NCBI RefSeq assembly: GCF_014193425.1 | Contig: NZ_JACHZG010000001.1 | Coordinates: 1,426,001 to 1,490,000 of the forward strand | DNA: 64,000 nt | DNA from: Microlunatus antarcticus | GTDB taxonomy: Bacteria; Actinomycetota; Actinomycetes; Propionibacteriales; Propionibacteriaceae | Direction of reading: 5' to 3' | In this document: piece after piece, positions 1 through 64,000 of the stretch | Layout of the letters: each line of letters begins with the position of its first letter | Position numbering within the stretch: the first letter of the stretch is position 1 | Notes under the pieces: model-generated | Databases searched by the model: none | Told to the model about the DNA's origin: nothing | The model's input: the letters and a program-made list of their open reading frames with translations, nothing else | Translations under genes and position numbers: made by a program

Positions 1-133
1 GCGCCTCCTCCGTGGCGATGAACGCCGGCTCGTGCGGGCCCGGGCTGGGTGCTGCCGTGGCGGTCGAGGGAACCATCACCAGTGCGAGGGCTGCTGCGGC
101 AAGTACCGCGGAGAGCGCGGGGCGCTTGAACAT
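1..133 (-). CDS. Secreted protein, N-terminal part only (runs off left edge)
   Basis: The ATG lies at the complement of 131-133 and 44 codons are visible before the window ends. The peptide starts MFKRPALSAVLAAAALALV and continues through a hydrophobic core to TATAAP, a classical Sec signal peptide with an AxA cleavage site near residue 27. After the cleavage site only a Pro/Gly-rich start of the mature chain can be read, so no function can be given. A purine-rich GAGAGCGAG stretch lies just upstream of the ATG. It is divergent from the Tat-exported protein at 283, with which it shares about 150 bp of upstream DNA. Confidence 0.6.
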   Translation of the reverse strand, partial: MFKRPALSAVLAAAALALVMVPSTATAAPSPGPHEPAFIATEEA

Positions 134-282
134 GAGGTACTCGCTCTCGTCGGGAAACTGAGCAAACTGTAGAACAGCCTCAGGGGCAGCGCGGACCCCG
201 CGCGTGCCGGCCGACGGCGTGGACCTGAGGATGAGCCAGCCAGGCGCAGAGCGTGCCTGGCCAGCCAGGACGAGGAGCATTG

Positions 283-1248
283 ATGAGCGACGAGACAACC
301 CCCGAGATCGTGGGTCGGCGAGGCCTGCTCGGTCGAGGGGCCGCGCTCGCCGCGGGCACAGCCGCGGGTGCACTGGCCCTGGGCGCCGGTACCCGGCCCG
401 CCGAAGCAGCGGCCGGCGACCCGTTGATCATCGGCTCCGGCGCGAACCTCACCGCCAGGTACACCCAGCTCGAGTACCGCACCACCGGGGAGGAACCGCC
501 GAACCGGCCGACCCTGGGCCTGATCAACGCCAAGGGCCCGGCGCTCTACCTCGAGCCGTCGCCCGAGGACACCGACTTCGAGAGCGAGGTGGGTTACCGG
601 ACCGAGGCGGGCTCCTTCTTCACGCTCAAGGAACGCCCGGTCTACCGCGCCGACGAGCCCGGTAACCCCAACGGATACGCCGTCGGCCTTGCGACCCTCG
701 ACGACATCGACCTCGTCCAGCAGCCCTACATCACCGCCCCGTACCGGATCCTCGACACGACCAAGGCGTTCCCCGGCACCATCCAGCCCACCACCAACTT
801 CGACTCCTCCGGCCGGCTGAAGGCCGGCCGCTACGTCGACGTCGCCGTCGGCACCATCGACCGCTTCACGATCCGGGCGGTGTTCGTCAACGTGCACAGC
901 TCCGGCTCGACCGCGAACGGCTACCTCGCCGTCTACCCGGCCGGCACCTCGGCGCCGTCGAACATCCCGCCACGCCAGTCCACGGTGCACTTCACGAAGG
1001 GCGTGACCGTCGCGAACTTCACCGTCACCCCCGCCGTCCTGCTGGACACCGCCGAGGGCGGCCCGACGTACTTCATCCGGGTCTACGCCTCCGCCACGAC
1101 CCACGTCGTCGTCGACCTCCTGGGCCAGATCCGCGACGGAGTCGTGTCCGACCCGAACTCGGGCGTCCCCTCACCGCTCCAGCACCGCACCAGGCGCCCC
1201 AGGTCGGCCGCCCGACGCATCACGAGCAAACTCAAGTCGCCCCGCTGA
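283..1248 (+). CDS. Tat-exported cell-envelope protein with C-terminal beta domain
   Basis: The product is 321 aa. ATG 283 is preferred over the in-frame GTG at 253 because GAGGAG (272-277) lies 5 nt upstream. Residues 10-35 form a twin-arginine signal (GRRGLLGRGAAL, then an Ala-rich core and AEA cleavage). The C-terminal half (about residues 160-290) reads RILDTTKAFPG ... GYLAVYPAG ... VVVDLLGQI. That is the pattern of a small beta-rich module common in secreted actinobacterial proteins, usually opening with RILDTR and closing with hVVVDVxG. The mature protein is probably exported and wall-associated. No catalytic residues are recognisable, so its role is unknown. A strong hairpin follows the stop codon. 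Confidence 0.7.
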   Translation: MSDETTPEIVGRRGLLGRGAALAAGTAAGALALGAGTRPAEAAAGDPLIIGSGANLTARYTQLEYRTTGEEPPNRPTLGLINAKGPALYLEPSPEDTDFESEVGYRTEAGSFFTLKERPVYRADEPGNPNGYAVGLATLDDIDLVQQPYITAPYRILDTTKAFPGTIQPTTNFDSSGRLKAGRYVDVAVGTIDRFTIRAVFVNVHSSGSTANGYLAVYPAGTSAPSNIPPRQSTVHFTKGVTVANFTVTPAVLLDTAEGGPTYFIRVYASATTHVVVDLLGQIRDGVVSDPNSGVPSPLQHRTRRPRSAARRITSKLKSPR

Positions 1249-1259
1249 CCCTTTTAGCA

Positions 1260-1296
1260 GCGCGGCACCCCGACCGCCGGGCTCAGGGTGCCGCGC
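1260..1296 (+). terminator. Hairpin terminator-like structure after the Tat-exported protein
   Basis: Perfect 11-bp arms GCGCGGCACCC (1260-1270) and GGGTGCCGCGC (1286-1296) enclose a 15-nt loop, starting 12 nt after the stop. There is no T-tract, as is usual for high-GC actinobacteria. A run of four T lies just before the hairpin. Confidence 0.5.
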
Positions 1297-1442
1297 CTCG
1301 GCCACCGCTCCCCGCACCACAGCTGACCAGCGTCCAGAAGTCCGCGTCAGATCGTGACGAGGCCCGGCCTCGAGCCGAAGCGACAGGAACGCACGTGACG
1401 AGTCAGCTGGTCCTGTGACGGAGCACTGAGCTCGAAGCTCGG

Positions 1443-1493
1443 GTTGCGTGCTCCGCACGACGGTCGGGTCGTGTGGAGCACGCAGAACGACCC
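1443..1493. repeat. Two copies of the 25-bp hairpin repeat in opposite orientation
   Basis: The first copy is in minus orientation (TGCTCCGCACGACGGTCGG). The second is a diverged plus copy (TCGTGTGGAGCACGCAGAAC). This is the only place before 17 kb where a clear minus-oriented copy occurs. Confidence 0.7.
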
Positions 1494-1564
1494 CGCCATG
1501 GCGTCCGAAGGGCACTTGGGCGGAGCGGCAAGGTAAGGGTGTCGCACCACAGCGATGGGATCTC

Positions 1565-1830
1565 TTAGTGGTCAAGTGCGGCGTCGACCTGCGCTAGCAG
1601 CGTGTGCGCGAGGTGGTGAAGTCGTCCTGGCTGGTCGTCGGCAAACGGCGCGTGGAGGAGGTCTTCACACTCGTTGTCGCCGGCGTGGAATGCCTGCTTG
1701 AGGTCGTCGGCTTAAGGCTCCCGTTCGAGGAGCTCTTCAGAGGTCGCCAGCCAACTCTGGAGATCCTCGATCGAGGTCGCGGAGCCGTCGACGAAACCAC
1801 TAGCACCGGTCGTAACCGCTGAAGCACATT
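1565..1830 (-). pseudogene. Remnant of a small acidic protein, interrupted by a stop
   Basis: One minus-strand frame reads GSATSIEDLQSWLATSEELL, then LEREP, an in-frame TAA, then ADDLKQAFHAGDNECEDLLH and on to QVDAALDH and a final stop at 1565-1567. The acidic, amphipathic composition on both sides of the stop looks like real protein, unlike the basic Arg-rich translations of the other frames. No start codon with a ribosome site was found. The family is not recognised. The rest of 1297-2130 holds only this remnant, one repeat pair and a degenerate repeat near 1985-2010. Confidence 0.35.
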
Positions 1831-2130
1831 GCGGTTGTACGCGTTTACCGGCTGATGGTCACACCCGACGGCCGAAGCCCAAGGCAACAAGCCCCAGATC
1901 TACGCCCACTCCGAGCGCGTCATCCGTCTCACGTGCGCCGCCTGCGCCACAACCAGTCGCCGTCCCACCAGTGCTGTGGGTACGTATGCCGACCATCGTG
2001 CGGAGCGCCCGGGACCACCGTCGCGGGACGTCCGAGAGGTTGTCGGTCGGTCGGCCGGGCTGTTCGATGCTGAGCGCACTAACGCTGCAGTGTGCGGAGC
2101 GGACTGACTCTGCCGATCGCGTCTGGCGGC

Positions 2131-2670
2131 CTACTTGACCGGCCCGAGGAACTGAGCGTGATCGCGATCGGTGCCCAGGGCGACGTCGACGGCCACCTTG
2201 TTGCGGCCGCCTTTGGGGATGGTGAATGTGTACTTTCCGCTGGCCTTCTTCCCGGCCTGGATCGGCACGGAGATCGGGCTGCCTCCGGCGACCGGGGTGG
2301 CGGCGAGATGGTCGTCGCCGTACGAGGCCTGGACGTCGACCGGTCCTGCGAGCTCCTCAGCAGCCTTGTTGTCGATCTCGACCGTGAGAGTGGTGTGGTC
2401 GGCCGTGTTCTCGAACTGGGTGATCGTGACCTCGACCTTGTCGTCGTACTGGATCGAGTCGCCGATGGCGGCAGAGTCGGCGGGCACGCTGACTCCGGTG
2501 CTCGGCTCCGGTGAGGCTGCTTCGCTGGGCGTCGAGGGGCTGGCCGCAGGCGCGCTGGCGATCGGCGGGCTCGACGGTGGAGTCGCAGGCGTGCTGCTCG
2601 ATCCGCTACAGGCGGTCAGCAGCAGTGCTGCACTGGCGACGCTGCTGGCCAGCCAGGCGTGCTTGATCAC
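2131..2670 (-). CDS. Lipoprotein with DUF4352-like domain
   Basis: The product is 179 aa. It opens MIKHAWLASSVASAALLLTACSG, where the lipobox LTAC puts the modified Cys at residue 21. A Ser/Pro/Thr-rich linker (residues 22-70) follows, then a C-terminal beta-rich domain: VEVTITQFENT ... TLTVEIDNKAAE ... GKKASGKYTFTIP. That is the layout of DUF4352/telokin-like lipoproteins of Gram-positive bacteria, an immunoglobulin-like fold of unknown ligand. It is probably anchored to the outer face of the membrane. It stands alone, facing away from the sigma factor gene that follows on the other strand. Confidence 0.75.
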   Translation of the reverse strand: MIKHAWLASSVASAALLLTACSGSSSTPATPPSSPPIASAPAASPSTPSEAASPEPSTGVSVPADSAAIGDSIQYDDKVEVTITQFENTADHTTLTVEIDNKAAEELAGPVDVQASYGDDHLAATPVAGGSPISVPIQAGKKASGKYTFTIPKGGRNKVAVDVALGTDRDHAQFLGPVK

Positions 2671-2790
2671 AAGATCCCCGATCTAGGTGTGAATGGCCTC
2701 GCTATCTAAACACCGATGCGTCAGTGATGAGCTCGGCACGCGAGATCTACTCGGGTTCGAGACCAGAAGGCCCTCGTCGGGGCTTGCAGG

Positions 2791-2843
2791 GCGACCGTCC
2801 TGCGGAGCACGCAAGCCGACCGTCGTGCGAGACACGCGGGAGC
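2791..2843 (+). repeat. Two 25-bp hairpin repeat copies upstream of the sigma factor
   Basis: One copy has a C instead of G in the left flank (GACCGTCCTGCGGAGCACG). The second is diverged in its loop (GTCGTGCGAGACACG). They lie between the divergent lipoprotein and sigma factor genes. Confidence 0.75.
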
Positions 2844-2978
2844 CGTGCACCGGGGCGCGGGTTGGCGGGTAGGACTCGATGTCGTGACTTTCGGGAGGGT
2901 GACAACCAATATGAGTCGAGGCACCGTCTAAGGGGAGAGGCCGAAGCCGGCCGTGGTGTCGAGGTGGGCGGTGATGGG

Positions 2979-3467
2979 GTGCAGCGAGACGAGGCGTTCA
3001 CCGCGTTCGTCGTGGCGCACCGGGACCGGTTGTTAAGGGCTGCATACCTGATCTGCGGCGACGCGTCGCGAGCCGAGGACGTCACGCAGATCGCGTTGTC
3101 GAAGCTGTACGTGGCGTGGCCGCGGGTCGAGGGCAGTCACGAGTGGTTCGCCCGGACGATCATCGCGAGGACGGCGGTCGATGAGAGCCGCCGGCCCTGG
3201 CGGCGAGAAGTCTCTGTCGCTGACCACGACGAGCTTGCCGTTCTCGACGCAGCGGGGAACGTAGCCATCCGGATGACGTTGCGCACGGCGTTGTTGATGC
3301 TCCCGCTCCGGCAGCGACAGGTGGTCGTGCTGCGGCACTACTGGGGCCTACCGGTCCGAGAGACGGCCGACATCTTGGCGCTGTCGCCAGGCACGGTGAA
3401 GAGCCACGCCTCGCGGGCGCTGAAGCGGCTCAACGTGTTGCTGGTGCTTGAGGAGGTTGGTGACTGA
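2979..3467 (+). CDS. SigE-family RNA polymerase sigma factor (ECF type)
   Basis: The product is 162 aa from GTG 2979; GTG 2964 is the alternative. A longer open frame upstream only translates the repeat copies and is not coding. Region 2 reads DEAFTAFVVAHRDRLLRAAY ... LICGDASRAEDVTQIAL. Region 4 reads LLMLPLRQRQVVVLRHYWGL ... TADILALSPGTVKSHASRAL, a sigma-70 r4 helix-turn-helix. Its length and motifs match the actinobacterial SigE subfamily that replaces the main sigma factor at stress promoters. The stop overlaps the start of the next gene (TGATG), so the two are translationally coupled and the neighbour is probably its membrane-bound regulator. Confidence 0.85.
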   Translation: MQRDEAFTAFVVAHRDRLLRAAYLICGDASRAEDVTQIALSKLYVAWPRVEGSHEWFARTIIARTAVDESRRPWRREVSVADHDELAVLDAAGNVAIRMTLRTALLMLPLRQRQVVVLRHYWGLPVRETADILALSPGTVKSHASRALKRLNVLLVLEEVGD

Positions 3468-4123
3468 TGCCGGTGCCGCTGGAGGACTCACTCGACGAGC
3501 ACGCCTTCGATGGCGAGTTCGCAGCCCTCCCCGAAAGTCATAACCCCCTCGCTGACCTCGAACGAGGGCGTCGGCTTCAACGCACTCAGAGGCGACGTCG
3601 AGCGGTAGCGCTGGGTTGCGTCACAGCGGCGCTGGCAACCACCGGCCTGATCCTTGCGCCGTCGATCGGCGAACGTACCGCTGTGCCGGCAGGCCCCGTA
3701 CCAACGGCTTCTACGCACCCGGCACCCGCGACGTCGCCGTCTCCGACGCCAACCACGTTGACGACCCCGCCTAGTGACCAGCCTCAGGACGGACCCTGCA
3801 TCGGGACGGTGCGACTCGTCGGGCCGACGAGTGACGTCGTGCAGCTCACGCCCAACAGCACGTCGACGGTCCGACTCCGGGTCGGTGACACGTTGCGGCT
3901 GGAGGCGGACGGCGGCTGCGGATCGGCAGTGATCATGTCGTCCCAAAACGAGTCGGTGTTGCGTACCGCCGACGCACACACAGTGAGAGCGGTCAGGGTC
4001 GGTTCGACCCGTCTGAGCGCCGGGCACGCGATGTGCGCTGACCTGCCGCTGGCGCAGCAGCCGGGCTGCATCGGTGGCGTCGCCACCGACGGCGAGGTGG
4101 ACGTCGTGGTCGTTCCCAGCTGA
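3467..4123 (+). CDS. One-TM envelope protein coupled to the sigma factor (possible anti-sigma)
   Basis: The product is 218 aa. A strong GAGGAGG site lies about 10 nt before the ATG, which overlaps the sigma stop. The cytoplasmic N-terminus (residues 1-45) ends in a basic patch RTQRRRRAV. It is followed by one membrane segment (ALGCVTAALATTGLILAPS), a Pro/Thr/Ser linker and an extracytoplasmic domain with four Cys (DGPCIG, GGCGS, AMCADL, PGCIGG) that could form disulfides. No ZAS zinc motif (HxxxCxxC) is present, so the anti-sigma role rests on gene order and topology only. The same pairing recurs at 19.3-21.2 kb. Confidence 0.65.
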   Translation: MPVPLEDSLDEHAFDGEFAALPESHNPLADLERGRRLQRTQRRRRAVALGCVTAALATTGLILAPSIGERTAVPAGPVPTASTHPAPATSPSPTPTTLTTPPSDQPQDGPCIGTVRLVGPTSDVVQLTPNSTSTVRLRVGDTLRLEADGGCGSAVIMSSQNESVLRTADAHTVRAVRVGSTRLSAGHAMCADLPLAQQPGCIGGVATDGEVDVVVVPS

Positions 4124-4180
4124 TGGCGAACGCCCCCAGGACCGGTCAGTAGACCAGGCTGGCGCGGCCTCGTAAGCGGA

Positions 4181-4241
4181 CCGTCGTGCGGAGCACGCAA
4201 CCCGACCGTCGTGCGGAGCACGCAAGCCGACCGTTGTGCGG
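4181..4241 (+). repeat. Two full and one cut 25-bp repeats at the left IS junction
   Basis: Two intact copies are followed by a third (ACCGTTGTGCGG) that stops at about 4241, inside the hairpin loop, where the IS110 element begins. The missing right half (AGCACGCAAGCC) reappears at 5548. Confidence 0.85.
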
Positions 4242-4252
4242 TTTCTCCTATG

Positions 4253-5318
4253 TCAAGCCGCTGCCGCTAGGCGTGGCGCTGCAGCGTCCTGGTCGGTGTG
4301 GAGGTGGCCGTAGACGACGCGGACGAGACGGCGTTTGAGGCAGCGCAGGGCTTCGGGGTTGGACATGCCTTCGGCCTTCTTCTTGCGGTAGTAGGCCTGC
4401 CCGAGCCCGTCGAGGCGGATCTGGGTGATCGCGATCCGGTGCACAGCGGCGTTGAGCTGGCGGTTGCCGGACCGGGTCAGCCGGACCCGGCCTGCGGTGT
4501 TGCCCGACCAGACCGGGATCGGCGCGATCCCGGAGTGCCGGGCGAACGCGGCCTCGGACTTGAACCGACCGACCCCGGCGGCTTCGCCGACGATCTTGGC
4601 CGCGGTGAGCGGGCCCACGCCGGGCATCGCGAGCAGCGTCGGTGCGACCTGCACTGTCCGCTTCTCGATCCGCTTGGTCAGCGTGTTGATCTTGTCGGTC
4701 AACTCGATGATCTCGCCCAGCTCAGCAGCAGCGAGCTCAGCGACCAGGCCGACGACACCGTCCTCCACGACAGAGCCCAGGCGGGCCTTCAACGCTTGCT
4801 GGTACTTGGACAGGTCCAGCGACTTGGCTGGTGGCGACCACCCCGGGTCGAGTTCGTGGGACACGCCACAGCAGCCGGTTGATCGTGGCCGTTCGTGTCG
4901 TGACGAGGTCTTCTCTGCGGTCGACGAGCAGCTTCAGCTCGCGTGAGGTCGCGTCGTGGGAGGCGACGGGCAGGTCGGGTTCGCGCAGCGCAGCCCGCGC
5001 GACCGCAGCGGCGTCGATCGGGTCGGACTTGCCGCGCGTCCGTGCAATGCGGCGCTGCTCGGCCATCATCTTCGGCGGCACGCGGACCACCGCCTGGCCA
5101 TTGGTGAGCAGGTCGCGCTCAAGCCGGGCCGAGAGGTGGCGGCAGTCCTCGATCGCCCACCGCAGCTCAGGGCCGAACGTCTTGCGCGCCCACCTAACCG
5201 CGGCTCGGTGGCCCTCGGTCGTGGCCGGGAACGTCTTGTGGCCCAGCTCGCGGGCCGCCTCGTCGACCCCGACGAACGTGTGGGTCCGCTTGTGAACATC
5301 AGCACCAACGACAACCAT
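4253..5318 (-). pseudogene. IS110 transposase, broken by a one-base frameshift
   Basis: The start is the ATG at 5316-5318, behind GGAGG (MVVVGADVHKRTHTF). The N-terminal DEDD RuvC-like part shows GADVHK, WAIEDCRH and GKSDPIDAAAVARAAL. The C-terminal Transposase_20 part (LLAMPGVGPLTAAKIVGEAA, then SGNRQLNAA) lies in another frame. The two meet near 4863-4870, where RLLWRV should run into HELDPGW. Removing one C from a CCC run restores a single frame of about 355 aa. IS110 transposases are not known to use programmed frameshifting, so this is a decayed copy or a sequencing slip. The frame is otherwise intact, so the event is recent. Confidence 0.8.
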
Positions 5319-5337
5319 GAAGGCTGCCTCCTTCACT

Positions 5338-5547
5338 CAGAAGAGGGACGGTTGGGCCGGTCGGCGGACACATCTCAGTGGGGGCGGTGCCACGCTCCTA
5401 TCAAGTCACGCCGGCCGGTCCTTCACACCGGTCGCCAGCAAAACCGAACGAGGCCAACCCCGAAGAGCGACAAGCACGCAATGAGCCAGACGACCGGTGC
5501 TCAGGACCCAACCACCGCATCGGCGGCGCTGTCACTCTCACACTGAG
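5338..5547 (-). ncRNA. Candidate IS110 bridge RNA region
   Basis: This is the non-coding end upstream of the transposase. On the + strand, 5473-5481 reads AGCACGCAA, identical to the right half of the target repeat at 5548. Just beyond it, CGACCG and GTGC (about 5490-5500) resemble the left half. Positions 5394-5405 (GCTCCTATCAAG) resemble the opposite end of the element at 4245-4257 (CTCCTATGTCAAG, seven identical then a 2-nt offset). On the minus transcript the target-like part precedes the donor-like part, the order known for IS621-type bridge RNAs. The folding was not computed. Confidence 0.5.
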
Positions 5548-5577
5548 AGCACGCAAGCCGACCGTCGTGCGGAGGAC
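5548..5577 (+). repeat. Right half of the interrupted repeat plus one further copy
   Basis: AGCACGCAAGCC completes the copy cut at 4241. It is followed by ACCGTCGTGCGGAGGACG, a copy with a mutated right stem. Confidence 0.8.
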
Positions 5578-5650
5578 GTATGGCTGGTCCAGACCGTGCC
5601 CGTGACGGCAGCCGCGCGCAGGAGACAATGCATACATTAGGTGGACGACG

Positions 5651-6037
5651 GTGGTGGCGGCCTCCGCACTCCTTGTGCTCGCCGCTTGCGGAGGCCCACC
5701 TACCCAGACTGTGCAGCGCGCGCAGGGGACCGTGATGCTGGTCGCGCCTACCAAGCCTGACGCCGTGATGTTGGCCGGTATCGGAGGCGTCCTGACCCGG
5801 ACTCCGCTGGGCTGCATGATCCTAGACGTCGGGGATGGCGAGGAGACACTCACCCAGTTTCCGTACGGCAGCACGCTCACTGCCGACGGTCAGGGCGTCA
5901 CGCTTCCTGACCAGACCACGGTGCACATAGGCGGCAGCATCTCGGGGGCCGGAGGAATAGGCGACCCAGGAGGGCTGAAGCATGTGCCGCTGCAGTGCGT
6001 GAGCGCGACAAGGGTCCTCTACCTACAAGCCGCCTGA
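5651..6037 (+). CDS. Putative lipoprotein of unknown function
   Basis: The product is 128 aa from GTG 5651. It begins VVAASALLVLAACGG, so the lipobox LAAC puts the acylated Cys at about residue 13. The usual basic n-region is missing in this frame. An out-of-frame ATG at 5628 would supply one (MHTLGGRRW), so the true start may be hidden by a small indel. The mature part has repeated beta-like segments and two Cys (LGCMIL and LQCVSA). No family is recognised. It is followed by a convergent membrane protein gene. Confidence 0.5.
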   Translation: MVAASALLVLAACGGPPTQTVQRAQGTVMLVAPTKPDAVMLAGIGGVLTRTPLGCMILDVGDGEETLTQFPYGSTLTADGQGVTLPDQTTVHIGGSISGAGGIGDPGGLKHVPLQCVSATRVLYLQAA

Positions 6038-6053
6038 CCGGGCGTCGCCAACG

Positions 6054-6515
6054 TCAATCCCATACGTGCGCTGCCTCGTCGGGCTCGCTGATCGAGTTGC
6101 GTCGGGTCGTGACGACCGGAGCGGACATGAACGCGACTGCGAGAGCCACAGCGGCACAGACCGCGACAGCAGGGGCGTCGAACACTCCGAGCACGAGTGC
6201 GACCCCGACGACAGCGAGTGCCGCCGCGAAGCTTCCTGCTAACCAGGCCAAGCGCAGCCCCTTGCCCTCGACGGCCTGATAGACGATCACCGCGGCCAAT
6301 GCTGCCGGCAGTGCGACGAGTGCGCCGACCAGAGCGGCGAAGCCGACGGTCGCCCAAGACCGATAGGCGCCGTCACTGGCCTGCAGAGCAGCGCCTAGGA
6401 CTGCTCCTCCAACAACGCCGCACCCGATCCCGCGCCGCAGGATCGACCACGGAGGCCGCAGTGCCCGGCCACGCGGGGCGTCAAGCCACCATGCAGCTGT
6501 CAGGACCGCCATCAT
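6054..6515 (-). CDS. Four-TM integral membrane protein
   Basis: The product is 153 aa. Hydrophobic segments lie at about residues 28-45, 55-78, 87-107 and 112-131, separated by short loops with a basic stretch near residues 13-28 (PRGRALRPPWSILRRG). The C-terminus is short and charged. No active-site or transporter motif is visible. Two ATG codons stand in tandem at the start (6510-6515) without a clear ribosome site. It is convergent with the lipoprotein gene, 16 bp apart, and is probably a single-gene unit. Confidence 0.55.
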   Translation of the reverse strand: MMAVLTAAWWLDAPRGRALRPPWSILRRGIGCGVVGGAVLGAALQASDGAYRSWATVGFAALVGALVALPAALAAVIVYQAVEGKGLRLAWLAGSFAAALAVVGVALVLGVFDAPAVAVCAAVALAVAFMSAPVVTTRRNSISEPDEAAHVWD

Positions 6516-6629
6516 GAAGCGAACTTAGACCAGCACCCTCGGCCGCTCCGCCTGCTGCAGACAGGCAGCACCACCACGTGCGGGATCGCGTGCCAATGAT
6601 CATCGCCCGGACGCTCGAAAGGCAGCTCG

Positions 6630-6672
6630 TGGGAGGCACGCAAGACCACCGTCATACGAGACACGCGAGGCG
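6630..6672 (+). repeat. Diverged 25-bp repeat copies
   Basis: Degenerate copies (GGAGGCACGCAAGACC, then ACCGTCATACGAGACACGCG) lie in the 265-bp gap 6516-6780. Nothing else was seen in that gap. Confidence 0.5.
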
Positions 6673-6780
6673 ATCTGGTCGGCGGTGCCCGCACGGCACC
6701 CTTCTCGTGACCCGCGCTCAACCACCCCCGCTGACCGATTCGAGGTGGAGTGTCGGTATCACCTCCGCTTAGGTTGAGGC

Positions 6781-7698
6781 GTGGAAGAGTTCGAGCTCGC
6801 TCGCGCTGGGGCGGCGGCCCTGGCGGTCGCGGCATCGCTCGATCTGCCGGCCGACGACGCCGTCGTTCTCTTCAACTCCAACAAGGTGGCGCTGCGACTC
6901 GAGCCCTGCGACGTCCTTGCCCGGGTCACCCGCGCCGGACACGGCGGCGAGGCCCGACTAGAGCTAGACCGTGCCCTGTCGCTCGCTGGCGCTGGCTGCC
7001 CGGTCGGCGCCGCACTGCCAGGCGTCGCGCCGCTGGTGCACGAAGAAGCCGGATTCGTGGTGACGTTGTGGACTTACCACGACACGGCAGCCTGTCCCGT
7101 GACAGCCGATGCCTACGCAGCAGCGCTGGGTCAGCTGCACGCCGGGATGCGCACGGCCGACTTGACCAGCCCGCGGTTCACCGACCGAATCGCGGAGGCC
7201 CAGCAGGTCGTGGCAGACCCGGCTCTCTCACCCGACCTCGCTCAGGAAGATCGAGCGTTGCTCACCAGTCGACTCGCAGCCCTACGACAGACCATCCTCG
7301 AGTTCGACGCACCTGAGCAGCTGCTCCATGGCGAGCCGCACCCCGGCAACGTGCTCGGGACCAGGCAGGGCCCGGTCTTCATCGACTTCGAGACCCTCTG
7401 CCGCGGGCCCGTCGAGTTCGACCTCGCGCACGCTCCCGAGGAGGTGTGTGAGCACTACCCGGGCATCAACCGCGAGCTGCTGGACCTTTGTCGCCAACTC
7501 GTCCTGGCCATGGTCGCGTCTTGGCGCTGGGACGTCGGCGACGAGTTCCCGAACCGCCAGTACTGGCGACGCGCCCTGCTGCACGCTCTGCGCGAGAGGC
7601 TCCCTTGGCCAAGCCCGGATCTACCCATGCCAACCGTCGTGTATCAAGCGCAGGACAAGGCGGTGAAAGCTGGGAGCCGTGCGTCGGCGAGCCGATAA
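6781..7698 (+). CDS. Phosphotransferase of the aminoglycoside phosphotransferase fold
   Basis: The product is 305 aa from GTG 6781. The N-lobe includes VALRLEPCDVLARVT. The catalytic loop reads LLHGEPHPGNVL, an HGExxxxN version of the usual HGDxxxxN: the catalytic Asp is Glu here and Asn is kept. The metal-binding motif is FIDFETLCRGP, in place of IDWE/IDFG. These mark an APH/choline-kinase-like small-molecule kinase. The substrate cannot be told; actinobacteria have many such orphan APH genes unrelated to resistance. It stands alone, with a convergent gene downstream. Confidence 0.7.
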   Translation: MEEFELARAGAAALAVAASLDLPADDAVVLFNSNKVALRLEPCDVLARVTRAGHGGEARLELDRALSLAGAGCPVGAALPGVAPLVHEEAGFVVTLWTYHDTAACPVTADAYAAALGQLHAGMRTADLTSPRFTDRIAEAQQVVADPALSPDLAQEDRALLTSRLAALRQTILEFDAPEQLLHGEPHPGNVLGTRQGPVFIDFETLCRGPVEFDLAHAPEEVCEHYPGINRELLDLCRQLVLAMVASWRWDVGDEFPNRQYWRRALLHALRERLPWPSPDLPMPTVVYQAQDKAVKAGSRASASR

Positions 7699-7879
7699 CA
7701 GCGGTGAGGGGACGCGCTAGCTCCGCCCACCGGCTCCGCGAGGTTGATCCGCCCTTCACGCAAAGTCTGCTGTAGTACGGCGTCGACCGGGAGCGTCTCC
7801 GATGACGTCATAACCGGGCACCACCTGCCTCGGTCCCGCGAGGGCTTCAGGAGTTGCTGCTGTGAGGCTTGCGGACGGG

Positions 7880-8707
7880 TCAGGCGAACTGCTCAAGCGC
7901 CGGGAACACAACGTCACGCAGGTGGTCACGGATACGTCCGAGCGTCGGCATCACCGTGGCTCCATCACCCGGGCCATCTGGCGCGAACGAGAGCAAGAAC
8001 ACCGGCGGTGTCCACGTGAGGTCCATCTCCGTGTCCGGCCGATTGATAGCGACCTGCAGTCGCTGCACTTCATCACCCGTTCTGAATGCGGGCGGACGAC
8101 TCGCCGGTCCAGGAAAGTAGAGGCTTGCCCCGCCGTTGGCGTAGGTGATACCCGTGTTCGTGATCCCGCCGATAGACACCGCGAGGAGTCGCGAGCGGTG
8201 AAAGTTCCGCTCACGCAGCACGTCGAGAACAGCGAGGGGATGACGAGGCGCCGGGTCCTGACCCTGAAAAGGCTGCAGCTGCGCCACGACAGTCTGGGCA
8301 GGCGGCTCGAGGAACCGAATGCTCCGCGGCACCTCGTTGTTGTTCTTGCCGAAGTAGGCCTCGGAGGTGAGCTTGACGGGGAAGCCGACGGACCGAGCTT
8401 GCGGCTCCGAGAGAGGTCCCGAGTGCTTCTCGGCCAGGGCGGTCGTGACGAGTTCGAGACAACTGCGCAGGCTCTCGCCCACGACGAAGACTCCTTCGCT
8501 AATTTCGTCCGGCGGCTCAGAGTGGATGCTCGCGTAGAAGGCAATCTCGTAGCTGCCTACGCCGCCAACACGCTTCACATTCTCCTGCTGCACGGCGACG
8601 TGGAACGGGTCGGTTGCCAGGTAGGCGTCGACGTCGGCCTGCAGTTGGTCGAGGTGCCTGGTAGCGGACTTCAGCCGCACGTGCCATGGGTACGCCTCGT
8701 CGCTCAT
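7880..8707 (-). CDS. Uncharacterised protein, 275 aa
   Basis: The product starts MSDEAYPWHVRLKSATRHLD and is soluble with no signal peptide. The first 25 residues look like a helix that could support oligomer formation, followed by mixed alpha/beta sequence (VGSYEIAFYASIHSEPPDEI, then NGGASLYFPGP). No motif is recognised. The acidic, balanced composition and codon use support a real gene over the Arg-rich shadow frames. It is convergent with the phosphotransferase and separated by 180 bp without features. Confidence 0.6.
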   Translation of the reverse strand: MSDEAYPWHVRLKSATRHLDQLQADVDAYLATDPFHVAVQQENVKRVGGVGSYEIAFYASIHSEPPDEISEGVFVVGESLRSCLELVTTALAEKHSGPLSEPQARSVGFPVKLTSEAYFGKNNNEVPRSIRFLEPPAQTVVAQLQPFQGQDPAPRHPLAVLDVLRERNFHRSRLLAVSIGGITNTGITYANGGASLYFPGPASRPPAFRTGDEVQRLQVAINRPDTEMDLTWTPPVFLLSFAPDGPGDGATVMPTLGRIRDHLRDVVFPALEQFA

Positions 8708-9136
8708 ACTGTCGAATTCTAGGACCTGTCAGACCCCGCATGATTAACCGCCGACTTCGTACCAAGGGCATTGACGCTGATTGGAGGGTCGGAGCCACGG
8801 CTCCATCACTAGCCTGATCGGCAATCCCGTAAGCCCACCGCTGTGCGGGAGGCACGTCGAGCACAAGTGCCTGCTGGCACCTAGGGCGGGACCAAGCAAG
8901 TGGCGCATTGTGGAGCACCCCCTAGGGCAGGGTTTCAGCGAAGTGCTGTTGCTGAGGCGGCCTGCCTGTGGAGGTGCACCCCACGGCCACCGTCATAGAC
9001 GCCCCGTGGGGCATGTGGCAATTTAGTTGACCGTCGCGGCGCAGCGCGCGCTCGTTAGGCCGAAGGTGGAGTGCCAGGTTGACCTAGGGCCCTCTCGGCC
9101 ATTCGCCTTCCGCAGGTCTGGGCTGCGGGACGATCG

Positions 9137-9780
9137 ACCGTCGTGCGAGCACGCTGTACGACCGTCGTGCGGAGCACGCAAGCCGACCGTCGTGCGGAGC
9201 ACGCAAGCCGACCGTCGTGCGGAGCACGCAAGCCGACCGTCGTGCGGAGCACGCAAGCCGACCGTCGTGCGGAGCACGCAAGCCGACCGTCGTGCGGAGC
9301 ACGCAAGCCGACCGTCGTGCGGAGCACGCAAGCCGACCGTCGTGCGGAGCACGCAAGCCGACCGTCGTGCGGAGCACGCAAGCCGACCGTCGTGCGGAGC
9401 ACGCAAGCCGACCGTCGTGCGGAGCACGCAAGCCGACCGTCGTGCGGAGCACGCAAGCCGACCGTCGTGCGGAGCACGCAAGCCGACCGTCGTGCGGAGC
9501 ACGCAAGCCGACCGTCGTGCGGAGCACGCAAGCCGACCGTCGTGCGGAGCACGCAAGCCGACCGTCGTGCGGAGCACGCAAGCCGACCGTCGTGCGGAGC
9601 ACGCAAGCCGACCGTCGTGCGGAGCACGCAAGCCGACCGTCGTGCGGAGCACGCAAGCCGACCGTCGTGCGGAGCACGCAAGCCGACCGTCGTGCGGAGC
9701 ACGCAAGCCGACCGTCGTGCGGAGCACGCAAGCCGACCGTCGTACGGAGCACGCAAGCCGACCGTCATACGGAGCACGCA
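9137..9780 (+). repeat. Tandem array 1 of the 25-bp hairpin repeat (about 26 copies)
   Basis: One diverged 24-nt copy at 9137-9160 is followed by 24 back-to-back units of exactly 25 bp from 9161 and a final 20-nt partial unit at 9761-9780. Each unit is ACCGT + stem CGTGC + loop GGA + stem GCACG + CAAGCCG. Only the last two units differ (CGTACGG, CATACGG); all others are identical. There are no spacers. The preceding stretch 8708-9136 holds no gene and only a degenerate copy near 8820-8870. Confidence 0.95.
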
Positions 9781-9911
9781 GCGCTAAGGGCGAGCGGCAT
9801 AGGCGACGCTGGATCGGTGAGCGGCTTGGCCAGGACAGCACCGATCTCGGATCGGTACTGGCCGCATCGATCAACCGCAACTTCCAAAGCTCGATGGGAG
9901 AGGATTCCTCC

Positions 9912-10922
9912 GTGTTGTCCTTCGCAACTTCCCTGAGTCCCGGCGACAGGATCGGAGTGACTGCCCCGTCCGCGGGTGTAGAGGCGGCAGCGGCGCGGCG
10001 GATCAATTTTTGTGTTGACTGGCTCCGTGACGCGGGCTACGACGTAGTCGTTGGCGACTGCATGGACGGATCAGGCATCACCTCAGCACCCGCGCGGGCA
10101 CGGGCTGAGGAGCTGACGCAGATGCTGTGCGACCCCTCAATCCGCTGTGTTGTCCCGCCTTGGGGCGGCGAGACGGCGATCGACTTGCTCGACCTGCTCG
10201 ACTGGGATGCTTTGACTGCGGCTGACCCCACCTGGCTGGTCGGATACTCCGACCTTTCGACCATCCTGCTGCCGCTAACGACCCGCCTCGGTTGGGCCAC
10301 TCTGCACGGCGACAACCTCGCAGACACCCCCTATACGCCGCCATCTGGGCTGTTGCCTTGGCTGCAGATTGCCTCCGGCACCGGTCCGCACCGTCAGCAA
10401 GACTCCGGCTTGGTCGCCGACTGGTGGCGGTTCGAGGAGGACCCACAAGCTACTGTTTGGAAGCGTGTCGGCACCGGGACCTGGAGCGTTCATGGCGGCG
10501 AGTCACTCCACGTCACCGGACGCTTGATCGGCGGGTGCATCGAGACCCTGTGCAACCTGGCAGGCACGCCGTACGGCGACGTCGCCACCTTCGGCCGGAA
10601 GCACTCGAAGGACGGCCTGATCGTCTACCTGGAGGCCGCGGGGGACGAAGCCGCCACCATCTGCCGCAACTTGCACGGCCTTCGCCTCGCCGGATGGTTC
10701 GACCACGCGCGAGCAATCCTGATCGGCCGGACCTCTGCCCCGGACAATCCAGTGATGACGCAGCGCGAGGCCGTCCTCGACGCCCTGGCGCCGCTCGGCC
10801 TGCCCATCGTCTTCGACCTCGAGATAGGTCATGTGCCCCCACACCTACCGCTCGTCAACGGCGCGCTAGCCACCGTCACAGTCGAGGGCGACTGTCACGA
10901 ACTCGTGCAGGAACTTTGGTGA
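9912..10922 (+). CDS. LD-carboxypeptidase, peptidase family S66
   Basis: The product is 336 aa from GTG 9912, which has GGGAGAGGA upstream at the right distance; ATG 9894 is the alternative. The frame stays open far upstream only because it runs through the repeat array. The protein starts LSFATSLSPGDRIGVTAPSAG. The S66 nucleophile Ser is in LVGYSDLSTILLPL. The Glu and His of the catalytic triad fit VIVYLEAAGDEA and EIGHVPPHLPLVNGA. The family cleaves the LD bond of murein tetrapeptides in the cytoplasm during recycling. A subgroup (MccF) gives immunity to microcin C-type compounds; this copy fits that length too. It is flanked on both sides by repeat arrays. Confidence 0.85.
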   Translation: MLSFATSLSPGDRIGVTAPSAGVEAAAARRINFCVDWLRDAGYDVVVGDCMDGSGITSAPARARAEELTQMLCDPSIRCVVPPWGGETAIDLLDLLDWDALTAADPTWLVGYSDLSTILLPLTTRLGWATLHGDNLADTPYTPPSGLLPWLQIASGTGPHRQQDSGLVADWWRFEEDPQATVWKRVGTGTWSVHGGESLHVTGRLIGGCIETLCNLAGTPYGDVATFGRKHSKDGLIVYLEAAGDEAATICRNLHGLRLAGWFDHARAILIGRTSAPDNPVMTQREAVLDALAPLGLPIVFDLEIGHVPPHLPLVNGALATVTVEGDCHELVQELW

Positions 10923-10995
10923 GCGCCGAAGCCCGCTCGTACAGGATGGTGCTAAACGCGCTACCCATGGCAGCACGTCGCAGTCCCGACACCCG

Positions 10996-11410
10996 ACCGT
11001 CGTGCGGAGCACGCAAGCCGACCGTCGTGCGGAGCACGCAACCCGACCGTCGTGCGGAGCACGCAACCCGACCGTCGTGCGGAGCACGCAACCCGACCGT
11101 CGTGCGGAGCACGCAACCCGACCGTCGTGCGGAGCACGCAACCCGACCGTCGTGCGGAGCACGCAACCCGACCGTCGTGCGGAGCACGCAACCCGACCGT
11201 CGTGCGGAGCACGCAACCCGACCGTCGTGCGGAGCACGCAACCCGACCGTCGTGCGGAGCACGCAACCCGACCGTCGTGCGGAGCACGCAACCCGACCGT
11301 CGTGCGGAGCACGCAACCCGACCGTCGTGCGGAGCACGCAAGCCGACCCTCGTGCGGAGCACGCAAGCCGACCCTCGTGCGAAGCACGCAGAACGACCGT
11401 CGTGCGGAGC
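10996..11410 (+). repeat. Tandem array 2 of the 25-bp repeat (about 17 copies, private variant)
   Basis: Sixteen full 25-bp units from 10996 and a truncated seventeenth. The first copy has the common linker AAGCCG. The next dozen carry AACCCG instead. The last few return to AAGCCG and show ACCCT in place of ACCGT, and one has a GAA loop. The block of a shared private variant shows that this array expanded locally. Confidence 0.95.
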
Positions 11411-11489
11411 GCCGTCGAGCGGGGGAGAAGGTAGCCGCCTTCTCTGGTCGAGAGACATCTAGGTCCCGGTCTTCGGCTAGCGTCCGTGC

Positions 11490-11864
11490 ATGTCGACGTC
11501 GAGGAACACGCCCCTCTCGTGGCGCATCGAACGGGAAGTTGTTCTCACCGATAAAGCGCCGCTGGCCTCGTTGGTCTCGGTCGCGTTCGACGGCAGCGAG
11601 TACTACTTAGTGGCTCGAGGCGACATCCCGGCTGTCGTTGGGCGTCCCTTCGATCCCGAGCTCGACATCCCGATTGATCGCCTCCAGGTGTCGCTAGAGG
11701 TTGAGGGACGTCCTGCAGAGCAGTCGTCGGGCGGATCCACCGCTGACCGCGACACCTGGGAGACGCTTCAGCAGTGGGAGGGGCCCGAGCCGGCACCGGA
11801 GCTGCGTGTGACCTTGGAGCTGGACGGCAGGAGTTGCGAGTACCTGCTGACGCTGGTGACCTGA
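11490..11864 (+). CDS. Small acidic protein of unknown function
   Basis: The product is 124 aa starting MSTSRNTPLSWRIEREVVL. It is acidic, soluble and predicted beta-rich (VSVAFDGSEYYLVARGD, LRVTLELDGRSCEYLLTLVT), with no signal peptide or membrane segment. No family is recognised. No clear ribosome site precedes the ATG, so translation may be leaderless or weak. It sits between array 2 and the ApeA-like gene. Confidence 0.5.
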   Translation: MSTSRNTPLSWRIEREVVLTDKAPLASLVSVAFDGSEYYLVARGDIPAVVGRPFDPELDIPIDRLQVSLEVEGRPAEQSSGGSTADRDTWETLQQWEGPEPAPELRVTLELDGRSCEYLLTLVT

Positions 11865-11877
11865 CCTGCAGCCGTCG

Positions 11878-11945
11878 TTCGACCGCCGTGCTCAAGACGC
11901 AAGCCGACCGTCGTGCGGAGCACGCAACCCGACCCCCGAGCGAGA
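11878..11945 (+). repeat. Two to three diverged 25-bp repeat copies
   Basis: One near-perfect copy (ACCGTCGTGCGGAGCACG, linker CAACCCG as in array 2) is flanked by decayed ones. Confidence 0.7.
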
Positions 11946-12063
11946 CGTACTCGACAGCCCTCGTCGTGCAGGCGCAGCTCAGCCTGCTTGGCTTCCTCGA
12001 CAAGCGTCCGACGCCTCGGAGGCCGAACTTGCAGACGGACCTGCAACCCGCGTGCGAGCGAGC

Positions 12064-12111
12064 CGAGGAGGACGTAGATCATGAACTGGTCGAGGAGGAC
12101 GCGAATCATGA
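12064..12111 (+). promoter_or_regulatory. Duplicated ribosome binding site and start codon
   Basis: CGAGGAGGACG, three variable bases, then ATCATGA occurs at 12064-12084 and again at 12091-12111, 27 nt apart. Each has GAGGAGG 8-9 nt before an in-frame ATG (12081 and 12108), so the ApeA-like gene has two equivalent starts. Confidence 0.65.
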
Positions 12112-13565
12112 GAGCCGAAGAATTGGCGTCGCTTACCAGCGGGGTACTGGGCCGCTTCTGGACCATCGACGCAGAGCAGTCCGAACCCTTTCACGACGAT
12201 GCGGCCGTCATCGGCCAGTTGCAGCTGGTCGCTGGCGTGGTCCAGGTCAAGACACAACTGCCCGCCGCCAGCAGCCTGGCGGACCTGCACGGTGTCTTCA
12301 CGGGACTGGCCGGCGGTGTTGCACCGGCAACCCGGTGGCTGTTCGGGATTACCGAGATCGGCGAAGTCTTGGTCCCGGTTGTCACCGGAGACCGCGTCAA
12401 CCAGCAGCTGGGCGGCAATCGCGTATCGACGCACACCTACCGAGGACCATCGGTCGCCGTCTTGGTCGGCGAGGATGCCACTGGCCCTCGGGTGACCCGG
12501 CTGGCCGTGGACCTGCCGTTTGCGCGCTGGGCGGAGCTCGACCCCTTGACGAAGACGGGGCACTTCGACAGCGAGCAGCGCTGGCAGGGGCTCGACATCA
12601 CCCTGCGCGGAACCGAGACGGTGGACTGCGGACACGTCAACGACATCCAGGTGTCGCTGCGCGGCACCTGGAGCGAGACAAAGACAGACCAGGACCATGT
12701 CACCTCCGTTGCCACCGGGCTGCAGGTGATCACCGAGTCTGAGACGCCGCACGAGCACGACGACCACGTCGAAGTCGTGATGGGCGTCCAGGACCTCGTC
12801 AGCTTGGCCTACGACCGGTTCCTGCCCGCCCAGCGGGCCCAGGTCGTTTTCGAGGGAGCGGGTACGGACCGTGGCCCGACCTGGTTCTACCACCGCAGCC
12901 TCGTCGAGGAGGCGGTCCCCACCCGGGAAGAGCCGGCCGACCAGCAGAGCAAGTCGCCAATGTTCAAGCTCAACGATCTTGGCGGCGCCCCAGCAGTTGC
13001 CCGCTGGGTGGCGCTTAACCAGCAGTACCCCGACGCGGCAAACGCCATCTGGGTCCGCTACCGCACGCCCACCAACCCAACCCGTCGGATCATCGAGCTC
13101 GGAGCCGCGATCGAGCAGTACGTCGCGAGTGTCAAGGGCGAAATTAGGGCAGCCGGTGAAGGTCTTAGCTGGCCCAGCAAGTCGACGACCTATGAGGGCG
13201 CGCTGGCTCTTCACGCCGGCGCTGAGTTCGAATCGTTCGTCGAAGACGCCGAGGCGTGGGGAGAGGTCTTCCACGAGGCCTATGTCAACGAGAAGCACCG
13301 TTCAGGGCCTAGACGCCCGGCAGCCGAACTGGCACGGCTCTCGTTCAGCGCTCAGATCCTGCTCACGGCAGTGCTGCTGAATCGCGCTGCCGCCGACCAA
13401 CGCCCCAGTGAAGTTCTGCTCGCCGACCATCGCATCGACCGCATTGGAGATGCAGTCCGGGAGATCGTTCGCAAGAGCGACCAGTTCGACAGGCGCCACC
13501 CCCACACCCCCGCGGCACCCAGTGGCGAGACCATCTCCGAGGCGACAGCAGACGATGGTGACTGA
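12108..13565 (+). CDS. ApeA-like protein with predicted C-terminal HEPN domain (candidate defence)
   Basis: The product is 485 aa from ATG 12108, or 494 aa from ATG 12081. The N-terminal two-thirds follows the ApeA_NTD1 pattern: GRFWTIDAEQ near the start, IGQLQLVAGVV, TRWLFGITEIGE, then LPFARWAELD, and later GVQDLVSLAYDR before the linker. The C-terminal third is helical (ELARLSFSAQILLTAVLLNR), as in ApeA-type HEPN domains. The usual RNxxxH motif is not seen; YVNEKHR stands at about its place, so nuclease activity is uncertain. ApeA proteins are known or predicted anti-phage abortive HEPN effectors. It stands alone, between repeat clusters. The assignment is from remembered motifs and is moderate. 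Confidence 0.55.
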   Translation: MRAEELASLTSGVLGRFWTIDAEQSEPFHDDAAVIGQLQLVAGVVQVKTQLPAASSLADLHGVFTGLAGGVAPATRWLFGITEIGEVLVPVVTGDRVNQQLGGNRVSTHTYRGPSVAVLVGEDATGPRVTRLAVDLPFARWAELDPLTKTGHFDSEQRWQGLDITLRGTETVDCGHVNDIQVSLRGTWSETKTDQDHVTSVATGLQVITESETPHEHDDHVEVVMGVQDLVSLAYDRFLPAQRAQVVFEGAGTDRGPTWFYHRSLVEEAVPTREEPADQQSKSPMFKLNDLGGAPAVARWVALNQQYPDAANAIWVRYRTPTNPTRRIIELGAAIEQYVASVKGEIRAAGEGLSWPSKSTTYEGALALHAGAEFESFVEDAEAWGEVFHEAYVNEKHRSGPRRPAAELARLSFSAQILLTAVLLNRAAADQRPSEVLLADHRIDRIGDAVREIVRKSDQFDRRHPHTPAAPSGETISEATADDGD

Positions 13566-13639
13566 GGACGAGGTTGCCCCCGCGCCCGGCTGCTACCGGC
13601 CTCCCGACATCGCCCGAGTCCTTGGTCGACGCCATTGAC

Positions 13640-13782
13640 CCGACGTCGTGCGGAGCACGCACAAGCCGACCGTCGTGGGAGCACGGAAGCCGACCCTTGT
13701 GCGAAGCACGCAAGCCGACCGTCGTGCGGAGGACGCAAGCCGGCCGTCGTGCGGGACACTGCGAGGCGCCCGTCCTGCATAG
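13640..13782 (+). repeat. Cluster of about five diverged 25-bp repeats
   Basis: Copies follow each other with small indels (an extra CA, a missing C) and stem or loop changes, so the register is lost. They end just before the ribosome site of the next gene. Confidence 0.8.
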
Positions 13783-13800
13783 CCCGAGAAGGAGTTGCTC

Positions 13801-14838
13801 GTGAAGTGGTTCAAGTCGCCGAAGACGACCGCGCTGCCTGCCGCCCCGGTTTCGCCCGTCTACGCCTTCTGGTCGTGGTGGGCAGGCTCGGCGAAGGATC
13901 AATTCGCTGCTGCGATCGCTAGCGGAGCCTGGGGGGATCTACCGCAGAAGATGAGCGAGCACGTGCACGCGATCCACCCCGACCTGCAGTGGGAACTGAG
14001 CTCCGGTACTCGGGCCCAGCACACGCTGTGCGTGACCGGCGCCGGCACGCCCGAGCTGCGCCCGCTGTCTCAGCGCTGGAAGCGTGCCGCACCCCCGGAG
14101 GACCCCGTCTGGCAGTACGAGCCCGCCCGGACCCGCGACGCGACGGTCGAGGAGGCGAGCCTCGAGCTCGACGGACACAGCCTCGACCTGGGGCAGACCG
14201 TCGTCGACGCCGACCTCGACGAGCACCGACTCCGCTACAACGTCGTCATCCATCATCCGCAGTTCGCGCGTATGGACGAGCGCCAGCGTCAGCAGTTCAC
14301 GTTCCTCGTCCTGGACTGGGCGCTCGGAGAGGATGACGTCGAACGCTGGATCGGCGCTATCGAAGCGTCTGTCATCTCGCCCGCGACAGGTCAGAGCGTG
14401 ACGAACTTCGTCGAGACCGTCGACGCTCTCGCTGCTCAGCCGATCGAGGAGACATGGGTGATGATGCAGGGCCAGGACCCCGAGGGGTTGCCGGTCATGG
14501 CCATGGCCCGTCGTCCGCTGCGCTGGATCGACAGTCCGTTGCTCGACCTTCACAACAAGGTCGGTCTCACCTACCAGGCCGAACCGAACGGCCTGCCGAC
14601 CGGCGAATCGCTGGCCTGGTTGCGCGCACTGGAGGACTCGTTGGTCGCAGCCGCTGGCCCGGGCGCGGAGCTGCTCGCCCACGAGACGCACGCCGGTCGC
14701 CGGGTTCTGCACGTGTACAGCGATTCCGAAGACCAGAACGTCACCGCTCGCATCGACGAGTTGGTCAGTGCCACTCCGGGAGCTGCGGTGGACAGCAGCT
14801 TCGATCCCGCCTGGCGGGCCGTGCGTCACCTCGCCTAA
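13801..14838 (+). CDS. DUF695 / RraB-like domain protein
   Basis: The product is 345 aa from GTG 13801, with AAGGAG 7 nt upstream; an in-frame TTG at 13795 is too close to that site. The N-terminal part (WSWWAGSAKDQFAAAIASG ... LQWELSSGTRAQHTLCVTG) and the middle (NVVIHHPQFARMDERQRQQF ... VLDWALGEDDVERWIG) match the layout of the DUF695 family. The C-terminal section (GESLAWLRALEDSLVAAAG ... RRVLHVYSDSEDQNVTARI) resembles the RraB-like module often attached to it. It is a cytoplasmic protein with no known enzymatic role. It is a single gene, convergent with the HEAT-repeat gene. Confidence 0.6.
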   Translation: MKWFKSPKTTALPAAPVSPVYAFWSWWAGSAKDQFAAAIASGAWGDLPQKMSEHVHAIHPDLQWELSSGTRAQHTLCVTGAGTPELRPLSQRWKRAAPPEDPVWQYEPARTRDATVEEASLELDGHSLDLGQTVVDADLDEHRLRYNVVIHHPQFARMDERQRQQFTFLVLDWALGEDDVERWIGAIEASVISPATGQSVTNFVETVDALAAQPIEETWVMMQGQDPEGLPVMAMARRPLRWIDSPLLDLHNKVGLTYQAEPNGLPTGESLAWLRALEDSLVAAAGPGAELLAHETHAGRRVLHVYSDSEDQNVTARIDELVSATPGAAVDSSFDPAWRAVRHLA

Positions 14839-14943
14839 GGAGATCGAAAGAGGTTCGCGTCGAGCCGCCGACTTTGCCTCACCGAGTAGGCAACCCCGAG
14901 CGATCCGCGAGACGTCCAGGGCGTCTGACGATGGCTGTTCACA

Positions 14944-14971
14944 AGCCGACCGTCTTACGGAACGCCGTTTG
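14944..14971 (+). repeat. Single diverged 25-bp repeat copy
   Basis: AAGCCGACCGTCTTACGGAA lies in the 174-bp gap between convergent genes. Nothing else was seen in that gap. Confidence 0.55.
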
Positions 14972-15012
14972 CCTTCTCAGGTATGGCGATCGGGGACGTG
15001 CTCTGCAGGTTG

Positions 15013-16476
15013 TCAGCCTGGCGGCTGGAGCTGGATCCGCGCGTGGAAGGCCACGGCCATAGTCGTGGGCTCACTGACCGAGCGAGAAGCGAGGAGTGTC
15101 TGAATCCGCTTGTGTTGGTTGTCCGAGAGCTTCGCCCAGGTAGTTGCCGCGCTCGTGCTCAGCCAGTTTCGGATGCCTGACTGCCCCAGAGCTGCGACCT
15201 GGGGATCGGTGTCGGCGGCAGCACGAAGATCCGCCTCGACGCGGTCCCAGCTCCCGCCACCTCGCGCGGTCCGCCAGGCCGCGCGCCGTGTCCAAGGCTG
15301 AGGTGAAGCCCAGGCGGCTTCAGCCCGGGAAGGCAGAGCTCTCAGGCGGACGAGTGCCCGAGCGGCAGTCGAAGTCACTCGTGGGCTCTGGTCGAGCAGT
15401 GCCGTCTCGAGGGCATTGAGGACGAGGTCGGTCTGCCCGAGCAAGCTCAAGCCTGTGAGCGCGGCCGTTCGAACTGCTGCACTGGGATGACGTAGGTGGT
15501 CGATGAACACGGGGAGGTCGTCGGTCGACCCCGTCACGGCCAGACCGTCCAGGCTGGCCGCGAGCGAGCGAGGCGCCAGCGCGGCGTCGCCGATCTGGTC
15601 CCGGTAATAGGTCGCCGGCGCGATGCCTCGGCGGCGGGCACGCCAGCGGGCTTGCTCACGCACGCGGGCCGCTCGATCAAGGAGCAACGACACCAGGTCT
15701 TTGTCGACGAGGACGTCGTCGGGCAGGTAGGTCACAGCGGCGAGCCGCGCTTCGACGGAGCGCGCTGTGACGAGCTCGTGCAGCTGCTCCGTGTTCGCCA
15801 CATTCAGGAGCCACTCGGCCGCGGCCGCGCGCAGGTGCTGATCGGGGTCGGACCGGACGACGTCGAGCATCCGCTCAACCGTGAGCACCTGCTGATCGCG
15901 TGCTTCGCCGAAGGCCCACCGTCGGACAAGGCGGTCGTCGCTACGCATCAGCGTTTCGACCAGATCATTGACCGACGAACGCCCGAGGAGAGCGTCGCGT
16001 ACCGCCGACAAGGCCGCCGGTGCATGCTGACGTCCTCGACCGGTGAGCAGCACTCCGAGGACAGCGCCGGCATCGCTCGGGCCGAGAGTGGACAGGAGTG
16101 CGTGGTGAGCCTCTGCGCGCACCTGGGGTACGTGGTCGAGGAGGCGTAGAGCGAGGGCGCGGGACGGCAGGGTGCCACCCCTGTCGGCGAGCGCCCGTGT
16201 AGCTCCTTGTCGGATGCGTCCGTCGGTGTGGAAGCTGGTGAGGGCAGCGACTAAGCCCGTCGGTTCGGCGAGGTCGACCTTGAGCCATTCCTCTTGGCCC
16301 GTCACGGCAGCGGATGACGCATAGGAGAAGGTCCGACTGGCTTCGTCGAGAAGGAGCCAGGTCCTGCTGTCGTACGCCTCGAGCCGTCGACGACCGGTTG
16401 TCCAGGCCTTTGTGCCCGAACCAGTCGCGGCAAGAGCCAGCTCCGAGACGACGGTCCGCGCCTCAGACAGCGTCAT
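15013..16476 (-). CDS. HEAT-repeat protein
   Basis: The product is 487 aa from the ATG at 16474-16476 (MTLSEARTVVSELAL). The open frame continues upstream only through repeat copies. The protein is a run of helical pairs of the HEAT/Armadillo type, for instance DGRIRQGATRALADRGGTLP, DHVPQVRAEAHHALLSTLGP, DPDQHLRAAAAEWLLNVAN, HPSAAVRTAALTGLSLLGQ and SPRVTSTAARALVRLRALP. Such solenoids bind protein partners. There is no catalytic motif, signal peptide or membrane segment. It is transcribed alone, and no strong ribosome site is visible. Confidence 0.7.
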   Translation of the reverse strand: MTLSEARTVVSELALAATGSGTKAWTTGRRRLEAYDSRTWLLLDEASRTFSYASSAAVTGQEEWLKVDLAEPTGLVAALTSFHTDGRIRQGATRALADRGGTLPSRALALRLLDHVPQVRAEAHHALLSTLGPSDAGAVLGVLLTGRGRQHAPAALSAVRDALLGRSSVNDLVETLMRSDDRLVRRWAFGEARDQQVLTVERMLDVVRSDPDQHLRAAAAEWLLNVANTEQLHELVTARSVEARLAAVTYLPDDVLVDKDLVSLLLDRAARVREQARWRARRRGIAPATYYRDQIGDAALAPRSLAASLDGLAVTGSTDDLPVFIDHLRHPSAAVRTAALTGLSLLGQTDLVLNALETALLDQSPRVTSTAARALVRLRALPSRAEAAWASPQPWTRRAAWRTARGGGSWDRVEADLRAAADTDPQVAALGQSGIRNWLSTSAATTWAKLSDNQHKRIQTLLASRSVSEPTTMAVAFHARIQLQPPG

Positions 16477-16607
16477 CACCAGATCATCTTCGGGCAAGCC
16501 ACGACCCCCGTCTCCCCGATTTGGTGGACTCGGCCCGCCGAGGCCCGCCGTTCTGCTCGATGCGCCGCCGCCCACGCACCAGCAGCGGGTCCGAGGGCAT
16601 AACAAGC

Positions 16608-16665
16608 AGACCGTCGTGCGGTGCACGCAAGCCGACCGTCGTGCGGAGCACGCACACCACCGACC
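16608..16665 (+). repeat. Two 25-bp repeat copies upstream of the HEAT-repeat gene
   Basis: The first copy has a mutated loop (CGTGCGGTGCACG); the second is perfect and is followed by degraded sequence. Confidence 0.8.
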
Positions 16666-16740
16666 GCACGCACGCACGCTGGCCCGTGGCAGGACGCCTT
16701 GACGGGGGCGTGCGAGCGGGGTGAGCCGTACTGTTTCCCG

Positions 16741-16857
16741 ATGAGCACGAGGGACGTAGTGGTCGCGTCTTTGATGGTTGGGATGCTGGTCGCCGGGCTG
16801 CTACTTGGTTGGCGCTTGTTAGTCGCGCTACTGGTATCAGTGTCGCCGAGTGTTTGA
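16741..16857 (+). CDS. Possible single-TM small membrane protein
   Basis: 38 aa: MSTRDVVVASLMVGMLVAGL, LLGWRLLVALL and a short tail. Almost the whole chain is one long hydrophobic helix with a charged N-terminus. A GAGCGGGGTGAGC stretch upstream could act as a ribosome site. It is too short for codon statistics, so it may be chance. Confidence 0.3.
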   Translation: MSTRDVVVASLMVGMLVAGLLLGWRLLVALLVSVSPSV

Positions 16858-16926
16858 CGACGATGTTTCTGGGCGGAGGTCGGCTTCCCGCTGTGACAGC
16901 CGCCACGTCTTGTTGCAGAGTCCGAA

Positions 16927-16955
16927 GCGGACCGTCGTGCGGAGCACGTTGCCGA
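16927..16955 (+). repeat. Last plus-oriented 25-bp repeat copy
   Basis: GACCGTCGTGCGGAGCACGT with a changed linker. Every clear copy further right is in minus orientation. Confidence 0.75.
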
Positions 16956-16985
16956 CCACTGGATGGGCATGTGGCGTGCGGTCTC

Positions 16986-17633
16986 TCAGCGCATGGTCGC
17001 GAGCTCAGCGAGCGGCACCGGCTTCCGCGAGCACCGGCTGATGTCTTGTCCCTGCTCTGAGAAGAGCGGCGGGTACACGGAGAGCCCGTGGTCAGTCGGC
17101 AGGCTCTGCACCTCCGCCTCCCAGCCCTCCCACCGCAGGTCCGCGTAGAAGCCGGAAAAGGCACCAGCGAGAAGAGCGTGCATGAAGCTTGAGTGAGCCA
17201 TGCCAGTGCTGTCCCAGTTCAGCGTGTCGGGCGCCCAGTAGCAGACCTCACCGGGGGCGAAGCCAAGTCCGCCGCCGTTAATGGCGAACACCCCGCCCAG
17301 CACGTCCAAGGCCACGACCAGCAGCGCCGGCGGCTGGCTCTCGGCCGTCGGCTCCCCGAGACCGTTGGCGAACGCCAGGTCGGGCAGTCCTGCTGCACCT
17401 GCGCCGAGTACCTTCACCCAGCCGTGGTCGACCTCGAGCGCACCGCAGTTGAGGGCAAGCGCTCCAAGCGTCGAGCGCGTGGTCACCTGGAGTCGGTACA
17501 GCGTTTGTCGTCCGTCCTCAGGCAGCGCTGGATGCATGCGGACGGGGACGAATGCCTGGTTTATGCGCTCGACGAGACCCGGCCACGCCGCATCGCGGTC
17601 GCCGGCCAGCTCGTCAACGCTAAGCAGGGGCAC
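16986..17633 (-). CDS. DUF2625 family protein
   Basis: The product is 215 aa if the start is the GTG at 17631-17633. The longer open frame upstream is Arg/Cys-rich and unlike protein. Family landmarks are clear: DAAWPGLVERINQA, LYRLQVTTRSTLGALALNCG, VDHGWVKVLGAG, VVALDVLGGVFAINGGGLG, VCYWAPDTLNWDSTGMAHS, GFYADLRWEGWEAEV and a C-terminal SRKPVPLAELA. DUF2625 proteins are cytoplasmic, of unknown function, and are scattered in Gram-negative and actinobacterial genomes. It is divergent from the recombinase gene, with 365 bp between them holding only that gene's palindrome. Confidence 0.75.
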   Translation of the reverse strand: MPLLSVDELAGDRDAAWPGLVERINQAFVPVRMHPALPEDGRQTLYRLQVTTRSTLGALALNCGALEVDHGWVKVLGAGAAGLPDLAFANGLGEPTAESQPPALLVVALDVLGGVFAINGGGLGFAPGEVCYWAPDTLNWDSTGMAHSSFMHALLAGAFSGFYADLRWEGWEAEVQSLPTDHGLSVYPPLFSEQGQDISRCSRKPVPLAELATMR

Positions 17634-17983
17634 CTGACCAGTATCCGATCCGCGAAGGCCGTCGACTGCGCAGCAGCACAGTCGGGCGCCACCCGAGCAT
17701 CGCCAGTGACGCATTGCCATTCCTATGTTGTAGGCGAGCACCTCGGCGTCAGGACTCGGGCTGAGACTTCGACACCTCCCCATGGGCCTCTTCGAACAGC
17801 GCCCTGCCCGCGAGCAGCAGCGCCTCCGCCCGCAGGAGGACCACCGACAACACCCGCAGCCACGTCTCCGTAGCCGTCCCTCAAGCGAGAACGAGCAGAC
17901 ACGACGCCCGAGAGTCGGCGCCGCGCTGAGCGTGAGTCTCGTAAGACCCGCCCGCAAAAAAGCCCGGTCAACGGGGTTGTTAC

Positions 17984-17996
17984 GAACACACTGTTC
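17984..17996. promoter_or_regulatory. GAACA-CAC-TGTTC palindrome touching the recombinase start
   Basis: A perfect inverted repeat of 5-bp arms with a 3-bp centre ends two bases before GTG 17999. It leaves no room for a ribosome site, so transcription may be leaderless, or the site may be bound by the recombinase itself (autoregulation or part of a res site). Confidence 0.4.
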
Positions 17997-17998
17997 AA

Positions 17999-18589
17999 GT
18001 GAGTGGACTGCTGATCGGCTACGCCCGCGTCTCGACCGCCAGCCAAGATCTCGCCTCCCAGCGCGTCGGGCTCGCGGGCCTCGGCGTCAACGACAAGAGG
18101 GTCTACGTCGACCACGGCCTCACCGGCACCAACCGAGAACGGCCCGGCCTGCGCGAAGCACTGGCCGCATGCCGCGAGGGCGACACCCTCGTCGTCACCA
18201 AGCTCGACCGCCTCGCCCGCTCCGTCCCCGACGCCCGCGACATCGCCGACGAGCTCACCGCCCGCGGCGTCCGGCTCAACATCGGCGGCTCCATGTACGA
18301 CCCGACCGACCCGATCGGGCGGCTGTTGTTCACCGTGCTGTCGATGATCGCCGAGTTCGAGGCCGACCTCGCCCGGTCCCGCACCCGCGAAGGCCTCGCG
18401 ATCGCGAAGGCCAAGGGCCGACTGCGCGGCAAGCAGCCCAAACTCAAGCCGACCCAGGAGGCCCACCTTGTCAAGCTCTGGCGCGACGGGGAGCACACCA
18501 CCGCCGAGCTGGCCGACCTGTTCAGCGTTAGCCGGGCCACCGTGTACCGCGCCCTCCAACGCGCCGGCGGCGAGGCCTCCGCCACGTAG
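17999..18589 (+). CDS. Serine recombinase, resolvase/invertase type
   Basis: The product is 196 aa. The catalytic N-terminal domain shows LIGYARVSTASQDLASQR with the nucleophile Ser at residue 12, then YVDHGLTGTNRERPGL and VVTKLDRLARSVPDARDI. The E-helix segment is LLFTVLSMIAEFEADLARSR. The C-terminal HTH_7 domain (TTAELADLFSVSRATVYRAL) binds the crossover site. Its length is typical of Tn3-type resolvases and invertases, not of large integrases. No transposase or flanking inverted repeats were found, so the mobile element it came from is not visible. The repeat orientation switch falls close to this gene. Confidence 0.9.
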   Translation: MSGLLIGYARVSTASQDLASQRVGLAGLGVNDKRVYVDHGLTGTNRERPGLREALAACREGDTLVVTKLDRLARSVPDARDIADELTARGVRLNIGGSMYDPTDPIGRLLFTVLSMIAEFEADLARSRTREGLAIAKAKGRLRGKQPKLKPTQEAHLVKLWRDGEHTTAELADLFSVSRATVYRALQRAGGEASAT

Positions 18590-18725
18590 CTTTCTGCGGA
18601 GCCCCACTGACCTTGGGCACCCGAGGTCGTCAGACTTCCATGATCCCTCAGGTCCGTGCACCCACTGACGGCTTGCGGACACGCCAATTTTCGTCGACGG
18701 CGATGCCGAACCAGCAGATGATGGC

Positions 18726-19322
18726 TTGGTGGTGGGGTCAGCGCAGTGGTTCGCGGGCGATGAGCCGACAGAAGCACGCGAGCAAGCGTTCGTGGAGGCG
18801 TTGCGAGTAGTCGCATCCACGTGGTCCTTCACCGATCTCGACGCTGCCCACACATCAACGGCAGCGAACGAGATCGGCCGGCTCGTCGAGGTGAAGGTTC
18901 CTTCTCTCACGACTTCTCGTCGAACCCTGCGGATCCTCTACGACGTAGACGTGGACGGCCCGCCAGCGCTGCAGTCGGAGTGGACGGCGTTCGGCTACCC
19001 GTTCGAGGGGCCCGGGTACGAGCAGCCAGACCCGGAGACCGATTTGTGGGTCAGCGGAGTCGACGCCAGTCCACAGCAGTTCGGCGCATGGGCGGGGTTG
19101 TGGTTCGAGCGGCAGCTACGCAGGCCGGTCCGCCGGGTCGAGTGGGACCGACCGGCCTCGGGGCTGTCGACCCTGATCCCTGGGTCGACTAGCGAGCCCG
19201 CGTTTGTGAGGTGGATGATCGACAATCCTCAGCAGCAGCTCGACGAGCGCGGCGGCTTGAAGTGGTGGTGGCTACAGCACCAGCCGCCCTCTCGCGAGGT
19301 CTGGGAACGCCTGACCCGCTGA
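18726..19322 (+). CDS. Uncharacterised soluble protein, 198 aa
   Basis: The start is uncertain (about 18726). The chain is acidic and Trp-rich (STWSFTDLDAAHTST, WVSGVDASPQQFGAWAGLWF, KWWWLQHQPPSREVWERL). It looks like a single alpha/beta domain with no signal peptide or membrane segment. No family is recognised. Its stop codon falls at the left boundary of the 647-bp duplication. Confidence 0.55.
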   Translation: MVVGSAQWFAGDEPTEAREQAFVEALRVVASTWSFTDLDAAHTSTAANEIGRLVEVKVPSLTTSRRTLRILYDVDVDGPPALQSEWTAFGYPFEGPGYEQPDPETDLWVSGVDASPQQFGAWAGLWFERQLRRPVRRVEWDRPASGLSTLIPGSTSEPAFVRWMIDNPQQQLDERGGLKWWWLQHQPPSREVWERLTR

Positions 19323-19351
19323 CGGTCGTCTTGCGTGCTCCGTAACGACGG

Positions 19352-19969
19352 CTAGGTGATGGTGATGGTCGTGCAGGAACCTGGCGCGACGGCGGCTGTG
19401 CACAGCCGGTATTCACCGGCAGCAGTCGGTTCGGGGATGTGTACCTTGTCGCCGCCGGTGCCTTTGACGACTACAGAGGGCCAGGCCACGTCGACGGTGG
19501 GGTATGCGGGGTTCCAACTTCGTGGGTCCGGCTCTGCTCCGTTCCTCCCGGCAGTCAGGTAGTAGTCGACCCGCTCCTCGTCCGTCGGTCGCGGCGGCTT
19601 ACCCGGACCTGCCGTATCCGGCGAGGTGGCCCCCAGGGTGAATCCGAGGCCACGCGTTAGGCCGGTGGGGAAGTACACGGTGACCGACGTTCCTGCAGGT
19701 GCCGTGGTTGGTACGACTGTCATGACCGGCTCTGCCGAGTGTGTGGGTGCGGCCGGGGCGGCGGTCAGGTAGGTGCTGTTGGTGATCTGTGGGAGCAGCA
19801 GGAGCAGGCCGACCAGGACGACGGCGCCCATGCCAGCCAGGACTGCGCTGCTGCCCTGCCGGCGACGGCGGGCGGTGGCCCGTGCGCGGGCGGGGTCGAG
19901 GGCACCGGTGCCGGGTACCTCGGTGATCGCTGCTCGGTACAAGTCAGCGAGGCTCTCGTCGTCTCTCAT
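19352..19969 (-). CDS. Downstream duplicate of the one-TM sigma partner
   Basis: The product is 205 aa and differs from the copy at 19999-20616 by about one residue. It starts MRDDESLADLYRAAITEVPG, has a basic stretch RARATARRRRQ, one membrane helix (VLAGMGAVVLVGLLLLLPQ), then a Ser/Thr/Pro-rich extracytoplasmic part with a C-terminal Cys pair (LCTAAVAPGSCTT). Its start is preceded by repeat DNA (GCACGCAAGACGACCG) instead of the sigma gene, so it has no obvious ribosome site and may be read only by readthrough from copy 2. Confidence 0.6.
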   Translation of the reverse strand: MRDDESLADLYRAAITEVPGTGALDPARARATARRRRQGSSAVLAGMGAVVLVGLLLLLPQITNSTYLTAAPAAPTHSAEPVMTVVPTTAPAGTSVTVYFPTGLTRGLGFTLGATSPDTAGPGKPPRPTDEERVDYYLTAGRNGAEPDPRSWNPAYPTVDVAWPSVVVKGTGGDKVHIPEPTAAGEYRLCTAAVAPGSCTTITIT

Positions 19970-19998
19970 CGGTCGTCTTGCGTGCTCCGTAACGACGG

Positions 19999-20616
19999 CT
20001 AGGTGATGGTGATGGTCGTGCAGGAACCTGGCGCGACGGCGGCTGTGCACAGCCGGTATTCACCGGCAGCAGTCGGTTCGGGGATGTGTACCTTGTCGCC
20101 GCCGGTGCCTTTGACGACTACAGAGGGCCAGGCCACGTCGACGGTGGGGTATGCGGGGTTCCAACTTCGTGGGTCCGGCTCTGCTCCGTTCCTCCCGGCA
20201 GTCAGGTAGTAGTCGACCCGCTCCTCGTCCGTCGGTCGCGGCGGCTTACCCGGACCTGCCGTATCCGGCGAGGTGGCCCCCAGGGTGAATCCGAGGCCAC
20301 GCGTTAGGCCGGTGGGGAAGTACACGGTGACCGACGTTCCTGCAGGTGCCGTGGTTGGTACGACTGTCATGACCGGCTCTGCCGAGTGTGTGGGTGCGGC
20401 CGGGGCGGCGGTCAGGTAGGTGCTGTTGGTGATCTGTGGGAGCAGCAGGAGCAGGCCGACCAGGACGACGGCGCCCATGCCAGCCAGGACTGCGCTGCTG
20501 CGCTGCCGGCGACGGCGGGCGGTGGCCCGTGCGCGGGCGGGGTCGAGGGCACCGGTGCCGGGTACCTCGGTGATCGCTGCTCGGTACAAGTCAGCGAGGC
20601 TCTCGTCGTCTCTCAT
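19999..20616 (-). CDS. One-TM envelope protein coupled to the second sigma factor
   Basis: The product is 205 aa with the same layout as the copy at 19352: a cytoplasmic N-terminus of about 40 residues, one membrane helix and a periplasm-side domain of about 140 residues. The ATG overlaps the sigma factor stop (ATGA), so translation is coupled. By analogy with the 3467-4123 gene this is a candidate membrane anti-sigma or signal-output protein, although no zinc anti-sigma motif is present. It is the original copy; the downstream one arose by tandem duplication. Confidence 0.65.
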   Translation of the reverse strand: MRDDESLADLYRAAITEVPGTGALDPARARATARRRRQRSSAVLAGMGAVVLVGLLLLLPQITNSTYLTAAPAAPTHSAEPVMTVVPTTAPAGTSVTVYFPTGLTRGLGFTLGATSPDTAGPGKPPRPTDEERVDYYLTAGRNGAEPDPRSWNPAYPTVDVAWPSVVVKGTGGDKVHIPEPTAAGEYRLCTAAVAPGSCTTITIT

Positions 20617-21224
20617 CGGTGGCTCTCTGTCTCGAGATGCTGCTTCAGCTGTTGCAGTGCCCGGTGGATGTAGGAGCGGGCGGTGGCTTCTCGACAGCCG
20701 AGGATGTCGGCGATGTCGCGGTAGCTCAGGTCGTCGTAGAAACGAAGGAACACTGCGGCCCGCTGACGGACCGGGAGCCCGTCCAGCAATTGCCGGGCGA
20801 CTAAGACGTCCTCGGCCGGCAATGGGGTGCCGGCGGCCGTCTCTGGCTCTGACAGGCCGACCGGCACCACGCGCCGGCGCCAACGGCGCCACCGCGACAC
20901 GTGGCCGTTGACGATCACTCTCTTGGCGTAGGCAACTGCCGATGCAGCGTCGAGTGTCGACCACCGCGTGAATACCGCGACCAGGGCGTCTTGGACCAGG
21001 TCGGCTGGGTCGTCACCTGTCGTGACTCTGGCGAATCGCAGCAGCTCTTCGGCCGCCGAACCGACCCATTCGTCGAAGGACGTAGCCGCCTCTGGCGGCC
21101 CTCGCCGGGGTCGCGCGGTAGCGACAGGCCCGCGGTCTTGTGCCACGGCCGCCGCCTCTCCGGCTTGGTCCACACCCTGAAGACGCTTTGGAGAATCGAA
21201 GCGTTGCACTGTCCTCCCAGGCAA
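20613..21224 (-). CDS. SigE-family RNA polymerase sigma factor (ECF type)
   Basis: The product is up to 203 aa. The start is unsure: TTG 21224, or GTG 21209 close behind GGGAGG. Conserved regions start near residue 48. Region 2 is FDEWVGSAAEELLRFARVTT ... DDPADLVQDALVAVFTRW. Region 4 is LDGLPVRQRAAVFLRFYDDL followed by SYRDIADILGCREATARSYI. The N-terminal tail of about 45 residues is Arg/Ala-rich and may be partly untranslated. It overlaps the partner gene by four bases. This is the second sigma/one-TM pair in the window; it probably controls itself and an envelope-stress regulon. Confidence 0.8.
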   Translation of the reverse strand: MPGRTVQRFDSPKRLQGVDQAGEAAAVAQDRGPVATARPRRGPPEAATSFDEWVGSAAEELLRFARVTTGDDPADLVQDALVAVFTRWSTLDAASAVAYAKRVIVNGHVSRWRRWRRRVVPVGLSEPETAAGTPLPAEDVLVARQLLDGLPVRQRAAVFLRFYDDLSYRDIADILGCREATARSYIHRALQQLKQHLETESHR

Positions 21225-21297
21225 TGTCCTACTCCCGCACCATCGGCCTTGGAATCAGCCTTCTTCCCAGGCCTATCAACCTTGACCAAGTCCCCCG

Positions 21298-21385
21298 CGA
21301 GCGTCGGCTTGGTGCTCCGCGCGAGGGTCGGGTTGCGTGCTCCGCAGGAGGGTCAGCTTGCGTGCTCCGCACGACGGTCGGCTTG
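21298..21385 (-). repeat. Four 25-bp repeats in minus orientation
   Basis: Copies have variable stems (GCTCCGCGCGAGGG, GCTCCGCAGGAGGG, GCTCCGCACGACGG). Nothing else was seen in the gap 21225-21469. Confidence 0.8.
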
Positions 21386-21469
21386 CGGCGACGACCGGCG
21401 CCCGTAGGACGGACGCTCTGCGAAACGACAGTGGGCGGACGGCTTACGAAGCAGCGTGCGCGGCTTTGA

Positions 21470-21865
21470 TCACCCTCGTTCAGAAAGTCCGGACCGGAGT
21501 GCCACCACCAGCTCATTCTCGGTCGGGTGGCATGCGCTAAGCAAAGAACAGGGGAAGCCAACGCCCGTCTCGCAGCCGTGCACCAACCCTGAACCCTCGA
21601 TGTCCGCTACGTCAGACCAACGCAACTCGCGCGTCCAGAAGTCTCCGCGTGAGACGAAGCCGATCGGGCTCAGTTGAAGGCCAGCCCGGAGATACCGAAT
21701 CGCAATTACCAGGATGGCGATCATGACTACGGAGATCGTGACGTTGACCAAGCTCGACCCGTCCGGCGATAGAGCCAACCCAGCCAAGGAGGCTCCAGCG
21801 ATGCCCAGGAAGAGGAAGCCGAGCCAGCGGGCAGTCCGGTTGGCTACCCAACCACTGCTAGCCAC
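21470..21865 (-). CDS. Two-TM membrane protein with PH-like domain
   Basis: The product is 131 aa. Two hydrophobic segments (ARWLGFLFLGIAGASLAGLA and VNVTISVVMIAILVIAIRYL) are followed by LQLSPIGFVSRGDFWTRELR and WSDVADIEGS. That is the start pattern of the small bacterial PH domains (bPH6 type), in which the PH fold follows a membrane hairpin. The domain is short here and the function of the family is not known. It is a single gene with no evident partner. Confidence 0.6.
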   Translation of the reverse strand: MASSGWVANRTARWLGFLFLGIAGASLAGLALSPDGSSLVNVTISVVMIAILVIAIRYLRAGLQLSPIGFVSRGDFWTRELRWSDVADIEGSGLVHGCETGVGFPCSLLSACHPTENELVVALRSGLSERG

Positions 21866-22003
21866 CTACGACTCCTCGATCCGGTGCTCACCAACACCTG
21901 CAAGTTGATGAGGACTGCTTAGGCGGGTCCTGCCATCTCCTGCGGTGACTAGATGCCGCCAGCGCGCGACTTCGCGGCTCCTATGGCCGACCAGACGGAA
22001 GCG

Positions 22004-22054
22004 CGTGCTCCGCACGACGGTCGGTCTGCGTGCTCCGCACGACGGTCGGGCTGC
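22004..22054 (-). repeat. Two 25-bp repeats in minus orientation
   Basis: Two near-perfect copies with linkers GGTCTG and GGGCTG. The remainder of the gap 21866-22080 shows no gene. Confidence 0.8.
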
Positions 22055-22080
22055 GGCGAATCGGTACGGGTTGCCGGTGA

Positions 22081-22278
22081 TCACGAACGCTTACGGCGGT
22101 CCCTGTTTCGATGAACGTTGATGTAGACGACAGCGAAGATGAGGGCTGGGATGAAGGCCCAGTAGACGAAGTGAGGGGCGACGGCCTCGGCGATCAGTGT
22201 CCCCACAACGATGAGCACGAGTGTGATGGCGACGCCGACGATGAGCGTTGAGTTCTTCACGTTCCCGTCTTCGTCCAT
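22081..22278 (-). CDS. Small two-TM membrane protein
   Basis: 65 aa: MDEDGNVKNSTLIVGVAITL, a first membrane helix continuing to IAEAV, a second helix (FVYWAFIPALIFAVVYINV) and a basic tail (HRNRDRRKRS). Both ends are predicted inside. The charge distribution is that of a genuine small membrane protein. There is no family assignment. Confidence 0.5.
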   Translation of the reverse strand: MDEDGNVKNSTLIVGVAITLVLIVVGTLIAEAVAPHFVYWAFIPALIFAVVYINVHRNRDRRKRS

Positions 22279-22632
22279 TGCCGCAGCATCGCACGTTGCC
22301 GCAGCGACTCAGAGACGCCTTGCGCTCGAGTCAGGCTCCCCATTTGACTACTGCGTGCTCCGCACGACGGTCAGCAACTAGATGGCTTGAGCTACGACGT
22401 CGATCTACGATCGAAGCGGCCGAGTTCGCAGCGATGACCGTCTGGCCGGTAGCTGCGGTCCGCGCAAAGACGGGTGGTCAGTCCTGCTGAGCAGGTACCC
22501 GTACCAACACTCTTACTCAGCCTTCGACGCTCGCCGGCTCGATGACAGCCAGACAGAGCCGCGGATTGCATGATGGTCGGGTTGCGTGCTTCGCACGACG
22601 GACCTTTTACGACGAGCGGGTCGCTGGACCTC
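22279..22632. repeat. Gene-free gap with two 25-bp repeat copies
   Basis: Minus-oriented copies lie at about 22349-22373 and 22568-22595 (the latter with a GCTTCGCAC stem). Between them is low-similarity DNA in which no credible gene, promoter or RNA was seen. Confidence 0.6.
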
Positions 22633-23058
22633 TCAGGAGCCGTCCCCGACTGCCTCACGGGGAACGTCAGCTGGATCGAGTAGACCGTTCCGCCGGAGCT
22701 TGAGGGCAAACTGAGCGCCCCGGTCGTGTCCATGACGGTTCGTGAAATCGCGGACCATCGCCTGGAAGAAGCGACGCATCCAACCCTGCGGGTCCGCCTC
22801 GTAGCGGTCGACCTCCGCCAGCCATACCTTCCGGTGTTCGCCGATTTCCTCACGGCGCTGGGCGGGAGCGCGGGTGAGTGAGTGCAAGGTCACCAGCCCC
22901 CGGGTGACGAGAGGCGTCTCGGAGTTAGCCTGGTCCAGAAGGGTCTCGGTGCGGTCGTGGATACCGACCAAGTCGCCTGGCGTTTCCAGTACCTGGTCCC
23001 ATAGAGACCTGACCATCGCGTGGGTGACCTCGATGGGGTCTGTAGTTCTGTGGGTCAT
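22633..23058 (-). CDS. Uncharacterised soluble protein, 141 aa
   Basis: It starts MTHRTTDPIEVTHAMVRSLW and is predicted mostly helical with charged amphipathic segments (RREEIGEHRKVWLAEVDRYE, GWMRRFFQAMVRDFTNRHG). No signal peptide, membrane helix or motif is recognised. Codon use and acidity support a real gene. It is flanked by repeat clusters on both sides and has no operon partner. Confidence 0.5.
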   Translation of the reverse strand: MTHRTTDPIEVTHAMVRSLWDQVLETPGDLVGIHDRTETLLDQANSETPLVTRGLVTLHSLTRAPAQRREEIGEHRKVWLAEVDRYEADPQGWMRRFFQAMVRDFTNRHGHDRGAQFALKLRRNGLLDPADVPREAVGDGS

Positions 23059-23168
23059 TTTCAGCGCCGTGTCGTGGCGGAACCGGTGAGAAGTTCTCTG
23101 CGGGTTGAGCGTAACCGCCGCACTGCTGCCGCCTGCGGTTGCCGGTCAGTCTGAGAGCACTTCGCAAG

Positions 23169-23272
23169 AGGGTCGTCTTGCGTGCTCCGCACGACGGTCG
23201 GCTTGCGTGCTCCGCACGACGGTCGGCTTGCGTGCTCCGCACGTCGGTCGGCTTGCGTGCTCCGACGAAGGT
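23169..23272 (-). repeat. Tandem cluster of four 25-bp repeats
   Basis: Four units in register, the third with GCACGTCGG and the last with a truncated stem (GCTCCGACGAAGG). Confidence 0.9.
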
Positions 23273-23286
23273 TCCTGAAAAGCTCG

Positions 23287-23661
23287 CTAAAACGTACCGA
23301 GCACCTCGGCCGCAAGCAGTCGTACGTGCGACCACTCCGCAGTAGTAACCAATGCATCCCGCTCCCAGAGCGATGCAAACTTCTCTCCCGACATCTCCTC
23401 GAGCGCGCGGTCGAGGGTCAGCAACGCCGGCATGGTCGCCGCTGGCAGCCACCCTGCGGTCACCCACTGGCTTACAAGTCGCATACCGTCGTCAAACTCG
23501 AGCGCCAGTTCGTCAACGTTCCAGCTCGCGATGGACAGGGCCCTATCCATCCATAGGTGTTGGTCGACAGCGGGGAGAGCCAGGACTGCGATGGAACGCA
23601 CGAAGGAAGCGAGCAGTCTGGGGTGGGGCGGTGTCGTGTCGCTGATCGCGGTCTCCATCAA
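23287..23661 (-). CDS. Uncharacterised helical protein, 124 aa
   Basis: It starts MMETAISDTTPPHPRLLASF. Predicted helices include SWNVDELALEFDDGMRLVSQ, PALLTLDRALEEMSGEKF and ATTAEWSHVRLLAAEVLG-like segments. Acidic and soluble, with three Trp. No family is recognised. The size, composition and isolated position match the other orphan genes between repeat clusters in this region, some of which could be immunity-type proteins, but there is no direct evidence for that. Confidence 0.5.
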   Translation of the reverse strand: MMETAISDTTPPHPRLLASFVRSIAVLALPAVDQHLWMDRALSIASWNVDELALEFDDGMRLVSQWVTAGWLPAATMPALLTLDRALEEMSGEKFASLWERDALVTTAEWSHVRLLAAEVLGTF

Positions 23662-23778
23662 ACGAGTGTCGCGCGTCGCAACGACTCCCGGGGCGCCCAG
23701 GACCTTGTTTCTCGGGTGCTCTGAAGAGGCCCGGCCCGCTCCCGGAGCTCAGTCGGTCTGCATGCTCTACAAAAGGGG

Positions 23779-23933
23779 CGGCTTGAGTGCTCCGCTCGAC
23801 GGTCGTTCTGTGTGCTCCGCACGACGGTCGGCTTGCGTGCTTCGCACGACGGTCGGCTTGCGGGCCTCCGCACGACGGTCGGCTTGCGTGCTTCCGCACG
23901 ACGGTCGGCTTGCGGGTGCTCCGCACGACGGTC
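23779..23933 (-). repeat. Cluster of six irregular 25-bp repeats
   Basis: Six successive copies in which single-base insertions (GGCCTCCGCAC, CTTCCGCAC, GGGTGCTCCGCAC) change the period from 25 to 26-27 bp. Confidence 0.85.
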
Positions 23934-23963
23934 AATTACCGGAGCGGTAAGTCTGCCCGTCGA

Positions 23964-24326
23964 TCACCAGTCGTGTTGCAGCTCATGAGCACTCCGACGA
24001 TGCGGTACCTGCTCAACGAACAGTAGGAGGTCGGCGCCGTCGGAACTACGCCACAGTTCTCCCACCATGATCGTGGGGACAGTGGTCCTGCCCTCGTAGT
24101 CCCGCAGGACCGCCGCGGTGACCATGTGCACCTTGACATCTCGCTTGAACCGCTCCGGTCGAACGACCACAGGAGGCGCGGAGCACTCCTGGACCACGAA
24201 CCTTGTCCCTGCCTGGACTCGGCGATCTGCGTCGGACGGCTCAACCCAGTCGCTCACCCGGCGCCAGGAGCGACCGGTGTCGTCCACGAGCGACCCGTCA
24301 GCCGTGTACCGAAGTCCGCGCAGCAC
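23964..24326 (-). CDS. Uncharacterised small protein, 120 aa
   Basis: It starts MLRGLRYTADGSLVDDTGRS, with WRRVSDWVEPSDADRRVQAG, RFVVQECSAPPVV, KVHMVTAAVLRDYEG and GADLLLFVEQVPHRR following. Predicted beta-rich and soluble. No domain is recognised. It overlaps nothing and is bordered by repeat clusters at both ends. Confidence 0.5.
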   Translation of the reverse strand: MLRGLRYTADGSLVDDTGRSWRRVSDWVEPSDADRRVQAGTRFVVQECSAPPVVVRPERFKRDVKVHMVTAAVLRDYEGRTTVPTIMVGELWRSSDGADLLLFVEQVPHRRSAHELQHDW

Positions 24327-24369
24327 GACCCTGAGTGAACACGACGTTGGAGGCCAGCGGAGCCCGGCT

Positions 24370-24445
24370 CATGAGTTGCATGCTCCGCACGACGGTCGGC
24401 CTGCGTGCTCCGCACGACGGTCCTGCGTGCTCTGCACCACGTGGT
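24370..24445 (-). repeat. Three 25-bp repeats in minus orientation
   Basis: Two good copies, then one with an AGA loop and a broken stem (GCTCTGCACCACG). Confidence 0.75.
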
Positions 24446-24482
24446 GGTGCGGCGTGCCGCACGACGGCCCGGTCGTCTTGGC

Positions 24483-25394
24483 CTAAACCTTTTCGCAGGC
24501 CACGCCGTCGTGGTCGGGGTCGAACTTCTTGTTCTTCTTGTACGTCGGGGTGCTCCACGTCCAGTTGGTCAGGCCGAGCCCGACCTCGGTCGCGCCGTTC
24601 TTGCCGACACCGTGCTTGTAGACCTTGGTGAGAGCTTTGCAGCTCTTGTAGGCCTTCGGCTTGGGCCGCACGACGACGTGGACAGCCGACGACGTGGCGG
24701 GTGCGCTCTCCGAGCTGCCTGCGTAACGGAAACGATAGTTTCCCGACTTCGTCGCCTTGACCTTGGTCTTGAGGGTGCCGTTGCTGCTGGTCACCGACTT
24801 GACCTTGCGCCAGTCGCCACCGTCAGGGCGGAACTCGAGCGCCGTCTTGGCCGAGAACGGGAGGTCTCCACCACCGCGGTAGATGCCCGCGGTGACGGTG
24901 ATCTTCTTGCCCTTGACTACCTCCTTGGGCGAGGCGTCCACGACGACAGTGAAATGGACCTCCGCCAGCGTCGGCGCCCCGTCGAACGGCAGCCCATAAT
25001 CCTGGCTGGCCTGGCCCGGGATACTCACGCGGACCTCCACGCTGTAGTGGCCGGGCGGGAAGACGGGGGCGTCGTCGGGGACCGTGAGTCCTAGGCCGAC
25101 CGGGAACTCGGTTTCGCCCGCGCAGGTGATCGCCTTGCTCCCGGTGGCCTGTGCGGCGCCGGCGGTGACCGTGACGTTGATGGTCGTCGGGTCGCCGTAG
25201 CAGGCGTACCGCAGCGCGATGCCGAGCTCTCGGGGGGTGTAGGCGAATGGACCGTCCTCGATGGCCACGGTCGCCGCAGGGCGGTCGGTGGGCGCCGGAG
25301 TAGGTCCGGCGGCCAGGGCCGGCGTGGCCAGCGTGGCCAGTCCGACGATCAGTGCTGCGGCCGCAGCCGGCAGGGTCAGGCGTCGAGCAGGCAC
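24483..25394 (-). CDS. Secreted protein with C-terminal Excalibur calcium-binding domain
   Basis: The product is 303 aa. A signal peptide (residues 1-29, core LPAAAAALIVGLATLATPAL, cleavage after ALA) is followed by a Pro/Thr linker and an N-terminal beta domain with a Cys pair (YACYGDP, AITCAGE). A central beta-sandwich of Ig/bacterial adhesion type follows (VVVDASPKEVVKGKKITVTA ... RFRYAGSSESAPATSS). The C-terminus is an Excalibur domain: YKSCKALTKVYKHGVGK, then FDPDHDGVACEKV, whose DxDxDGxxCE loop binds calcium and whose two Cys pair. It is probably exported and wall-associated, and it is a single gene. Confidence 0.8.
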   Translation of the reverse strand: MPARRLTLPAAAAALIVGLATLATPALAAGPTPAPTDRPAATVAIEDGPFAYTPRELGIALRYACYGDPTTINVTVTAGAAQATGSKAITCAGETEFPVGLGLTVPDDAPVFPPGHYSVEVRVSIPGQASQDYGLPFDGAPTLAEVHFTVVVDASPKEVVKGKKITVTAGIYRGGGDLPFSAKTALEFRPDGGDWRKVKSVTSSNGTLKTKVKATKSGNYRFRYAGSSESAPATSSAVHVVVRPKPKAYKSCKALTKVYKHGVGKNGATEVGLGLTNWTWSTPTYKKNKKFDPDHDGVACEKV

Positions 25395-25872
25395 GAGTAC
25401 TCCAGCAGTTCCGGGAAGAAGATTGAGCGCACGGTAGCCGATCCTCGGTCTGGCGCGTCGTGTGCTGGCGGGCAGGTGACGTGCGATTCGCGAGAGCCAG
25501 CATGCTCCGCACGATGGTCGGCTTGCGTGCTCCGCACGACGGTCGGGTTGCGCGCCTCCCGGACAGCGGTCAACGTGCTGCTCAACGCCGCCACGAGCTG
25601 GTCGTCGAGGATCTACAGTTCGAAGCTGGACTCGCCCAAGGCGCGCCTATTCGATAAGGGAGCGTCCTGCCCGCAGCTGGTGAGGGTGGCAGTCCCGTTC
25701 GAGCCGGGCCGAGTCCGGGGAGCTCACGTTGCTGCGGGCGATGTCGGGGCTCCCGCCTCCGCCGTGTTCGCCAGCCGCTGAGCCCGCTTAGCACGACGGT
25801 CGGCATGCGTGTCCGCACGACGGTCGGCTTGCGAGACGCCAAGCAGGGCATGGCGTTCCCTGGTGGTCTTGC
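25395..25872. repeat. Gap with two pairs of 25-bp repeats, no gene seen
   Basis: Minus-oriented copies lie at about 25497-25548 and 25793-25836. Open frames between them (for example on the + strand around 25580-25660) are short and unconvincing. Confidence 0.55.
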
Positions 25873-27420
25873 TCAGGCCGTGAAGGCCAGCATCGTAGCG
25901 GCGCTGGCGTTGCCGGTCTCGTCGAGGCTGTAGGCGAGCAAGGTGTAGCTCTGACCTTTGGTGAGGGTCGGGAGGGCTGCGGAGGTGGCGCGGCTGCTGC
26001 TGACCGGGTACCCGTTCAGGGGCGTCGCGTCGGTTCCGGTCCCGGGGACGACTCGGACGACGGTGGCGGCGTAGTCCTTCGACGAGGAGTGCGTCCAACG
26101 GGCCTTGCCGCCGGTGATCCGCAACTTGGTGGGCTTGGAGGGTGCGCGGGTGTCGTCGCGGTCTTGCCACTGGAGGCGGCCCTTGAGGGTGACGTGGTCG
26201 CAGTGCTGGACGATGTCGATGTCGGCCTCGGTCGGGACGTTGCGGGCATCGGTCTGGAAGTCGTGGATCGTGATGGTGCCGGCCTGGTTGTAGCAGCGGT
26301 AGTCGAGGAGGAAGCCGAAGACGTAGGGCTCCTGCGGGGTGACGTCTTCGTGGGTGGAGTAGGTCCCGGAGGTGAAGGGGCGAGGTCCACCCACCTCGAT
26401 CTCGAAACCGTGAGGCTGGTTCCCGGTCTGGACGATTCCGCTGAAGCGGTACCCGGTCGTTGATGAGGTTCGGTCGTAGTCGGAGTCCACCGAGATGTCG
26501 CGGTAGGTGGTCTTCTTCTTGTCGTGGGGTGCGTAGGAGCCGGTGACGGTGAGCTTGGTGGTGCCGATCGCCGCCGCGCCGGCGAGGGACATCGTTACTG
26601 CCTGAGTGCCGGTGGGGACCTCGAGGACGGCGTCGCGCGGGCCCCCGTGGGTGGGCGAGAAGCCCACCTGCAGGGTGCAGCTGGCGCCCGGGGCCAGGGT
26701 GTGGTGGCTGCAGCGGTCCTTGCGGATCCGGTAGTCCGAGGTTGCGCCGCGGGTCAGGTCGGCCTTGCCGAGCTTGACCTTCGAGGTGCTGGTGTTGGTC
26801 AGGGTCTCCACGGCCCACAACGGGTCGGAGTGTCGACGTACCAGTGGCCAGCGCAGGGCGGTCGCGCTCGGGGAGACCACCGTCGAGGGTGCGTCCTCGT
26901 TCAGCCGTACCTCGCCGAAGACGGTGTTTGGTGCGAACGTGGTCGAGGTGATGAAGACGATGTCGAACCGGGTGAAGTGGCCGTCGCTGTCGGTGGCGAG
27001 GTCGAGGACGTCGAACTCGCCGTGCAGCGGCTCGAAGGCGCGGTCGGTGAAGTCGTCGATGGTCGGGTCGCCTGTGTCGGGGGACGGCTGGATGTTGGCG
27101 AAGACGCCGACGTGCAGTGGCCGTTGCACGCTGGAATCGAACTCGAGCTGCGGATAGGGGAAGTCGTCGAAGTCCCAGTCGACCCACAGTCCGTCCGCGA
27201 GCGTGCCCGAGACCTTGGCGGTTCGGGTTGAGTAGGTCACCGTGCCACCCGACCCGTTGTTCCGAGTCATGCTCGCCGTCGCCAACGACTCAGGTGCTGG
27301 AGCAGGGCCGTCGTCCGCGGCGGCCTTGGTCTGGTCGACGGCTCCGAGGAGCCCGACGAGCAGGAGCAGGGCAAAGACGAGTGTGCGTGCGCGAGAAGCA
27401 GCCGCGACATCGAGGTGCAT
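25873..27420 (-). CDS. Secreted multi-domain protein with ASH-like and FN3-like modules
   Basis: The product is 515 aa from the ATG at 27418-27420. The signal peptide core is TLVFALLLLVGLLGAVDQ. Residues about 45-190 form an N-terminal beta domain. Residues about 190-290 contain the ASH / choice-of-anchor pattern LAPGASCTLQVGFSPTHGG, with the pair RCSHHTLAPGASC. The C-terminal part has a Cys-containing beta domain (FLLDYRCYNQAGTITI, VQHCDHVTLKG) and a fibronectin-III-like end (APSKPTKLRITGGKARWTHS ... SYTLLAYSLDETGNASA). It is probably a surface or extracellular adhesin-like protein. No enzyme motif was found. Confidence 0.7.
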   Translation of the reverse strand: MHLDVAAASRARTLVFALLLLVGLLGAVDQTKAAADDGPAPAPESLATASMTRNNGSGGTVTYSTRTAKVSGTLADGLWVDWDFDDFPYPQLEFDSSVQRPLHVGVFANIQPSPDTGDPTIDDFTDRAFEPLHGEFDVLDLATDSDGHFTRFDIVFITSTTFAPNTVFGEVRLNEDAPSTVVSPSATALRWPLVRRHSDPLWAVETLTNTSTSKVKLGKADLTRGATSDYRIRKDRCSHHTLAPGASCTLQVGFSPTHGGPRDAVLEVPTGTQAVTMSLAGAAAIGTTKLTVTGSYAPHDKKKTTYRDISVDSDYDRTSSTTGYRFSGIVQTGNQPHGFEIEVGGPRPFTSGTYSTHEDVTPQEPYVFGFLLDYRCYNQAGTITIHDFQTDARNVPTEADIDIVQHCDHVTLKGRLQWQDRDDTRAPSKPTKLRITGGKARWTHSSSKDYAATVVRVVPGTGTDATPLNGYPVSSSRATSAALPTLTKGQSYTLLAYSLDETGNASAATMLAFTA

Positions 27421-27659
27421 GACGGGAGTGTGACAGCAGCCAAGGCTGCGCGGAACACAACGAGTTAATGTGCGACTCGTAGTCACCAAGTCCTGGTTAC
27501 TGGCCCGTCGATACTGCTCGCGGCCGGCGGTCCGTGGTGTCGACAGCAGTCGTCGATATACCCCCCTGAGGTATGTCCGATAATCGAGATCAGGACGACG
27601 CGATGCTTGGCGGGCGTCTCCTCGAGCTTCAACGCGGCACGTTCCGCCGGGAGCCAAGG

Positions 27660-28189
27660 TCAGAGGTCTCGCACCGTCAGGAGGCTATGTCCGTGTTCCG
27701 ACGACGGTTCGATGCGTCGCAGCTCGCGGAAGCCGAGCTTGGTGAGGACTCGCCGCGAGGCGACGTTCCAATCCCAGACGCCAGCCCAAAGACGCTTGTA
27801 ACCAGCGTTCGCAGCCCAGCTGACCACCGCGTTGCCCGCTTCGGTCGCGTACCCGTATCCCTGCGCCAGGCGTAGGAGCTCGTAAGCGATTTCCGGCTCA
27901 GCGGACGACCCGTTCCCGTGTCCGTTGAGGCCGCAGTAGCCGAGCACGGCACCAGTGCTGCGGAGCTGGACAGCAAGCAATCTCGGTCCTTCAGCGTCTG
28001 GGTCTGATTCTGCGATGCTGCCGGCGATGTGATCAACCGTGGGGGACCGTCCACAAGGTGCCGGTGCGGCGGGACACGCGGGTCACGCTCCGTCCACAGC
28101 TGATGGAACACGGCTGCGTCGCTCGCCTCTTGGGGTCGCAGGACCAGCCGCTCAGTGCTGAGCGGACCGAGAACCTCGGAAGACGCCAT
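27660..28189 (-). pseudogene. GNAT acetyltransferase, frameshifted
   Basis: The start ATG at 28187-28189 gives MASSEVLGPLSTERLVLRPQ, the classic RimJ/RimL-like opening, to LVDGPP. The frame then shifts at a run of five G (28041-28045, C on the coding strand). The continuation THIAGSI-type sequence (TVDHIAGSIAESDPDAEGPR) leads to LLAVQLRSTGAVLGYCGLNG, EIAYELLRLAQGYGYATEAG (acetyl-CoA-binding Q/RxxGxG/A) and NVASRRVLTKLGF. One added C would restore about 176 aa. It is otherwise intact, so this is a recent mutation or a homopolymer error. Confidence 0.75.
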
Positions 28190-28230
28190 CGGTCTAGCGT
28201 GCACTCCACTCAGGGCAGAGCACTTGAGGG

Positions 28231-28493
28231 TCGGCTTGCGTGCTCCGCACGACGGTCGGCTTGCGTGCTCTGCACGACGGTCGGCTTGCGTGCTCTGCAC
28301 GACGGTCGGCTTGCGTGCTCTGCACGACGGTCGGCTTGCGTGCTCTGCACGACGGTCGGCTTGCGTGCTCTGCACGACGGTCGGCTTGCGTGCTCTGCAC
28401 GACGGTCGGCTTGCGTGCTCTGCACGACGGTCGGCTTGCGTGCTCTGCACGACGGTCGGCTTGCGTGCTCTGCACGACGGTCGGCTTGCGTGC
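28231..28493 (-). repeat. Tandem array 3 of the 25-bp repeat (about 11 copies, AGA loop variant)
   Basis: Ten full units from 28231 and a partial eleventh. The first unit has the common GGA loop (TCC on this strand). All others have AGA (TCT), with the stem unchanged. Confidence 0.95.
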
Positions 28494-28557
28494 GTGCGAT
28501 GTGGCCCTCGTGCCCGAGTGCTCGACGGTAGGGGTGGGGCCTTCTAGGGTTCGCGTT

Positions 28558-28839
28558 GTGATTGCCCCGCAAGGACTAACCGATCGAGGAATTGCGAGCG
28601 CCGACGATCAGGACCTGCTCAACCTCTACAGCGAGGTGATGGGCGAGTTGATGGAGAGACGTCGTGAGCAGCACCGAGACCACTGGGGCCCAGGGCAGGC
28701 TGCTCCGACCTCGCTGGTAGCGATCGACGATGCTCAGCTGAGGCGCGTCTACCAGCTCGTGCACGACGAGATAATGGCGCGCCAGGAAGTTCGTCCCGGG
28801 ATCTGGGAGCCGCACGACGACGCGCCTGAGATGAGTTGA
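28558..28839 (+). CDS. Small acidic protein of unknown function
   Basis: 93 aa from GTG 28558. Two similar helical segments stand out, SADDQDLLNLYSEVMGELME and AIDDAQLRRVYQLVHDEIMA: each has a D-D/A-Q-L-R/L-x-Y pattern about 48 residues apart, suggesting an internal repeat. It is soluble and acidic. No family is recognised. The gene begins 65 bp after array 3 without a strong ribosome site. Confidence 0.5.
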   Translation: MIAPQGLTDRGIASADDQDLLNLYSEVMGELMERRREQHRDHWGPGQAAPTSLVAIDDAQLRRVYQLVHDEIMARQEVRPGIWEPHDDAPEMS

Positions 28840-28895
28840 AGAAGCGCGTCCAGGCGTAGGTCGGTGGTTGCTTGCCGGTGCAACCGGCGGTGCGC

Positions 28896-28989
28896 CCGCA
28901 TGTTCCGCACGAGGGTCGGCATGCGTGCTCCGCACGACGGTCGGCATGCGTGCTCCGCACGACGGTCGGCATGCGTGCTTCGCACGCGG
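28896..28989 (-). repeat. Tandem cluster of four 25-bp repeats, CATGC linker variant
   Basis: All four copies carry GGCATGCG where other arrays have GGCTTGCG. Stems vary (GTTCCGCACGAGGG, GCTTCGCACGCGG). Confidence 0.9.
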
Positions 28990-29105
28990 TTGGCTACTGG
29001 GCGGGCTTCCCCGGCACGGACCACGCGTTACCGGTCCTGCGAGTGGAACGGGTCGCGTCCTGCAGGACAGATGACAATGGGTTGGTGGACGGGGACGATT
29101 TCGAG

Positions 29106-29459
29106 ATGCGAGTCCGCGAAGGGGAGGCGCTGGCGGCCTTAGTCGGAGACGCAGGAGTGGACGAGCGGCTCCTGCACTTACTCCTTGATCCGTGGGACAC
29201 GTACGTGACGTTTTGCACCGCGCTTGCCTTGCTGGCACGTCGCGACGATAGGGGCGTCGAGCTAGTCGTTAGGGCGGCTGTGTTGGCGCGAGACTTCAAC
29301 ACTGGCCAGTGGTTGTTCGACGCTTTCGGGGAGGTGTCGGCCGCGTCGCTGGGCGCCGAAGATCCCTTTCTGCGTCGAGGCCTGGGTGCGCTCACGAACA
29401 GCGATGACGAGTCACTCCGACTCAAGGCCATGGAGATCAGAGACTGGCTCGGCCTGTAA
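29106..29459 (+). CDS. Small helical protein, possible immunity-type orphan
   Basis: 117 aa from ATG 29106, or 124 aa from GTG 29085. The sequence MRVREGEALAALVGDAGVDE, RLLHLLLDPWDTYVTFCTAL, ALLARRDDRGVELVVRAAVL and LRLKAMEIRDWLGL shows paired helices like a short HEAT-type solenoid. This resembles many polymorphic-toxin immunity proteins, but no toxin gene is adjacent, so the role is only a suggestion. Acidic and soluble. Confidence 0.5.
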   Translation: MRVREGEALAALVGDAGVDERLLHLLLDPWDTYVTFCTALALLARRDDRGVELVVRAAVLARDFNTGQWLFDAFGEVSAASLGAEDPFLRRGLGALTNSDDESLRLKAMEIRDWLGL

Positions 29460-29519
29460 GAGTCACGTCGCCTGCCACGGCCGAGCGAACCAGAAGGGGC
29501 GACCTACAAGCGTCTCGCA

Positions 29520-29562
29520 GGACGGTCGTCCTGCGTGCTCCGCACGAGGGTCGGCTTGCGTA
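29520..29562 (-). repeat. Two 25-bp repeats in minus orientation
   Basis: One diverged and one near-perfect copy (GCTCCGCACGAGGGTCGG). The gap 29460-29714 holds nothing else recognisable. Confidence 0.7.
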
Positions 29563-29714
29563 CCCCAAGTGTCCGATTGGACGTCCACCTCAAGACGCAT
29601 GATGAGCGGGCTGGAGGGCCATGATGTTGGCGTGTCGGTTCCCCGCCCATGGGCGCCTCGTCCGCCTATCTGGCAACTTGTCCTTGCGCTCAGTCGGCCT
29701 CTCACACTGTGCCC

Positions 29715-30158
29715 ATGAGTTCCGCGACACCTGCTTCGCAGGTCAGCACGCCGCCGCTGCACGGGATGCAAGTCCTGAGCTCAAAGGCCCGGCTGCTCCT
29801 GCTCCTGCCTGCTGCGGACGCGATCTTCGTCGGTGGACTGATCGTCTATCTGCAGAGTGGGTCGCCGTGGGACCTTGAGTCGACAGGCCTGCTGCTATAC
29901 AACCTGCTCTCACCGGTCGCACTGGCAGTACTTATTGTGCTGACTGCTGGCCTATGGCCGCGAGGGATGCCCGCCACCGCGGTGACCTGCGTGCTGTTCA
30001 GCGGTCTTCTCATCACTGCCATGCTCGACATGTTCAGCAACTCGACGGGCTCACTGCTCCTGCTGGTCCTACCGATTGCGTTCTGCGTCGCGCTGTTCCC
30101 GTTTGCCAGTCTTGGAGTCCTCGTCCACTGGCTTCGAGGCCGCTCAGCGCGCGGGTAG
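29715..30158 (+). CDS. Four-TM membrane protein
   Basis: 147 aa from ATG 29715. Hydrophobic segments lie at about residues 25-47 (ARLLLLLPAADAIFVGGLIV), 60-80, 86-104 and 112-135 (SLLLLVLPIAFCVALFPFAS). The C-terminus is basic (HWLRGRSARG). There is no transporter signature. It is probably a small inner-membrane protein of unknown role, a single gene followed directly by array 4. Confidence 0.5.
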   Translation: MSSATPASQVSTPPLHGMQVLSSKARLLLLLPAADAIFVGGLIVYLQSGSPWDLESTGLLLYNLLSPVALAVLIVLTAGLWPRGMPATAVTCVLFSGLLITAMLDMFSNSTGSLLLLVLPIAFCVALFPFASLGVLVHWLRGRSARG

Positions 30159-30188
30159 GCAAGGTGCCGTTTGCGCTCAGCACGAGGG

Positions 30189-30427
30189 TCGTTCTGCGTG
30201 CTTCGCTCGACGGTCGGCTTGCGTGCTTCGCTCGACGGTCGGCTTGCGTGCTTCGCTCGACGGTCGGCTTGCGTGCTTCGCTCGACGGTCGGCTTGCGTG
30301 CTTCGCTCGACGGTCGGCTTGCGTGCTTCGCTCGACGGTCGGCTTGCGTGCTTCGCTCGACGGTCGGCTTGCGTGCTTCGCTCGACGGTCGGCTTGCGTG
30401 CTCCGCAGGAGGGTCGTTCTGCGGCGA
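30189..30427 (-). repeat. Tandem array 4 of the 25-bp repeat (about 9 copies, CGAGC-GAA variant)
   Basis: Nine full units from 30189 and a partial one. Seven consecutive units read GCTTCGCTCGACGG where other arrays read GCTCCGCACGACGG. On the repeat strand this is CGAGC-GAA-GCACG, whose central A-A mismatch weakens the hairpin. Confidence 0.95.
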
Positions 30428-30540
30428 CGGCCGCCCCGTCGGACGGACGGCTTACGACGCAGTGCCGCCCGTTGCCTGACGCCGTCAATCGATAGCCAAG
30501 ATCGACGCCCACCGCTGCTGGTTGTGCTGAGGTGGGCGTC

Positions 30541-31014
30541 ATGACGAAGGGCGGGTCGACCGCGCGACGCTCTCCTTTTCAAAGGTTCGAAGACTGGCTT
30601 CTTCTTCGTACGCAGTCTGCAGCGAGCAGCAGGGGCCATGGGATACAAGTGTTCCTAGCCACGGTCCTCGGAGTCGGTGTCCTCTTCGAGCTCGTGCTCA
30701 CCTTGCGGACCGGGGTCTGGAGTCTCGCTCCGCTCCATCCGGCGATCTTCGTAACCGTGCTCCATCAGAGGGCTACGGAATCTCGGATACTTGGGGGACG
30801 ACAGTTGGTCTCGGCGCGCGTCCTCGCGCTTATGGTCGCTGCCGCGGTGCTGACGACTGTCAGCGCTGTGGAGGTCTGGTCAGGTAGCGGCCCGGGCGAG
30901 AAGACTGCCGCGGTTGTAGCGACGGCCATGGCCGTACCTCTCACGGTAGGAATGCTGGTTCGACGAGCCCGCGCCGCGCCGGCTGCGAGCGCCTCGGATG
31001 AGCCCAGTAACTGA
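30541..31014 (+). CDS. Membrane protein with four hydrophobic segments
   Basis: 157 aa from ATG 30541. The basic N-terminus (TKGGSTARRSPFQRFEDWLL) is followed by membrane segments QVFLATVLGVGVLFELVLTL, LAPLHPAIFVTVLH, ARVLALMVAAAVLTTVSAVE and AAVVATAMAVPLTVGMLV, then a basic tail. No family is recognised. It lies between array 4 and another membrane protein gene but they are separated by about 200 bp, so an operon is not obvious. Confidence 0.5.
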   Translation: MTKGGSTARRSPFQRFEDWLLLRTQSAASSRGHGIQVFLATVLGVGVLFELVLTLRTGVWSLAPLHPAIFVTVLHQRATESRILGGRQLVSARVLALMVAAAVLTTVSAVEVWSGSGPGEKTAAVVATAMAVPLTVGMLVRRARAAPAASASDEPSN

Positions 31015-31215
31015 TTGGTACTAACTGGCAAGTCAACAATTGCTGCGGTCCCTCAGCGCGCACCAGCGTGGTCGATCAGCTGCTCCGCGCGACTGTCGCG
31101 CAGCGTGCTCCCGACCACGGCCGTTTGTGATGACGGCTAGGGGGCGAAGTGACCTTGCTCTACCCCTCCGCGCTGAACGGCACCACGCGCTCGGACCATC
31201 AGCGACAATCTCACG

Positions 31216-31680
31216 GTGAGTTACTCCGGCGTCGTCAACGGTGTTGAGCTGACGGTCACCAAGGAGTGGTCTCGTCGCCCCCGAGTCACCCACCAGGGTC
31301 GCGAACTCACGCAGGACTCATGGGGCAACTACCAGTTCCATGACGAGAACGGCCAGCCCGCGCAGCTACGTGTGGCCTACCAGTGGTGGGAGCTTCGACC
31401 CAAGCTCCAGATCGGCAGCCAGACCGTGTTCCTGGGTCGGTCCATACCGACCTGGGTTCGGGTCGCCTTCTTGGCGTTCATCGGCTTAGCAGTGGTGGCG
31501 GGCGGGGGTCTTGGCAGTGGACTGGCGCTGCTCAGTACCTGGGGAAGCCTGACCCTGCTCCGTCAGGAGGACCGTCGCGCCCGACATGTGCTTGGCGCGA
31601 TCCTTCTACCGCTGCTGGCCGTAATGGTTTGGGGCGTGGCAAACGCTCTGCTGCGCAGCACTCTGAGCCGTACGCGCTGA
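31216..31680 (+). CDS. Membrane protein with N-terminal soluble beta domain
   Basis: 154 aa from GTG 31216. The first 75 residues are polar and beta-like (YSGVVNGVELTVTKEWSRRP, RVAYQWWELRPKLQIGSQTV). They are followed by a membrane hairpin (VRVAFLAFIGLAVVAGGGLG to LALLSTWGSLTLL) and a final helix (AILLPLLAVMVWGVANALL). No domain is recognised. It is a single gene. Confidence 0.5.
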   Translation: MSYSGVVNGVELTVTKEWSRRPRVTHQGRELTQDSWGNYQFHDENGQPAQLRVAYQWWELRPKLQIGSQTVFLGRSIPTWVRVAFLAFIGLAVVAGGGLGSGLALLSTWGSLTLLRQEDRRARHVLGAILLPLLAVMVWGVANALLRSTLSRTR

Positions 31681-31719
31681 GGCCGCGACCACGACTGGCA
31701 TCTGTCCGCATGAGGGTGC

Positions 31720-31873
31720 GTTACGTGTTCCGCACGACGGGATGGGTTGCGTGTTCCGCACGGCGGGTCGGGTGTGCCCCCGCACGGCGGTCGTTCTGCG
31801 TGCTCCGCACGACGGTCGTTCTCTGTGCCCCGCGCGGGGGTCGGCCTGTGTGTGCTCCGCACGACGGTCGATT
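31720..31873 (-). repeat. Last cluster of diverged 25-bp repeats (about six copies)
   Basis: Copies have many substitutions and small indels (GTTCCGCACGACGGGATGGG, CCCCGCACGGCGG, CCCCGCGCGGGGG). No copy was recognised further right in the window. Confidence 0.75.
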
Positions 31874-31916
31874 TGGTTGCCCGGCCGAAGAAGTAGTGCT
31901 CGCTTCTCCAAGGGGA

Positions 31917-32510
31917 TTACTCGGAGTCGAGTAGTTCGTTGACTTGCGTCAGGGCAGCATCCAGGTTGCGGGCGAGCACCAGTTTGCCGGTGCTGGAGCC
32001 GCTGATGGCGACGCGGACCCAGGTGCCGTCGATGGTGGTGTCGTGGTGGGTGAGGTTGAGCAGGCCGCGGCCGCGGAATGCGGGGGTGTCGATGCGGTAG
32101 CCGCCGAGGAGGGTGTCGACGTCGACGAAGACCTCGGCGCTCCAGACCAGCTCATCTCTGGCGTCGTCCGTGGTGTCGCGGCCCGATCCGCGCCCTCGGA
32201 GGGGCTGGATCGTGAGGTGGTGGCCCTGTTGGGCCAGTTCGACGGCGCCGGTGTAGAGGGCCTTGTCAGGGGTGAGGTTGTGCCAGGCGGCGTGCCAGGT
32301 GCCGTTCAGGGGCGACAGGCCGCCGGCGAGCTCATCCATGGTGATGCGGAGCTTGTCGGCGAGGCGGCGGGCGATGGCGAGGGTGGGCTCGGTCTCGCCC
32401 GTCTCGTAGCGGTTGATCTGCCGGGTGTCGACACCGATCTCGCGGGCGAGCTGGGCCTGGGTGAGGCCGAGCTTGACTCGGTTGACCCTGATCGCGTCCG
32501 GGGTTCCCAC
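31917..32510 (-). CDS. XRE-family transcriptional regulator
   Basis: The product is 197 aa. Residues 5-62 form a Cro/CI helix-turn-helix: IRVNRVKLGLTQAQLAREIG, VDTRQINRYETGETEPTLAI and ARRLADKLRITMDELAGG. The C-terminal 130 residues are a beta-rich domain (LNGTWHAAWHNLTPDK ... EVFVDVDTLLGGYRID ... HDTTIDGTWVRVAI) like the effector or sensing domain found in similar actinobacterial XRE proteins. It is divergent from the lipoprotein/OmpA-fusion unit, with two palindromes in the 140-bp gap. It probably controls that unit and itself. Confidence 0.8.
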   Translation of the reverse strand: MGTPDAIRVNRVKLGLTQAQLAREIGVDTRQINRYETGETEPTLAIARRLADKLRITMDELAGGLSPLNGTWHAAWHNLTPDKALYTGAVELAQQGHHLTIQPLRGRGSGRDTTDDARDELVWSAEVFVDVDTLLGGYRIDTPAFRGRGLLNLTHHDTTIDGTWVRVAISGSSTGKLVLARNLDAALTQVNELLDSE

Positions 32511-32548
32511 CCATCTACTCCTGTCGTCCTGTGGATAAGCGGCATCTA

Positions 32549-32610
32549 CGTCTAGTAGGTGGACGCTCTGTGCTCTACGGTGATTTTCACGTCCAGCGGG
32601 TGGACGTGAA
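32549..32610. promoter_or_regulatory. Two related palindromic operators in the divergent gap
   Basis: Site B is a perfect palindrome with 10-bp arms, TTCACGTCCA (32586-32595) and TGGACGTGAA (32601-32610), centre GCGGG. Site A (32549-32565) is the related CGTCTA-GTAGG-TGGACG. Both share the spacing and the TGGACG half-site, so they probably bind the same dimer, most simply the XRE protein encoded next to them. Confidence 0.65.
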
Positions 32611-32651
32611 CGACACTAACGGACCCTGCCGGGTCCGGGAAGGAGCGAAGG

Positions 32652-33320
32652 ATGCGAACTCGACTTCTTGCGGGACTTGGCGGGGCAGCGGCTCTACTGA
32701 TGGCCGCGGGGTGCGGCGTCCCCACCACGACGACCACCCCGGAGGCAGGAGCGAGCCAGCCGACCGGAGAGCAGACCCTGGTTGCTCCCGTCGACCCGAT
32801 CGATCCCTCCGGGCCGACCGGTCCTGCACCTTCGGCGTCCGAGGGGCCGGGCACGACGAGCCCCGCGCCCGTGCCGTTGCCGTCGGGTTCGGCGTCGACG
32901 GGGGACCAGCCGGTCGCGACGCGACCGGGTTCGTTCGACAAGGACAAGGTCGTCGCGACGCTGTACCCGGTGCGCCGGACTGGGCAGACGGCGTCGGTGA
33001 ATCTCTACATCGCCGCGCAGGACCCGGACGGCTCGTTCATGCTGCTGAACAGCCTGGGCGACGGGAACACCGAGACGTCGTCGAAGGCGCTCACCTCGGT
33101 CGACGGGGTCCGCCTCGTCGACCCGGTGGCGAAGAAGGCGTACCTGCCGGCGGTCACGGCAGACGGGCAGTGCGTGTGCTCACCCGACGACGGCGCGACC
33201 GGGGAGGTCCGCAGCTCGGTGTGGGTAACCGTGACCTTCGCCGCCCCCCCTGCCGAGCTCACGATGATCAACGTCACTGTCCCGACCTTCGGCACCTTCA
33301 CCGATGTCCCGGTCCGCTGA
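32652..33320 (+). CDS. Lipoprotein, Pro/Thr-rich, in the XRE-controlled unit
   Basis: The product is 222 aa. GGGAAGGAG precedes the ATG. It opens MRTRLLAGLGGAAALLMAAG with C following (lipobox AAGC), so it is membrane-anchored outside the cell. Residues 25-95 are a Pro/Thr/Ser spacer. The C-terminal domain is beta-like (ATLYPVRRTGQTASVNLYIA ... LTMINVTVPTFGTFTDVPV) with a CVC motif (GQCVCSPDDG). Placed directly before the OmpA-domain protein, it may be its surface partner. A similar lipoprotein/OmpA pair layout is known in actinobacteria. Confidence 0.7.
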   Translation: MRTRLLAGLGGAAALLMAAGCGVPTTTTTPEAGASQPTGEQTLVAPVDPIDPSGPTGPAPSASEGPGTTSPAPVPLPSGSASTGDQPVATRPGSFDKDKVVATLYPVRRTGQTASVNLYIAAQDPDGSFMLLNSLGDGNTETSSKALTSVDGVRLVDPVAKKAYLPAVTADGQCVCSPDDGATGEVRSSVWVTVTFAAPPAELTMINVTVPTFGTFTDVPVR

Positions 33321-33321
33321 C

Positions 33322-33354
33322 GCCGTGCCCGCTGCTGGAACCAGCGGGCACGGC
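33322..33354 (+). terminator. 13-bp hairpin ending exactly at the next ATG
   Basis: Arms GCCGTGCCCGCTG (33322-33334) and CAGCGGGCACGGC (33342-33354) enclose a 7-nt loop, directly between the lipoprotein stop and ATG 33355. It could be an attenuator or terminator, or it could hide the start of the next gene. An in-frame ATG at 33304 would put the hairpin inside the coding region instead. Confidence 0.5.
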
Positions 33355-35151
33355 ATGACTTTGTCCCCCGCAGTGCGCGCCGCTGGGGCCCTCGCCGCGG
33401 GCACCCTGCTGCTCGGCATCCCGACCGTCGCCTTAGCCCTTCCGGCGGGGGTGTCAGCGCCCGTGGTGGACGTGGAGGGGCCGGTGCTCGCGTTCTACGC
33501 GGGTACGGCGGAGGTGGACGGCAGCACCACCCTGGAGCCGACGAAGACAGGCACGAAGTCGCGGCTGGACTGCACCATCCTGTTCGGCAAGGACAGCGAC
33601 GTCCTCCGGCCCGGCGCGCGCGACCGCCTGCGCCGTTTGGGCGACCAGCTCCGTGCCCAGGGTGCCGGCCGGGTCGAGGTCACCGGCTACACCGACGACC
33701 TCGGCAGCGCCGCGCACGGACTCGACCTGTCGGAACGTCGTGCCCGCCGTGTCGCAAACGAGCTACGCCAGGTCCTCCCCGCCAAGCAGTTTCCCGCCGT
33801 GGTCCGTGGCCTTGGCGAGGCTCATCCGGCCGTGCCCAACACCAGCAAGGCGAACCGGCGCAAGAACCGCCGCGTCGTGGTCACCCTCACGCGGCCGGGC
33901 ACGACTGCACCCCCTGCCCGACCGAGCACCCCTGAGCCGAGCGCAGCACCACACCCCACGCCGACCGCGACGGGGACGACTCCTGGCGCCGCAAGTCCCA
34001 GCCCAAGTCCGAGCGTCTCGCCGGCGCCTGCGTCGACCTCGGAGACACCCGCCGCTGCACCACCATCTCCCGCACCGCGCGCATCGCCCACTCCTGCGGA
34101 GTCGACCGAGATGCCTTGGCCCTGGATCGGTGGAGCCGGCGCGGCGTTCATCGGGCTTGGTGGGCTCGCCGATGTCGTCCGCCGTCGGCGAGCTCGCGGA
34201 ACAGCGCAACCCAGCTCGGCGACAGTCGGGACAACGGGCCCTCCCCGGCACGAGACGAACGGGGCGACGACAGTCGGATCGCTCTTGGCAGGCCAGCAAG
34301 TCAGCTCCGCCGCTGCCTCGACTCCCACAGCTGGCGCGAACGTCGACGCTTTGCCGACGCCTGTCCCTCCGGCCGGCGCTGCTCCGCCGGAAGCGGCCGC
34401 AATGCCTGTGGTGGCGGAGTCGGCGACGACGCTCGGCGCGCCCGACGAAGATGCAGCATCCGGTTCGTGGCTCGAGGCGGCGCTGGCAGCCGACATCGCG
34501 GCGTGGCGCTCGAGCGACACATATCGGCCGCGGTTGAGCGTGCTCGGTCCGGTGCACGCCCGAACCCGCGGCCAGGCCCTGGCCCGTCGCCGCCCGTACT
34601 ACACCGAACTCTTCGCCTACCTCGCAATGCGCCCGCACGGCGCGACCGTCGACGAGATCGCCGACGACTTCAGCCTCACCCCGGCACGGGTCCGTACCGA
34701 CATGAAGATCCTGCGCGACTGGCTCGGGGTCGATCCGGCCAGCGGCAACCCCTTCCTGCCCGACGCGCGCACGACTGCCGCTGCCCTGCAGCGTGGGGTC
34801 GCGGTTTACCAGCTCGATGGCGCCCTTTGCGACTGGCACCTGTTCGAGCGACTCCGGGCCGCCGCGGCCAAGACAAAGGACGGAAAGGAGAAGGCCGACG
34901 CGCTGCAGGGCGCTCTGGAACTTGTCACCGGCCAGCCGTTCGATCGTGCGCGGCCCGCCGGCTGGGGCTGGCTCTTCGAGGGCGATCGTGTTGATCTGCA
35001 TGTGACGAAAGCCGTCGGAGACGTCGCGGTCGAGCTCGTCGGCTATCACAGCGGGCGCCGCGACGACGAGGCCACTCGACGCGTCGTCGAGGCACTTGCC
35101 AAGATCGACCCTGTCCAGGCGCACGCGATCACGACGGAGGCCGCCTCGTGA
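33355..35151 (+). CDS. Transmembrane OmpA-domain / winged-helix (BTAD-like) fusion protein
   Basis: The product is 598 aa from ATG 33355; ATG 33304, overlapping the lipoprotein gene, is the alternative. A signal-like segment (ALAAGTLLLGIPTVALAL) leads to an OmpA-type peptidoglycan-binding domain (about residues 60-180): LFGKDSDVLRPGARDRLRRL, VTGYTDDLGSAAHGLDLSER, then NRRKNRRVVV. A Pro/Ser/Thr linker of about 70 residues, a membrane helix (WIGGAGAAFIGLGGLADVV) and RRRRAR follow, putting the rest in the cytoplasm. The C-terminus (about residues 390-590) is a winged-helix plus BTAD-like helical domain (RRRPYYTELFAYLAMRPHGA, TVDEIADDFSLTPARVRTDM). It reads as a one-component wall-to-DNA signalling protein. 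Its stop overlaps the next gene. Confidence 0.75.
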   Translation: MTLSPAVRAAGALAAGTLLLGIPTVALALPAGVSAPVVDVEGPVLAFYAGTAEVDGSTTLEPTKTGTKSRLDCTILFGKDSDVLRPGARDRLRRLGDQLRAQGAGRVEVTGYTDDLGSAAHGLDLSERRARRVANELRQVLPAKQFPAVVRGLGEAHPAVPNTSKANRRKNRRVVVTLTRPGTTAPPARPSTPEPSAAPHPTPTATGTTPGAASPSPSPSVSPAPASTSETPAAAPPSPAPRASPTPAESTEMPWPWIGGAGAAFIGLGGLADVVRRRRARGTAQPSSATVGTTGPPRHETNGATTVGSLLAGQQVSSAAASTPTAGANVDALPTPVPPAGAAPPEAAAMPVVAESATTLGAPDEDAASGSWLEAALAADIAAWRSSDTYRPRLSVLGPVHARTRGQALARRRPYYTELFAYLAMRPHGATVDEIADDFSLTPARVRTDMKILRDWLGVDPASGNPFLPDARTTAAALQRGVAVYQLDGALCDWHLFERLRAAAAKTKDGKEKADALQGALELVTGQPFDRARPAGWGWLFEGDRVDLHVTKAVGDVAVELVGYHSGRRDDEATRRVVEALAKIDPVQAHAITTEAAS

Positions 35152-35363
35152 ACGATCCTCGAGATGATGCGAGGTCCAGTGGCTCCGGGCGCGGCAGGCA
35201 CGTTTCCGCGCCGCTATACCTGGTCGGCCAGCCGCCAGCAGGGGTTGTCTGCTGCCGGTGCGACGAGCTGATCGACGACGCGGAGGCGGTGAACGTCCCG
35301 GGGCTGCGGGCTCGGGGCTGGAGCCACCGAGCGTGCCTTCCGGACTGGCTCCTCCTGCCCTGA
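35148..35363 (+). CDS. Small Cys-motif protein coupled to the fusion protein
   Basis: 71 aa from GTG 35148, which overlaps the preceding stop by four bases (GTGA), so translation is coupled. The core PAGVVCCRCDELIDDAEAVN ... GWSHRACLPD has CCxxC and a later HxxC, suggesting a small zinc-binding knuckle. It is probably a cytoplasmic partner of the OmpA/winged-helix protein. No family name is recognised. Confidence 0.6.
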   Translation: MNDPRDDARSSGSGRGRHVSAPLYLVGQPPAGVVCCRCDELIDDAEAVNVPGLRARGWSHRACLPDWLLLP

Positions 35364-35570
35364 GCTTCTGGCGGCAGCGCGGATGGCCCTCGAGCTGCGA
35401 AGAGCGACCACTTGCTCGACCGCACCGCCGAGCGGCTTTGCCCGGGTCGTTGCTCGGGCGGACGGGCACGTGTCATTGCCGAGGCGGTTGGGCGGAGTCT
35501 TGCCCACGCTGCGCGTTGTTGGCGCAGACGGGGTTTCAGCAGATTTCTGATCGAGGGTGAGGAGACGGTA

Positions 35571-35951
35571 GTGCCCGCAGGGAGATCGGGACTGGTCCCG
35601 TCTGAGGTGATCGCGGCTGCGCTGCCGTTGCGCATCGGGGGATACGCCTTGAACGACCCGATCTTGACGTTGTTCGGGCTCAGCTGGTCGTTGAACATCT
35701 CCTGCCCGTGGAGCGTTCCTGAGCTGGGGTTCAACGCGGACACGCCCAACTCAGGTGATCGCGTGCCGGAATTGGTGGGCCTCGACCTGCTTCGTCTCGA
35801 CGTCGTCGAAGGACGCCTGCCCGCGTTCCAGTTGTCGGCGGGCGTGAGCATCGTCGTCGATGACGCGGACGACCCGAACGACGAGCCCTGGGTCATGAGC
35901 CTGCCCAGCCTGGTCATTACCGCCGGCACCCAGAGCCCCTACTGGTCCTAA
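35571..35951 (+). CDS. Small beta-rich protein, DUF6188-like pattern
   Basis: 126 aa from GTG 35571, with GAGGAG 6 nt upstream; frames further upstream are Arg/Cys-rich and non-coding. The sequence LTLFGLSWSLNISCPWSV, GLDLLRLDVVEGRLPAFQLS and AGVSIVVDDADDPNDEPWVM has the shape of small actinobacterial proteins of the DUF6188 kind (beta strands around an ...L.DG..L... core). The resemblance is loose. It follows the fusion-protein unit after a 200-bp gap (35364-35570) in which nothing was seen. Confidence 0.5.
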   Translation: MPAGRSGLVPSEVIAAALPLRIGGYALNDPILTLFGLSWSLNISCPWSVPELGFNADTPNSGDRVPELVGLDLLRLDVVEGRLPAFQLSAGVSIVVDDADDPNDEPWVMSLPSLVITAGTQSPYWS

Positions 35952-36073
35952 GGGCCGCCGAACCTGCCGCCTGTACGACCTGTGGTTCGTGTCGTTCCCG
36001 CGCGCAGGGGACCCAAGAATGCAGATCGGGCGCGTGGGCTGACCACTGCGGGGTGCGCCGTGCCGGAGCGTTG

Positions 36074-36874
36074 TCAGGTGCTCGGTTCGACGCGGGCCAG
36101 CCGGCTGATGACTCTCGTCAGGTCGAGCGATCCCGGTAGGTGCTGGCGCTCGGCCTCGGCTAGAAGCAGCCCGATCAGCTCCTTGAAGCTGCGCTGCAGA
36201 CTGCGTGCTTCGACACCGACCGGCAGGCTGGCCGCCAGCGCGGGCAGCAGCTCGGAGGGCAGCCGGTCGACGCCCCGTCCTTCGCCTACCGGTAGACCGA
36301 GGCGGCGGCAGTACAGCCCGACGACCACATCGCGTAGGGAGTTGAGCATCCACAACGCTTGCCAGACCCGGCCGCGCCCCAGGGCCGAGCGGGCGTGCAG
36401 CGCATACAACCACCCCATGCGGAACGCGGCCATCGCATCGCCGTCGACCTCCGTCGAGCCCACGGCCGATACCTCGACGGGCAGCTCACCGAACAGGACC
36501 TCGACGGGCAGCTCACCGAACAGGACCTCGACGGGCGCACCGAAGGCCAGCGTCTGGTCGTGAGGCCAGAACGACAGATCGACCTGCAAGGTCGAGCCGA
36601 GCAGCAGGACCCGGTACAACGCACCGGACGCGCGGAGGTCGAGATGGTCGACGACCAGCTCCGTCTCGGCGACCCGGCCCGTCCACCGGTCCGCCGTCTG
36701 TACGACGTCGGCGCCCGGCGCGAGCCGCAGCGCCAGGTCGATGTCGGACCAGCGATCCTCCTCGCCCCGCGCAGCAGACCCCAGCAGCGCGGCTCCAACG
36801 ACCAGCTGATCTGATCGTGCGGCGGCGACGAGCCTGCTCAGGAGCGCCTCACGTGCTGCGACGTCGAACACCAC
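36074..36874 (-). CDS. Nucleotidyltransferase-fold protein
   Basis: 266 aa from GTG at 36872-36874, with GAGG 6 nt upstream. The NTase signature is VGAALLGSAARGEEDRWSDI followed by DLAL: the GSxxRGxxxxxSDxDL helix and metal-binding Asp pair. A further acidic strand is VDLSF. The C-terminal half is helical (RMGWLYALHARSALGRGRVW, LNSLRDVVVGLYCRRLGLP). It could be an aminoglycoside-adenylyltransferase-like or MNT-type protein; the substrate is unknown. Near 36474-36530 a 27-bp tandem duplication gives EVLFGELPV twice in a row. It is followed on the same strand, upstream, by a small HTH gene. Confidence 0.7.
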   Translation of the reverse strand: MVFDVAAREALLSRLVAAARSDQLVVGAALLGSAARGEEDRWSDIDLALRLAPGADVVQTADRWTGRVAETELVVDHLDLRASGALYRVLLLGSTLQVDLSFWPHDQTLAFGAPVEVLFGELPVEVLFGELPVEVSAVGSTEVDGDAMAAFRMGWLYALHARSALGRGRVWQALWMLNSLRDVVVGLYCRRLGLPVGEGRGVDRLPSELLPALAASLPVGVEARSLQRSFKELIGLLLAEAERQHLPGSLDLTRVISRLARVEPST

Positions 36875-36963
36875 GTCAGCCTCACACAGCCAGTTGCCGC
36901 GGAAATCACGGTGGGTAACACCACTGACGACAGCAACGGTTACCCCCGCCGCACGCCGGCAGG

Positions 36964-37317
36964 TCAGGACGTGAAGGGAACGCCTCGCCGCTCGGCTTCC
37001 GCACGCCGAAGCGGGCGGCCCTTGGCCCGCAGGTATCGCGTACGCACGGCGTCGGTCGACATGTCGTACCGCTCGGCCAGGCGTGAATACGTCCAGCCAC
37101 TCTCGCTCAGCTGGACGAGTTCGGGCAGGTCGACGGGCGGGGCCGGTGTCGCGAGTGGTCGCCCGGACGGTCGGACCGGAAGGCCCGCCGTCTTGAAGCG
37201 CCGAGCGAGGTAGGTGGCCGAGTAACCGAGCTCTGCACCGACCCGGGAGAAGCTGAGGCCCGCTTCGTACAGGCGCCGAGCCCGATCGAGGTCGAGTGTG
37301 GAGGGCCTGCTCGTCAC
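36964..37317 (-). CDS. Small helix-turn-helix protein with an SOS-box-like site upstream
   Basis: 117 aa from GTG at 37315-37317, behind GGGAGGG. It has two HTH-like halves: DRARRLYEAGLSFSRVGAEL with GYSATYLARRFKTAG, and LPELVQLSESGWTYSRLAER with YDMSTDAVRTRYLRAKG. The halves are separated by a Pro-rich linker. Such tandem HTH proteins occur as recombinase accessory or phage-like regulators. Fifty bases upstream stands a near-perfect actinobacterial LexA box. It lies upstream of the nucleotidyltransferase gene on the same strand, about 90 bp apart, so the two may be co-transcribed. Confidence 0.6.
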   Translation of the reverse strand: MTSRPSTLDLDRARRLYEAGLSFSRVGAELGYSATYLARRFKTAGLPVRPSGRPLATPAPPVDLPELVQLSESGWTYSRLAERYDMSTDAVRTRYLRAKGRPLRRAEAERRGVPFTS

Positions 37318-37366
37318 AAGCCGCACCCTCCCACAGCCACTCGAAGCACCCGGCACCTCCGTCTGT

Positions 37367-37382
37367 TCGAATACATGTTCGA
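37367..37382 (-). promoter_or_regulatory. LexA (SOS) box-like site
   Basis: TCGAAT-ACAT-GTTCGA matches the actinobacterial LexA box TCGAAC-N4-GTTCGA at 11 of 12 defined bases. It lies about 50 bp upstream of the minus-strand HTH gene, in promoter position. The rest of 37383-37609 shows no gene. Confidence 0.5.
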
Positions 37383-37609
37383 TTAGTCTCGGAAGGTGGG
37401 TCAGCGTCGGATCGACCGGACCTGGCCTGTCCGGCGTCATCGAACTTGTCAGCAGCTCCTTGCTCAGATGACAGCTTGCGTGCGTCGGGATGCGCTCCGC
37501 ATGTGTCAATGATCTTGGCAGTAGCCGGATTCTGTGTCACTCAAGTTGTCAGTACCGGATGATCTTGGTCGTACGCGGAGAGGTCTTGTCGGCCCGATGC
37601 GAAGCGGGG

Positions 37610-38525
37610 TCAGCGGGAGTTGATGAGCTCCGAACCGATGACCTCCAAGAAGCTGTCGACGTCGGCCTCGGTCGTGTCCCACGCCGTCATCCACCGCTCC
37701 TCCTCGCGGGTGCGGTCCCAGTCGTAGAAGCGGGACGCTGGCGGATCCGGTCGGCCACCGCCGGCGCCAGGCTGGCGAAGACCGCGTTCGCCTGGGTCGT
37801 CCGCGTGAAGGTCAGGCCCGGCAACGACCGCCACGCCGGCCTCGAGCGCCGTACGCAGCCGTGCCGCCATCGCGTTCGCGTGCCGCGCGCTACGTAGGCC
37901 GAGGTCGTCCTCGAAGAGCGCAAGCAGCTGGGCCGAGGCGTCCCGGCGCCGGGCGGCAAGTTCACCCCGAGCTCGTCGAGCGGGAGGCCTGGGGCTGGGG
38001 CGACGACCACCGGGCGCAGCCGCTCGCGGTGAGCCGCACGCAGAGCACCGAGCTCGGCACGGTCTACAGCCCCGACGAGATCCGGGCGGTCGCCGACCTC
38101 GCGCACAGCCACGGCATGGCGGTGCACCTGGACGAAGCGCGGATCTGGAACGCGGCCGCGGGGCTGGGCCTGTCGTTCGCCGCCTTCACCAGCGAGGTCG
38201 GTGTCGACGTCCTCACCTTCGGCGGCACCAAGAACGGGCTGCTCGGCACCGAGGCTGTCGTGGTCCTCGAGCCGGCGCGGGCGAGCGGGCTGGTCTACCT
38301 CCGCATGCTGACGATGCAGCTCACGAGCAAGATGCGCTGGTCAGCAGCTTGAGCCCGGTCACCCGTTCCGGCGCCCCGGCCTCGTCGGTGTGGAGGTGTG
38401 CTGTGTCCGAGCAGACGACAGAACCCCAGCGCGGCAGCACGCTCGTCAGGCCGATGACGTCGGCCCCGGTGGCGTTGAAGACGGGGAACGTCTCGGCCTG
38501 CTCACCTAGCTGCGCCGGGTTCTAC
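37610..38525 (-). pseudogene. L-threonine aldolase-like gene with an internal inversion
   Basis: The N-terminal part is on the minus strand at about 38525-38345 (ETFPVFNATGADVIGLTSVL ... HTDEAGAPERVTGLKLL). The middle part is on the plus strand, about 37955-38340 (PELVEREAWGWGDD ... HLDEARIWNAAAG ... TFGGTKNGL with the PLP Lys ... MQLTSKMR). The C-terminal part is on the minus strand again, 37950-37610 (SAQLLALFEDDLG ... TQANAVFASLAPAVADRI ... FYDWDRTREEERWMTAWDTT). The middle, about 390 bp, has been flipped in place. Frameshifts at C runs and loss of about 50 N-terminal residues complete the decay. The intact family is a PLP enzyme cleaving threonine to glycine and acetaldehyde. Confidence 0.8.
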
Positions 38526-38531
38526 TGGGTT

Positions 38532-38978
38532 TCAGCCCGGTGATGCCTGGGCTGTGGCCGCTGTGCGTAGCGCGCCCAGGGCGCGTTGGTGGTCGTCGAT
38601 CGACGCTAGCCCGGAGACCGCGAGCACGCCGACCATCGCGCCCTGGACCCGGATGGGGACCGCGCCGCCGGTCGGCGCGTACTCGCCGGCGGGGAGTCCG
38701 AAGGCCGCGTGGAACAGGGCTGGGTCGGCGCCGACGTAGGCCTGCCCGACCTCGTGCGAGGACCGGTCGAAGTGGCGGACGACGCGGGTCTTGCGCATCG
38801 CCCACGCGTCGTTGTCCGCGCTGGTGCCCGGGAGAGCCGCGTGGAAGGCCCGCTGCTCTCCGAGGTGGATGCTGATCGTGACGGGAAGCGACTCCGCCCG
38901 GCACATGGCGACCAGGGCGCTTCCGAGCCGCCATGAGTCGTCGTGGGTGAAGGTGGCGAAGTCAGGTTCGTCGGGCAC
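38532..38978 (-). CDS. UPF0303 / HbpS-like (GlcG, DUF336-related) protein, copy 1
   Basis: The product is 148 aa, full length for the family. Landmarks are SWRLGSALVAMCRAESLPVT, ISIHLGEQRAFHAALPGTSA, DNDAWAMRKTRVVRHFDRSS, PAGEYAPTGGAVPIRVQGAM and GVLAVSGLASIDDHQRALG. The fold is a small oligomeric alpha/beta domain. Relatives bind or degrade haem (HbpS) or sit in glycolate and sugar loci (GlcG). In this window it directly follows a DUF1080 gene, and the same pair recurs at 52.3-53.7 kb. That suggests a job in 3-keto-sugar metabolism rather than haem handling. It is the last intact gene of the operon. Confidence 0.75.
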   Translation of the reverse strand: MPDEPDFATFTHDDSWRLGSALVAMCRAESLPVTISIHLGEQRAFHAALPGTSADNDAWAMRKTRVVRHFDRSSHEVGQAYVGADPALFHAAFGLPAGEYAPTGGAVPIRVQGAMVGVLAVSGLASIDDHQRALGALRTAATAQASPG

Positions 38979-39027
38979 GGTGAGATCCTCGTCGTCCTGG
39001 TGGGCTCGGGTGGTCGGCAGTGGGCGG

Positions 39028-39897
39028 TCAGCTGTTGGTGAACAGCTCCTTGATCGCGATGTTGCGCCAGCGGCACCGGGCGCCGCGTCCCCACCGGCCT
39101 TCGCCGAAGCGCGGGTCGTTGTCGTGGACCTCGAGTGCGAGGTGCCCGGACCGTCCCAGGAAGCCTGCGACCTCGTCGGCGTCGTAGTGGGGGACCTGCA
39201 GTGTCGCGAGGTCGATCTCGGCGACGAGGACGTCGTTCACCCAGGTCGTCACCGTCGGCCGGTCGCCGACGCAGCGGATCCGCAGGCTGTTCCAGTCCTC
39301 GAAGCGCCAGTGTTCGAGGAACTCCTGCGGGTCACCGCGGCGGGTCAGCATGGCGGGCTTGTCCGGCGTCATCGGCTCGAGGCTTGTGCCAGGATCCTCG
39401 ACGACCAGACGGACGGGGCGTCCGTCGCCGCCGTGGGCGACGTCGAGGACGAACGGGACGGCGTGGAAGCTGCCGATGCCGTTGCCGAAGAAGCCACCGA
39501 TCGAGCCGGACTTGCGGTGGTCGACCAGGACCTGGAGGCCGTGCCAGCTGTCGGGGCGTCGCCGGAGCATCACGCCGGTGTCGGCCGGCCAGTCAGGCCT
39601 CATCTCGAGCTCCAGCTCGAAGTCGGTGTAGCTCTGGTCGGACACTAGGTAACCGCCGTAGCCGGCCAGCGCCGGGTCCTGGAAGCCCTCGATAGCGCCG
39701 TCCACGACCTCCCAGTGCGCCGGGTGGGCGTTGGCCAGCGCGTCGTAATCCGGCGGGAGCTCGGGCAGCGCGGTCCTGATGCCGGGCCCGCCGGGCCACA
39801 GCGAGCCGTAGCTCCGGGGTGCGGCGTGCCAACCGCTCAGGGTGCGGCCGTCGAACAGGCTCATAAAGCCACGGTCGTCGGGTGTGGTGCTGGTCAT
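39028..39897 (-). CDS. DUF1080 (3-keto-disaccharide hydrolase-type) protein, copy 1
   Basis: The product is 289 aa. DUF1080 features: MSLFDGRTLSGWHAAP near the N-terminus (FNGKDLxGW pattern), WEVVDGAIEGFQDPA, GYLVSDQSYTDFELELEMRP, TGVMLRRRPDSWHGLQVLVD, SIGGFFGNGIGSFHAVPF, DWNSLRIRCVGDRPTVTTWV and a final GARCRWRNIAIKEL. The fold is a lectin-like beta-sandwich. Characterised members cleave 3-keto-glycosides after a Gfo/Idh/MocA enzyme has oxidised C3. No signal peptide is present, so it acts in the cytoplasm. It lies in the operon after two isomerases and a dehydrogenase. It is clearly paralogous to the gene at 52844. Confidence 0.85.
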   Translation of the reverse strand: MTSTTPDDRGFMSLFDGRTLSGWHAAPRSYGSLWPGGPGIRTALPELPPDYDALANAHPAHWEVVDGAIEGFQDPALAGYGGYLVSDQSYTDFELELEMRPDWPADTGVMLRRRPDSWHGLQVLVDHRKSGSIGGFFGNGIGSFHAVPFVLDVAHGGDGRPVRLVVEDPGTSLEPMTPDKPAMLTRRGDPQEFLEHWRFEDWNSLRIRCVGDRPTVTTWVNDVLVAEIDLATLQVPHYDADEVAGFLGRSGHLALEVHDNDPRFGEGRWGRGARCRWRNIAIKELFTNS

Positions 39898-39904
39898 GTG
39901 GTCG

Positions 39905-40984
39905 TCAGGCTCCGTCGTCGTCGGGCGTGTGGTCGCGGGTGGCGAACGCGGCGTCGAACGAGGCCGCGGAGGGGGTGATCGCGTTCAGCTGGCGTACGAG
40001 CCCCAGAGCCTCCGGGGCACCGTCTAGCCGATCCATGCCGGCGTCCTCCCACTCGATGGAGATCGCGCCGGTGTAGCCGATGTGGTTGAGCATGCGGAAG
40101 ATGTCCTCCCAGCGGGTGTCGCCGCGACCGGTCGAGATGAAGTCCCAGCCTCTTCGCGGGTCGGCCCAGGGCAAGTGCGAGCCGAGACGGCCGTTGCGGC
40201 CGTTGTGCATCCGGACCTTGGTGTCCTTGCAGTCGACGTGGTAGATCCGGTCGCGGAAGTCCCAGAGGAACCCGACGTAGTCCAGCTCCTGCCAGACCAT
40301 GTGGGAGGGGTCGAAGTTCAAACCGAAGCCGGGTCGGTGGCCGATGGCGTCCAGCGTCGCTACGGTCGACCAGTAGTCGTACGCGATCTCGCTGGGGTGC
40401 ACCTCGTGGGCGAACCGGACGCCGACCTCGTCGAAGACGTCGATGATCGGGTTCCAGCGGTCGGCGAAGTCGGTGTAGCCCGCCGTGATCACCTCGTCGG
40501 CGACCGGCGGGAACATGGCGACGTAGTGCCAGATCGCGGAGCCGGTGAAGCCGACGACGGTGTCGACCCCGAAAGCGGCGGCCGCCCGGGCTGTCGTCTT
40601 CATCTCCTCGGCCGCGCGCCGCCGGACCCCCTCGGGGTCGCCGTCGCCCCAGACGCGGGGGTGGACCATCTGCTGGTAGCGCGAGTCGATGATCGCTTCG
40701 CAGACAGCCTGGCCGTTCAGGTGGTTCGAGATCGCCCAGCAGCCCAGACCGTAGGAGGCGAGAATGTCGCGGCGCTCGGCGACGTAGGCGTCGTCTTCGG
40801 CGGCGCGGGCGACGTCAAAGTGGTCGCCCCAGCAGGCGATCTCGAGACCGTCGTAGCCCCACTCCGACGCCAGCCGGCACACCTCGGTGAACGGCAGGTC
40901 GGCCCACTGCCCGGTGAACAGCGTCACGGGCCGGGCCTGCTGGGCCTCGGCGCGACCGGTGGCTTCTCTCATGGTCGTCCTCAT
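39905..40984 (-). CDS. Sugar phosphate isomerase/epimerase-like TIM-barrel protein 1
   Basis: 359 aa from the ATG at 40982-40984, which overlaps the stop of the upstream dehydrogenase gene (ATGA). The xylose-isomerase-like barrel shows [36 protein letters not shown], metal-ligand motifs [15 protein letters not shown] and [12 protein letters not shown], and [13 protein letters not shown], ending [14 protein letters not shown]. This subfamily accompanies Gfo/Idh/MocA dehydrogenases. In the levoglucosan pathway such proteins act as 3-keto-sugar beta-eliminase or hydratase, a likely role here. Cytoplasmic, divalent-metal dependent by family. Confidence 0.8.
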
Positions 40985-42156
40985 CTCGGTTCCATCCCGG
41001 CTACGTCGACCCATCCGCCGGTCCGGGCGGAGGTGAGCGTGGCGTCGCAGATCCGGGCGGCGCGGAGGCCGTCGGCGAAGGTGGGTAGCCCGTCGCGGGT
41101 CTCGCCGCGGATCACCGCGTACGTGTCGGCGACGAAGCTCTCGAAGCACTGGGCGTAGCCCTGCGCGTGGCCGGCGGGCAGCGAGGAGAGCCGTCGCTGC
41201 TCGGCCGAGCCGTGGTTCGGGTCGCGGTTGAGCACGGTGGCGCCGTCCTCGGCACCGACCCACAGATGCTCGGCGTCCTCCTGGTCGAACACCGCGCTGC
41301 GCCGCCCGCCGTCGACCTCGAGCCAGAGCCGGTTCTTGCGTCCGGCGGCGAGCTGGGAGATGACCGCCGAGCCCGCGACACCACCGACGGTGCGGAAGAG
41401 GATCAGGGCGCTGTCCTCGGTCTCGACGTCGACCAGCGGAGCATCCGCTCCGGTGTCGGGCGCCGTCGCGCTGAAGCTGGCGGCGGTCGCGGCCGGCCGC
41501 TGCGGGATGCTGATCGAGGTGGTGGCGACCAGCGACGCGATCCGGTCCCCGGTCACCCACTCGGCCAGGTCGCACCAGTGCGAACCGATGTCGCCGAACG
41601 CCCGTGACGGGCCGCCGAGCACCGGGTCGACCCGCCAGCTGGTCGAGGTCGGGGACAGCATCCAGTCCTGGAGATAGCTCCCGTGGACCAGGTTCACAGC
41701 GCCGAAGCCGGCGTCGCCGACGACCGCCCGCAGCTCGCGCGCCATGGGGTGGAAGCGATAGGTGAACGGCATCGTGTTGACCATGCCGGTCTCGGCCGCT
41801 ACCGCTGCGGCCTGCTCGGCGTCGGCCACGCTGACCCCGAGGGGTTTCTCGCAGACCACGTGCTTCCCGGCCCGCATCAGCTCCACCGCGTACGGGACGT
41901 GCGACGCGTTCGGGGTGCAGACATGCACCACGTCGACGTCGGAGGCCGCCACCTGCGCGAGGTCCTCGTACGCGGTGGCGACGCCCCAGCTCGCGGCCAC
42001 TTCGCGGGACCGCTCGGGACTCGATGCCAGCACCCCGACGAGATCCGCCCCGGCCAGCAGCACCGCCCGGCGGTGCACCTCACCGATCATCCCGGCCCCC
42101 AGGACGGCAACCCGCAGCGGGCGGTCCCGCCCGCCTCGGCCCGAACCGCTGGTCAC
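40981..42156 (-). CDS. Gfo/Idh/MocA oxidoreductase 1, levoglucosan-dehydrogenase-like
   Basis: 391 aa from GTG at 42154-42156, overlapping the upstream stop. The Rossmann domain is [20 protein letters not shown]; the substrate/NAD motif is [19 protein letters not shown]. The C-terminal domain contains [40 protein letters not shown] and [18 protein letters not shown], where the last His is the expected catalytic base region. The length and the QDW ... GDIGSH block resemble NAD-dependent levoglucosan dehydrogenase, which oxidises C3-OH. It probably makes the 3-keto intermediate for the barrel proteins and DUF1080 protein downstream. Confidence 0.8.
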
Positions 42157-43052
42157 GCCCGACCGCGGGAGAACGTGTCCGCGCCGAGGTGCTCGGCGAC
42201 CCAGCGACCCGAGATCTGGGTGGATTCCAGGTTGGTGGGGGCCTCGGGGACGTCGACCTCGACGATCAGCCAGCCTGCGAAGGCGTCCGGCAGTGCGCCG
42301 ATGGCCTTCTCCAGCTGCACGTCGCCGCGGCCCGGCTCGGTCCAGACAGTGAAGTCGACGCGGGTCGCCTGGGTGTAGTCGGCGCCCGCCTCGCGGGCGG
42401 CGTGGGCCTGGTCGAGGTGGACGTCTTTCAGGTGCACCGCCGCTATGCGGTCGGCGTAGTCCGTCATGACGGCGACGGCGTCCATCCCCGCCCAGCTGAG
42501 GTGGCCGGTGTCCGGCCCGAAGCCCAGGACCGAGGCCGGGATCCCGTCGAGGGCGGCGCGGACCTCAGACTCCACCTCGATCCAGCTGCCGACGTGCGGG
42601 TGGAGCGCGGGCCGCACCCCCTCAGCGGTGATGGCCTCGGCCGCCTGCCCGAGCCGGTCGATCACCCGGTCCAGGGTCGCTGCGTCGAAGCCGGTTCCGA
42701 CCGCTGGCTCGGCTCGGCGCAGCTCGGAGAGGTGGTCGGCGATGAAGACCTCGGTGTTGCCGAGCGCGGCCTGGACGGCGGCGTGCCGCTTCGCCGCCTC
42801 CACGATCTCGCCGGGGTCGTCAGCGGCGAAGTGCCGGGCGAAGTAGCCCGGCGCTGGGCGCAGGCCGAACTCCGCCAGCAGGGCGGCGTACCCGTTCGCG
42901 TCGAGGTCCGCGGGAGGGTCGGCATGGATCCCGGTGAAGGGGGTGGTGGCGATCTCGGCGAAGGCCGTTCGCAGGATCGGCACACTGAGGTCGAAGCCGT
43001 CGGCGGTCAGCACCCAGGGAAGGGGGTTGAGGCCGACACGGTAGCTGCTCAT
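42153..43052 (-). CDS. Sugar phosphate isomerase/epimerase-like TIM-barrel protein 2
   Basis: The product is 299 aa, starting MSSYRVGLNPLPWVLTADGF. Barrel and metal motifs: FTGIHADPPADLDANGYAAL, VRPALHPHVGSWIEVESEVR, LGFGPDTGHLSWAGMDAVAV, AAVHLKDVHLDQAHAA and IVEVDVPEAP. It differs from barrel protein 1 in length and ligand spacing, so the two are likely successive enzymes, as in levoglucosan loci where two barrel proteins (eliminase, hydratase) act in turn; inosose-dehydratase-like chemistry is an alternative. It overlaps the downstream dehydrogenase gene by four bases. Confidence 0.75.
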   Translation of the reverse strand: MSSYRVGLNPLPWVLTADGFDLSVPILRTAFAEIATTPFTGIHADPPADLDANGYAALLAEFGLRPAPGYFARHFAADDPGEIVEAAKRHAAVQAALGNTEVFIADHLSELRRAEPAVGTGFDAATLDRVIDRLGQAAEAITAEGVRPALHPHVGSWIEVESEVRAALDGIPASVLGFGPDTGHLSWAGMDAVAVMTDYADRIAAVHLKDVHLDQAHAAREAGADYTQATRVDFTVWTEPGRGDVQLEKAIGALPDAFAGWLIVEVDVPEAPTNLESTQISGRWVAEHLGADTFSRGRA

Positions 43053-43158
43053 AGGAGATGAGTCCTCAGGGTCTGGTGGAGCTGGAGATCGAGGTCGGCA
43101 TGGAGGTTCGCCGGGACGACCGGGCCCGCGCGGTGACGCGGGCCCAGCGTGGTCGGGC

Positions 43159-44043
43159 TCAGCGGCCGGCGAGCGAGCCGCCGATGCCCCCGACGCTGAA
43201 GTACTTGTTCAGCACCGCGAACAGGACCGTCGGGGGGAGGAGCATCACGACGGAGACCGCCATGACGGAGCCCCAGTCGGTGGCGTTCTGCTGGAAGAAG
43301 CTCTGCAGCCCGACCGGGAGGGTGAAGACGTTGCTGGACTTGAGGAAGACCAGCGCGACGAGATAGTCGTTCCACGCCACCAGGAACGCGAAGATCGCCG
43401 TCGACAGGATCCCCGGCAGGGAGTTGCGCAGGATGATGCGGACGAACCCGCCGAAGACCGACGCCCCGTCCACCCAGGCTGCCTCTTCGAGGGTGTGCGG
43501 GATGGAGTCGAAGTAGGCCGCCATCATCCAGGTCGCGACCGACATCGTGGAGCCGACGTAGACGATGACCAGACCGATGAGGTTGTCGGCCAGCCCGATC
43601 TTCGCAAACAGGATGAAGAGCGGGATGACGGCCGTGATGATCGGCAGCGACTGGATGATGAACAGCAGCAGGGAGTATCCGGCGACGGCCCTGCTGCGTC
43701 CGCGCGAGAGGACGTAACCGGCTGGCGCCGCCACGGCGACCGAGATCAGGACGGTCACGACGGTGACGCCGAGGCTGTTGACCAGCCAGGTCAGGACGTC
43801 GGAGCTGGCGAAGATGTAGGAGAAGTTCCCCAGCGTGAAGAAGCTGCTGCTGGTGCTGAACGATCCTGGCCGGATGGAGAGGAACAACGTCACGTAGATC
43901 GGGATCAGCACCACGACCGTGATGACCAGGAGGAGGCTGAAGCGCCCCCACTGTCCCTTCGTGCCCGGTTCGGCGCTTCCCTTGACGGTGAGCTCCTTGA
44001 CGGGGACCACGGCGGGGTGCCCGCCGACCTCGAGCGCGGTCAT
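43159..44043 (-). CDS. ABC sugar transporter permease, MalG type (system 1)
   Basis: 294 aa with six predicted membrane segments, starting at FSLLLVITVVVLIPIYVTLF. The EAA loop that docks the ATPase reads LEEAAWVDGASVFGGFVRII. C-terminal NKYFSVGGIGGSLAGR is the usual end of carbohydrate permeases of the CUT1 family. The ATG overlaps the end of the other permease gene (ATGA). Together with the binding protein at 45026 it forms an importer. No ATPase gene is in the window, so a shared MsiK/UgpC-type ATPase encoded elsewhere is likely. Confidence 0.88.
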   Translation of the reverse strand: MTALEVGGHPAVVPVKELTVKGSAEPGTKGQWGRFSLLLVITVVVLIPIYVTLFLSIRPGSFSTSSSFFTLGNFSYIFASSDVLTWLVNSLGVTVVTVLISVAVAAPAGYVLSRGRSRAVAGYSLLLFIIQSLPIITAVIPLFILFAKIGLADNLIGLVIVYVGSTMSVATWMMAAYFDSIPHTLEEAAWVDGASVFGGFVRIILRNSLPGILSTAIFAFLVAWNDYLVALVFLKSSNVFTLPVGLQSFFQQNATDWGSVMAVSVVMLLPPTVLFAVLNKYFSVGGIGGSLAGR

Positions 44044-44993
44044 GCGGTCTCACCCTTTCGGATCTGGCGGTAGAGGACGGTGGAGATGATCACCAGGACG
44101 ATGGTCATCAGGAACGCGATGGCCACCCCGGGCCCGGTCTGGAAGTCCTGGAAGACGGTGCGGTAGGCCAGCACGACCAGCGACGACGTCGCCGTGACAG
44201 GTCCGCCACCGGTGAGCAGGAAGATGGTGGGGAAGTCGTTGACGCAGAAGATCGTCATGAGGATCCAGCTGATGTACGTCGACCGGCTGACGATCGGCAA
44301 CGTGATCTGGGTGAGCTGCTGCCACTTGGTGGCGCCGTCCATGTTCGCCGCCTCGTAGACGGTCGTGTCGACCGAGGCGAGCGCGGCCGAGGTCATCAGC
44401 ATCATGAACGGAAAGCTGACCCAGACCTTGAAGACGCAGACGGTGATCGCGGCGAGCGTGGGGTCGGCGAGGAACAGCAGCTGACCGAAGCCGAGACGCT
44501 CGGCCAGCGCCGGGACCGGGCTGCTCGGGGTCGCGACGAGCCAGTTCCACGCCGTCGACGACACCACGATGGGCACCACCCACGGCAGCATCAGCAACAC
44601 CTTGAACACCGTGCCCCCGGGGATCCGGGTGCGCAGGAGCAGGGCGAGCGCCAGCCCGATCAGCCAGCTGCCGAACACCCCGACCAGCGTGAAGATCAGG
44701 GTGAAGCGGGCCGCCTGCCAGAAGGCCGGCCGGGTCAGGACGTCGGTGTAGTTGGCGAACCCGACGAACTTCCCGGTGATGATCAGCGAGCCCTTGTGCA
44801 GCGACTGGTTCGCGGCGTAGATCAGCGGGTAGGCGTTGATCAGCAGGAGCAGGACCACCGACGGCGCGACCAGCAGCACCATCGTGATCGCCCCGCGGGA
44901 CAGCTGCTTGTTCTTGCCGTGGTGGAGGGGCGCACCTGGACCGGCGACACCGACCCCCGTGGCGGCCCGCCTGAGACCGGTGGTGGTCGCCAT
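44040..44993 (-). CDS. ABC sugar transporter permease, MalF/UgpA type (system 1)
   Basis: 317 aa. The first of six membrane segments is MVLLVAPSVVLLLLINAYPL. A long extracytoplasmic loop contains FANYTDVLTRPAFWQAARF. The EAA loop is YEAANMDGATKWQQLTQITL. This is the CUT1-family partner of the permease at 43159. It lies between the binding-protein gene and the MalG-type gene, in the normal order binding protein, MalF, MalG. Confidence 0.88.
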   Translation of the reverse strand: MATTTGLRRAATGVGVAGPGAPLHHGKNKQLSRGAITMVLLVAPSVVLLLLINAYPLIYAANQSLHKGSLIITGKFVGFANYTDVLTRPAFWQAARFTLIFTLVGVFGSWLIGLALALLLRTRIPGGTVFKVLLMLPWVVPIVVSSTAWNWLVATPSSPVPALAERLGFGQLLFLADPTLAAITVCVFKVWVSFPFMMLMTSAALASVDTTVYEAANMDGATKWQQLTQITLPIVSRSTYISWILMTIFCVNDFPTIFLLTGGGPVTATSSLVVLAYRTVFQDFQTGPGVAIAFLMTIVLVIISTVLYRQIRKGETA

Positions 44994-45025
44994 GACCTAG
45001 CTCCCGTCCGCAAGACGCCGCCGGG

Positions 45026-46348
45026 TCACTTGATCGCCTGCTCGATACCGGACTGCAGAGCGGTCAGCGCCGTCTTGGAGTCGGTCTTGCCCTGTAGCAT
45101 CGTCTGCGCGAACTGGGTCAGCGCCTGCCCGCCGTCGACCGAGGCCAGCCCTGCGAACAGCTTCGTGCCGGTCGCTGCGTAGGTCTTGCCGAGCGGGACG
45201 TACTCCTTGGTGGCCTTGGCCAGGTTCGCGTTCTTGGTGACCGCCTCGGAGGTGGCGATCGACTTGAGCACCGGGACGCCGTTGATCTGGCCGGAGTCCC
45301 AGTACTGGTGGATGTTCTGGAGGTAGTACGTGACGAACGCCTCCGACGCGGCCTGGGACGGCGTCTTGGTGTACATCATCACGCTGTTCACGAAGTACAG
45401 GGTGGCCTTGTCGCCGTGCGGTCCGGCGAGCGGCGAGATGACCTCGATGTCGCCCTTCACCGCGGCCGCCGACGCGTCGAGCCCGGCGGTGTTGATCCCG
45501 ATCCCGGCCTTCTTCGTGCTCCACTGGTTGTTCAGGTTGTCCGACGTGTAGCTGACCGCACCCGCGTCGATGATCCCCTCGTTCGCCAGCTGCTTGACGA
45601 AGTCCATGGCCTCGATGTTGCGGTCCGTCACGCAGGCCGGCGTGCCGTCCTCGGTGAACAACCCCCCACCGTTCATGATCATCATGGCGACCATGGTGTG
45701 CGAGCCGAGGTTGTTCCCGGCACCGGCGCCGGTGGCGAAGCCGGAGACGCCGATCTTCTTCAGCGCGAGGCCCGCCTTGAGCAGGGAGTCGAAGTCGGTC
45801 GGCACGTCGGCCCCGGCCTGGTCCAGCAGCTTGGTGTTGGCCCACATGACGCGCGCGTCCAGCTGCCAGGGCACGGCGGCGATCCCGTTGTCGGTCTTGT
45901 TGGCCTCGGCGATGCCCGGCAGGTAGTCGTCGTACATGCCGTTGGACTTCCAGCTGGTCAGCAGGTTGTCGGCGTACGCGATCGCACCCTGCTCGGCGAA
46001 CTGGAACGGCTGGAACCCCCCGCCGGTGGAGACCGCGGGCCCCGTGCCGGACGCGATGGCCGAGGCGTAGGTCTGGTAGAAGTTGTTCCACGGGATCACC
46101 TGGTACGAGGCCTTGTTGCTCATCCCCGAGGGGACGAATGCCTCGGTGATCTTCTTGCCGAGGTCGTTGTACGCCGTCGTCGCCCACGGCTGGTCCCAGA
46201 ACTTGACCGGGTCCGAGCTGCCGCCGGCGCTACCGGTGTTGCTCGACCCGGACACGTTGCACGCGGCCAGGGTGGGCACGGCGGCCGCCGCGGCCGCGAG
46301 CCCCAAGAAACCGCGACGACCCATCGAACGCGAGGTAGATCCAGTCAT
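45026..46348 (-). CDS. ABC sugar-binding lipoprotein (system 1)
   Basis: 440 aa from the ATG at 46346-46348, behind AAGGAG; the ATG at 46366 lies upstream of that site. The export signal combines twin-arginine (MGRRGFLGLAAAAAA) and a lipobox (TLAAC), so it is a Tat-exported lipoprotein. The mature chain is a family-1 solute-binding protein (WDQPWATTAYNDLGKKITEA, GIAAVPWQLDARVMWANTKL, FVNSVMMYTKTPSQAASEAF). It captures the glycoside outside the membrane for the permeases at 43159 and 44040. The ligand is unknown; the neighbouring enzymes suggest a glucoside or anhydrosugar. Confidence 0.88.
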   Translation of the reverse strand: MTGSTSRSMGRRGFLGLAAAAAAVPTLAACNVSGSSNTGSAGGSSDPVKFWDQPWATTAYNDLGKKITEAFVPSGMSNKASYQVIPWNNFYQTYASAIASGTGPAVSTGGGFQPFQFAEQGAIAYADNLLTSWKSNGMYDDYLPGIAEANKTDNGIAAVPWQLDARVMWANTKLLDQAGADVPTDFDSLLKAGLALKKIGVSGFATGAGAGNNLGSHTMVAMMIMNGGGLFTEDGTPACVTDRNIEAMDFVKQLANEGIIDAGAVSYTSDNLNNQWSTKKAGIGINTAGLDASAAAVKGDIEVISPLAGPHGDKATLYFVNSVMMYTKTPSQAASEAFVTYYLQNIHQYWDSGQINGVPVLKSIATSEAVTKNANLAKATKEYVPLGKTYAATGTKLFAGLASVDGGQALTQFAQTMLQGKTDSKTALTALQSGIEQAIK

Positions 46349-46423
46349 GTTCTGCTCCTTCTGCATGCGCCCGGTCGCGGGCGGCTCTTCGTTGAGGGTG
46401 GAAGGTGCTAGGAGGCTCGAGGC

Positions 46424-47221
46424 CTAGTCCTCGTCGATCTGGAAAGCGGTTCGGGCCGTCTCCCTGTCGGACGCGAAGTCGTCGAGGTCGTCAGCGGCGG
46501 ACTGGGTGGACAGCAGGGTCCGGACCCGGCGCCAGGTAGCGCGGTGCCCGGACTCGTACAAGGTCGGCGCGAGCGTCGCGCCGTGCGGGTCGGTCATGCA
46601 GAGCCGTGCGGGCTGAGCGGTGACTCCGCTCGGGATGCTCAGCTCCACGCTTCCGTCGTCGGTGAGCAGTCGGACCCAGGCGCCCTCGGCGACAGCACCG
46701 GTGCAGACCAGTTCGAGGTCGACCGGGTGGCCTGCGGCAAAACCCTCGGCGGCGTAACCGTGAAGCGACCAGGTCAGCAGCCTGACCTCGCTCATTGGCC
46801 CGATCAGCGTGCGGACCAGGGCGAGCTGGTCGAGCAGCGCGGCCTCCAGAGCAGTTCCGACCCGAGAAATCGTCTGAAGCTCGAGGCGGCAGGCCCGGGG
46901 AAGTGCTGCGGTGAACGTCGCGGAAGCTGACGCGATGATCGGGTTTGCCGCCCAGGCCGAGTCCAGCACCACGAGGCCCTGCCGGGCTTGGAGAGCCGAG
47001 ACATCAGCCGGGCTCGGATGCACCACGACGACAGCCGAGGCGCCGGCGTCGAGCGCAGCAGCGGCCGCGGCCGGCCACTCCTTCGATCCGCTCACGACGA
47101 CGAGGCCGCCGTCGGCGGTGGATCCGGGCGCGTACGACAGCGGCAGCGAGGAAAGCACAGCGTTGACCCCGGCCCCCGCACCGACCCCGGCGGGCGCGTG
47201 GACAACGACGGGAGCGCTCAC
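46424..47221 (-). CDS. Uncharacterised protein in sugar operon 1
   Basis: 265 aa from GTG at 47219-47221, overlapping the stop of the upstream dehydrogenase gene (GTGA), so coupled to it. The N-terminal part has alternating strand/helix sequence (GLVVVSGSKEWPAAAAAALD, AGASAVVVVHPSPADVSAL) like a Rossmann-type half. The middle reads TISRVGTALEAALLDQLALV and VRLLTWSLHGYAAEGFAAGH, and the C-terminal region reads VDLELVCTGAVAEGAWVRLL. No known family was recognised. Position between an oxidoreductase and the transporter argues for a role in the same pathway, perhaps as an accessory domain for the oxidoreductase. Confidence 0.6.
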   Translation of the reverse strand: MSAPVVVHAPAGVGAGAGVNAVLSSLPLSYAPGSTADGGLVVVSGSKEWPAAAAAALDAGASAVVVVHPSPADVSALQARQGLVVLDSAWAANPIIASASATFTAALPRACRLELQTISRVGTALEAALLDQLALVRTLIGPMSEVRLLTWSLHGYAAEGFAAGHPVDLELVCTGAVAEGAWVRLLTDDGSVELSIPSGVTAQPARLCMTDPHGATLAPTLYESGHRATWRRVRTLLSTQSAADDLDDFASDRETARTAFQIDED

Positions 47222-48276
47222 GCGAGGACCCTCTCGCGCTGCCCGGAACGGATCAGCAGGGCCGAGGCGTCGGCCACCGCGACCGCGAAGCGCAGGTCGT
47301 CGATCAGCTCGGCGGTGCGCGGCGGTGCCTTCCCATCCCGCACGATCGCGGTGATCTCGCGCCACTCGCCCTCGTAGCCGTTGTGGGTGGCGGGTCCCCA
47401 GGTCTGGGAGGACTCTGCCGACCGCAGCGTGGCGACGGCCGACCCCGCGTGGACGTAGGAGGGGGAGAACTCGAGGTGCAGGGCCGAGCTGTCGCTCCAG
47501 GCCTCGAGCACCCACTCCGGTTTCCAGGTCGCTGACATCGCGGCGTGGAGCACGACCCGCTTGCCCCCCGCGGTGAGCACTATCTGGTAGCCGAACGGCG
47601 TGAGTGGATGGGCGCTGTGGACCACTAGGTCGTCGAACGACGGCAGCATCGTCCGAACCAGCGGGAGGTCGTGGATCGCCAGGCCCATCACCCCGGCGTG
47701 AACCAGAGCGGCCTGAACCTCGGGGTCGTCGAGGTCAGCAGCCGAGCGGGACGGTCGCGTGATCACTTCGGTGGCGAAGTCCTCGAATCGCGGGTTGGGT
47801 GGCAGGACGACCGACGAGCGGATCGTGTGGCTGTCGGCGGCGAACGAACCCCAGTGCGCTGTCACGGAGGACCAACCGGGATCGAAGGTGTGCATCGCAC
47901 CCACCACGATCGGCACCCCGGTCTCAGCGGCCACCTCGGCGATCTCGCGCGCCTCGGCACCCGACATCGCGAACGGCTTCTCGCAGAGCACGGCCTTCTT
48001 GCCGGCCCGGCAGGCCGCGATGACCTGAGGGGCATGGAACTGGTGCGGGCTGCAGATGGCGACGACGTCGACACGAGGGTCGTCGAGCAGCGAGTCGACC
48101 GACGTCGAGGCCCTCGCCCCGACCCGGCTGGCGACCGACGTGGCGACGTCGCCGTTGGTGTCGGCGACGTGCACGACCTCGAACTCGTCGCTCAGCCGGG
48201 CCAGCGTCGGCAGGTGGATCGCCTGTGTCACGGGACCTGCCCCGACGAACCCCACCCCGAGTCTCGTGCTTGGCAT
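47218..48276 (-). CDS. Gfo/Idh/MocA oxidoreductase 2
   Basis: 352 aa if ATG 48276 is used (MPSTRLGVGFVGAGPVTQAI); ATG 48288 adds four residues. The Rossmann motif GFVGAGPVTQA and the signature KKAVLCEKPFAMSGAEAREI are intact. The C-terminal alpha/beta domain contains GVMGLAIHDLPLVRTMLPSF, with a His at the catalytic position. The C-terminal stretch ending GKAPPRTAELIDDLRFAVAV is typical of the family. It is the first gene of minus-strand operon 1, divergent from the TetR regulator. It could carry out a second redox step, such as reduction of the 3-keto sugar. Confidence 0.82.
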   Translation of the reverse strand: MPSTRLGVGFVGAGPVTQAIHLPTLARLSDEFEVVHVADTNGDVATSVASRVGARASTSVDSLLDDPRVDVVAICSPHQFHAPQVIAACRAGKKAVLCEKPFAMSGAEAREIAEVAAETGVPIVVGAMHTFDPGWSSVTAHWGSFAADSHTIRSSVVLPPNPRFEDFATEVITRPSRSAADLDDPEVQAALVHAGVMGLAIHDLPLVRTMLPSFDDLVVHSAHPLTPFGYQIVLTAGGKRVVLHAAMSATWKPEWVLEAWSDSSALHLEFSPSYVHAGSAVATLRSAESSQTWGPATHNGYEGEWREITAIVRDGKAPPRTAELIDDLRFAVAVADASALLIRSGQRERVLA

Positions 48277-48386
48277 CGTTGCCCCCACTGGTCGTCATCA
48301 ATGTGATCAGTCGTTCATGATTCACGAAGAGTAAACGGCTGATACGGTTTCGTCAACGACTCCCTCAGAAAACCTCAGGTGGTGTC
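48277..48386. promoter_or_regulatory. Divergent promoter region of operon 1 and its TetR regulator
   Basis: This 110-bp gap is clearly more AT-rich than its surroundings. It contains imperfect dyads at about 48311-48328 (TCGTTCATGATTCACGA) and 48332-48350 (AAACGGCTGATACGGTTT). Either could be the TetR operator; neither is perfect. Confidence 0.4.
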
Positions 48387-49010
48387 ATGTCGACTCCGTC
48401 CGTCGCCCGCGGCCCCTACCGCAACGGGATCCGCCGTCGTGAGCAGATCGTCGCCAAGGCGTCGGAGGTCTTCGGCGAGCTCGGCTACGTAGGTGGTTCA
48501 CTGCGGACGATCGCCGAGCGGGTCGGGGTGACGCCCGCGTCTCTCCTGCAGCACTTCGGCAGCAAAGAAGGTCTTCTCGAGGCGGTGCTTGAGGACTGGT
48601 CCGAACAGACTGGAGCGCAATACCTCGGCACCGACCTGCACGGCCTCGCGGCGTTCGAGGCGTTTCGCGAGCTGATGGCCTTCCACCTGGAGCACCGCGG
48701 CCTCCTCGAGCTGTTCTTAACCATGGCCGCCGAGGCCACGAACGTCGCCCACCCGGCCCGTCGCTTCATCCAGCAGCGCTACGCGTCCGGGCTTGCACGG
48801 CAAGCCCATGCACTGAGTGAAGCGCGCGACACCGGTGAGGTGGGACCGCTGACCGACGAGCAGATCGGGGCCGAGGCCTCCATGTTCTACGCGGTCCTCG
48901 ACGGCCTGGAACTGCAGTGGCTGCTTGATAGCCGCGTCGACCTCGTCGGCCTGTTCGACCGCTACCTCGACAGCGCCATCGCCCGTTGGCGGATCGGTCT
49001 CCCCGAGTAG
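48387..49010 (+). CDS. TetR-family transcriptional regulator
   Basis: 207 aa. The HTH domain is RREQIVAKASEVFGELGYVG, GSLRTIAERVGVTPASLLQH and FGSKEGLLEAVLEDW. The C-terminal ligand domain is helical (FREFRELMAFHLEHRGLLEL-like, then FYAVLDGLELQWLLDSRVDL). TetR proteins repress divergent genes and release DNA on binding a small ligand. The divergent sugar operon 1 is the obvious target, with its substrate or an intermediate as likely effector. Followed on the same strand by a coupled pair of small genes. Confidence 0.85.
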   Translation: MSTPSVARGPYRNGIRRREQIVAKASEVFGELGYVGGSLRTIAERVGVTPASLLQHFGSKEGLLEAVLEDWSEQTGAQYLGTDLHGLAAFEAFRELMAFHLEHRGLLELFLTMAAEATNVAHPARRFIQQRYASGLARQAHALSEARDTGEVGPLTDEQIGAEASMFYAVLDGLELQWLLDSRVDLVGLFDRYLDSAIARWRIGLPE

Positions 49011-49073
49011 GACCGACGTAAGAACCACTCGACATCTCCTGCAGCCCACACCCGACCCCGAGGAAGAATCCGC

Positions 49074-49262
49074 ATGCCACTCGCCCTGCCCGCCCCTCGC
49101 CTCATCGGGCCCGGATCGGAGGTTCAGCACGTCGACCCGGGTCGGGGTCGGATGCTGCTTGAGATCCCGATGCTCCGACTGGCCCGCCTTCCTGGGACGG
49201 GGGCCGACGCAGAGAGGCTCGCCGACGCCGTCGACCTCTTCGCCGGGTCGCGCCGCTCGTGA
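49074..49262 (+). CDS. Short protein coupled to the lectin-like gene
   Basis: 62 aa: MPLALPAPRLIGPGSEVQHV ... MLRLARLPGTGADAERLADA. GAGGAAGA precedes the ATG and its stop overlaps the next start (GTGA). Composition alone would not prove it, but the coupling makes it credible. There is no family assignment. Confidence 0.4.
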   Translation: MPLALPAPRLIGPGSEVQHVDPGRGRMLLEIPMLRLARLPGTGADAERLADAVDLFAGSRRS

Positions 49263-49900
49263 CCACTTGGACCCTCGACCAGTTGCCGAGCGGGGCTTTG
49301 ACACACGGAGTGACCGCTGAGCCAGCGCTGCACGCTGGACGCACCTGTATGCGGGTCGAGTTGACCGACACCATCACCTACGACGGGAGCCCAGGGGTCG
49401 ACTACGTCGACCAGCCGACCTTCTTGGTCGTCCCGACCGACTTCGGGGTCGGATCGATCAGCGTTGACGTCGCCAGCGGGCTCAACCACAAGGGACCTCC
49501 GGACGCACGTGGCTTCGCCGGCCTCGCCTACCACCTCAGCGGCGAGGTCGATCAGTTCGAGTGCGTGTACCTGCGACCTCTCAACGGCCAAGGACTAAAC
49601 CCGCCGGCGCCACGCAACCGCCGGGCGGTGCAGTACTTCTCCTACCCGGACTGGCCCTTCGATCGGCTACGCGAGGCGTATCCCGACGGCCGCTTCGAAG
49701 CACCGGCCGACCTGCTTCCGGACATCTGGACGACCCTCGTGCTCACCGTCTCCGAGAGCTCCGTGCGGGTTAGCGTCAACGGCGTGGTTGTGCTGGCGGT
49801 CGCCGAGACGAAGGCACCGGTTCGGTCCGGACCCGTCGCCCTGTTCGTCGATATCGGGACCGAGGCCTTCTTCGCTGATCTCACGATCACGGCGAGTTAG
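49259..49900 (+). CDS. Concanavalin-A-like beta-sandwich protein
   Basis: 213 aa from GTG 49259. The beta-rich sequence FGVGSISVDVASGLNHKGPP, ARGFAGLAYHLSGEVDQFEC, VYLRPLNGQG, then TLVLTVSESSVRVSVNGVVV and VALFVDIGTEAFFADLTI fits the LamG/glucanase-like fold, with the typical last strands VxVNGxxVL and VALFxDxGTxxxFxxL. It is cytoplasmic by sequence, with no signal peptide. It may recognise or process a carbohydrate; DUF1080 proteins share the same fold class. It probably belongs to the TetR-adjacent sugar regulon. Confidence 0.55.
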   Translation: MTTWTLDQLPSGALTHGVTAEPALHAGRTCMRVELTDTITYDGSPGVDYVDQPTFLVVPTDFGVGSISVDVASGLNHKGPPDARGFAGLAYHLSGEVDQFECVYLRPLNGQGLNPPAPRNRRAVQYFSYPDWPFDRLREAYPDGRFEAPADLLPDIWTTLVLTVSESSVRVSVNGVVVLAVAETKAPVRSGPVALFVDIGTEAFFADLTITAS

Positions 49901-49948
49901 CGACTCGGGCCAATGACCTTCGAGCGTCTGAGGGTCCGGTAAGCACTC

Positions 49949-50469
49949 GTGGTGTCAGTCGGGTTCTACTTTGGTGTCGCTGCGGAGCAGGTGACCGTGG
50001 TCAAGGGTCGACCTGATGGATATCCTGGCGGCGCCGGACGTGGCCCGTGGGCTGTCCTGCAACCGTCGCCGGCAACCGTGCTCAACGAGTTGCAGCCCGG
50101 CGTGGAGTTCGATCCCTGGACGTCCTCGGCTTGAACGCTCTCGTGCTGGCGCGCGATCGTGGCCGCAGACATCGCCAACCACACTCAGAACATCGCGGTC
50201 GACCTCGACGACTCGCGGCTCGAGCTGGCCAGGGACTTGGGCGCGACGGGGGACATCAACACCACGATCGACAAGCTCGCCGAGGTGGGCACGGCGCTCA
50301 CCGCGGTCACGCTCCGATTACGTCGTCGACACCGCTGCGCGTCCTGAACTGTCCGAAGAGGCCGTCGACGCGCTCGCCCTGCGCTCACGCGGGCCAGCGT
50401 GGCGCCCCGGCACCCGGCGTCACAGTGAACTTCGGTACCGGCGCCTCGCTGCAAGAATTGACGCTCTAG
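49949..50469 (+). pseudogene. Zinc-type alcohol dehydrogenase remnant
   Basis: Pieces in three + frames line up with the aryl-alcohol/Zn-dependent ADH family: VGFYFGVAAEQVTVV, then ATVLNELQPGVE, then VAADIANHTQNIAVDLDDSR and LELARDLGATGDINTTIDKL, then DYVVDTAARPELSEEAVDAL. Both ends and the catalytic zinc ligands are lost, and frames change several times. It is a decayed gene. Confidence 0.65.
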
Positions 50470-50879
50470 CGATGAGGTATAGCAGATAGTGCCGTAGGGA
50501 CGACGAATCTGTCTGTCGTCTGATCGCCCTCTAAGCGGGCCAGCCGTTCCCGTTCGACACGGTGATCCTGCAATGAGTCGGAGCCGGGCACGGAGGAGTA
50601 GGTGTAATCGCCGTCTTCCTGACCGCGATGGTAGGCGCGCTGACGGCGTCCGCCGTGGCTCAGAGCGAGGTGAGGCCGAAGACCTGGACTCGTGCGTGGT
50701 GCCCCGCTGGTCTGCGCACCATAATTCTGGTGGCGCGATGATCTCGCGTTCGACCGGGTCTGACCTGACCTGTCCTCGACCTTGAGCCACGATCATCACT
50801 ACGACTTCTGCGCTGACCCGGCGGCCGCCTCCTGGAGAGTCCGAGGGGGTGCCGAAAGTGGCGGGGGCGGGGGTGGGTC
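50470..50879. other. Gene-free stretch
   Basis: No credible gene, RNA or repeat was seen. It may be further debris between the decayed dehydrogenase and transporter genes. Confidence 0.4.
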
Positions 50880-52289
50880 TGTGTGCCCCTCCTGGTCCGC
50901 CCTCCCGAACGCTCTTAGCGAGCAAAGAGCTCCCGCCGGCCGACGGGTGCAGCCGAAGCACCTGGACGAGCGGCTGCAGCATGATCACGGTCAGCAGCAG
51001 GAAGGTGAGCTCATATGAGGTGATCGAGGCGGGCGACGCGGACCCGAGGGCGCGGTCGGACCAACGCAGCAGCAGGGCACCGACAGCCACACCGAGACCG
51101 GCGGCCACCTGTTGCAGGGTCGACGACAGAGTGTTGGCGTCGCCAGGTCACCGGGGTCGATGACAGCGAACTGCAGCGAGTTGTACGCGCTGAAGCCCGC
51201 CGAGCGGAACACGCCGCTCAGGACGAGGACGGCGCCGATCAGAGCGGCCGCAGTCGTCGGTCGCAACGACGTGATCGCGATCAGCGTCGCCATCGCGCCG
51301 AGGATGCTCGCGATCAGCACTCTGCGGAAGCCGAAGCGGCGCAGCAGCGGGCTGGTCGCCGGCTCGATCAGCAGATTCCCGACGAACAGGAGCAGGACCT
51401 ACGAGCCGGCCCGCACAGCGGACCAGCCGAACCCCACCTGCAGCACGAGCGGCAGGACACCGGACGGCGCTGATGATCGTCCGGTAGACGGAGCCGCCGA
51501 CGTTCGTGACGCGGAATGAGGCGACCCGCAGGACGGCGAACCGTAGGAGCGGTGCGGTGCACGCCGGAACCGGCACCGGGCGGTGGCGGCGGCGACGACA
51601 ACGGCCAGGAGCATGAGCACCAGAAGGGTCGAGATCCCGCCGCTGCTCGACGGGCGAGCGACTTCGACGCCGATCATGACGCTGAACAGAAGTGCGGCGC
51701 AGATCGCGAAGCCCACCCAGTCCAACGGCGGCACCGCCGACCGGTTCGGCGGCACGACCCGGGCGGCGATGACGAAGGCGACGACCCCCAGGGGGAGGTT
51801 GAGCAAGAAGATCCAGTGCCAGCTGGCGACAGTGACGATCTAGCCTCCCAGCAACGGCGCCACCACCGGCGCCAGCAGCGCTGGCCAAGTGAGGTAGGCG
51901 ATGGCGTCGATCAACTCCGTCTTCGACGTCGCCCGGAGGACGGTCAGCCGACCGACCGGCACCATGAGGGCGCCACCGACTCCCTGGGCGGCGCGGGCGA
52001 CGACCAGCATGGGCAGGTCGAGGCTCAGCGCGCACACGGCCGAGGCGACGATGGACAGAGCGATCGCGACGAGCAGGAGTCGCCGGGCGCCGAACCGGTC
52101 GCTCAGCCAGCCGCTGGCCGGAAGTCCGGCGGCCACAGCCACGAAGTAGTCGGTCATCGCGGCGTTCACGTCCACCGGGCCGACCTGCAGGTCAGCGGCG
52201 ATCGCCGGTGCGGCGGTCGCAATCATCGTGGCGTCCAGGTTCTCCATGAAGAACGTGCCGGCGACCAGCAGCGCCAGCGGGCGGTTCAC
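50880..52289 (-). pseudogene. MFS drug-efflux-type transporter (DHA2), decayed
   Basis: The first 150 residues are intact: LALLVAGTFFMENLDATMIA, DYFVAVAAGLPASGWLSDRF and GARRLLL (MFS motif A), then ARAAQGVGGALMVPVGRLTV. A TAG at 51840 follows LLGG. The frame then resumes with WHWIFLLNLPLGVVAFVIAA (typical of DHA2), a frameshift near 51545, LLIASILGAMATLIAITSLR-like segments, FSAYNSLQFAVIDPGDL, and a last piece VAAGLGVAVGALLLRW. At least one stop and three frameshifts are present, so no transporter is made. Confidence 0.8.
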
Positions 52290-52292
52290 CGC

Positions 52293-52808
52293 TCAGCGGG
52301 ACTGGTCGACCGCCGACGGATCTGCAGGGTCTGGTGCTTCCTGGGCGGCGCGGATCCCGTCGACGGCGAAGGTGTGGTCGTCCTCCTGGCTCATCCCTGA
52401 CACGATGACCCAACCTTGGCGCGCGCCCTGGGTCGTGACCAGCGGCACGGCGCCGCCGAACGGGGCCCAGGCCGGCAGTGGCAGTCCGGTCGCTTCCTCG
52501 AACGTCGTCCCCGCGTCCAGGTGACGGTTGCGCGCCCACAGGCTGGAGTGTCCTTCGAGGCCCGCGACGCGCCGCTTGCCGTCGATGACGATGTCGTTGT
52601 TCAACGAGGTCCCGGGCAGCATGGTCTTGTAGACCAGCCACTCGCCGAGGTAGACCGCGACGGCCACGCTGCGGCCCTCCCGGAGTCCCCGCTCCGCGAT
52701 CTGGGCGCCGATCCGGTGGCACGTCAGCTCGTCGACGTGGTCGAGCCGCAGCGTCTGCTCCTCGGCGAGGAGGTCGGGGCCGGGCGTGTGGTCGTGGATG
52801 CTGGTCAT
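52293..52808 (-). CDS. UPF0303 / HbpS-like protein, copy 2
   Basis: 171 aa from the ATG at 52806-52808. It aligns with copy 1 (38532): CHRIGAQIAERGLREGRSVA, VAVYLGEWLVYKTMLPGTSL, NNDIVIDGKRRVAGLEGHSS, WAPFGGAVPLVTTQGARQGW and VIVSGMSQEDDHTFAVDGIR. It has a longer N-terminus. Identity to copy 1 is moderate by eye, so the copies are old paralogues, not a recent duplication. As in operon 1, it is the last intact gene and stands right after a DUF1080 gene. Confidence 0.75.
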   Translation of the reverse strand: MTSIHDHTPGPDLLAEEQTLRLDHVDELTCHRIGAQIAERGLREGRSVAVAVYLGEWLVYKTMLPGTSLNNDIVIDGKRRVAGLEGHSSLWARNRHLDAGTTFEEATGLPLPAWAPFGGAVPLVTTQGARQGWVIVSGMSQEDDHTFAVDGIRAAQEAPDPADPSAVDQSR

Positions 52809-52843
52809 GGTTCCCTCGGATCGTGAGGTGGCGGCGGCGGGCC

Positions 52844-53695
52844 TCAGAGCGGCGTGAGCACGATGTTGCGCCAGCGGCAGCGTGCACCGCGCGCCCAGCG
52901 GGCATCGCCGAAGAACGGGTCGTTGTCGTGCACCTCGAACGCGAGGTGACCGGCCGGTCCGAGGAAGTCTGCGACCTGACCGGCGTCGTAGTGCGGGTGG
53001 CGGATCGTCGCGGTGTCGATCGAGGCGACGAGCACGTCGTTGACCCAGGTGGTGATGACGGGTTGAGCCCCCACGCAGCGGATCCGTAGAGCGTTCCAAC
53101 CCTGCCACCGCCAGGCCTCCAGGAACGCCTGCGGGTCGCCGGTCTGAGCGAGCACGGTCTGCTTGTCCGCGGTCATGGGTTCGAGGGTCGTGGCCGGGTC
53201 CTCCAGCTGGAGGCCGCTGGGCGCACCGTCGGGGCCTTGCGACACGTCGAGCACGTACGGCACGCCATGGAAGCCGGCGAGCCCGTTGCCGTAGAAGCCG
53301 CCGATCGAACCGGACTTGCGGTGGTCGACCAGGACCTGGAAGCCGTGCCAGCTGTCGGCGCGGCGACGAACCATCACGCCGGTGTCAGCTGGCCAGTCGG
53401 GGTTCATCTCAAGGGTGAGCTCGAAGTCGGCGTACACGTCGTCGCTGACGAGATAGCCACCGAAGCCAGGGTGGTCGGGGTGCTGGAACCCCTCGATCGC
53501 CCCGTCGACGACCTCCCAGCGAGCGGGGTACGCCTCGGCGAGCGCAGCCTGCTCGGCCGTGAAGACCGGGTACACCTCGGCCAGCGGGGGACCGCCGGGC
53601 CAGACGGTGCCGTAGACACGAGGGACGGCATGCCAGCCGTCGAGGGTGCGGCCGTTGAACAACGAGACCGGTTCTCCCCGGGTGGGCGAGGTCAT
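52844..53695 (-). CDS. DUF1080 (3-keto-disaccharide hydrolase-type) protein, copy 2
   Basis: 283 aa. Same landmarks as the copy at 39028: EPVSLFNGRTLDGWHAVPRV, WEVVDGAIEGFQHPDHPGFG, YADFELTLEMNPDWPADTGV, RKSGSIGGFYGNGLAGFHGV, WNALRIRCVGAQPVITTWVN and a final GARCRWRNIVLTPL. The two copies are highly similar over their whole length but the sequence around them is not, so they are paralogues that serve two substrate systems. Cytoplasmic. Its ATG overlaps the stop of the upstream dehydrogenase gene by one base. Confidence 0.85.
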   Translation of the reverse strand: MTSPTRGEPVSLFNGRTLDGWHAVPRVYGTVWPGGPPLAEVYPVFTAEQAALAEAYPARWEVVDGAIEGFQHPDHPGFGGYLVSDDVYADFELTLEMNPDWPADTGVMVRRRADSWHGFQVLVDHRKSGSIGGFYGNGLAGFHGVPYVLDVSQGPDGAPSGLQLEDPATTLEPMTADKQTVLAQTGDPQAFLEAWRWQGWNALRIRCVGAQPVITTWVNDVLVASIDTATIRHPHYDAGQVADFLGPAGHLAFEVHDNDPFFGDARWARGARCRWRNIVLTPL

Positions 53696-54696
53696 CAGGC
53701 TGGTCCTGTTCGACTGGAAGCGGGTGCCGGTCGGGGGACTCCGGCTGCGGTGTAGATCGCATCGATCACGGTCATGTTGGCGACGAAGTCAGCGCCCTCG
53801 GTCGCCTGCGTGCGGTTGTTCGCCACGGCGTCGGCCACGGCGTCCAGCTGGTAGTCGTACGTCTCCCGGCCGCCGATCGTCCGGGTGCGGCTGATCCCAT
53901 CGATGACGGTCGTCACGCGGTGACCGCGGTGGGGCAGGACGAGGTTGTCGACCTCGACGCTGCCGCGCTCGCCCTCGACCCGGAAGGGTGCGGCGAAGGG
54001 CACGCCGGCGGCCATGCTCGCGGACAGCGCGACGGTGACGTCGCCGACACTGAGCCGAGCCTCGATGCTCTCGTCGGCCCCCTCGAAGCCGGCGACGTAG
54101 GTGGCCGACTCGACGAAGGGCTCGGCGCCGGTGAAGGCGCGGACCCAGTGGACCGGGTAGCAGCCCAGGTCCATCAGCGCCCCGCCGCCCAGGGCGGGCA
54201 CGTGCCGGATCGATCCGGGGAAGTAAGGGTTGTCGGCTGTGAACGACGTCGCGATCGAGGTGAGTCGGCCAAGCACGCCGGAGCGACCCACGTCGGCGAG
54301 ATGACCGGTGAGCGGGTGGTAATGATCGTGGAAGGCCTCGATGACGTGCAGCCCGCTCGCCTCCGCGGCGTCGGCGAGCTCGACTGCCTCAACGGCGTCC
54401 ATCGTCACCGGCTTCTCGCACAGCACGTGCTTGCCGTGCGCCAGGGCAACCAGCGACCAGCGCAAGTGCTCCGACGGCGGCAACGCCACGTAGACCACGT
54501 CGATCTCACTAGACCGCAGCAGCTCGTCGTACGAGCCGTACGACGTGGGGATGGCGTGCGTGGACGCGTACCGCGCCGCTGTCGTCGCGTTCCGCGAAGC
54601 GACGGCGGTGACCGCGAGGTCGTCGCGTCGCCGCGCCGGCACGATGACGGCCTGCGGAGCGATCCCGGCCGCGCCGAGGATGCCGACCCTGATCAC
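53695..54696 (-). CDS. Gfo/Idh/MocA oxidoreductase 3
   Basis: 333 aa. Rossmann motif IRVGILGAAGIAPQAVIVPA, signature HGKHVLCEKPVTMDAVEAVE, then AFHDHYHPLTGHLADVGRSG and GGGALMDLGCYPVHWVRAFT. In this clade the last stretch (DxGCYPVH) carries the catalytic His, as in glucose-fructose and trans-dihydrodiol-type dehydrogenases. It is closer to the short Gfo/Idh clade than the two enzymes of operon 1. Probably oxidises or reduces the C3 position of the imported sugar for the DUF1080 protein directly downstream. Confidence 0.82.
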   Translation of the reverse strand: MIRVGILGAAGIAPQAVIVPARRRDDLAVTAVASRNATTAARYASTHAIPTSYGSYDELLRSSEIDVVYVALPPSEHLRWSLVALAHGKHVLCEKPVTMDAVEAVELADAAEASGLHVIEAFHDHYHPLTGHLADVGRSGVLGRLTSIATSFTADNPYFPGSIRHVPALGGGALMDLGCYPVHWVRAFTGAEPFVESATYVAGFEGADESIEARLSVGDVTVALSASMAAGVPFAAPFRVEGERGSVEVDNLVLPHRGHRVTTVIDGISRTRTIGGRETYDYQLDAVADAVANNRTQATEGADFVANMTVIDAIYTAAGVPRPAPASSRTGPA

Positions 54697-55649
54697 TGCG
54701 GTGGGTCCAGCCAGTAGCGCGAGTCCGGCAGCAGCGCCTCCGCTGCCGTCCAGAACTCCTCCGGCAGCTCCTGCGCGACCGAGGCCGGCAGGCCGTCCAG
54801 ACGCGACCGCTTGGTAAACCCGACGACGGACATGTGGATCCGCGGGTCTCTCAGCGAGAGCTGCAGGGCCGCCGTGGGGAGGTCGGTGCCATGCGCCCGG
54901 CAGAGCTCGCGCAGAGCGAGGGCAGCCTCGACCGTCGCGTCGGCCGCGGGTCGGTAGGCGTAGCTACGGGGACCGTCCGGGTTGGCTAGCAGCCCGCCAC
55001 CCAGGTAGGCCGCGTTGACGACACCGAGACCGTCGGCGGCGGCGCGCTCGAAGAGGGCGTCGGCGCTGCGGTCGACGAGCGTGTAGCGGTTGTGGTTCAA
55101 CAGCACCTCGAACACACCCAGGTCGAGGAAGCGGTTCATCACCGCGACGTCGCCTCCGGCGACGCCGAGGTGCTCAATCACGCCCGCGTCCCGCAGCCCG
55201 ATCAGCGCGTCCACGGCCCCGCCCGGCTCGTCCAGCCCCTGGTCGAGCGCGAACTCGGGGTCGTGGAGGTAGACGAGCGGGAAGCGGTCGAGACCCAGGC
55301 GCTCGGCGCTCTCCTCGACGGAGCGCCGGACCCGGTTGCCGGAGTAGTCGCCGTCCTTGCCGTCGACCTTGGTCGCGATCCAGTGGCCGGCCGGCAGGCC
55401 ACCCGCGCGACGGACGCCCTCGGCGATCCGCCGTTCGCTCTCGCCGTCGGAGTAGCCGTTGGCGGTGTCGATGACCAGCACCGGGCTGTGCAGGATGTCG
55501 ACCACGATCTCGATGCCCTGCTCGGCCGGGACCTCGTAGCCCAGCACCTCGGGCATGCTGCCGAGCGGGGCACCCCCAGCCGCGATGGCTGAGACGGTCA
55601 GGCCGGTCGAGCCCAGCGGGCGAAGCCACTCGGGCGAGTCCGTCCTCAC
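54693..55649 (-). CDS. Aldo/keto reductase
   Basis: 318 aa. The catalytic tetrad is visible: Asp and Tyr in VIDTANGYSDGESERRI, Lys in WIATKVDGKDG and His in LVYLHDPEFAL. The N-terminus LRPLGSTGLTVSAIAAGGAP and the NADP-binding C-terminal helix region (RDPRIHMSVVGFTKRSRLDG) are typical. It resembles the D-threo-aldose/L-fucose-type dehydrogenases. In this operon it could reduce a 3-keto sugar or oxidise a released aldose. Overlaps neighbours at both ends by four bases (ATGA). Confidence 0.82.
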   Translation of the reverse strand: MRTDSPEWLRPLGSTGLTVSAIAAGGAPLGSMPEVLGYEVPAEQGIEIVVDILHSPVLVIDTANGYSDGESERRIAEGVRRAGGLPAGHWIATKVDGKDGDYSGNRVRRSVEESAERLGLDRFPLVYLHDPEFALDQGLDEPGGAVDALIGLRDAGVIEHLGVAGGDVAVMNRFLDLGVFEVLLNHNRYTLVDRSADALFERAAADGLGVVNAAYLGGGLLANPDGPRSYAYRPAADATVEAALALRELCRAHGTDLPTAALQLSLRDPRIHMSVVGFTKRSRLDGLPASVAQELPEEFWTAAEALLPDSRYWLDPPQ

Positions 55650-56521
55650 GAGATCGGGTACGCGACGAACGCGAACCGGGAGCTGTCAGGCGACCAGCTG
55701 TTCACGTTGATGGTGCCCTGCCCGCCGAAGAGCGGGTAGCGCTGCAGCGGGGTGGACCAGTCGTCGGTGGAGACCATCCGGACCTCGACGTCGAGGTCGG
55801 CGGGGTGGCCCTCCGTCCCCGCCGGGAAGGAGATGTAGGTCGCCAGCCTTGCGTCGGGGGACAGGTGCGGGAACCAGTCGACCGTCTCGCTCGAGACGAG
55901 CCACTCGACCGGCCCCCCGGCGTCGGGAACGCGGGCGAGCTGGGCGTGGCCCGGCCGAGAGGCCCAGCCTTCGGTGTTGAAGTAGATCCAGGCCCCGTCG
56001 GGCGACCACTCGGGCCCGTCGATGTGGGCGGGCCCGGTGTCGACGTGGGTCACCGAGCCATCGGGCTCGAGGACGACGAGGCGCCCGACGGGGCTCGCCA
56101 TGTCGGCGATCTCCACGTAGGCGAGCCGCTTGCCGTCGGGCGAGACCCCGTGCAGGAAGTGCCAGTTCCCGTCCTCGGGCGTGACCCTCTCCGAGGCGCC
56201 ACCGGCCAGCGGGCTCTTGTAGATGTGGGTGTCCATCGCTGACACGTAGACGTGCTCGCCGTCCGGGTCCAGCACGTGGTCGTTGTTCAGGTCGGGGAGG
56301 CCGGGCAGGTCGACCGGCTGCAGGCCGGCTGAGGGGTCGTCGGGGTCGAGGGTCCACAGAACCCCATCGCCGTTCAGGAGAAGCAGGCCGTCGATGGTCC
56401 AGTTGGGCGCCTCGACGAGCAGGTCGGAGGTCTCGAGGACAAGTGTCGGGGCATCGAGCGAGGTGCCGCCGAGCCACACCTGGGAGCGCTGGCCGGGTTC
56501 GAGCACACGTGGGTACTTCAT
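55646..56521 (-). CDS. TolB-like beta-propeller protein
   Basis: 291 aa, no signal peptide. At least five WD40-like (PD40) blades: LDPDGEHVYVSAMDTHIYKS, GVSPDGKRLAYVEIADMASP, EWSPDGAWIYFNTEGWASRP, HLSPDARLATYISFPAGTEG and SWSPDSSRFAFVAYP. Cytoplasmic relatives sit in sugar and oligogalacturonate-lyase-like loci, where the propeller may hold a lyase active site with several His. HLHGV-like and HIDGPEWSPDG segments here give candidate His. A sugar lyase, epimerase or binding function in operon 2 is plausible but unproven. Confidence 0.7.
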   Translation of the reverse strand: MKYPRVLEPGQRSQVWLGGTSLDAPTLVLETSDLLVEAPNWTIDGLLLLNGDGVLWTLDPDDPSAGLQPVDLPGLPDLNNDHVLDPDGEHVYVSAMDTHIYKSPLAGGASERVTPEDGNWHFLHGVSPDGKRLAYVEIADMASPVGRLVVLEPDGSVTHVDTGPAHIDGPEWSPDGAWIYFNTEGWASRPGHAQLARVPDAGGPVEWLVSSETVDWFPHLSPDARLATYISFPAGTEGHPADLDVEVRMVSTDDWSTPLQRYPLFGGQGTINVNSWSPDSSRFAFVAYPIS

Positions 56522-56569
56522 GTCAGTCCAATCGGGTCGTGAGGAGAGCGAGCGGAGACGTCGAGGGCG

Positions 56570-56932
56570 TCAGACCGGCTCGGGGGCGTACCAGGTGGAG
56601 TTCTGGCCGACCTCGTTGATCACGAGCAGCAGGTTGTCGCGCCTGATGTCGAGGGCGGACACCTCGTCGACAATCGCGCTCATGGCCGCCTGCTTCTGGT
56701 CGTCGCTGTAGCCCTTGCTGGCGACGAGCTCGATGAAGACGATGTCGTCTCGCTGCTGGTTGGGGAAGGTGGGGGAGTAGACGAGCTCTCCTGGCTCGTG
56801 GAGCCGGAAGATCTGGAACAGGTCGTCGGCGGGCATCTCGAAGCCGGTGACCATGCCGCGCAGGATCGCGGCGCTGATGTCGGCCATCTTCGGTTCGAGG
56901 GTGCGGTGCATGTCGATCCGGGCGTGCGGCAT
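56570..56932 (-). CDS. Tautomerase-superfamily protein
   Basis: 120 aa: MPHARIDMHRTLEPKMADIS ... FRLHEPGELVYSPTFP ... IVFIELVASKGYSDDQKQAA ... VINEVGQNSTWY. Pro-2, the catalytic base of the 4-oxalocrotonate tautomerase superfamily once Met is removed, is present. The length fits the tandem-domain (MSAD-like) group. It may isomerise a keto/enol intermediate produced by sugar elimination in this operon. Starts about 34 bp after the permease gene. Confidence 0.75.
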   Translation of the reverse strand: MPHARIDMHRTLEPKMADISAAILRGMVTGFEMPADDLFQIFRLHEPGELVYSPTFPNQQRDDIVFIELVASKGYSDDQKQAAMSAIVDEVSALDIRRDNLLLVINEVGQNSTWYAPEPV

Positions 56933-56965
56933 CGCGCGCTCCTTTCGTTCGTGTGTGGTGGATTG

Positions 56966-57754
56966 CTACTTGAGGGCACCCGCGGCGAGGCCGCGTTCGA
57001 AGAAGCGCTGGAAGCAGACGTAGGCGATGATCACCGGCAGCGCGGTTATCACGGCGGCCGCGAGCACCTTGGTCTGGTCGTTGTTGTACTTGCCGATGAA
57101 GAACTGCGGGATCAGCGTGATGGTCTGCTGCTCGGGGGTCTGCAGGAACAGCAGCGGGAACAGGTAGCCGTTCCAGGAGCTGATGAAGACGAGCACGACC
57201 ACGGCCGCGACGATCGGCTTCGTGAGCGGCAAGACCACGTGGACGAAGGCGCGGCCGGTGGAGGCGCCGTCGACCCGCGCCGCTTCGACCAGCTCCGAGG
57301 GGATGCCGTCGACGAAGTTGCGAGCGAGCAGCACGGCGAAGGGGACCTGCAGCGCCGCTGCCGGGATGATCACTGCCCAGAGGGTGTTGTACGCGCCGAC
57401 GGCGGTCACGGTGGCGAAGAGCGGGGCCAGCAGGACGACCTCGGGCAGCGTGAGACAGGCCAGCAGCAGCCAGAAGTAGACCTCCCGGCCGCCGAGCGGG
57501 AGCTTGGAGAAGCCGAACGCAGCGGTCAGTGTGCAGGCCAGTACGATGACGATGACGCCGATCGAGATCAGTGCGCTGTTGAGGAAGAAGTGCGGCAGCA
57601 GGTCGAGCGAGAGGACCGTGCGGTAGTTGCCCCACCCAAGCCCTGCCAGCGACCCCTGCACCATGGCCACCAGGGGGAAGACGAACGGGATCACGAGCAG
57701 GGTCAGCACGACCTGAACGAGGACTCGGCTGCGCCGGCTTCGAAGCTCAAACAC
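56966..57754 (-). CDS. ABC sugar transporter permease, MalG type (system 2)
   Basis: 262 aa, six membrane segments beginning VLVQVVLTLLVIPFVFPLVA. EAA loop: LVEAARVDGASTGRAFVHVV. C-terminal FQRFFERGLAAGALK is the standard CUT1 ending. It overlaps the other permease gene by eight bases. As in system 1, there is no ATPase gene nearby. Confidence 0.88.
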   Translation of the reverse strand: MFELRSRRSRVLVQVVLTLLVIPFVFPLVAMVQGSLAGLGWGNYRTVLSLDLLPHFFLNSALISIGVIVIVLACTLTAAFGFSKLPLGGREVYFWLLLACLTLPEVVLLAPLFATVTAVGAYNTLWAVIIPAAALQVPFAVLLARNFVDGIPSELVEAARVDGASTGRAFVHVVLPLTKPIVAAVVVLVFISSWNGYLFPLLFLQTPEQQTITLIPQFFIGKYNNDQTKVLAAAVITALPVIIAYVCFQRFFERGLAAGALK

Positions 57755-58748
57755 GGCGGGCCCCCCGTTCCTTGCCGGCCACGTTGAGGGCGACCGCCAT
57801 CAGCAGGGCGAGCACGAGCAGGACCATGGACAGCGCCGCTCCGTAGCCGACCTGGGAGAGGGCGACGCTGACCCGGTAGATCTGGGTCCCGAGGAACTCG
57901 GTGGAGTAGCTCGGCCCGCCGACGGTGATCAGGAACGGGATGTCGAACGTCTTCAACGACCCGATGGCGGTCAGGATCGCGATCGCCAGGGTCGTGCCCC
58001 GCACGCCTGGCCAGATGATGCTGCTGACGACCCGCAGGTTGCTGGCCCCGTCGAGACGGGCTGCCTCGAGGATCTCGGTGTCGATCTGGCTCATCGCGGC
58101 GTAGTAGAGGACGAAGTTGATGCCGGTCGACTGCCAGATGGCCACCGACATCACCACGACGAGCGCCGCCGCCCCGTTCGCCAGCCAGGGGTAGCTGAAG
58201 TCGTGCAGCCCGAGGAGCCGCAGCACGACGTTCAGCTGACCGTCCGAGGAGTAGATCTGGCGGAACACCGGCGCAGTCGTCGCGGGTGCGATGACCACAG
58301 GGATGAAGATCAACACCTTGTAGAGCCCGCGCAGCCGGACCTGGGAGTGCAGGATGACCGCAAAGGTCATGCCGAGCAGCACCTGGACTGCGAAGGTCAC
58401 CAGGAAGAACACCGCGGTGTGCTGCAACGCTCGCCAGAAGATCGGGTCGGAGAACATCCGGACGTAGTTGCGCGTCCCTACCTGCTCCGGTTCAGGGCTC
58501 GCCCCGTCCCACTTCAGGGTCGAGAGGTAGCCCGTGTAGCCGATGCAGTAGTAGAGGACTCCGACGGACACCACCAACGCCGGCAGGATCCAGGGCAGGG
58601 CCGCGTTGCGTCGGACCCATGACTGCCTCGGCCGACGGTCACCAGGCGCCCCCCGCACGACCGACTCCCGGGAACCGTCGCCATCGACCTGACGGCGGCG
58701 ACGGCTGCTCTGCGTGAGCGCGGGGGGCGGCAGGACGGACCCGGTCAC
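57747..58748 (-). CDS. ABC sugar transporter permease, MalF/UgpA type (system 2)
   Basis: 333 aa. A polar basic N-terminus of about 45 residues precedes the first membrane segment (LPWILPALVVSVGVLYYCIG). TRNYVRMFSDPIFWRALQHT is the usual first loop, and the EAA loop is LEAARLDGASNLRVVSSIIW. It pairs with the permease at 56966 and the binding protein at 58745, which it overlaps by four bases. Confidence 0.88.
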   Translation of the reverse strand: MTGSVLPPPALTQSSRRRRQVDGDGSRESVVRGAPGDRRPRQSWVRRNAALPWILPALVVSVGVLYYCIGYTGYLSTLKWDGASPEPEQVGTRNYVRMFSDPIFWRALQHTAVFFLVTFAVQVLLGMTFAVILHSQVRLRGLYKVLIFIPVVIAPATTAPVFRQIYSSDGQLNVVLRLLGLHDFSYPWLANGAAALVVVMSVAIWQSTGINFVLYYAAMSQIDTEILEAARLDGASNLRVVSSIIWPGVRGTTLAIAILTAIGSLKTFDIPFLITVGGPSYSTEFLGTQIYRVSVALSQVGYGAALSMVLLVLALLMAVALNVAGKERGARRV

Positions 58749-60130
58749 GATCCGACCGGGTTGGCGTCGAACGCGGCCTGCACGTCAGCCGCAGCTTCAG
58801 TGGGGGTCTTGCTTCCCCCGAGCACGGCCTGGTTGGCGTCCGAGATCGCCTGGAACCGAGCGGCGGGCAGGTTCTGGCTGCGCGGCTCGCTGGCGTCGGC
58901 CGCCTTCGTGTACAGGTCCTTCAGCAACGGCTCCTGGACCTTCTGGTTCACCAGCTTGATGTCGTTCCAGGCAGGCTGCACGCCGGCGAGGGTCGGTAGC
59001 GAATCGACATTGTTCGCCACGTTGCTCTGACCCTGTGTCGTCCCACCCAGCCACAGCGCGAACGTGGTCGCCGCGTTGAGCGACTTCGACTTGCTGTTGA
59101 CCGCCTGCGCCGCGTCAGGGTCGGTGAACAGAGAGGCAGGGTTGCCCTTGCCCGCCACATCGGGGAACGAGATGGGCTGGATGGCTACCTTCGCCGTGTC
59201 GACCGGTACACCCGCCCCGGCCAGGGCAGCGGTCAGGCTGTTCACCGTGGCGTACTGCGCGTACCAGGACCCCATCTGCACCATCGGCACCTTGCCCGAC
59301 AGGAAGGCGTTGTTGACGTCGGGATACTGCTGCACACCGACTCCGCCCGGATCGAGGATCTTGTCCTTCTGCAGGTCGGAGAAGATCTGCCACGCCTGCA
59401 CCAACCGCGGGTCGGTCCACTTGACCTGGTCCGTGGCGGCTTGCTGGTAGAGGCCGGGCTCGATGCTGTTGACGATGGAGTGGAAGGTGTCGACATCGAA
59501 GCCAGAGGCGCCGATGCCCTCCTTGAAGCAGCCCAACCCGTTCGAGCGGAACGTCTGGCACGCCTGCTGCCACTCGGCGAGGTTCGTCGGTACCTTCACG
59601 TTGTACTTGTCGAACATGTCCGGGTTGATCCACATGTTGCCGGCCGCGACCTTGGCGAACGGCATCGCCTTGAGCTTGTCGTCCTTGCTGAACGCCTTCA
59701 CACCGGTGGCATAGACCTTCGACTGCCAGTCCGACCCGAGGAGCTCGGAGACTTTCGGAGTGAGGTCGGCGGCGTACGGGTTGAACACGTCGAACGGACC
59801 GACCGTGCCCGCTGCGGCCATCGTGAACACGTCGGGACCGGAGTCGGACGCCAAAGCGGGTCGGAGCACCGCGGTGTAGTCCGCGTTCGGGACCTTCTTG
59901 TAGGTGACCTTGATGTCGGGGTACTGCTTGTTGAACTCCGCGATGTCGCGCTCGGCGACGTCGTTGTCCGGGGTCCAGCTCCACCACTGGATGGTGCCTG
60001 CGGTGGGCGATCCGCCGTCGCCACCCGAGGTCGATCCGCCACTACCACCACCGCCGCAGCCGGCGAGAGCGATCACCGAGGTGACGGTGAGAGCGATTCC
60101 TTGCACGATCCGTGAACGCCTGCGAAGCAC
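58745..60130 (-). CDS. ABC sugar-binding lipoprotein (system 2)
   Basis: 461 aa from GTG at 60128-60130, 7 nt after AGGAGG; an in-frame ATG at 60178 lies upstream of that site. The signal is LRRRSRIVQGIALTVTSVIA with lipobox LAGC and a Gly/Ser-rich linker. The mature chain is a family-1 sugar-binding protein: TIQWWSWTPDNDVAERDIAE, AMPFAKVAAGNMWINPDMFD, AFLSGKVPMVQMGSWYAQYA. It is the first gene of operon 2, with an operator-like dyad upstream shared with the ROK regulator region. Confidence 0.88.
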   Translation of the reverse strand: MLRRRSRIVQGIALTVTSVIALAGCGGGGSGGSTSGGDGGSPTAGTIQWWSWTPDNDVAERDIAEFNKQYPDIKVTYKKVPNADYTAVLRPALASDSGPDVFTMAAAGTVGPFDVFNPYAADLTPKVSELLGSDWQSKVYATGVKAFSKDDKLKAMPFAKVAAGNMWINPDMFDKYNVKVPTNLAEWQQACQTFRSNGLGCFKEGIGASGFDVDTFHSIVNSIEPGLYQQAATDQVKWTDPRLVQAWQIFSDLQKDKILDPGGVGVQQYPDVNNAFLSGKVPMVQMGSWYAQYATVNSLTAALAGAGVPVDTAKVAIQPISFPDVAGKGNPASLFTDPDAAQAVNSKSKSLNAATTFALWLGGTTQGQSNVANNVDSLPTLAGVQPAWNDIKLVNQKVQEPLLKDLYTKAADASEPRSQNLPAARFQAISDANQAVLGGSKTPTEAAADVQAAFDANPVGS

Positions 60131-60206
60131 GGTCAGTCCTCCTGTCGGGGCGTCGGCTGTGACGCTTGCGGAGGACACTAGGCCTGTTCGAGGGACTTAG
60201 CAATAG

Positions 60207-60222
60207 TTAGTTACGAAAGTAA
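60207..60222. promoter_or_regulatory. Operator-like dyad between the ROK gene and operon 2
   Basis: TTAGTTAC-GAAAGTAA is an imperfect 16-bp palindrome (6 of 8 pairs) resembling the TTAGTTT/AAACTAA-type sites of XylR/ROK repressors. It lies upstream of the operon 2 binding-protein gene and just after the end of ROK gene 1. Confidence 0.45.
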
Positions 60223-60234
60223 GGGAGCCCTGGC

Positions 60235-61464
60235 CTACCAGCGGACCGCCAGGTCGTGGTGGGGGGTCAAGGCGCTGTGCAGCACGACCGAGGCCGCTCC
60301 TAGCGCGGCGACCTCGGGACCGCCCCCCGCGAACTCGACGTTGACGGCGTGTACGCCGCGGGCCAACGAGGCCTCGGCGAGCCGGGTGCGGATGGCGGCG
60401 AGGTAGATCGGGGCGGCCGAACCGAACCCCGGGCCCGCCAGAAAGATGGAGTCGAGGTCAAGGGTGTTCGCCAGGCCGCGGACGACGTCGGCGACCTGCC
60501 GCGCCGACGAGCGGAGGAGGTCGAGCGCGGTGGCCGAGCCGGTCTCGGCCGCCTCGAGCACCCGTCGGTGCACTGTCCCCGGCTCGGTGTCGGCGTCGAC
60601 CTCGAAGGTACGACGCAGTTCGTCGTCGGCGAGAACCTGCGCGATGATGGCGCGCGGTGGTCCCACGGTCTCCAGGCAGCCGTTCGCCCCGCACCAGCAA
60701 GGGCGACCTTGGGCGTCAACGGTGACGTGGCCGATCTCGCCGGAGTTGCCCGAGGCTCCCCGATAGAGCGACCCGGCGATCACGATGCCTGCGCCGATGC
60801 CCTCCGACATGTAGACCGTCATGAACGTGCGTGGTGCGTCCTTTCCGCCCGACCAGAACACCCCGAGGGCCGCGCAGTTCGCATCGTTCTCGACCGTTAC
60901 GGGGAGGCCGAGGCGCTCGGCCAAGGCCTCGCCGGTGTCGAAGCGCTCCCAGCGGTCGGCCACAGCGGCGTCTTCGCCCCAGCCCAGCGGGCTACGACGC
61001 CGGCCGGAGCTTGCCAGCCCGACGCCGATGATGGACGCCCCAGGCACGCCCTGGTCGCGCAGTAGCCCCATGACCGCTGAGGCGGCGCGAGACACCACCG
61101 GCGCGGGTTCGTCCCGACCGAACCCGGGGATCCGACGCTCCGCGATCGGCGCGCCGTCGAGCCCGCACAGGACGATGACGCTGGTCGAGATGTCCAAGGT
61201 GATCCCGACCGCGTATCGCGTGCTCGTGCTGAGGCGCAGAAGCTGGGGACGCTTGCCGCCGGTGGACTCCGCTTCGCCGGCGTTGACGACCACCCCGTCG
61301 GCGAGCAGATCCTTCACGATCTTCGAGATGGTGGCCTCGGTGAGCCCTGAGCGCCGCGACAGCTCCACGCGGGAGACGCCGTCGCTCGAACGGATCAGGT
61401 CCAGGACCGCACTACGCGTTCCCCGGTACGAGCTCCCCTTGAGGCGCTGCGGTCCCGCGTCCAT
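60235..61464 (-). CDS. ROK-family transcriptional regulator 1
   Basis: 409 aa. N-terminal winged helix: LDLIRSSDGVSRVELSRRSG and LTEATISKIVKDLLADGVVV. The ROK sugar-kinase-like domain follows: GITLDISTSVIVLCGLDGAP, MTVYMSEGIGAGIVIAGSLY, GNSGEIGHVTVDAQGRPCWC and GANGCLETVG, whose Cys residues with the nearby His bind zinc. It usually represses a sugar operon and releases DNA on binding the sugar. Transcribed in the same direction as, and directly upstream of, operon 2, which it probably controls. Confidence 0.87.
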   Translation of the reverse strand: MDAGPQRLKGSSYRGTRSAVLDLIRSSDGVSRVELSRRSGLTEATISKIVKDLLADGVVVNAGEAESTGGKRPQLLRLSTSTRYAVGITLDISTSVIVLCGLDGAPIAERRIPGFGRDEPAPVVSRAASAVMGLLRDQGVPGASIIGVGLASSGRRRSPLGWGEDAAVADRWERFDTGEALAERLGLPVTVENDANCAALGVFWSGGKDAPRTFMTVYMSEGIGAGIVIAGSLYRGASGNSGEIGHVTVDAQGRPCWCGANGCLETVGPPRAIIAQVLADDELRRTFEVDADTEPGTVHRRVLEAAETGSATALDLLRSSARQVADVVRGLANTLDLDSIFLAGPGFGSAAPIYLAAIRTRLAEASLARGVHAVNVEFAGGGPEVAALGAASVVLHSALTPHHDLAVRW

Positions 61465-61624
61465 GACACCGTCCTATTCAACGTCCTCCAGACCTCAGGT
61501 GTTGAGTCAGCGTGAAACTACACCGGCTGCCCGCTTGCCGCGGTCAGGTGCGACGCCGGGTGCGCATCGAACCTGTCCCGCGGCCGCTGCTGGGGTGCGC
61601 GACCGGGGAAGCGCCACCGGCAGG

Positions 61625-61645
61625 TTTCTGCCGCTAGATTAGAAA
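61625..61645. promoter_or_regulatory. Operator-like site upstream of ROK gene 2
   Basis: TTTCT (61625-61629) and AGAAA (61641-61645) flank an 11-nt centre. The right half TTAGAAA is the same as in the palindrome before the SDR gene at 63057, so both may be bound by the same regulator. Confidence 0.35.
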
Positions 61646-61672
61646 GATCGGTGCTCGGCTAAAGGAGAGCTC

Positions 61673-62929
61673 GTGCTGGGACGCCCGGTTCCCCGCGTGT
61701 CGTTCCGGAAGGATGAGCGTGTGGCGAGCCAGTACCGCGGGGTGACCGCGCTCGAGACACATGCGGCGATCCTGGACCTGATCAGGTCGAGCGGTGTGGT
61801 GAGCCGAACCGAGCTCGTCGACCGTTCTGGACTCACGGGGGCGACGATCACCCGGATCATCCGGCAGCTGATGCAGGACGGCCTCGTGGTCGAGACCGGT
61901 CAGGCCGAGTCGACCGGGGGCAAGCCCCGCACGCTGATCCAGCTGAACGCCGCCGCCCGGGCTGCCGTCGGGATCTCGGTCGAGGACCTGGGCATCACCT
62001 ACGTGGTCGTCGACCTCAACGGGAAGGTGATCGAGCGTCGGACTACGAAGGGCAGCGGAGGGCGCCGCCCGATCACGGTGACGCAGCAGATGGCCGAGGA
62101 GACCAGGCTGCTGCTGTCCGGAGCCGGGATCGATTCCGGCGATCTCCTAGGGGTCGGGGTGGCCGTCAAGGGACGCCAAGACAGCCCCTACCGCAAGCTT
62201 CGGGCCGACCCGGATGCCGCGCAGTGGGAGCAGTTCGACCTCGAACACACTCTGGGCTCCGCGCTGGCCACCTCCGTCATCGTCGACAACGACTCGATCT
62301 GCGCCGCCGTGGGGGAGTTCTGGATCGGGCGTCGGCCGCCGACCGACAATGTCGCCACGGTCTACATGACGGACGGGTTCGGACTGGGTCTGATGATCAG
62401 GGGGGACGTCTACCGTGGTGCGTCGGGCAACGCCGGTCAGATATCCCATGTGCTCGTCGACCCGGACGGACCGCAGTGCGAGTGCGGACGCCACGGCTGC
62501 CTCAACGCCATGGCGGGTGCGGTCCGCATCGTCGAGCTCGCGCGTGGCGACACCGACCTGCGTGCGTCGCTCCGGCTGGGACGCACCGGCGCCACGGTCC
62601 GCCGCGACCACGAGAAGGTCGCTGCCGCGGCCGCACGGGAGCATCCAGCCGCGCGCCGTCTCATCGACGCCTCTGCCCAGCACCTAGCGTCCGTGCTGGT
62701 CTCGCTCACGAACCTGATGGACCTGCACTCGATCGTCCTGGCGGGGCCGGGTTTCGCCGGCGTCGGCGAGATCTACGTCGATACCGCGGCCGAGCAGCTG
62801 CGGCGTTTCAGCTATGTCGGACTCGTCCACGCGACCGAGGTGACCTTGTCCGAGACCGGTCCGGACTCGGCGGCTCTGGGGGCGGCCAGCCTGGTCCTAC
62901 GGTCTCGGCTCGGGCCCAGTCGCTCCTAG
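61673..62929 (+). CDS. ROK-family transcriptional regulator 2
   Basis: 418 aa from GTG 61673, after AAAGGAGAG. Winged helix: LDLIRSSGVVSRTELVDRSG and LTGATITRIIRQLMQDGLVV. ROK domain: VGISVEDLGITYVVVDLNGK, VYMTDGFGLGLMIRGDVYRG, GNAGQISHVLVDPDGPQCEC and GRHGCLNAM (zinc Cys motif; the usual GCLE Glu is Asn here). Divergent from ROK gene 1 with 208 bp between them. Same direction as the SDR gene and the next partial gene, which it probably regulates. Confidence 0.87.
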   Translation: MLGRPVPRVSFRKDERVASQYRGVTALETHAAILDLIRSSGVVSRTELVDRSGLTGATITRIIRQLMQDGLVVETGQAESTGGKPRTLIQLNAAARAAVGISVEDLGITYVVVDLNGKVIERRTTKGSGGRRPITVTQQMAEETRLLLSGAGIDSGDLLGVGVAVKGRQDSPYRKLRADPDAAQWEQFDLEHTLGSALATSVIVDNDSICAAVGEFWIGRRPPTDNVATVYMTDGFGLGLMIRGDVYRGASGNAGQISHVLVDPDGPQCECGRHGCLNAMAGAVRIVELARGDTDLRASLRLGRTGATVRRDHEKVAAAAAREHPAARRLIDASAQHLASVLVSLTNLMDLHSIVLAGPGFAGVGEIYVDTAAEQLRRFSYVGLVHATEVTLSETGPDSAALGAASLVLRSRLGPSRS

Positions 62930-63043
62930 ACCTGTTCGATGTGGCGGGAGCTGCGCGAGGTCTGAGACCCATGCACTGAACACCCGGACGGTCATCGACA
63001 GCTTCCTCGAATACCACGATCACCAGGGTCGACCGGGGAACCC

Positions 63044-63073
63044 TTGACATACTTCCTTTCTATACATTAGAAA
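63044..63073 (+). promoter_or_regulatory. Promoter and operator of the SDR gene
   Basis: TTGACA at 63044-63049 is a consensus -35 box. Eight bases on lies a perfect palindrome TTTCTA-TACAT-TAGAAA (63057-63073), placed to overlap the -10 region. A repressor bound there would block the promoter; ROK regulator 2 is the best candidate. Confidence 0.55.
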
Positions 63074-63126
63074 CATCGTATCCAGTCGGCGACGAGGCCG
63101 AGGTGCAGAGAGCAAGGAGGCTCCTG

Positions 63127-63870
63127 GTGGGATCCCTTCAGGGCCGTGTCGCCCTGGTCACGGGCGGATCGCGTGGCATCGGGCGTGCGATCGTCGAGCG
63201 GCTGGCCGCAGACGGCGCCTCCGTCTTCTTCACCTACGCCGGTCGTGTCGACGAAGCGACGGCGTTAGTGGGGGAGCTCAGCACGCCGGAGCAGCCCTGC
63301 CGAACCGCCCAGTTACAGATCGAGTCCACCGATCAGGTGCGTCAGGTGTTCGCCGAGGTCATCGCGGTGCTCGGCGGGCTCGACATCGTCGTGCACAGCG
63401 CGTGCACCGACATCGTGCGCGCCGACGTCGCCGACATCACCGACGACGATTACCAAGTGATGGTTGACGGCAACCTGAAGGGCGGCCTTACCGTCCTGCA
63501 GGAGGCCGCGAGGCGCGTGAACGACGGCGGACGCATCATCAACATCTCTTCGCTGGACACGGCCAACCCGGCTGCTGGCAACGGGCTGTACGCGGCGAGC
63601 AAGGCAGCGGTCGAGCAGCTGGTAGCCATCGCCAGCAAGGAGCTCGGCAGCCGCGGGATCACCGCGAACACGGTGTCGCCGGGCGCCGTCGACACCGAGC
63701 GGTTGCGCGCGGACCGGACGCCGGACGAGCTGGCGGGTGCCATCGCGGCCACGCCGCTCGGCAGGCTCGGCCGGCCCCAGGACGTCGCGAGCGTCGTCGC
63801 GTTCCTCGCCGGGCCAGACGGCGGCTGGATCACCGGCCAGAACCTTCGCGCCGGCGGAGGCATCGCATGA
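63127..63870 (+). CDS. Short-chain dehydrogenase/reductase
   Basis: 247 aa from GTG 63127, with AAGGAGG 6 nt upstream. Cofactor motif VALVTGGSRGIGRAIVERLA, then NLKGGLTVLQEAARRVNDGG (family Asn), INISSLDTANPAAG (Ser) and the catalytic YAASKAAVEQ. The C-terminal part reads LGRPQDVASVVAFLAGPDGG and ITGQNL. Classical SDR, likely NADP-dependent from the GSRGIG context. It leads a new plus-strand unit under a palindromic operator, probably for another sugar or polyol step. Confidence 0.85.
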   Translation: MGSLQGRVALVTGGSRGIGRAIVERLAADGASVFFTYAGRVDEATALVGELSTPEQPCRTAQLQIESTDQVRQVFAEVIAVLGGLDIVVHSACTDIVRADVADITDDDYQVMVDGNLKGGLTVLQEAARRVNDGGRIINISSLDTANPAAGNGLYAASKAAVEQLVAIASKELGSRGITANTVSPGAVDTERLRADRTPDELAGAIAATPLGRLGRPQDVASVVAFLAGPDGGWITGQNLRAGGGIA

Positions 63871-63910
63871 GCACCTTCACCTCTCACCCATCGACCAGGA
63901 GCTGACCGCC

Positions 63911-64000
63911 ATGACCCCTTCGACCCGGGCAACGCCGCCTGCGGCAGGTACGCCTGCCCGTCGATCCCGCCGCATCGCCCGCAGGTCCCGCCTCGCGGCC
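63911..64000 (+). CDS. Start of a further gene (runs off right edge)
   Basis: ATG 63911 follows CAGGAGCTGACC. Thirty codons are visible: MTPSTRATPPAAGTP, then ARRSRRIARRSRLAA, a polar, strongly basic N-terminus. In this context it resembles the cytoplasmic tail of a sugar ABC permease, but the membrane part is outside the window. Confidence 0.5.
   Translation, partial: MTPSTRATPPAAGTPARRSRRIARRSRLAA

What the first reader, a model, noticed from the sequence alone, without database searches (positions are those of the whole stretch)
4181..5577. IS110 element sits inside a hairpin repeat and its non-coding end carries guide-like matches to the repeat and to its own end
Seen: a 25-bp repeat copy is cut in its loop at 4241 and resumes at 5548, with the element between. 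The ~210-bp non-coding end (5338-5547) contains AGCACGCAA (5473-5481), identical to the right target half, with CGACCG and GTGC nearby matching the left half. It also contains CTCCTAT-CAAG (5395-5405), matching the far end CTCCTATgtCAAG (4245-4257). Known: IS110 elements encode a bridge/seek RNA in this end with target- and donor-binding loops, and some IS110/IS1111 elements prefer REP-like palindromes. Inference: the genome's abundant repeats are the programmed landing sites of this element, giving dozens of potential targets within 30 kb.
Basis: partly seen in the sequence, partly recalled or inferred. Interest (0 to 1): 0.85.

Follow-up and report, generated by a model that had tools for sequence, protein, structure and literature searches.

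The report
RNA-guided jumping gene retargeted to repeats
A bacterial jumping gene carries a guide RNA that matches the short hairpin repeat it sits in, whereas its relatives carry guides that match the promoter and start codon of host genes, so this copy looks like a natural case of a guide being rewritten to a new address.

Summary
An IS110-group element (4241-5546, minus strand) interrupts a 25-bp hairpin repeat with no target duplication. Its non-coding end folds, in an alignment of 32 left ends, as a canonical bridge RNA. AGCACGCAA (5473-5481) is the left target guide (9 of 9 against the repeat). The right guide is CCGAACG (5444-5450; 6 of 7 against the repeat consensus), not CGACCG/GTGC, which lie in a stem. 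Guide and flank covary over 70 distinct sites (0 of 10,000 shuffles as good). A left-end relic in the same genome also abuts the repeat half. The copy's transposase frame is broken, so it is probably inactive.

The unexpected part is its relatives. In 50 of 57 distinct sites the right end lies exactly 2 nt before an ATG/GTG, and 40 of 50 restored sites have a TANNNT -10 box 5-9 nt upstream: leaderless-gene starts. The left guide reads the -10 box, the right guide the start codon; the gap from -10 box to cut floats over 3 nt; the right end puts AGGAG in Shine-Dalgarno position (50 of 50, natively 5 of 50). The window copy nests among these, so it was probably retargeted. All evidence is computational.

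The parts
4241..5546 (-). IS110-group insertion element
   Evidence: borders from repeat interruption and from left and right ends conserved over relatives
4737..5336 (-). transposase ORF, DEDD (RuvC-like) N-terminal part; frame broken near 4860
   Evidence: single frame in most relatives read
4253..4864 (-). transposase ORF, Transposase_20 C-terminal part, other frame
5347..5527 (-). bridge RNA (extent inferred from the fold and from the predicted junction promoter)
5473..5481 (-). left target guide TTGCGTGCT (AGCACGCAA on +), in the 5' side of the target-binding internal loop
5444..5450 (-). right target guide CGTTCGG (CCGAACG on +), in the 3' side of the same loop
5395..5405 (-). left donor guide CTTGATAGGAG, like the element's right end CTTGACATAGGAG
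5373..5380 (-). right donor guide CACTGAGA, reverse complement of TCTCAGTG at the left end
4241..4257 (-). right end CTTGACATAGGAGAAAC: donor half, Shine-Dalgarno-like AGGAG, and TTGACA (4251-4256) as -35 of the predicted circle-junction promoter
5534..5539 (-). NANNNT -10 of the predicted circle-junction promoter, 17 nt from TTGACA across the junction
   Evidence: A and T invariant in 44 of 44 distinct left ends, middle three variable
4226..4240 (+). left piece of the interrupted 25-bp repeat
5547..5556 (+). right piece of the interrupted 25-bp repeat
2793..31869 (.). field of 25-bp hairpin repeats (singles, pairs, tandem arrays) = potential targets

Best explanation
The window holds an IS110-group element whose left-end bridge RNA is programmed, by its target-binding loop, for the 25-bp hairpin repeat that fills this genomic island; it inserted there by RNA-guided recombination without target duplication. 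It descends from a clade of actinobacterial elements programmed for leaderless gene starts: the left guide reads the promoter -10 box (TANNNT) and the right guide the start codon. In those insertions the host -10 box ends up directly in front of the element, so it may drive the guide RNA and transposase, and the element's right end supplies AGGAG 6 nt before the displaced start codon, so the host gene can be translated from read-through RNA. Shown by sequence: the fold, the covariation, the target anatomy and the nesting. Inferred: recombination activity, transcription from the host -10 box, translation from AGGAG, and the evolutionary retargeting. The window copy itself is probably dead (frame broken).
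For: Fold: consensus of 32 left ends gives a 5' stem-loop, a target loop with both guides unpaired and a donor loop; 99.1% of cells paired, 12 of 57 pairs changed on both sides, shuffles 0/500, slid versions far lower. Guide-flank: 7.53 of 10 matches against 4.87 shuffled, 0 of 10,000, n=70; right guide 5.46 of 8 against 4.38, 0 of 10,000, n=56; for the three free bases of TANNNT alone 124 of 135 against 63.8, 0 of 20,000. Start codon: ATG/GTG exactly 2 nt after the right end in 50 of 57 distinct flanks; ATG/GTG/TTG at offsets 0, 1, 3 and 4 in only 1, 0, 1 and 1. -10 box: 40 of 50 restored sites, spacing 6/7/8/5 in 22/13/4/1, against 18 of 446 crude ORF starts; two of the ten misses (L081, L082, one shared flank) were a wrongly placed left end and have TANNNT at 7 when corrected. 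Shine-Dalgarno core: 5 of 50 native, 50 of 50 with the right end. Second sample of genomes: 17 of 22 right ends before ATG/GTG; 3 of 3 of those with a readable left end and a start codon have TANNNT. Empty site of L045 found in G170, no gap at the junction. Window copy nested in a group of seven (support 97/89) with five leaderless-targeting elements and one whose right end was not read.
Against: No RNA or recombination data. 12 of 70 left-guide matches score 5/10 or less with three allowed registers (recounted in 81). At the window's own site the right guide matches only 5 of 7 (6 of 7 for the repeat consensus). No shared core dinucleotide is visible: target -2,-1 equals donor AC in 7 of 70, target +1,+2 equals donor TC in 13 of 52, unlike IS621's CT core. 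AGGAG is conserved also in members with other right flanks, so it is not evidence of selection for Shine-Dalgarno function. The single-sequence fold of the window end with its flank is unremarkable (z -1.43; 14 of 200 shuffles fold as well). 10 of 50 start-codon sites were scored without TANNNT (8 after the correction). In the second sample 5 of 22 right ends have no start codon at that place. The tree uses 150 residues and its bootstrap had not settled. The ORF-start background is crude.
Confidence: 0.85

Rival explanations
1. Survivorship: insertion is loose, and only copies between promoter and start codon (or in non-coding repeats) survive selection; the guide similarity is secondary.
For: Insertions before start codons and in intergenic repeats are mild; AGGAG in the right end would soften damage.
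Against: Guide bases track the free positions of the -10 hexamer over 14 guide and 17 target hexamers; the distance to the start codon is exact to the base in 50 of 57; members with other right ends also match their own left flanks (L113 9, L114 8, L115 10, L119 9, L124 9, L140 9 of 10; L147 only 5).
Confidence: 0.07
2. Guide and flank look alike because the element captured or gene-converted flanking DNA into its loop after insertion, not because the guide chose the site.
For: Would also give guide-flank similarity, and could be how guides are rewritten.
Against: One identical guide (GTAGCGTCGCT) sits at 10 different sites that match it at 5 to 9 of 9 positions; left and right guides have opposite polarity, as bridge RNA base-pairing needs.
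Confidence: 0.04
3. The -10/start-codon signature is a protein-recognised motif; the RNA is not involved.
For: The TA..T and ATG bases are nearly constant in guides and targets, which alone proves nothing.
Against: Variable bases covary; relatives at 71-77% DNA identity use different targets with different loops.
Confidence: 0.04

Closest known systems
IS621 and its bridge RNA (Durrant et al. 2024, PMC11208160; passages read)
   Same: IS110 group, DEDD plus Transposase_20 recombinase, long left end encoding an RNA with target and donor loops, 5' side of each loop pairing the bottom strand and 3' side the top strand, insertion in repeated palindromes (REP), promoter rebuilt across the circle junction
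   Different: No shared core dinucleotide is visible; most relatives read here target leaderless promoters and start codons, not a repeat; the distance from -10 box to cut floats. The terms start codon, ribosome binding, Shine-Dalgarno and leaderless have 0 hits in that main text; its supplement was not seen
IS900 of Mycobacterium avium subsp. paratuberculosis (PMC8141618, passages read; Doran et al. 1997 seen only as a title in its reference list)
   Same: An insertion sequence reported to target translation initiation signals (IS110 family by recall)
   Different: IS900 motif CATGNNNNNNTCTCCTT reads as a Shine-Dalgarno plus start codon; here 45 of 50 natural sites lack a Shine-Dalgarno core, 40 carry a -10 box, and the element brings AGGAG itself
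ISEc11/ISEc21 seekRNA (Siddiquee et al. 2024, PMC11187229; passages and section 13 read)
   Same: Non-coding RNA with two target-matched stretches; natural retargeting between related elements is described (ISEc11/ISXne4)
   Different: Different targets; section 13, on target logos, names no promoter or start-codon target (its figures and data were not seen)

Membership tests
IS110 family, IS110 group | DEDD_Tnp_IS110 (PF01548) and Transposase_20 (PF02371) domains | tested here: met
   (two frames in the window)
IS110 family, IS110 group | long non-coding left end upstream of tnp, short right end | tested here: met
   about 210 nt against about 12 nt beyond the C-terminal ORF
IS110 family, IS110 group | insertion without target duplication | tested here: met
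   window repeat rejoins exactly; L045 against an empty site in G170
Bridge RNA system (IS621 type) | RNA with target and donor internal loops | tested here: met
Bridge RNA system (IS621 type) | left and right target guides covary with flanks, opposite strands | tested here: met
Bridge RNA system (IS621 type) | donor guides match the element's own two ends | tested here: met
   by sequence: ATAGGAG and CTCAGTG shared; no covariation test because both sides are nearly invariant
Bridge RNA system (IS621 type) | shared core dinucleotide between donor and target | tested here: not met
   7 of 70 (AC) and 13 of 52 (TC); the single base C at -1 is shared in 39 of 70. So it works like an IS621-type system but is not called a strict member in this respect
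Bridge RNA system (IS621 type) | circle-junction promoter | tested here: met
   TTGACA-N17-NANNNT, A and T in 44 of 44 distinct left ends; sequence only
Bridge RNA system (IS621 type) | RNA-guided recombination activity | not testable with these tools
   needs bench work
Rfam release 15 families | match to a curated RNA family | tested here: not met
   0 matches in the window at gathering scores; lower scores not searched

The most novel reading that the evidence does not exclude
A clade of bridge-RNA elements is addressed to the definition of a leaderless gene itself: one guide reads the -10 box, the other the start codon, with a floating gap between them that tolerates natural promoter spacing. 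The element thereby takes over the host promoter to make its own guide RNA and transposase, and turns the leaderless gene into a Shine-Dalgarno gene by lending it AGGAG from its right end. The window copy is a lineage that left this niche and rewrote its loop for an island-specific hairpin repeat.
Probability: 0.5. Interest if true: 0.82.

Novelty: new variant of a known kind. Interest (0 to 1): 0.62.

Why it matters
It gives many natural guide-target pairs (70 distinct sites; 14 different -10 guide hexamers) for a bridge-RNA clade. It suggests a targeting logic (promoter plus start codon, flexible gap, no visible shared core) outside the rules worked out on IS621, and points to a natural retargeting step between related elements. 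If the floating gap and missing core are real they widen the design rules of bridge recombinases; if the Shine-Dalgarno loan is real it would be an unusual way for a mobile element to be nearly harmless.

Tried and rejected
CGACCG/GTGC as a guide (reader): rejected, conserved stem. Integron reading of the repeat field: small genes alternate with same-strand repeats, but the recombinase at the island's edge is a tyrosine integrase beside tRNA genes, of phage/island look, and no attC test was made; left open. Three Transposase_20 hits in the own genome: one is the window element, the other two are other IS110-type elements. A third left-end-like stretch (L031:2537, about 10 nt) is too short to count. 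The first tree was discarded: wrong start codons had been picked for several rows; redone. The L043 empty site in G092 (L157) aligned too poorly at the junction to be used. Congeners G099 and G107 hold a few repeat copies but in the seven loci read no element end was found beside them. Rfam gave nothing in the window. No structure prediction was run.

Rows dropped: of 88 element sequences (8 from the window's family including the window itself; 80 from genome contigs, where 110 were confirmed and 80 kept) 5 had no readable left end, leaving 83, of which 68 had a right end of the form CTTGACATAGGAGNANC (the search form excludes others, and two usable ones, L091 and L110, both before ATG/GTG, were missed by the distance limit). 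Short, N-holding or duplicate flanks were dropped to reach 70, 57, 56 and 52. Nine sites sharing one guide are in one genome (M. triplex) and not independent in guide. The fold alignment used 32 of 53 differing left ends, chosen by hand. In some searches places were listed; after removing the window and the two genomes seen twice, 22 remain; the pattern required G or C at its last base, and the G509 flank is the same as L123 over the 13 bases shown. In one search, 9 of 14 loci had no readable left end.

Full report
1. What is there. The window is C1:1426001-1490000 of a 4.37-Mb draft genome in 18 contigs. Its taxon is not given; the named hosts of the element's relatives are Actinomycetota. 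On the minus strand at 4241-5546 lies an IS110-group element. The transposase is in two frames: 4737-5336 (PF01548, E 3.6e-27) and 4253-4864 (PF02371, E 1.6e-20). Most relatives read have it in one frame, so the frame is broken near 4860 or the assembly is wrong there. The element splits one 25-bp unit, GCCGACCGTTGTGCG | GAGCACGCAA, and the halves rejoin without loss or gain.

2. The RNA. Thirty-two left ends (chosen by hand from 53 that differed by at least 12 bases) give a consensus fold with a 5' stem-loop, a target loop and a donor loop. 99.1% of pair cells are standard; 12 of 57 pairs change on both sides; none of 500 shuffles reaches the observed value on any of the five measures, and slid structures fall to 28-48% paired. 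The left guide (within columns 74-85) and right guide (within 109-120) lie in the two unpaired sides of the target loop. In the window these are TTGCGTGCT and CGTTCGG. Folded alone with its flank, the window end is unremarkable (z -1.43); the support comes from the alignment.

3. Guides against flanks. For 70 distinct left flanks the own guide matches 7.53 of 10 bases on average, shuffled guides 4.87 (0 of 10,000). For 56 right flanks the figures are 5.46 and 4.38 of 8 (0 of 10,000); bases +1, +2 and +3 covary individually (0 of 2,000 each), +4 and +5 are constant, +7 and +8 do not covary clearly. Where both guide and target have TANNNT (45 sites, 14 guide and 17 target hexamers), the three free bases match in 124 of 135, shuffled 63.8; over 20 distinct pairs 53 of 60 against 23.1 (0 of 20,000 each). 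Twelve of 70 left matches are weak (5 or less); of these L086 and L096 match 8 of 9 in a wider register and L081 and L082 had the left end misplaced.

4. The window's address. In the 137 kb around the window, 90 places match 9/9 plus 6/7 of the window guides; the region read backwards has none with 9/9 and more than 3/7. Exact TTGCGTGCTCCGCACG occurs 88 times there, 48 in the window; the 20-mer within two mismatches occurs 166 times in this genome and 0-3 times in each of 19 congeners. A relic of the left end at C1:3238 kb (91% over 191 query bases, about 20 of them flank) abuts GGCTTGCGTGCT and carries guides TTGCTTGCT and CGTGCGG; the latter matches the repeat perfectly. Its right end is missing. 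So probably at least two insertions of this lineage went to this repeat half.

5. The relatives' address. A pattern-based scan confirmed 110 related loci, of which 80 were kept; 8 sequences from the window's family were added. The right end is CTTGACATAGGAGAAAC in 56 of the 68 rows where an end of the form CTTGACATAGGAGNANC was read. Exactly two bases later comes ATG (41), GTG (9), TTG (3) or CTG (1) in 57 distinct flanks; at offsets 0, 1, 3 and 4 ATG/GTG/TTG occurs 1, 0, 1 and 1 times. In 44 of 50 the frame stays open for 50 or more codons. With flanks joined, 50 of 52 sites have the start codon and 40 of these 50 a TANNNT 5-9 nt before it, mostly 6 or 7, against 18 of 446 crude ORF starts and 148 of 23,577 ATG/GTG triplets in the same loci at 6-8; correcting two misplaced left ends makes it 42 of 50. 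In M. tuberculosis a TANNNT motif centred 7-12 bp upstream of the transcription start, and many transcripts beginning at the start codon, are described (PMC3898074, passages); the sites here have that anatomy, though no transcription start was measured. Of five loci with a readable left end, the three with a start codon all have TANNNT 6 nt before it; the window and one other have neither.

6. Two oddities. First, one identical guide (GTAGCGTCGCT, ten sites, nine of them in one M. triplex genome) pairs at distances of 10, 11 and 12 from the left end, while in those of the ten with a right end read the start codon stays two bases from it: the gap floats. Second, no shared core dinucleotide is visible, yet joined flanks align without a gap at the junction to an empty site (L045 against G170). 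Both differ from IS621 as described in PMC11208160 (passages).

7. Consequences, inferred. After insertion the host -10 box begins 9-12 nt before the left end, so transcription would start at the element's first bases. The right end puts AGGAG 6 nt before the start codon; a 4-base Shine-Dalgarno core is present in 5 of 50 native sites and in 50 of 50 after insertion. AGGAG is, however, also part of the donor half and conserved in members with other right flanks, so it need not have been selected for translation. Across the circle junction TTGACA is followed after 17 nt by NANNNT with A and T invariant in 44 of 44 distinct left ends, as expected for the junction promoter known in this family (PMC11208160, passages).

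8. Retargeting. In a tree of 63 transposase N-termini (150 residues) the window copy sits inside a supported group of seven (97/89) with five leaderless-targeting elements and one whose right end was not read. The simplest reading is a change of both guides from a leaderless start to the repeat. Natural retargeting is known for ISEc11/ISXne4 (PMC11187229, passages).

9. Literature. Searches for IS110 with bridge RNA; IS110 with leaderless; IS110 with start codon, target site and Shine-Dalgarno; IS110 with bridge RNA and Mycobacterium; IS110 family with leaderless and promoter; and IS element with leaderless mRNA listed no paper whose title or abstract start describes leaderless-promoter targeting by IS110 elements. 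The library holds open-licence papers only, and the listed papers were not all opened. IS900's targeting of translation initiation signals is known (PMC8141618, passages).

10. Verdict. No activity has been shown.

Noticed in passing
C1:1392-1515 kb (L034, L035, window, L036, L037): Island starting with a tyrosine integrase (L034:3586-4698) beside two tRNA genes (L034:2933-3092), with another integrase at C1:1515154; 184 loose repeat copies (up to 4 mismatches) in C1:1388-1525 kb.
   Followed up: partly
window 20613-25530: Small minus-strand ORFs alternate with repeat pairs in the same orientation, like gene cassettes; 4 of 7 have no Pfam match at E 0.01.
   Followed up: partly
window 9160-9760, 10995-11370, 28236-28461, 30194-30394: Perfect or near-perfect tandem arrays of the hairpin repeat at exact 25-nt spacing.
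   Followed up: no
L034 about 7388-7543: An array opens with CGTAAGCC and closes with GGCTTACG, outer inverted arms around the tandem repeats.
   Followed up: no
window 12081-13565: ORF with a modest but over-threshold match to ApeA_NTD1, a domain known from anti-phage defence as I recall.
   Followed up: no
L031 2537: Repeat half followed by CTCTTAGTGTCA, possibly a third left-end remnant.
   Followed up: partly
L113, L114, L115, L119, L121, L124, L126-L135, L140: Members of the wider clade with other right ends or flanks (AGGAGCTA, AGGAGCAA, AGGAGCAAC plus TT) and other guides; most of those scored match their own left flank, and L140's right flank may still hold an ATG.
   Followed up: partly
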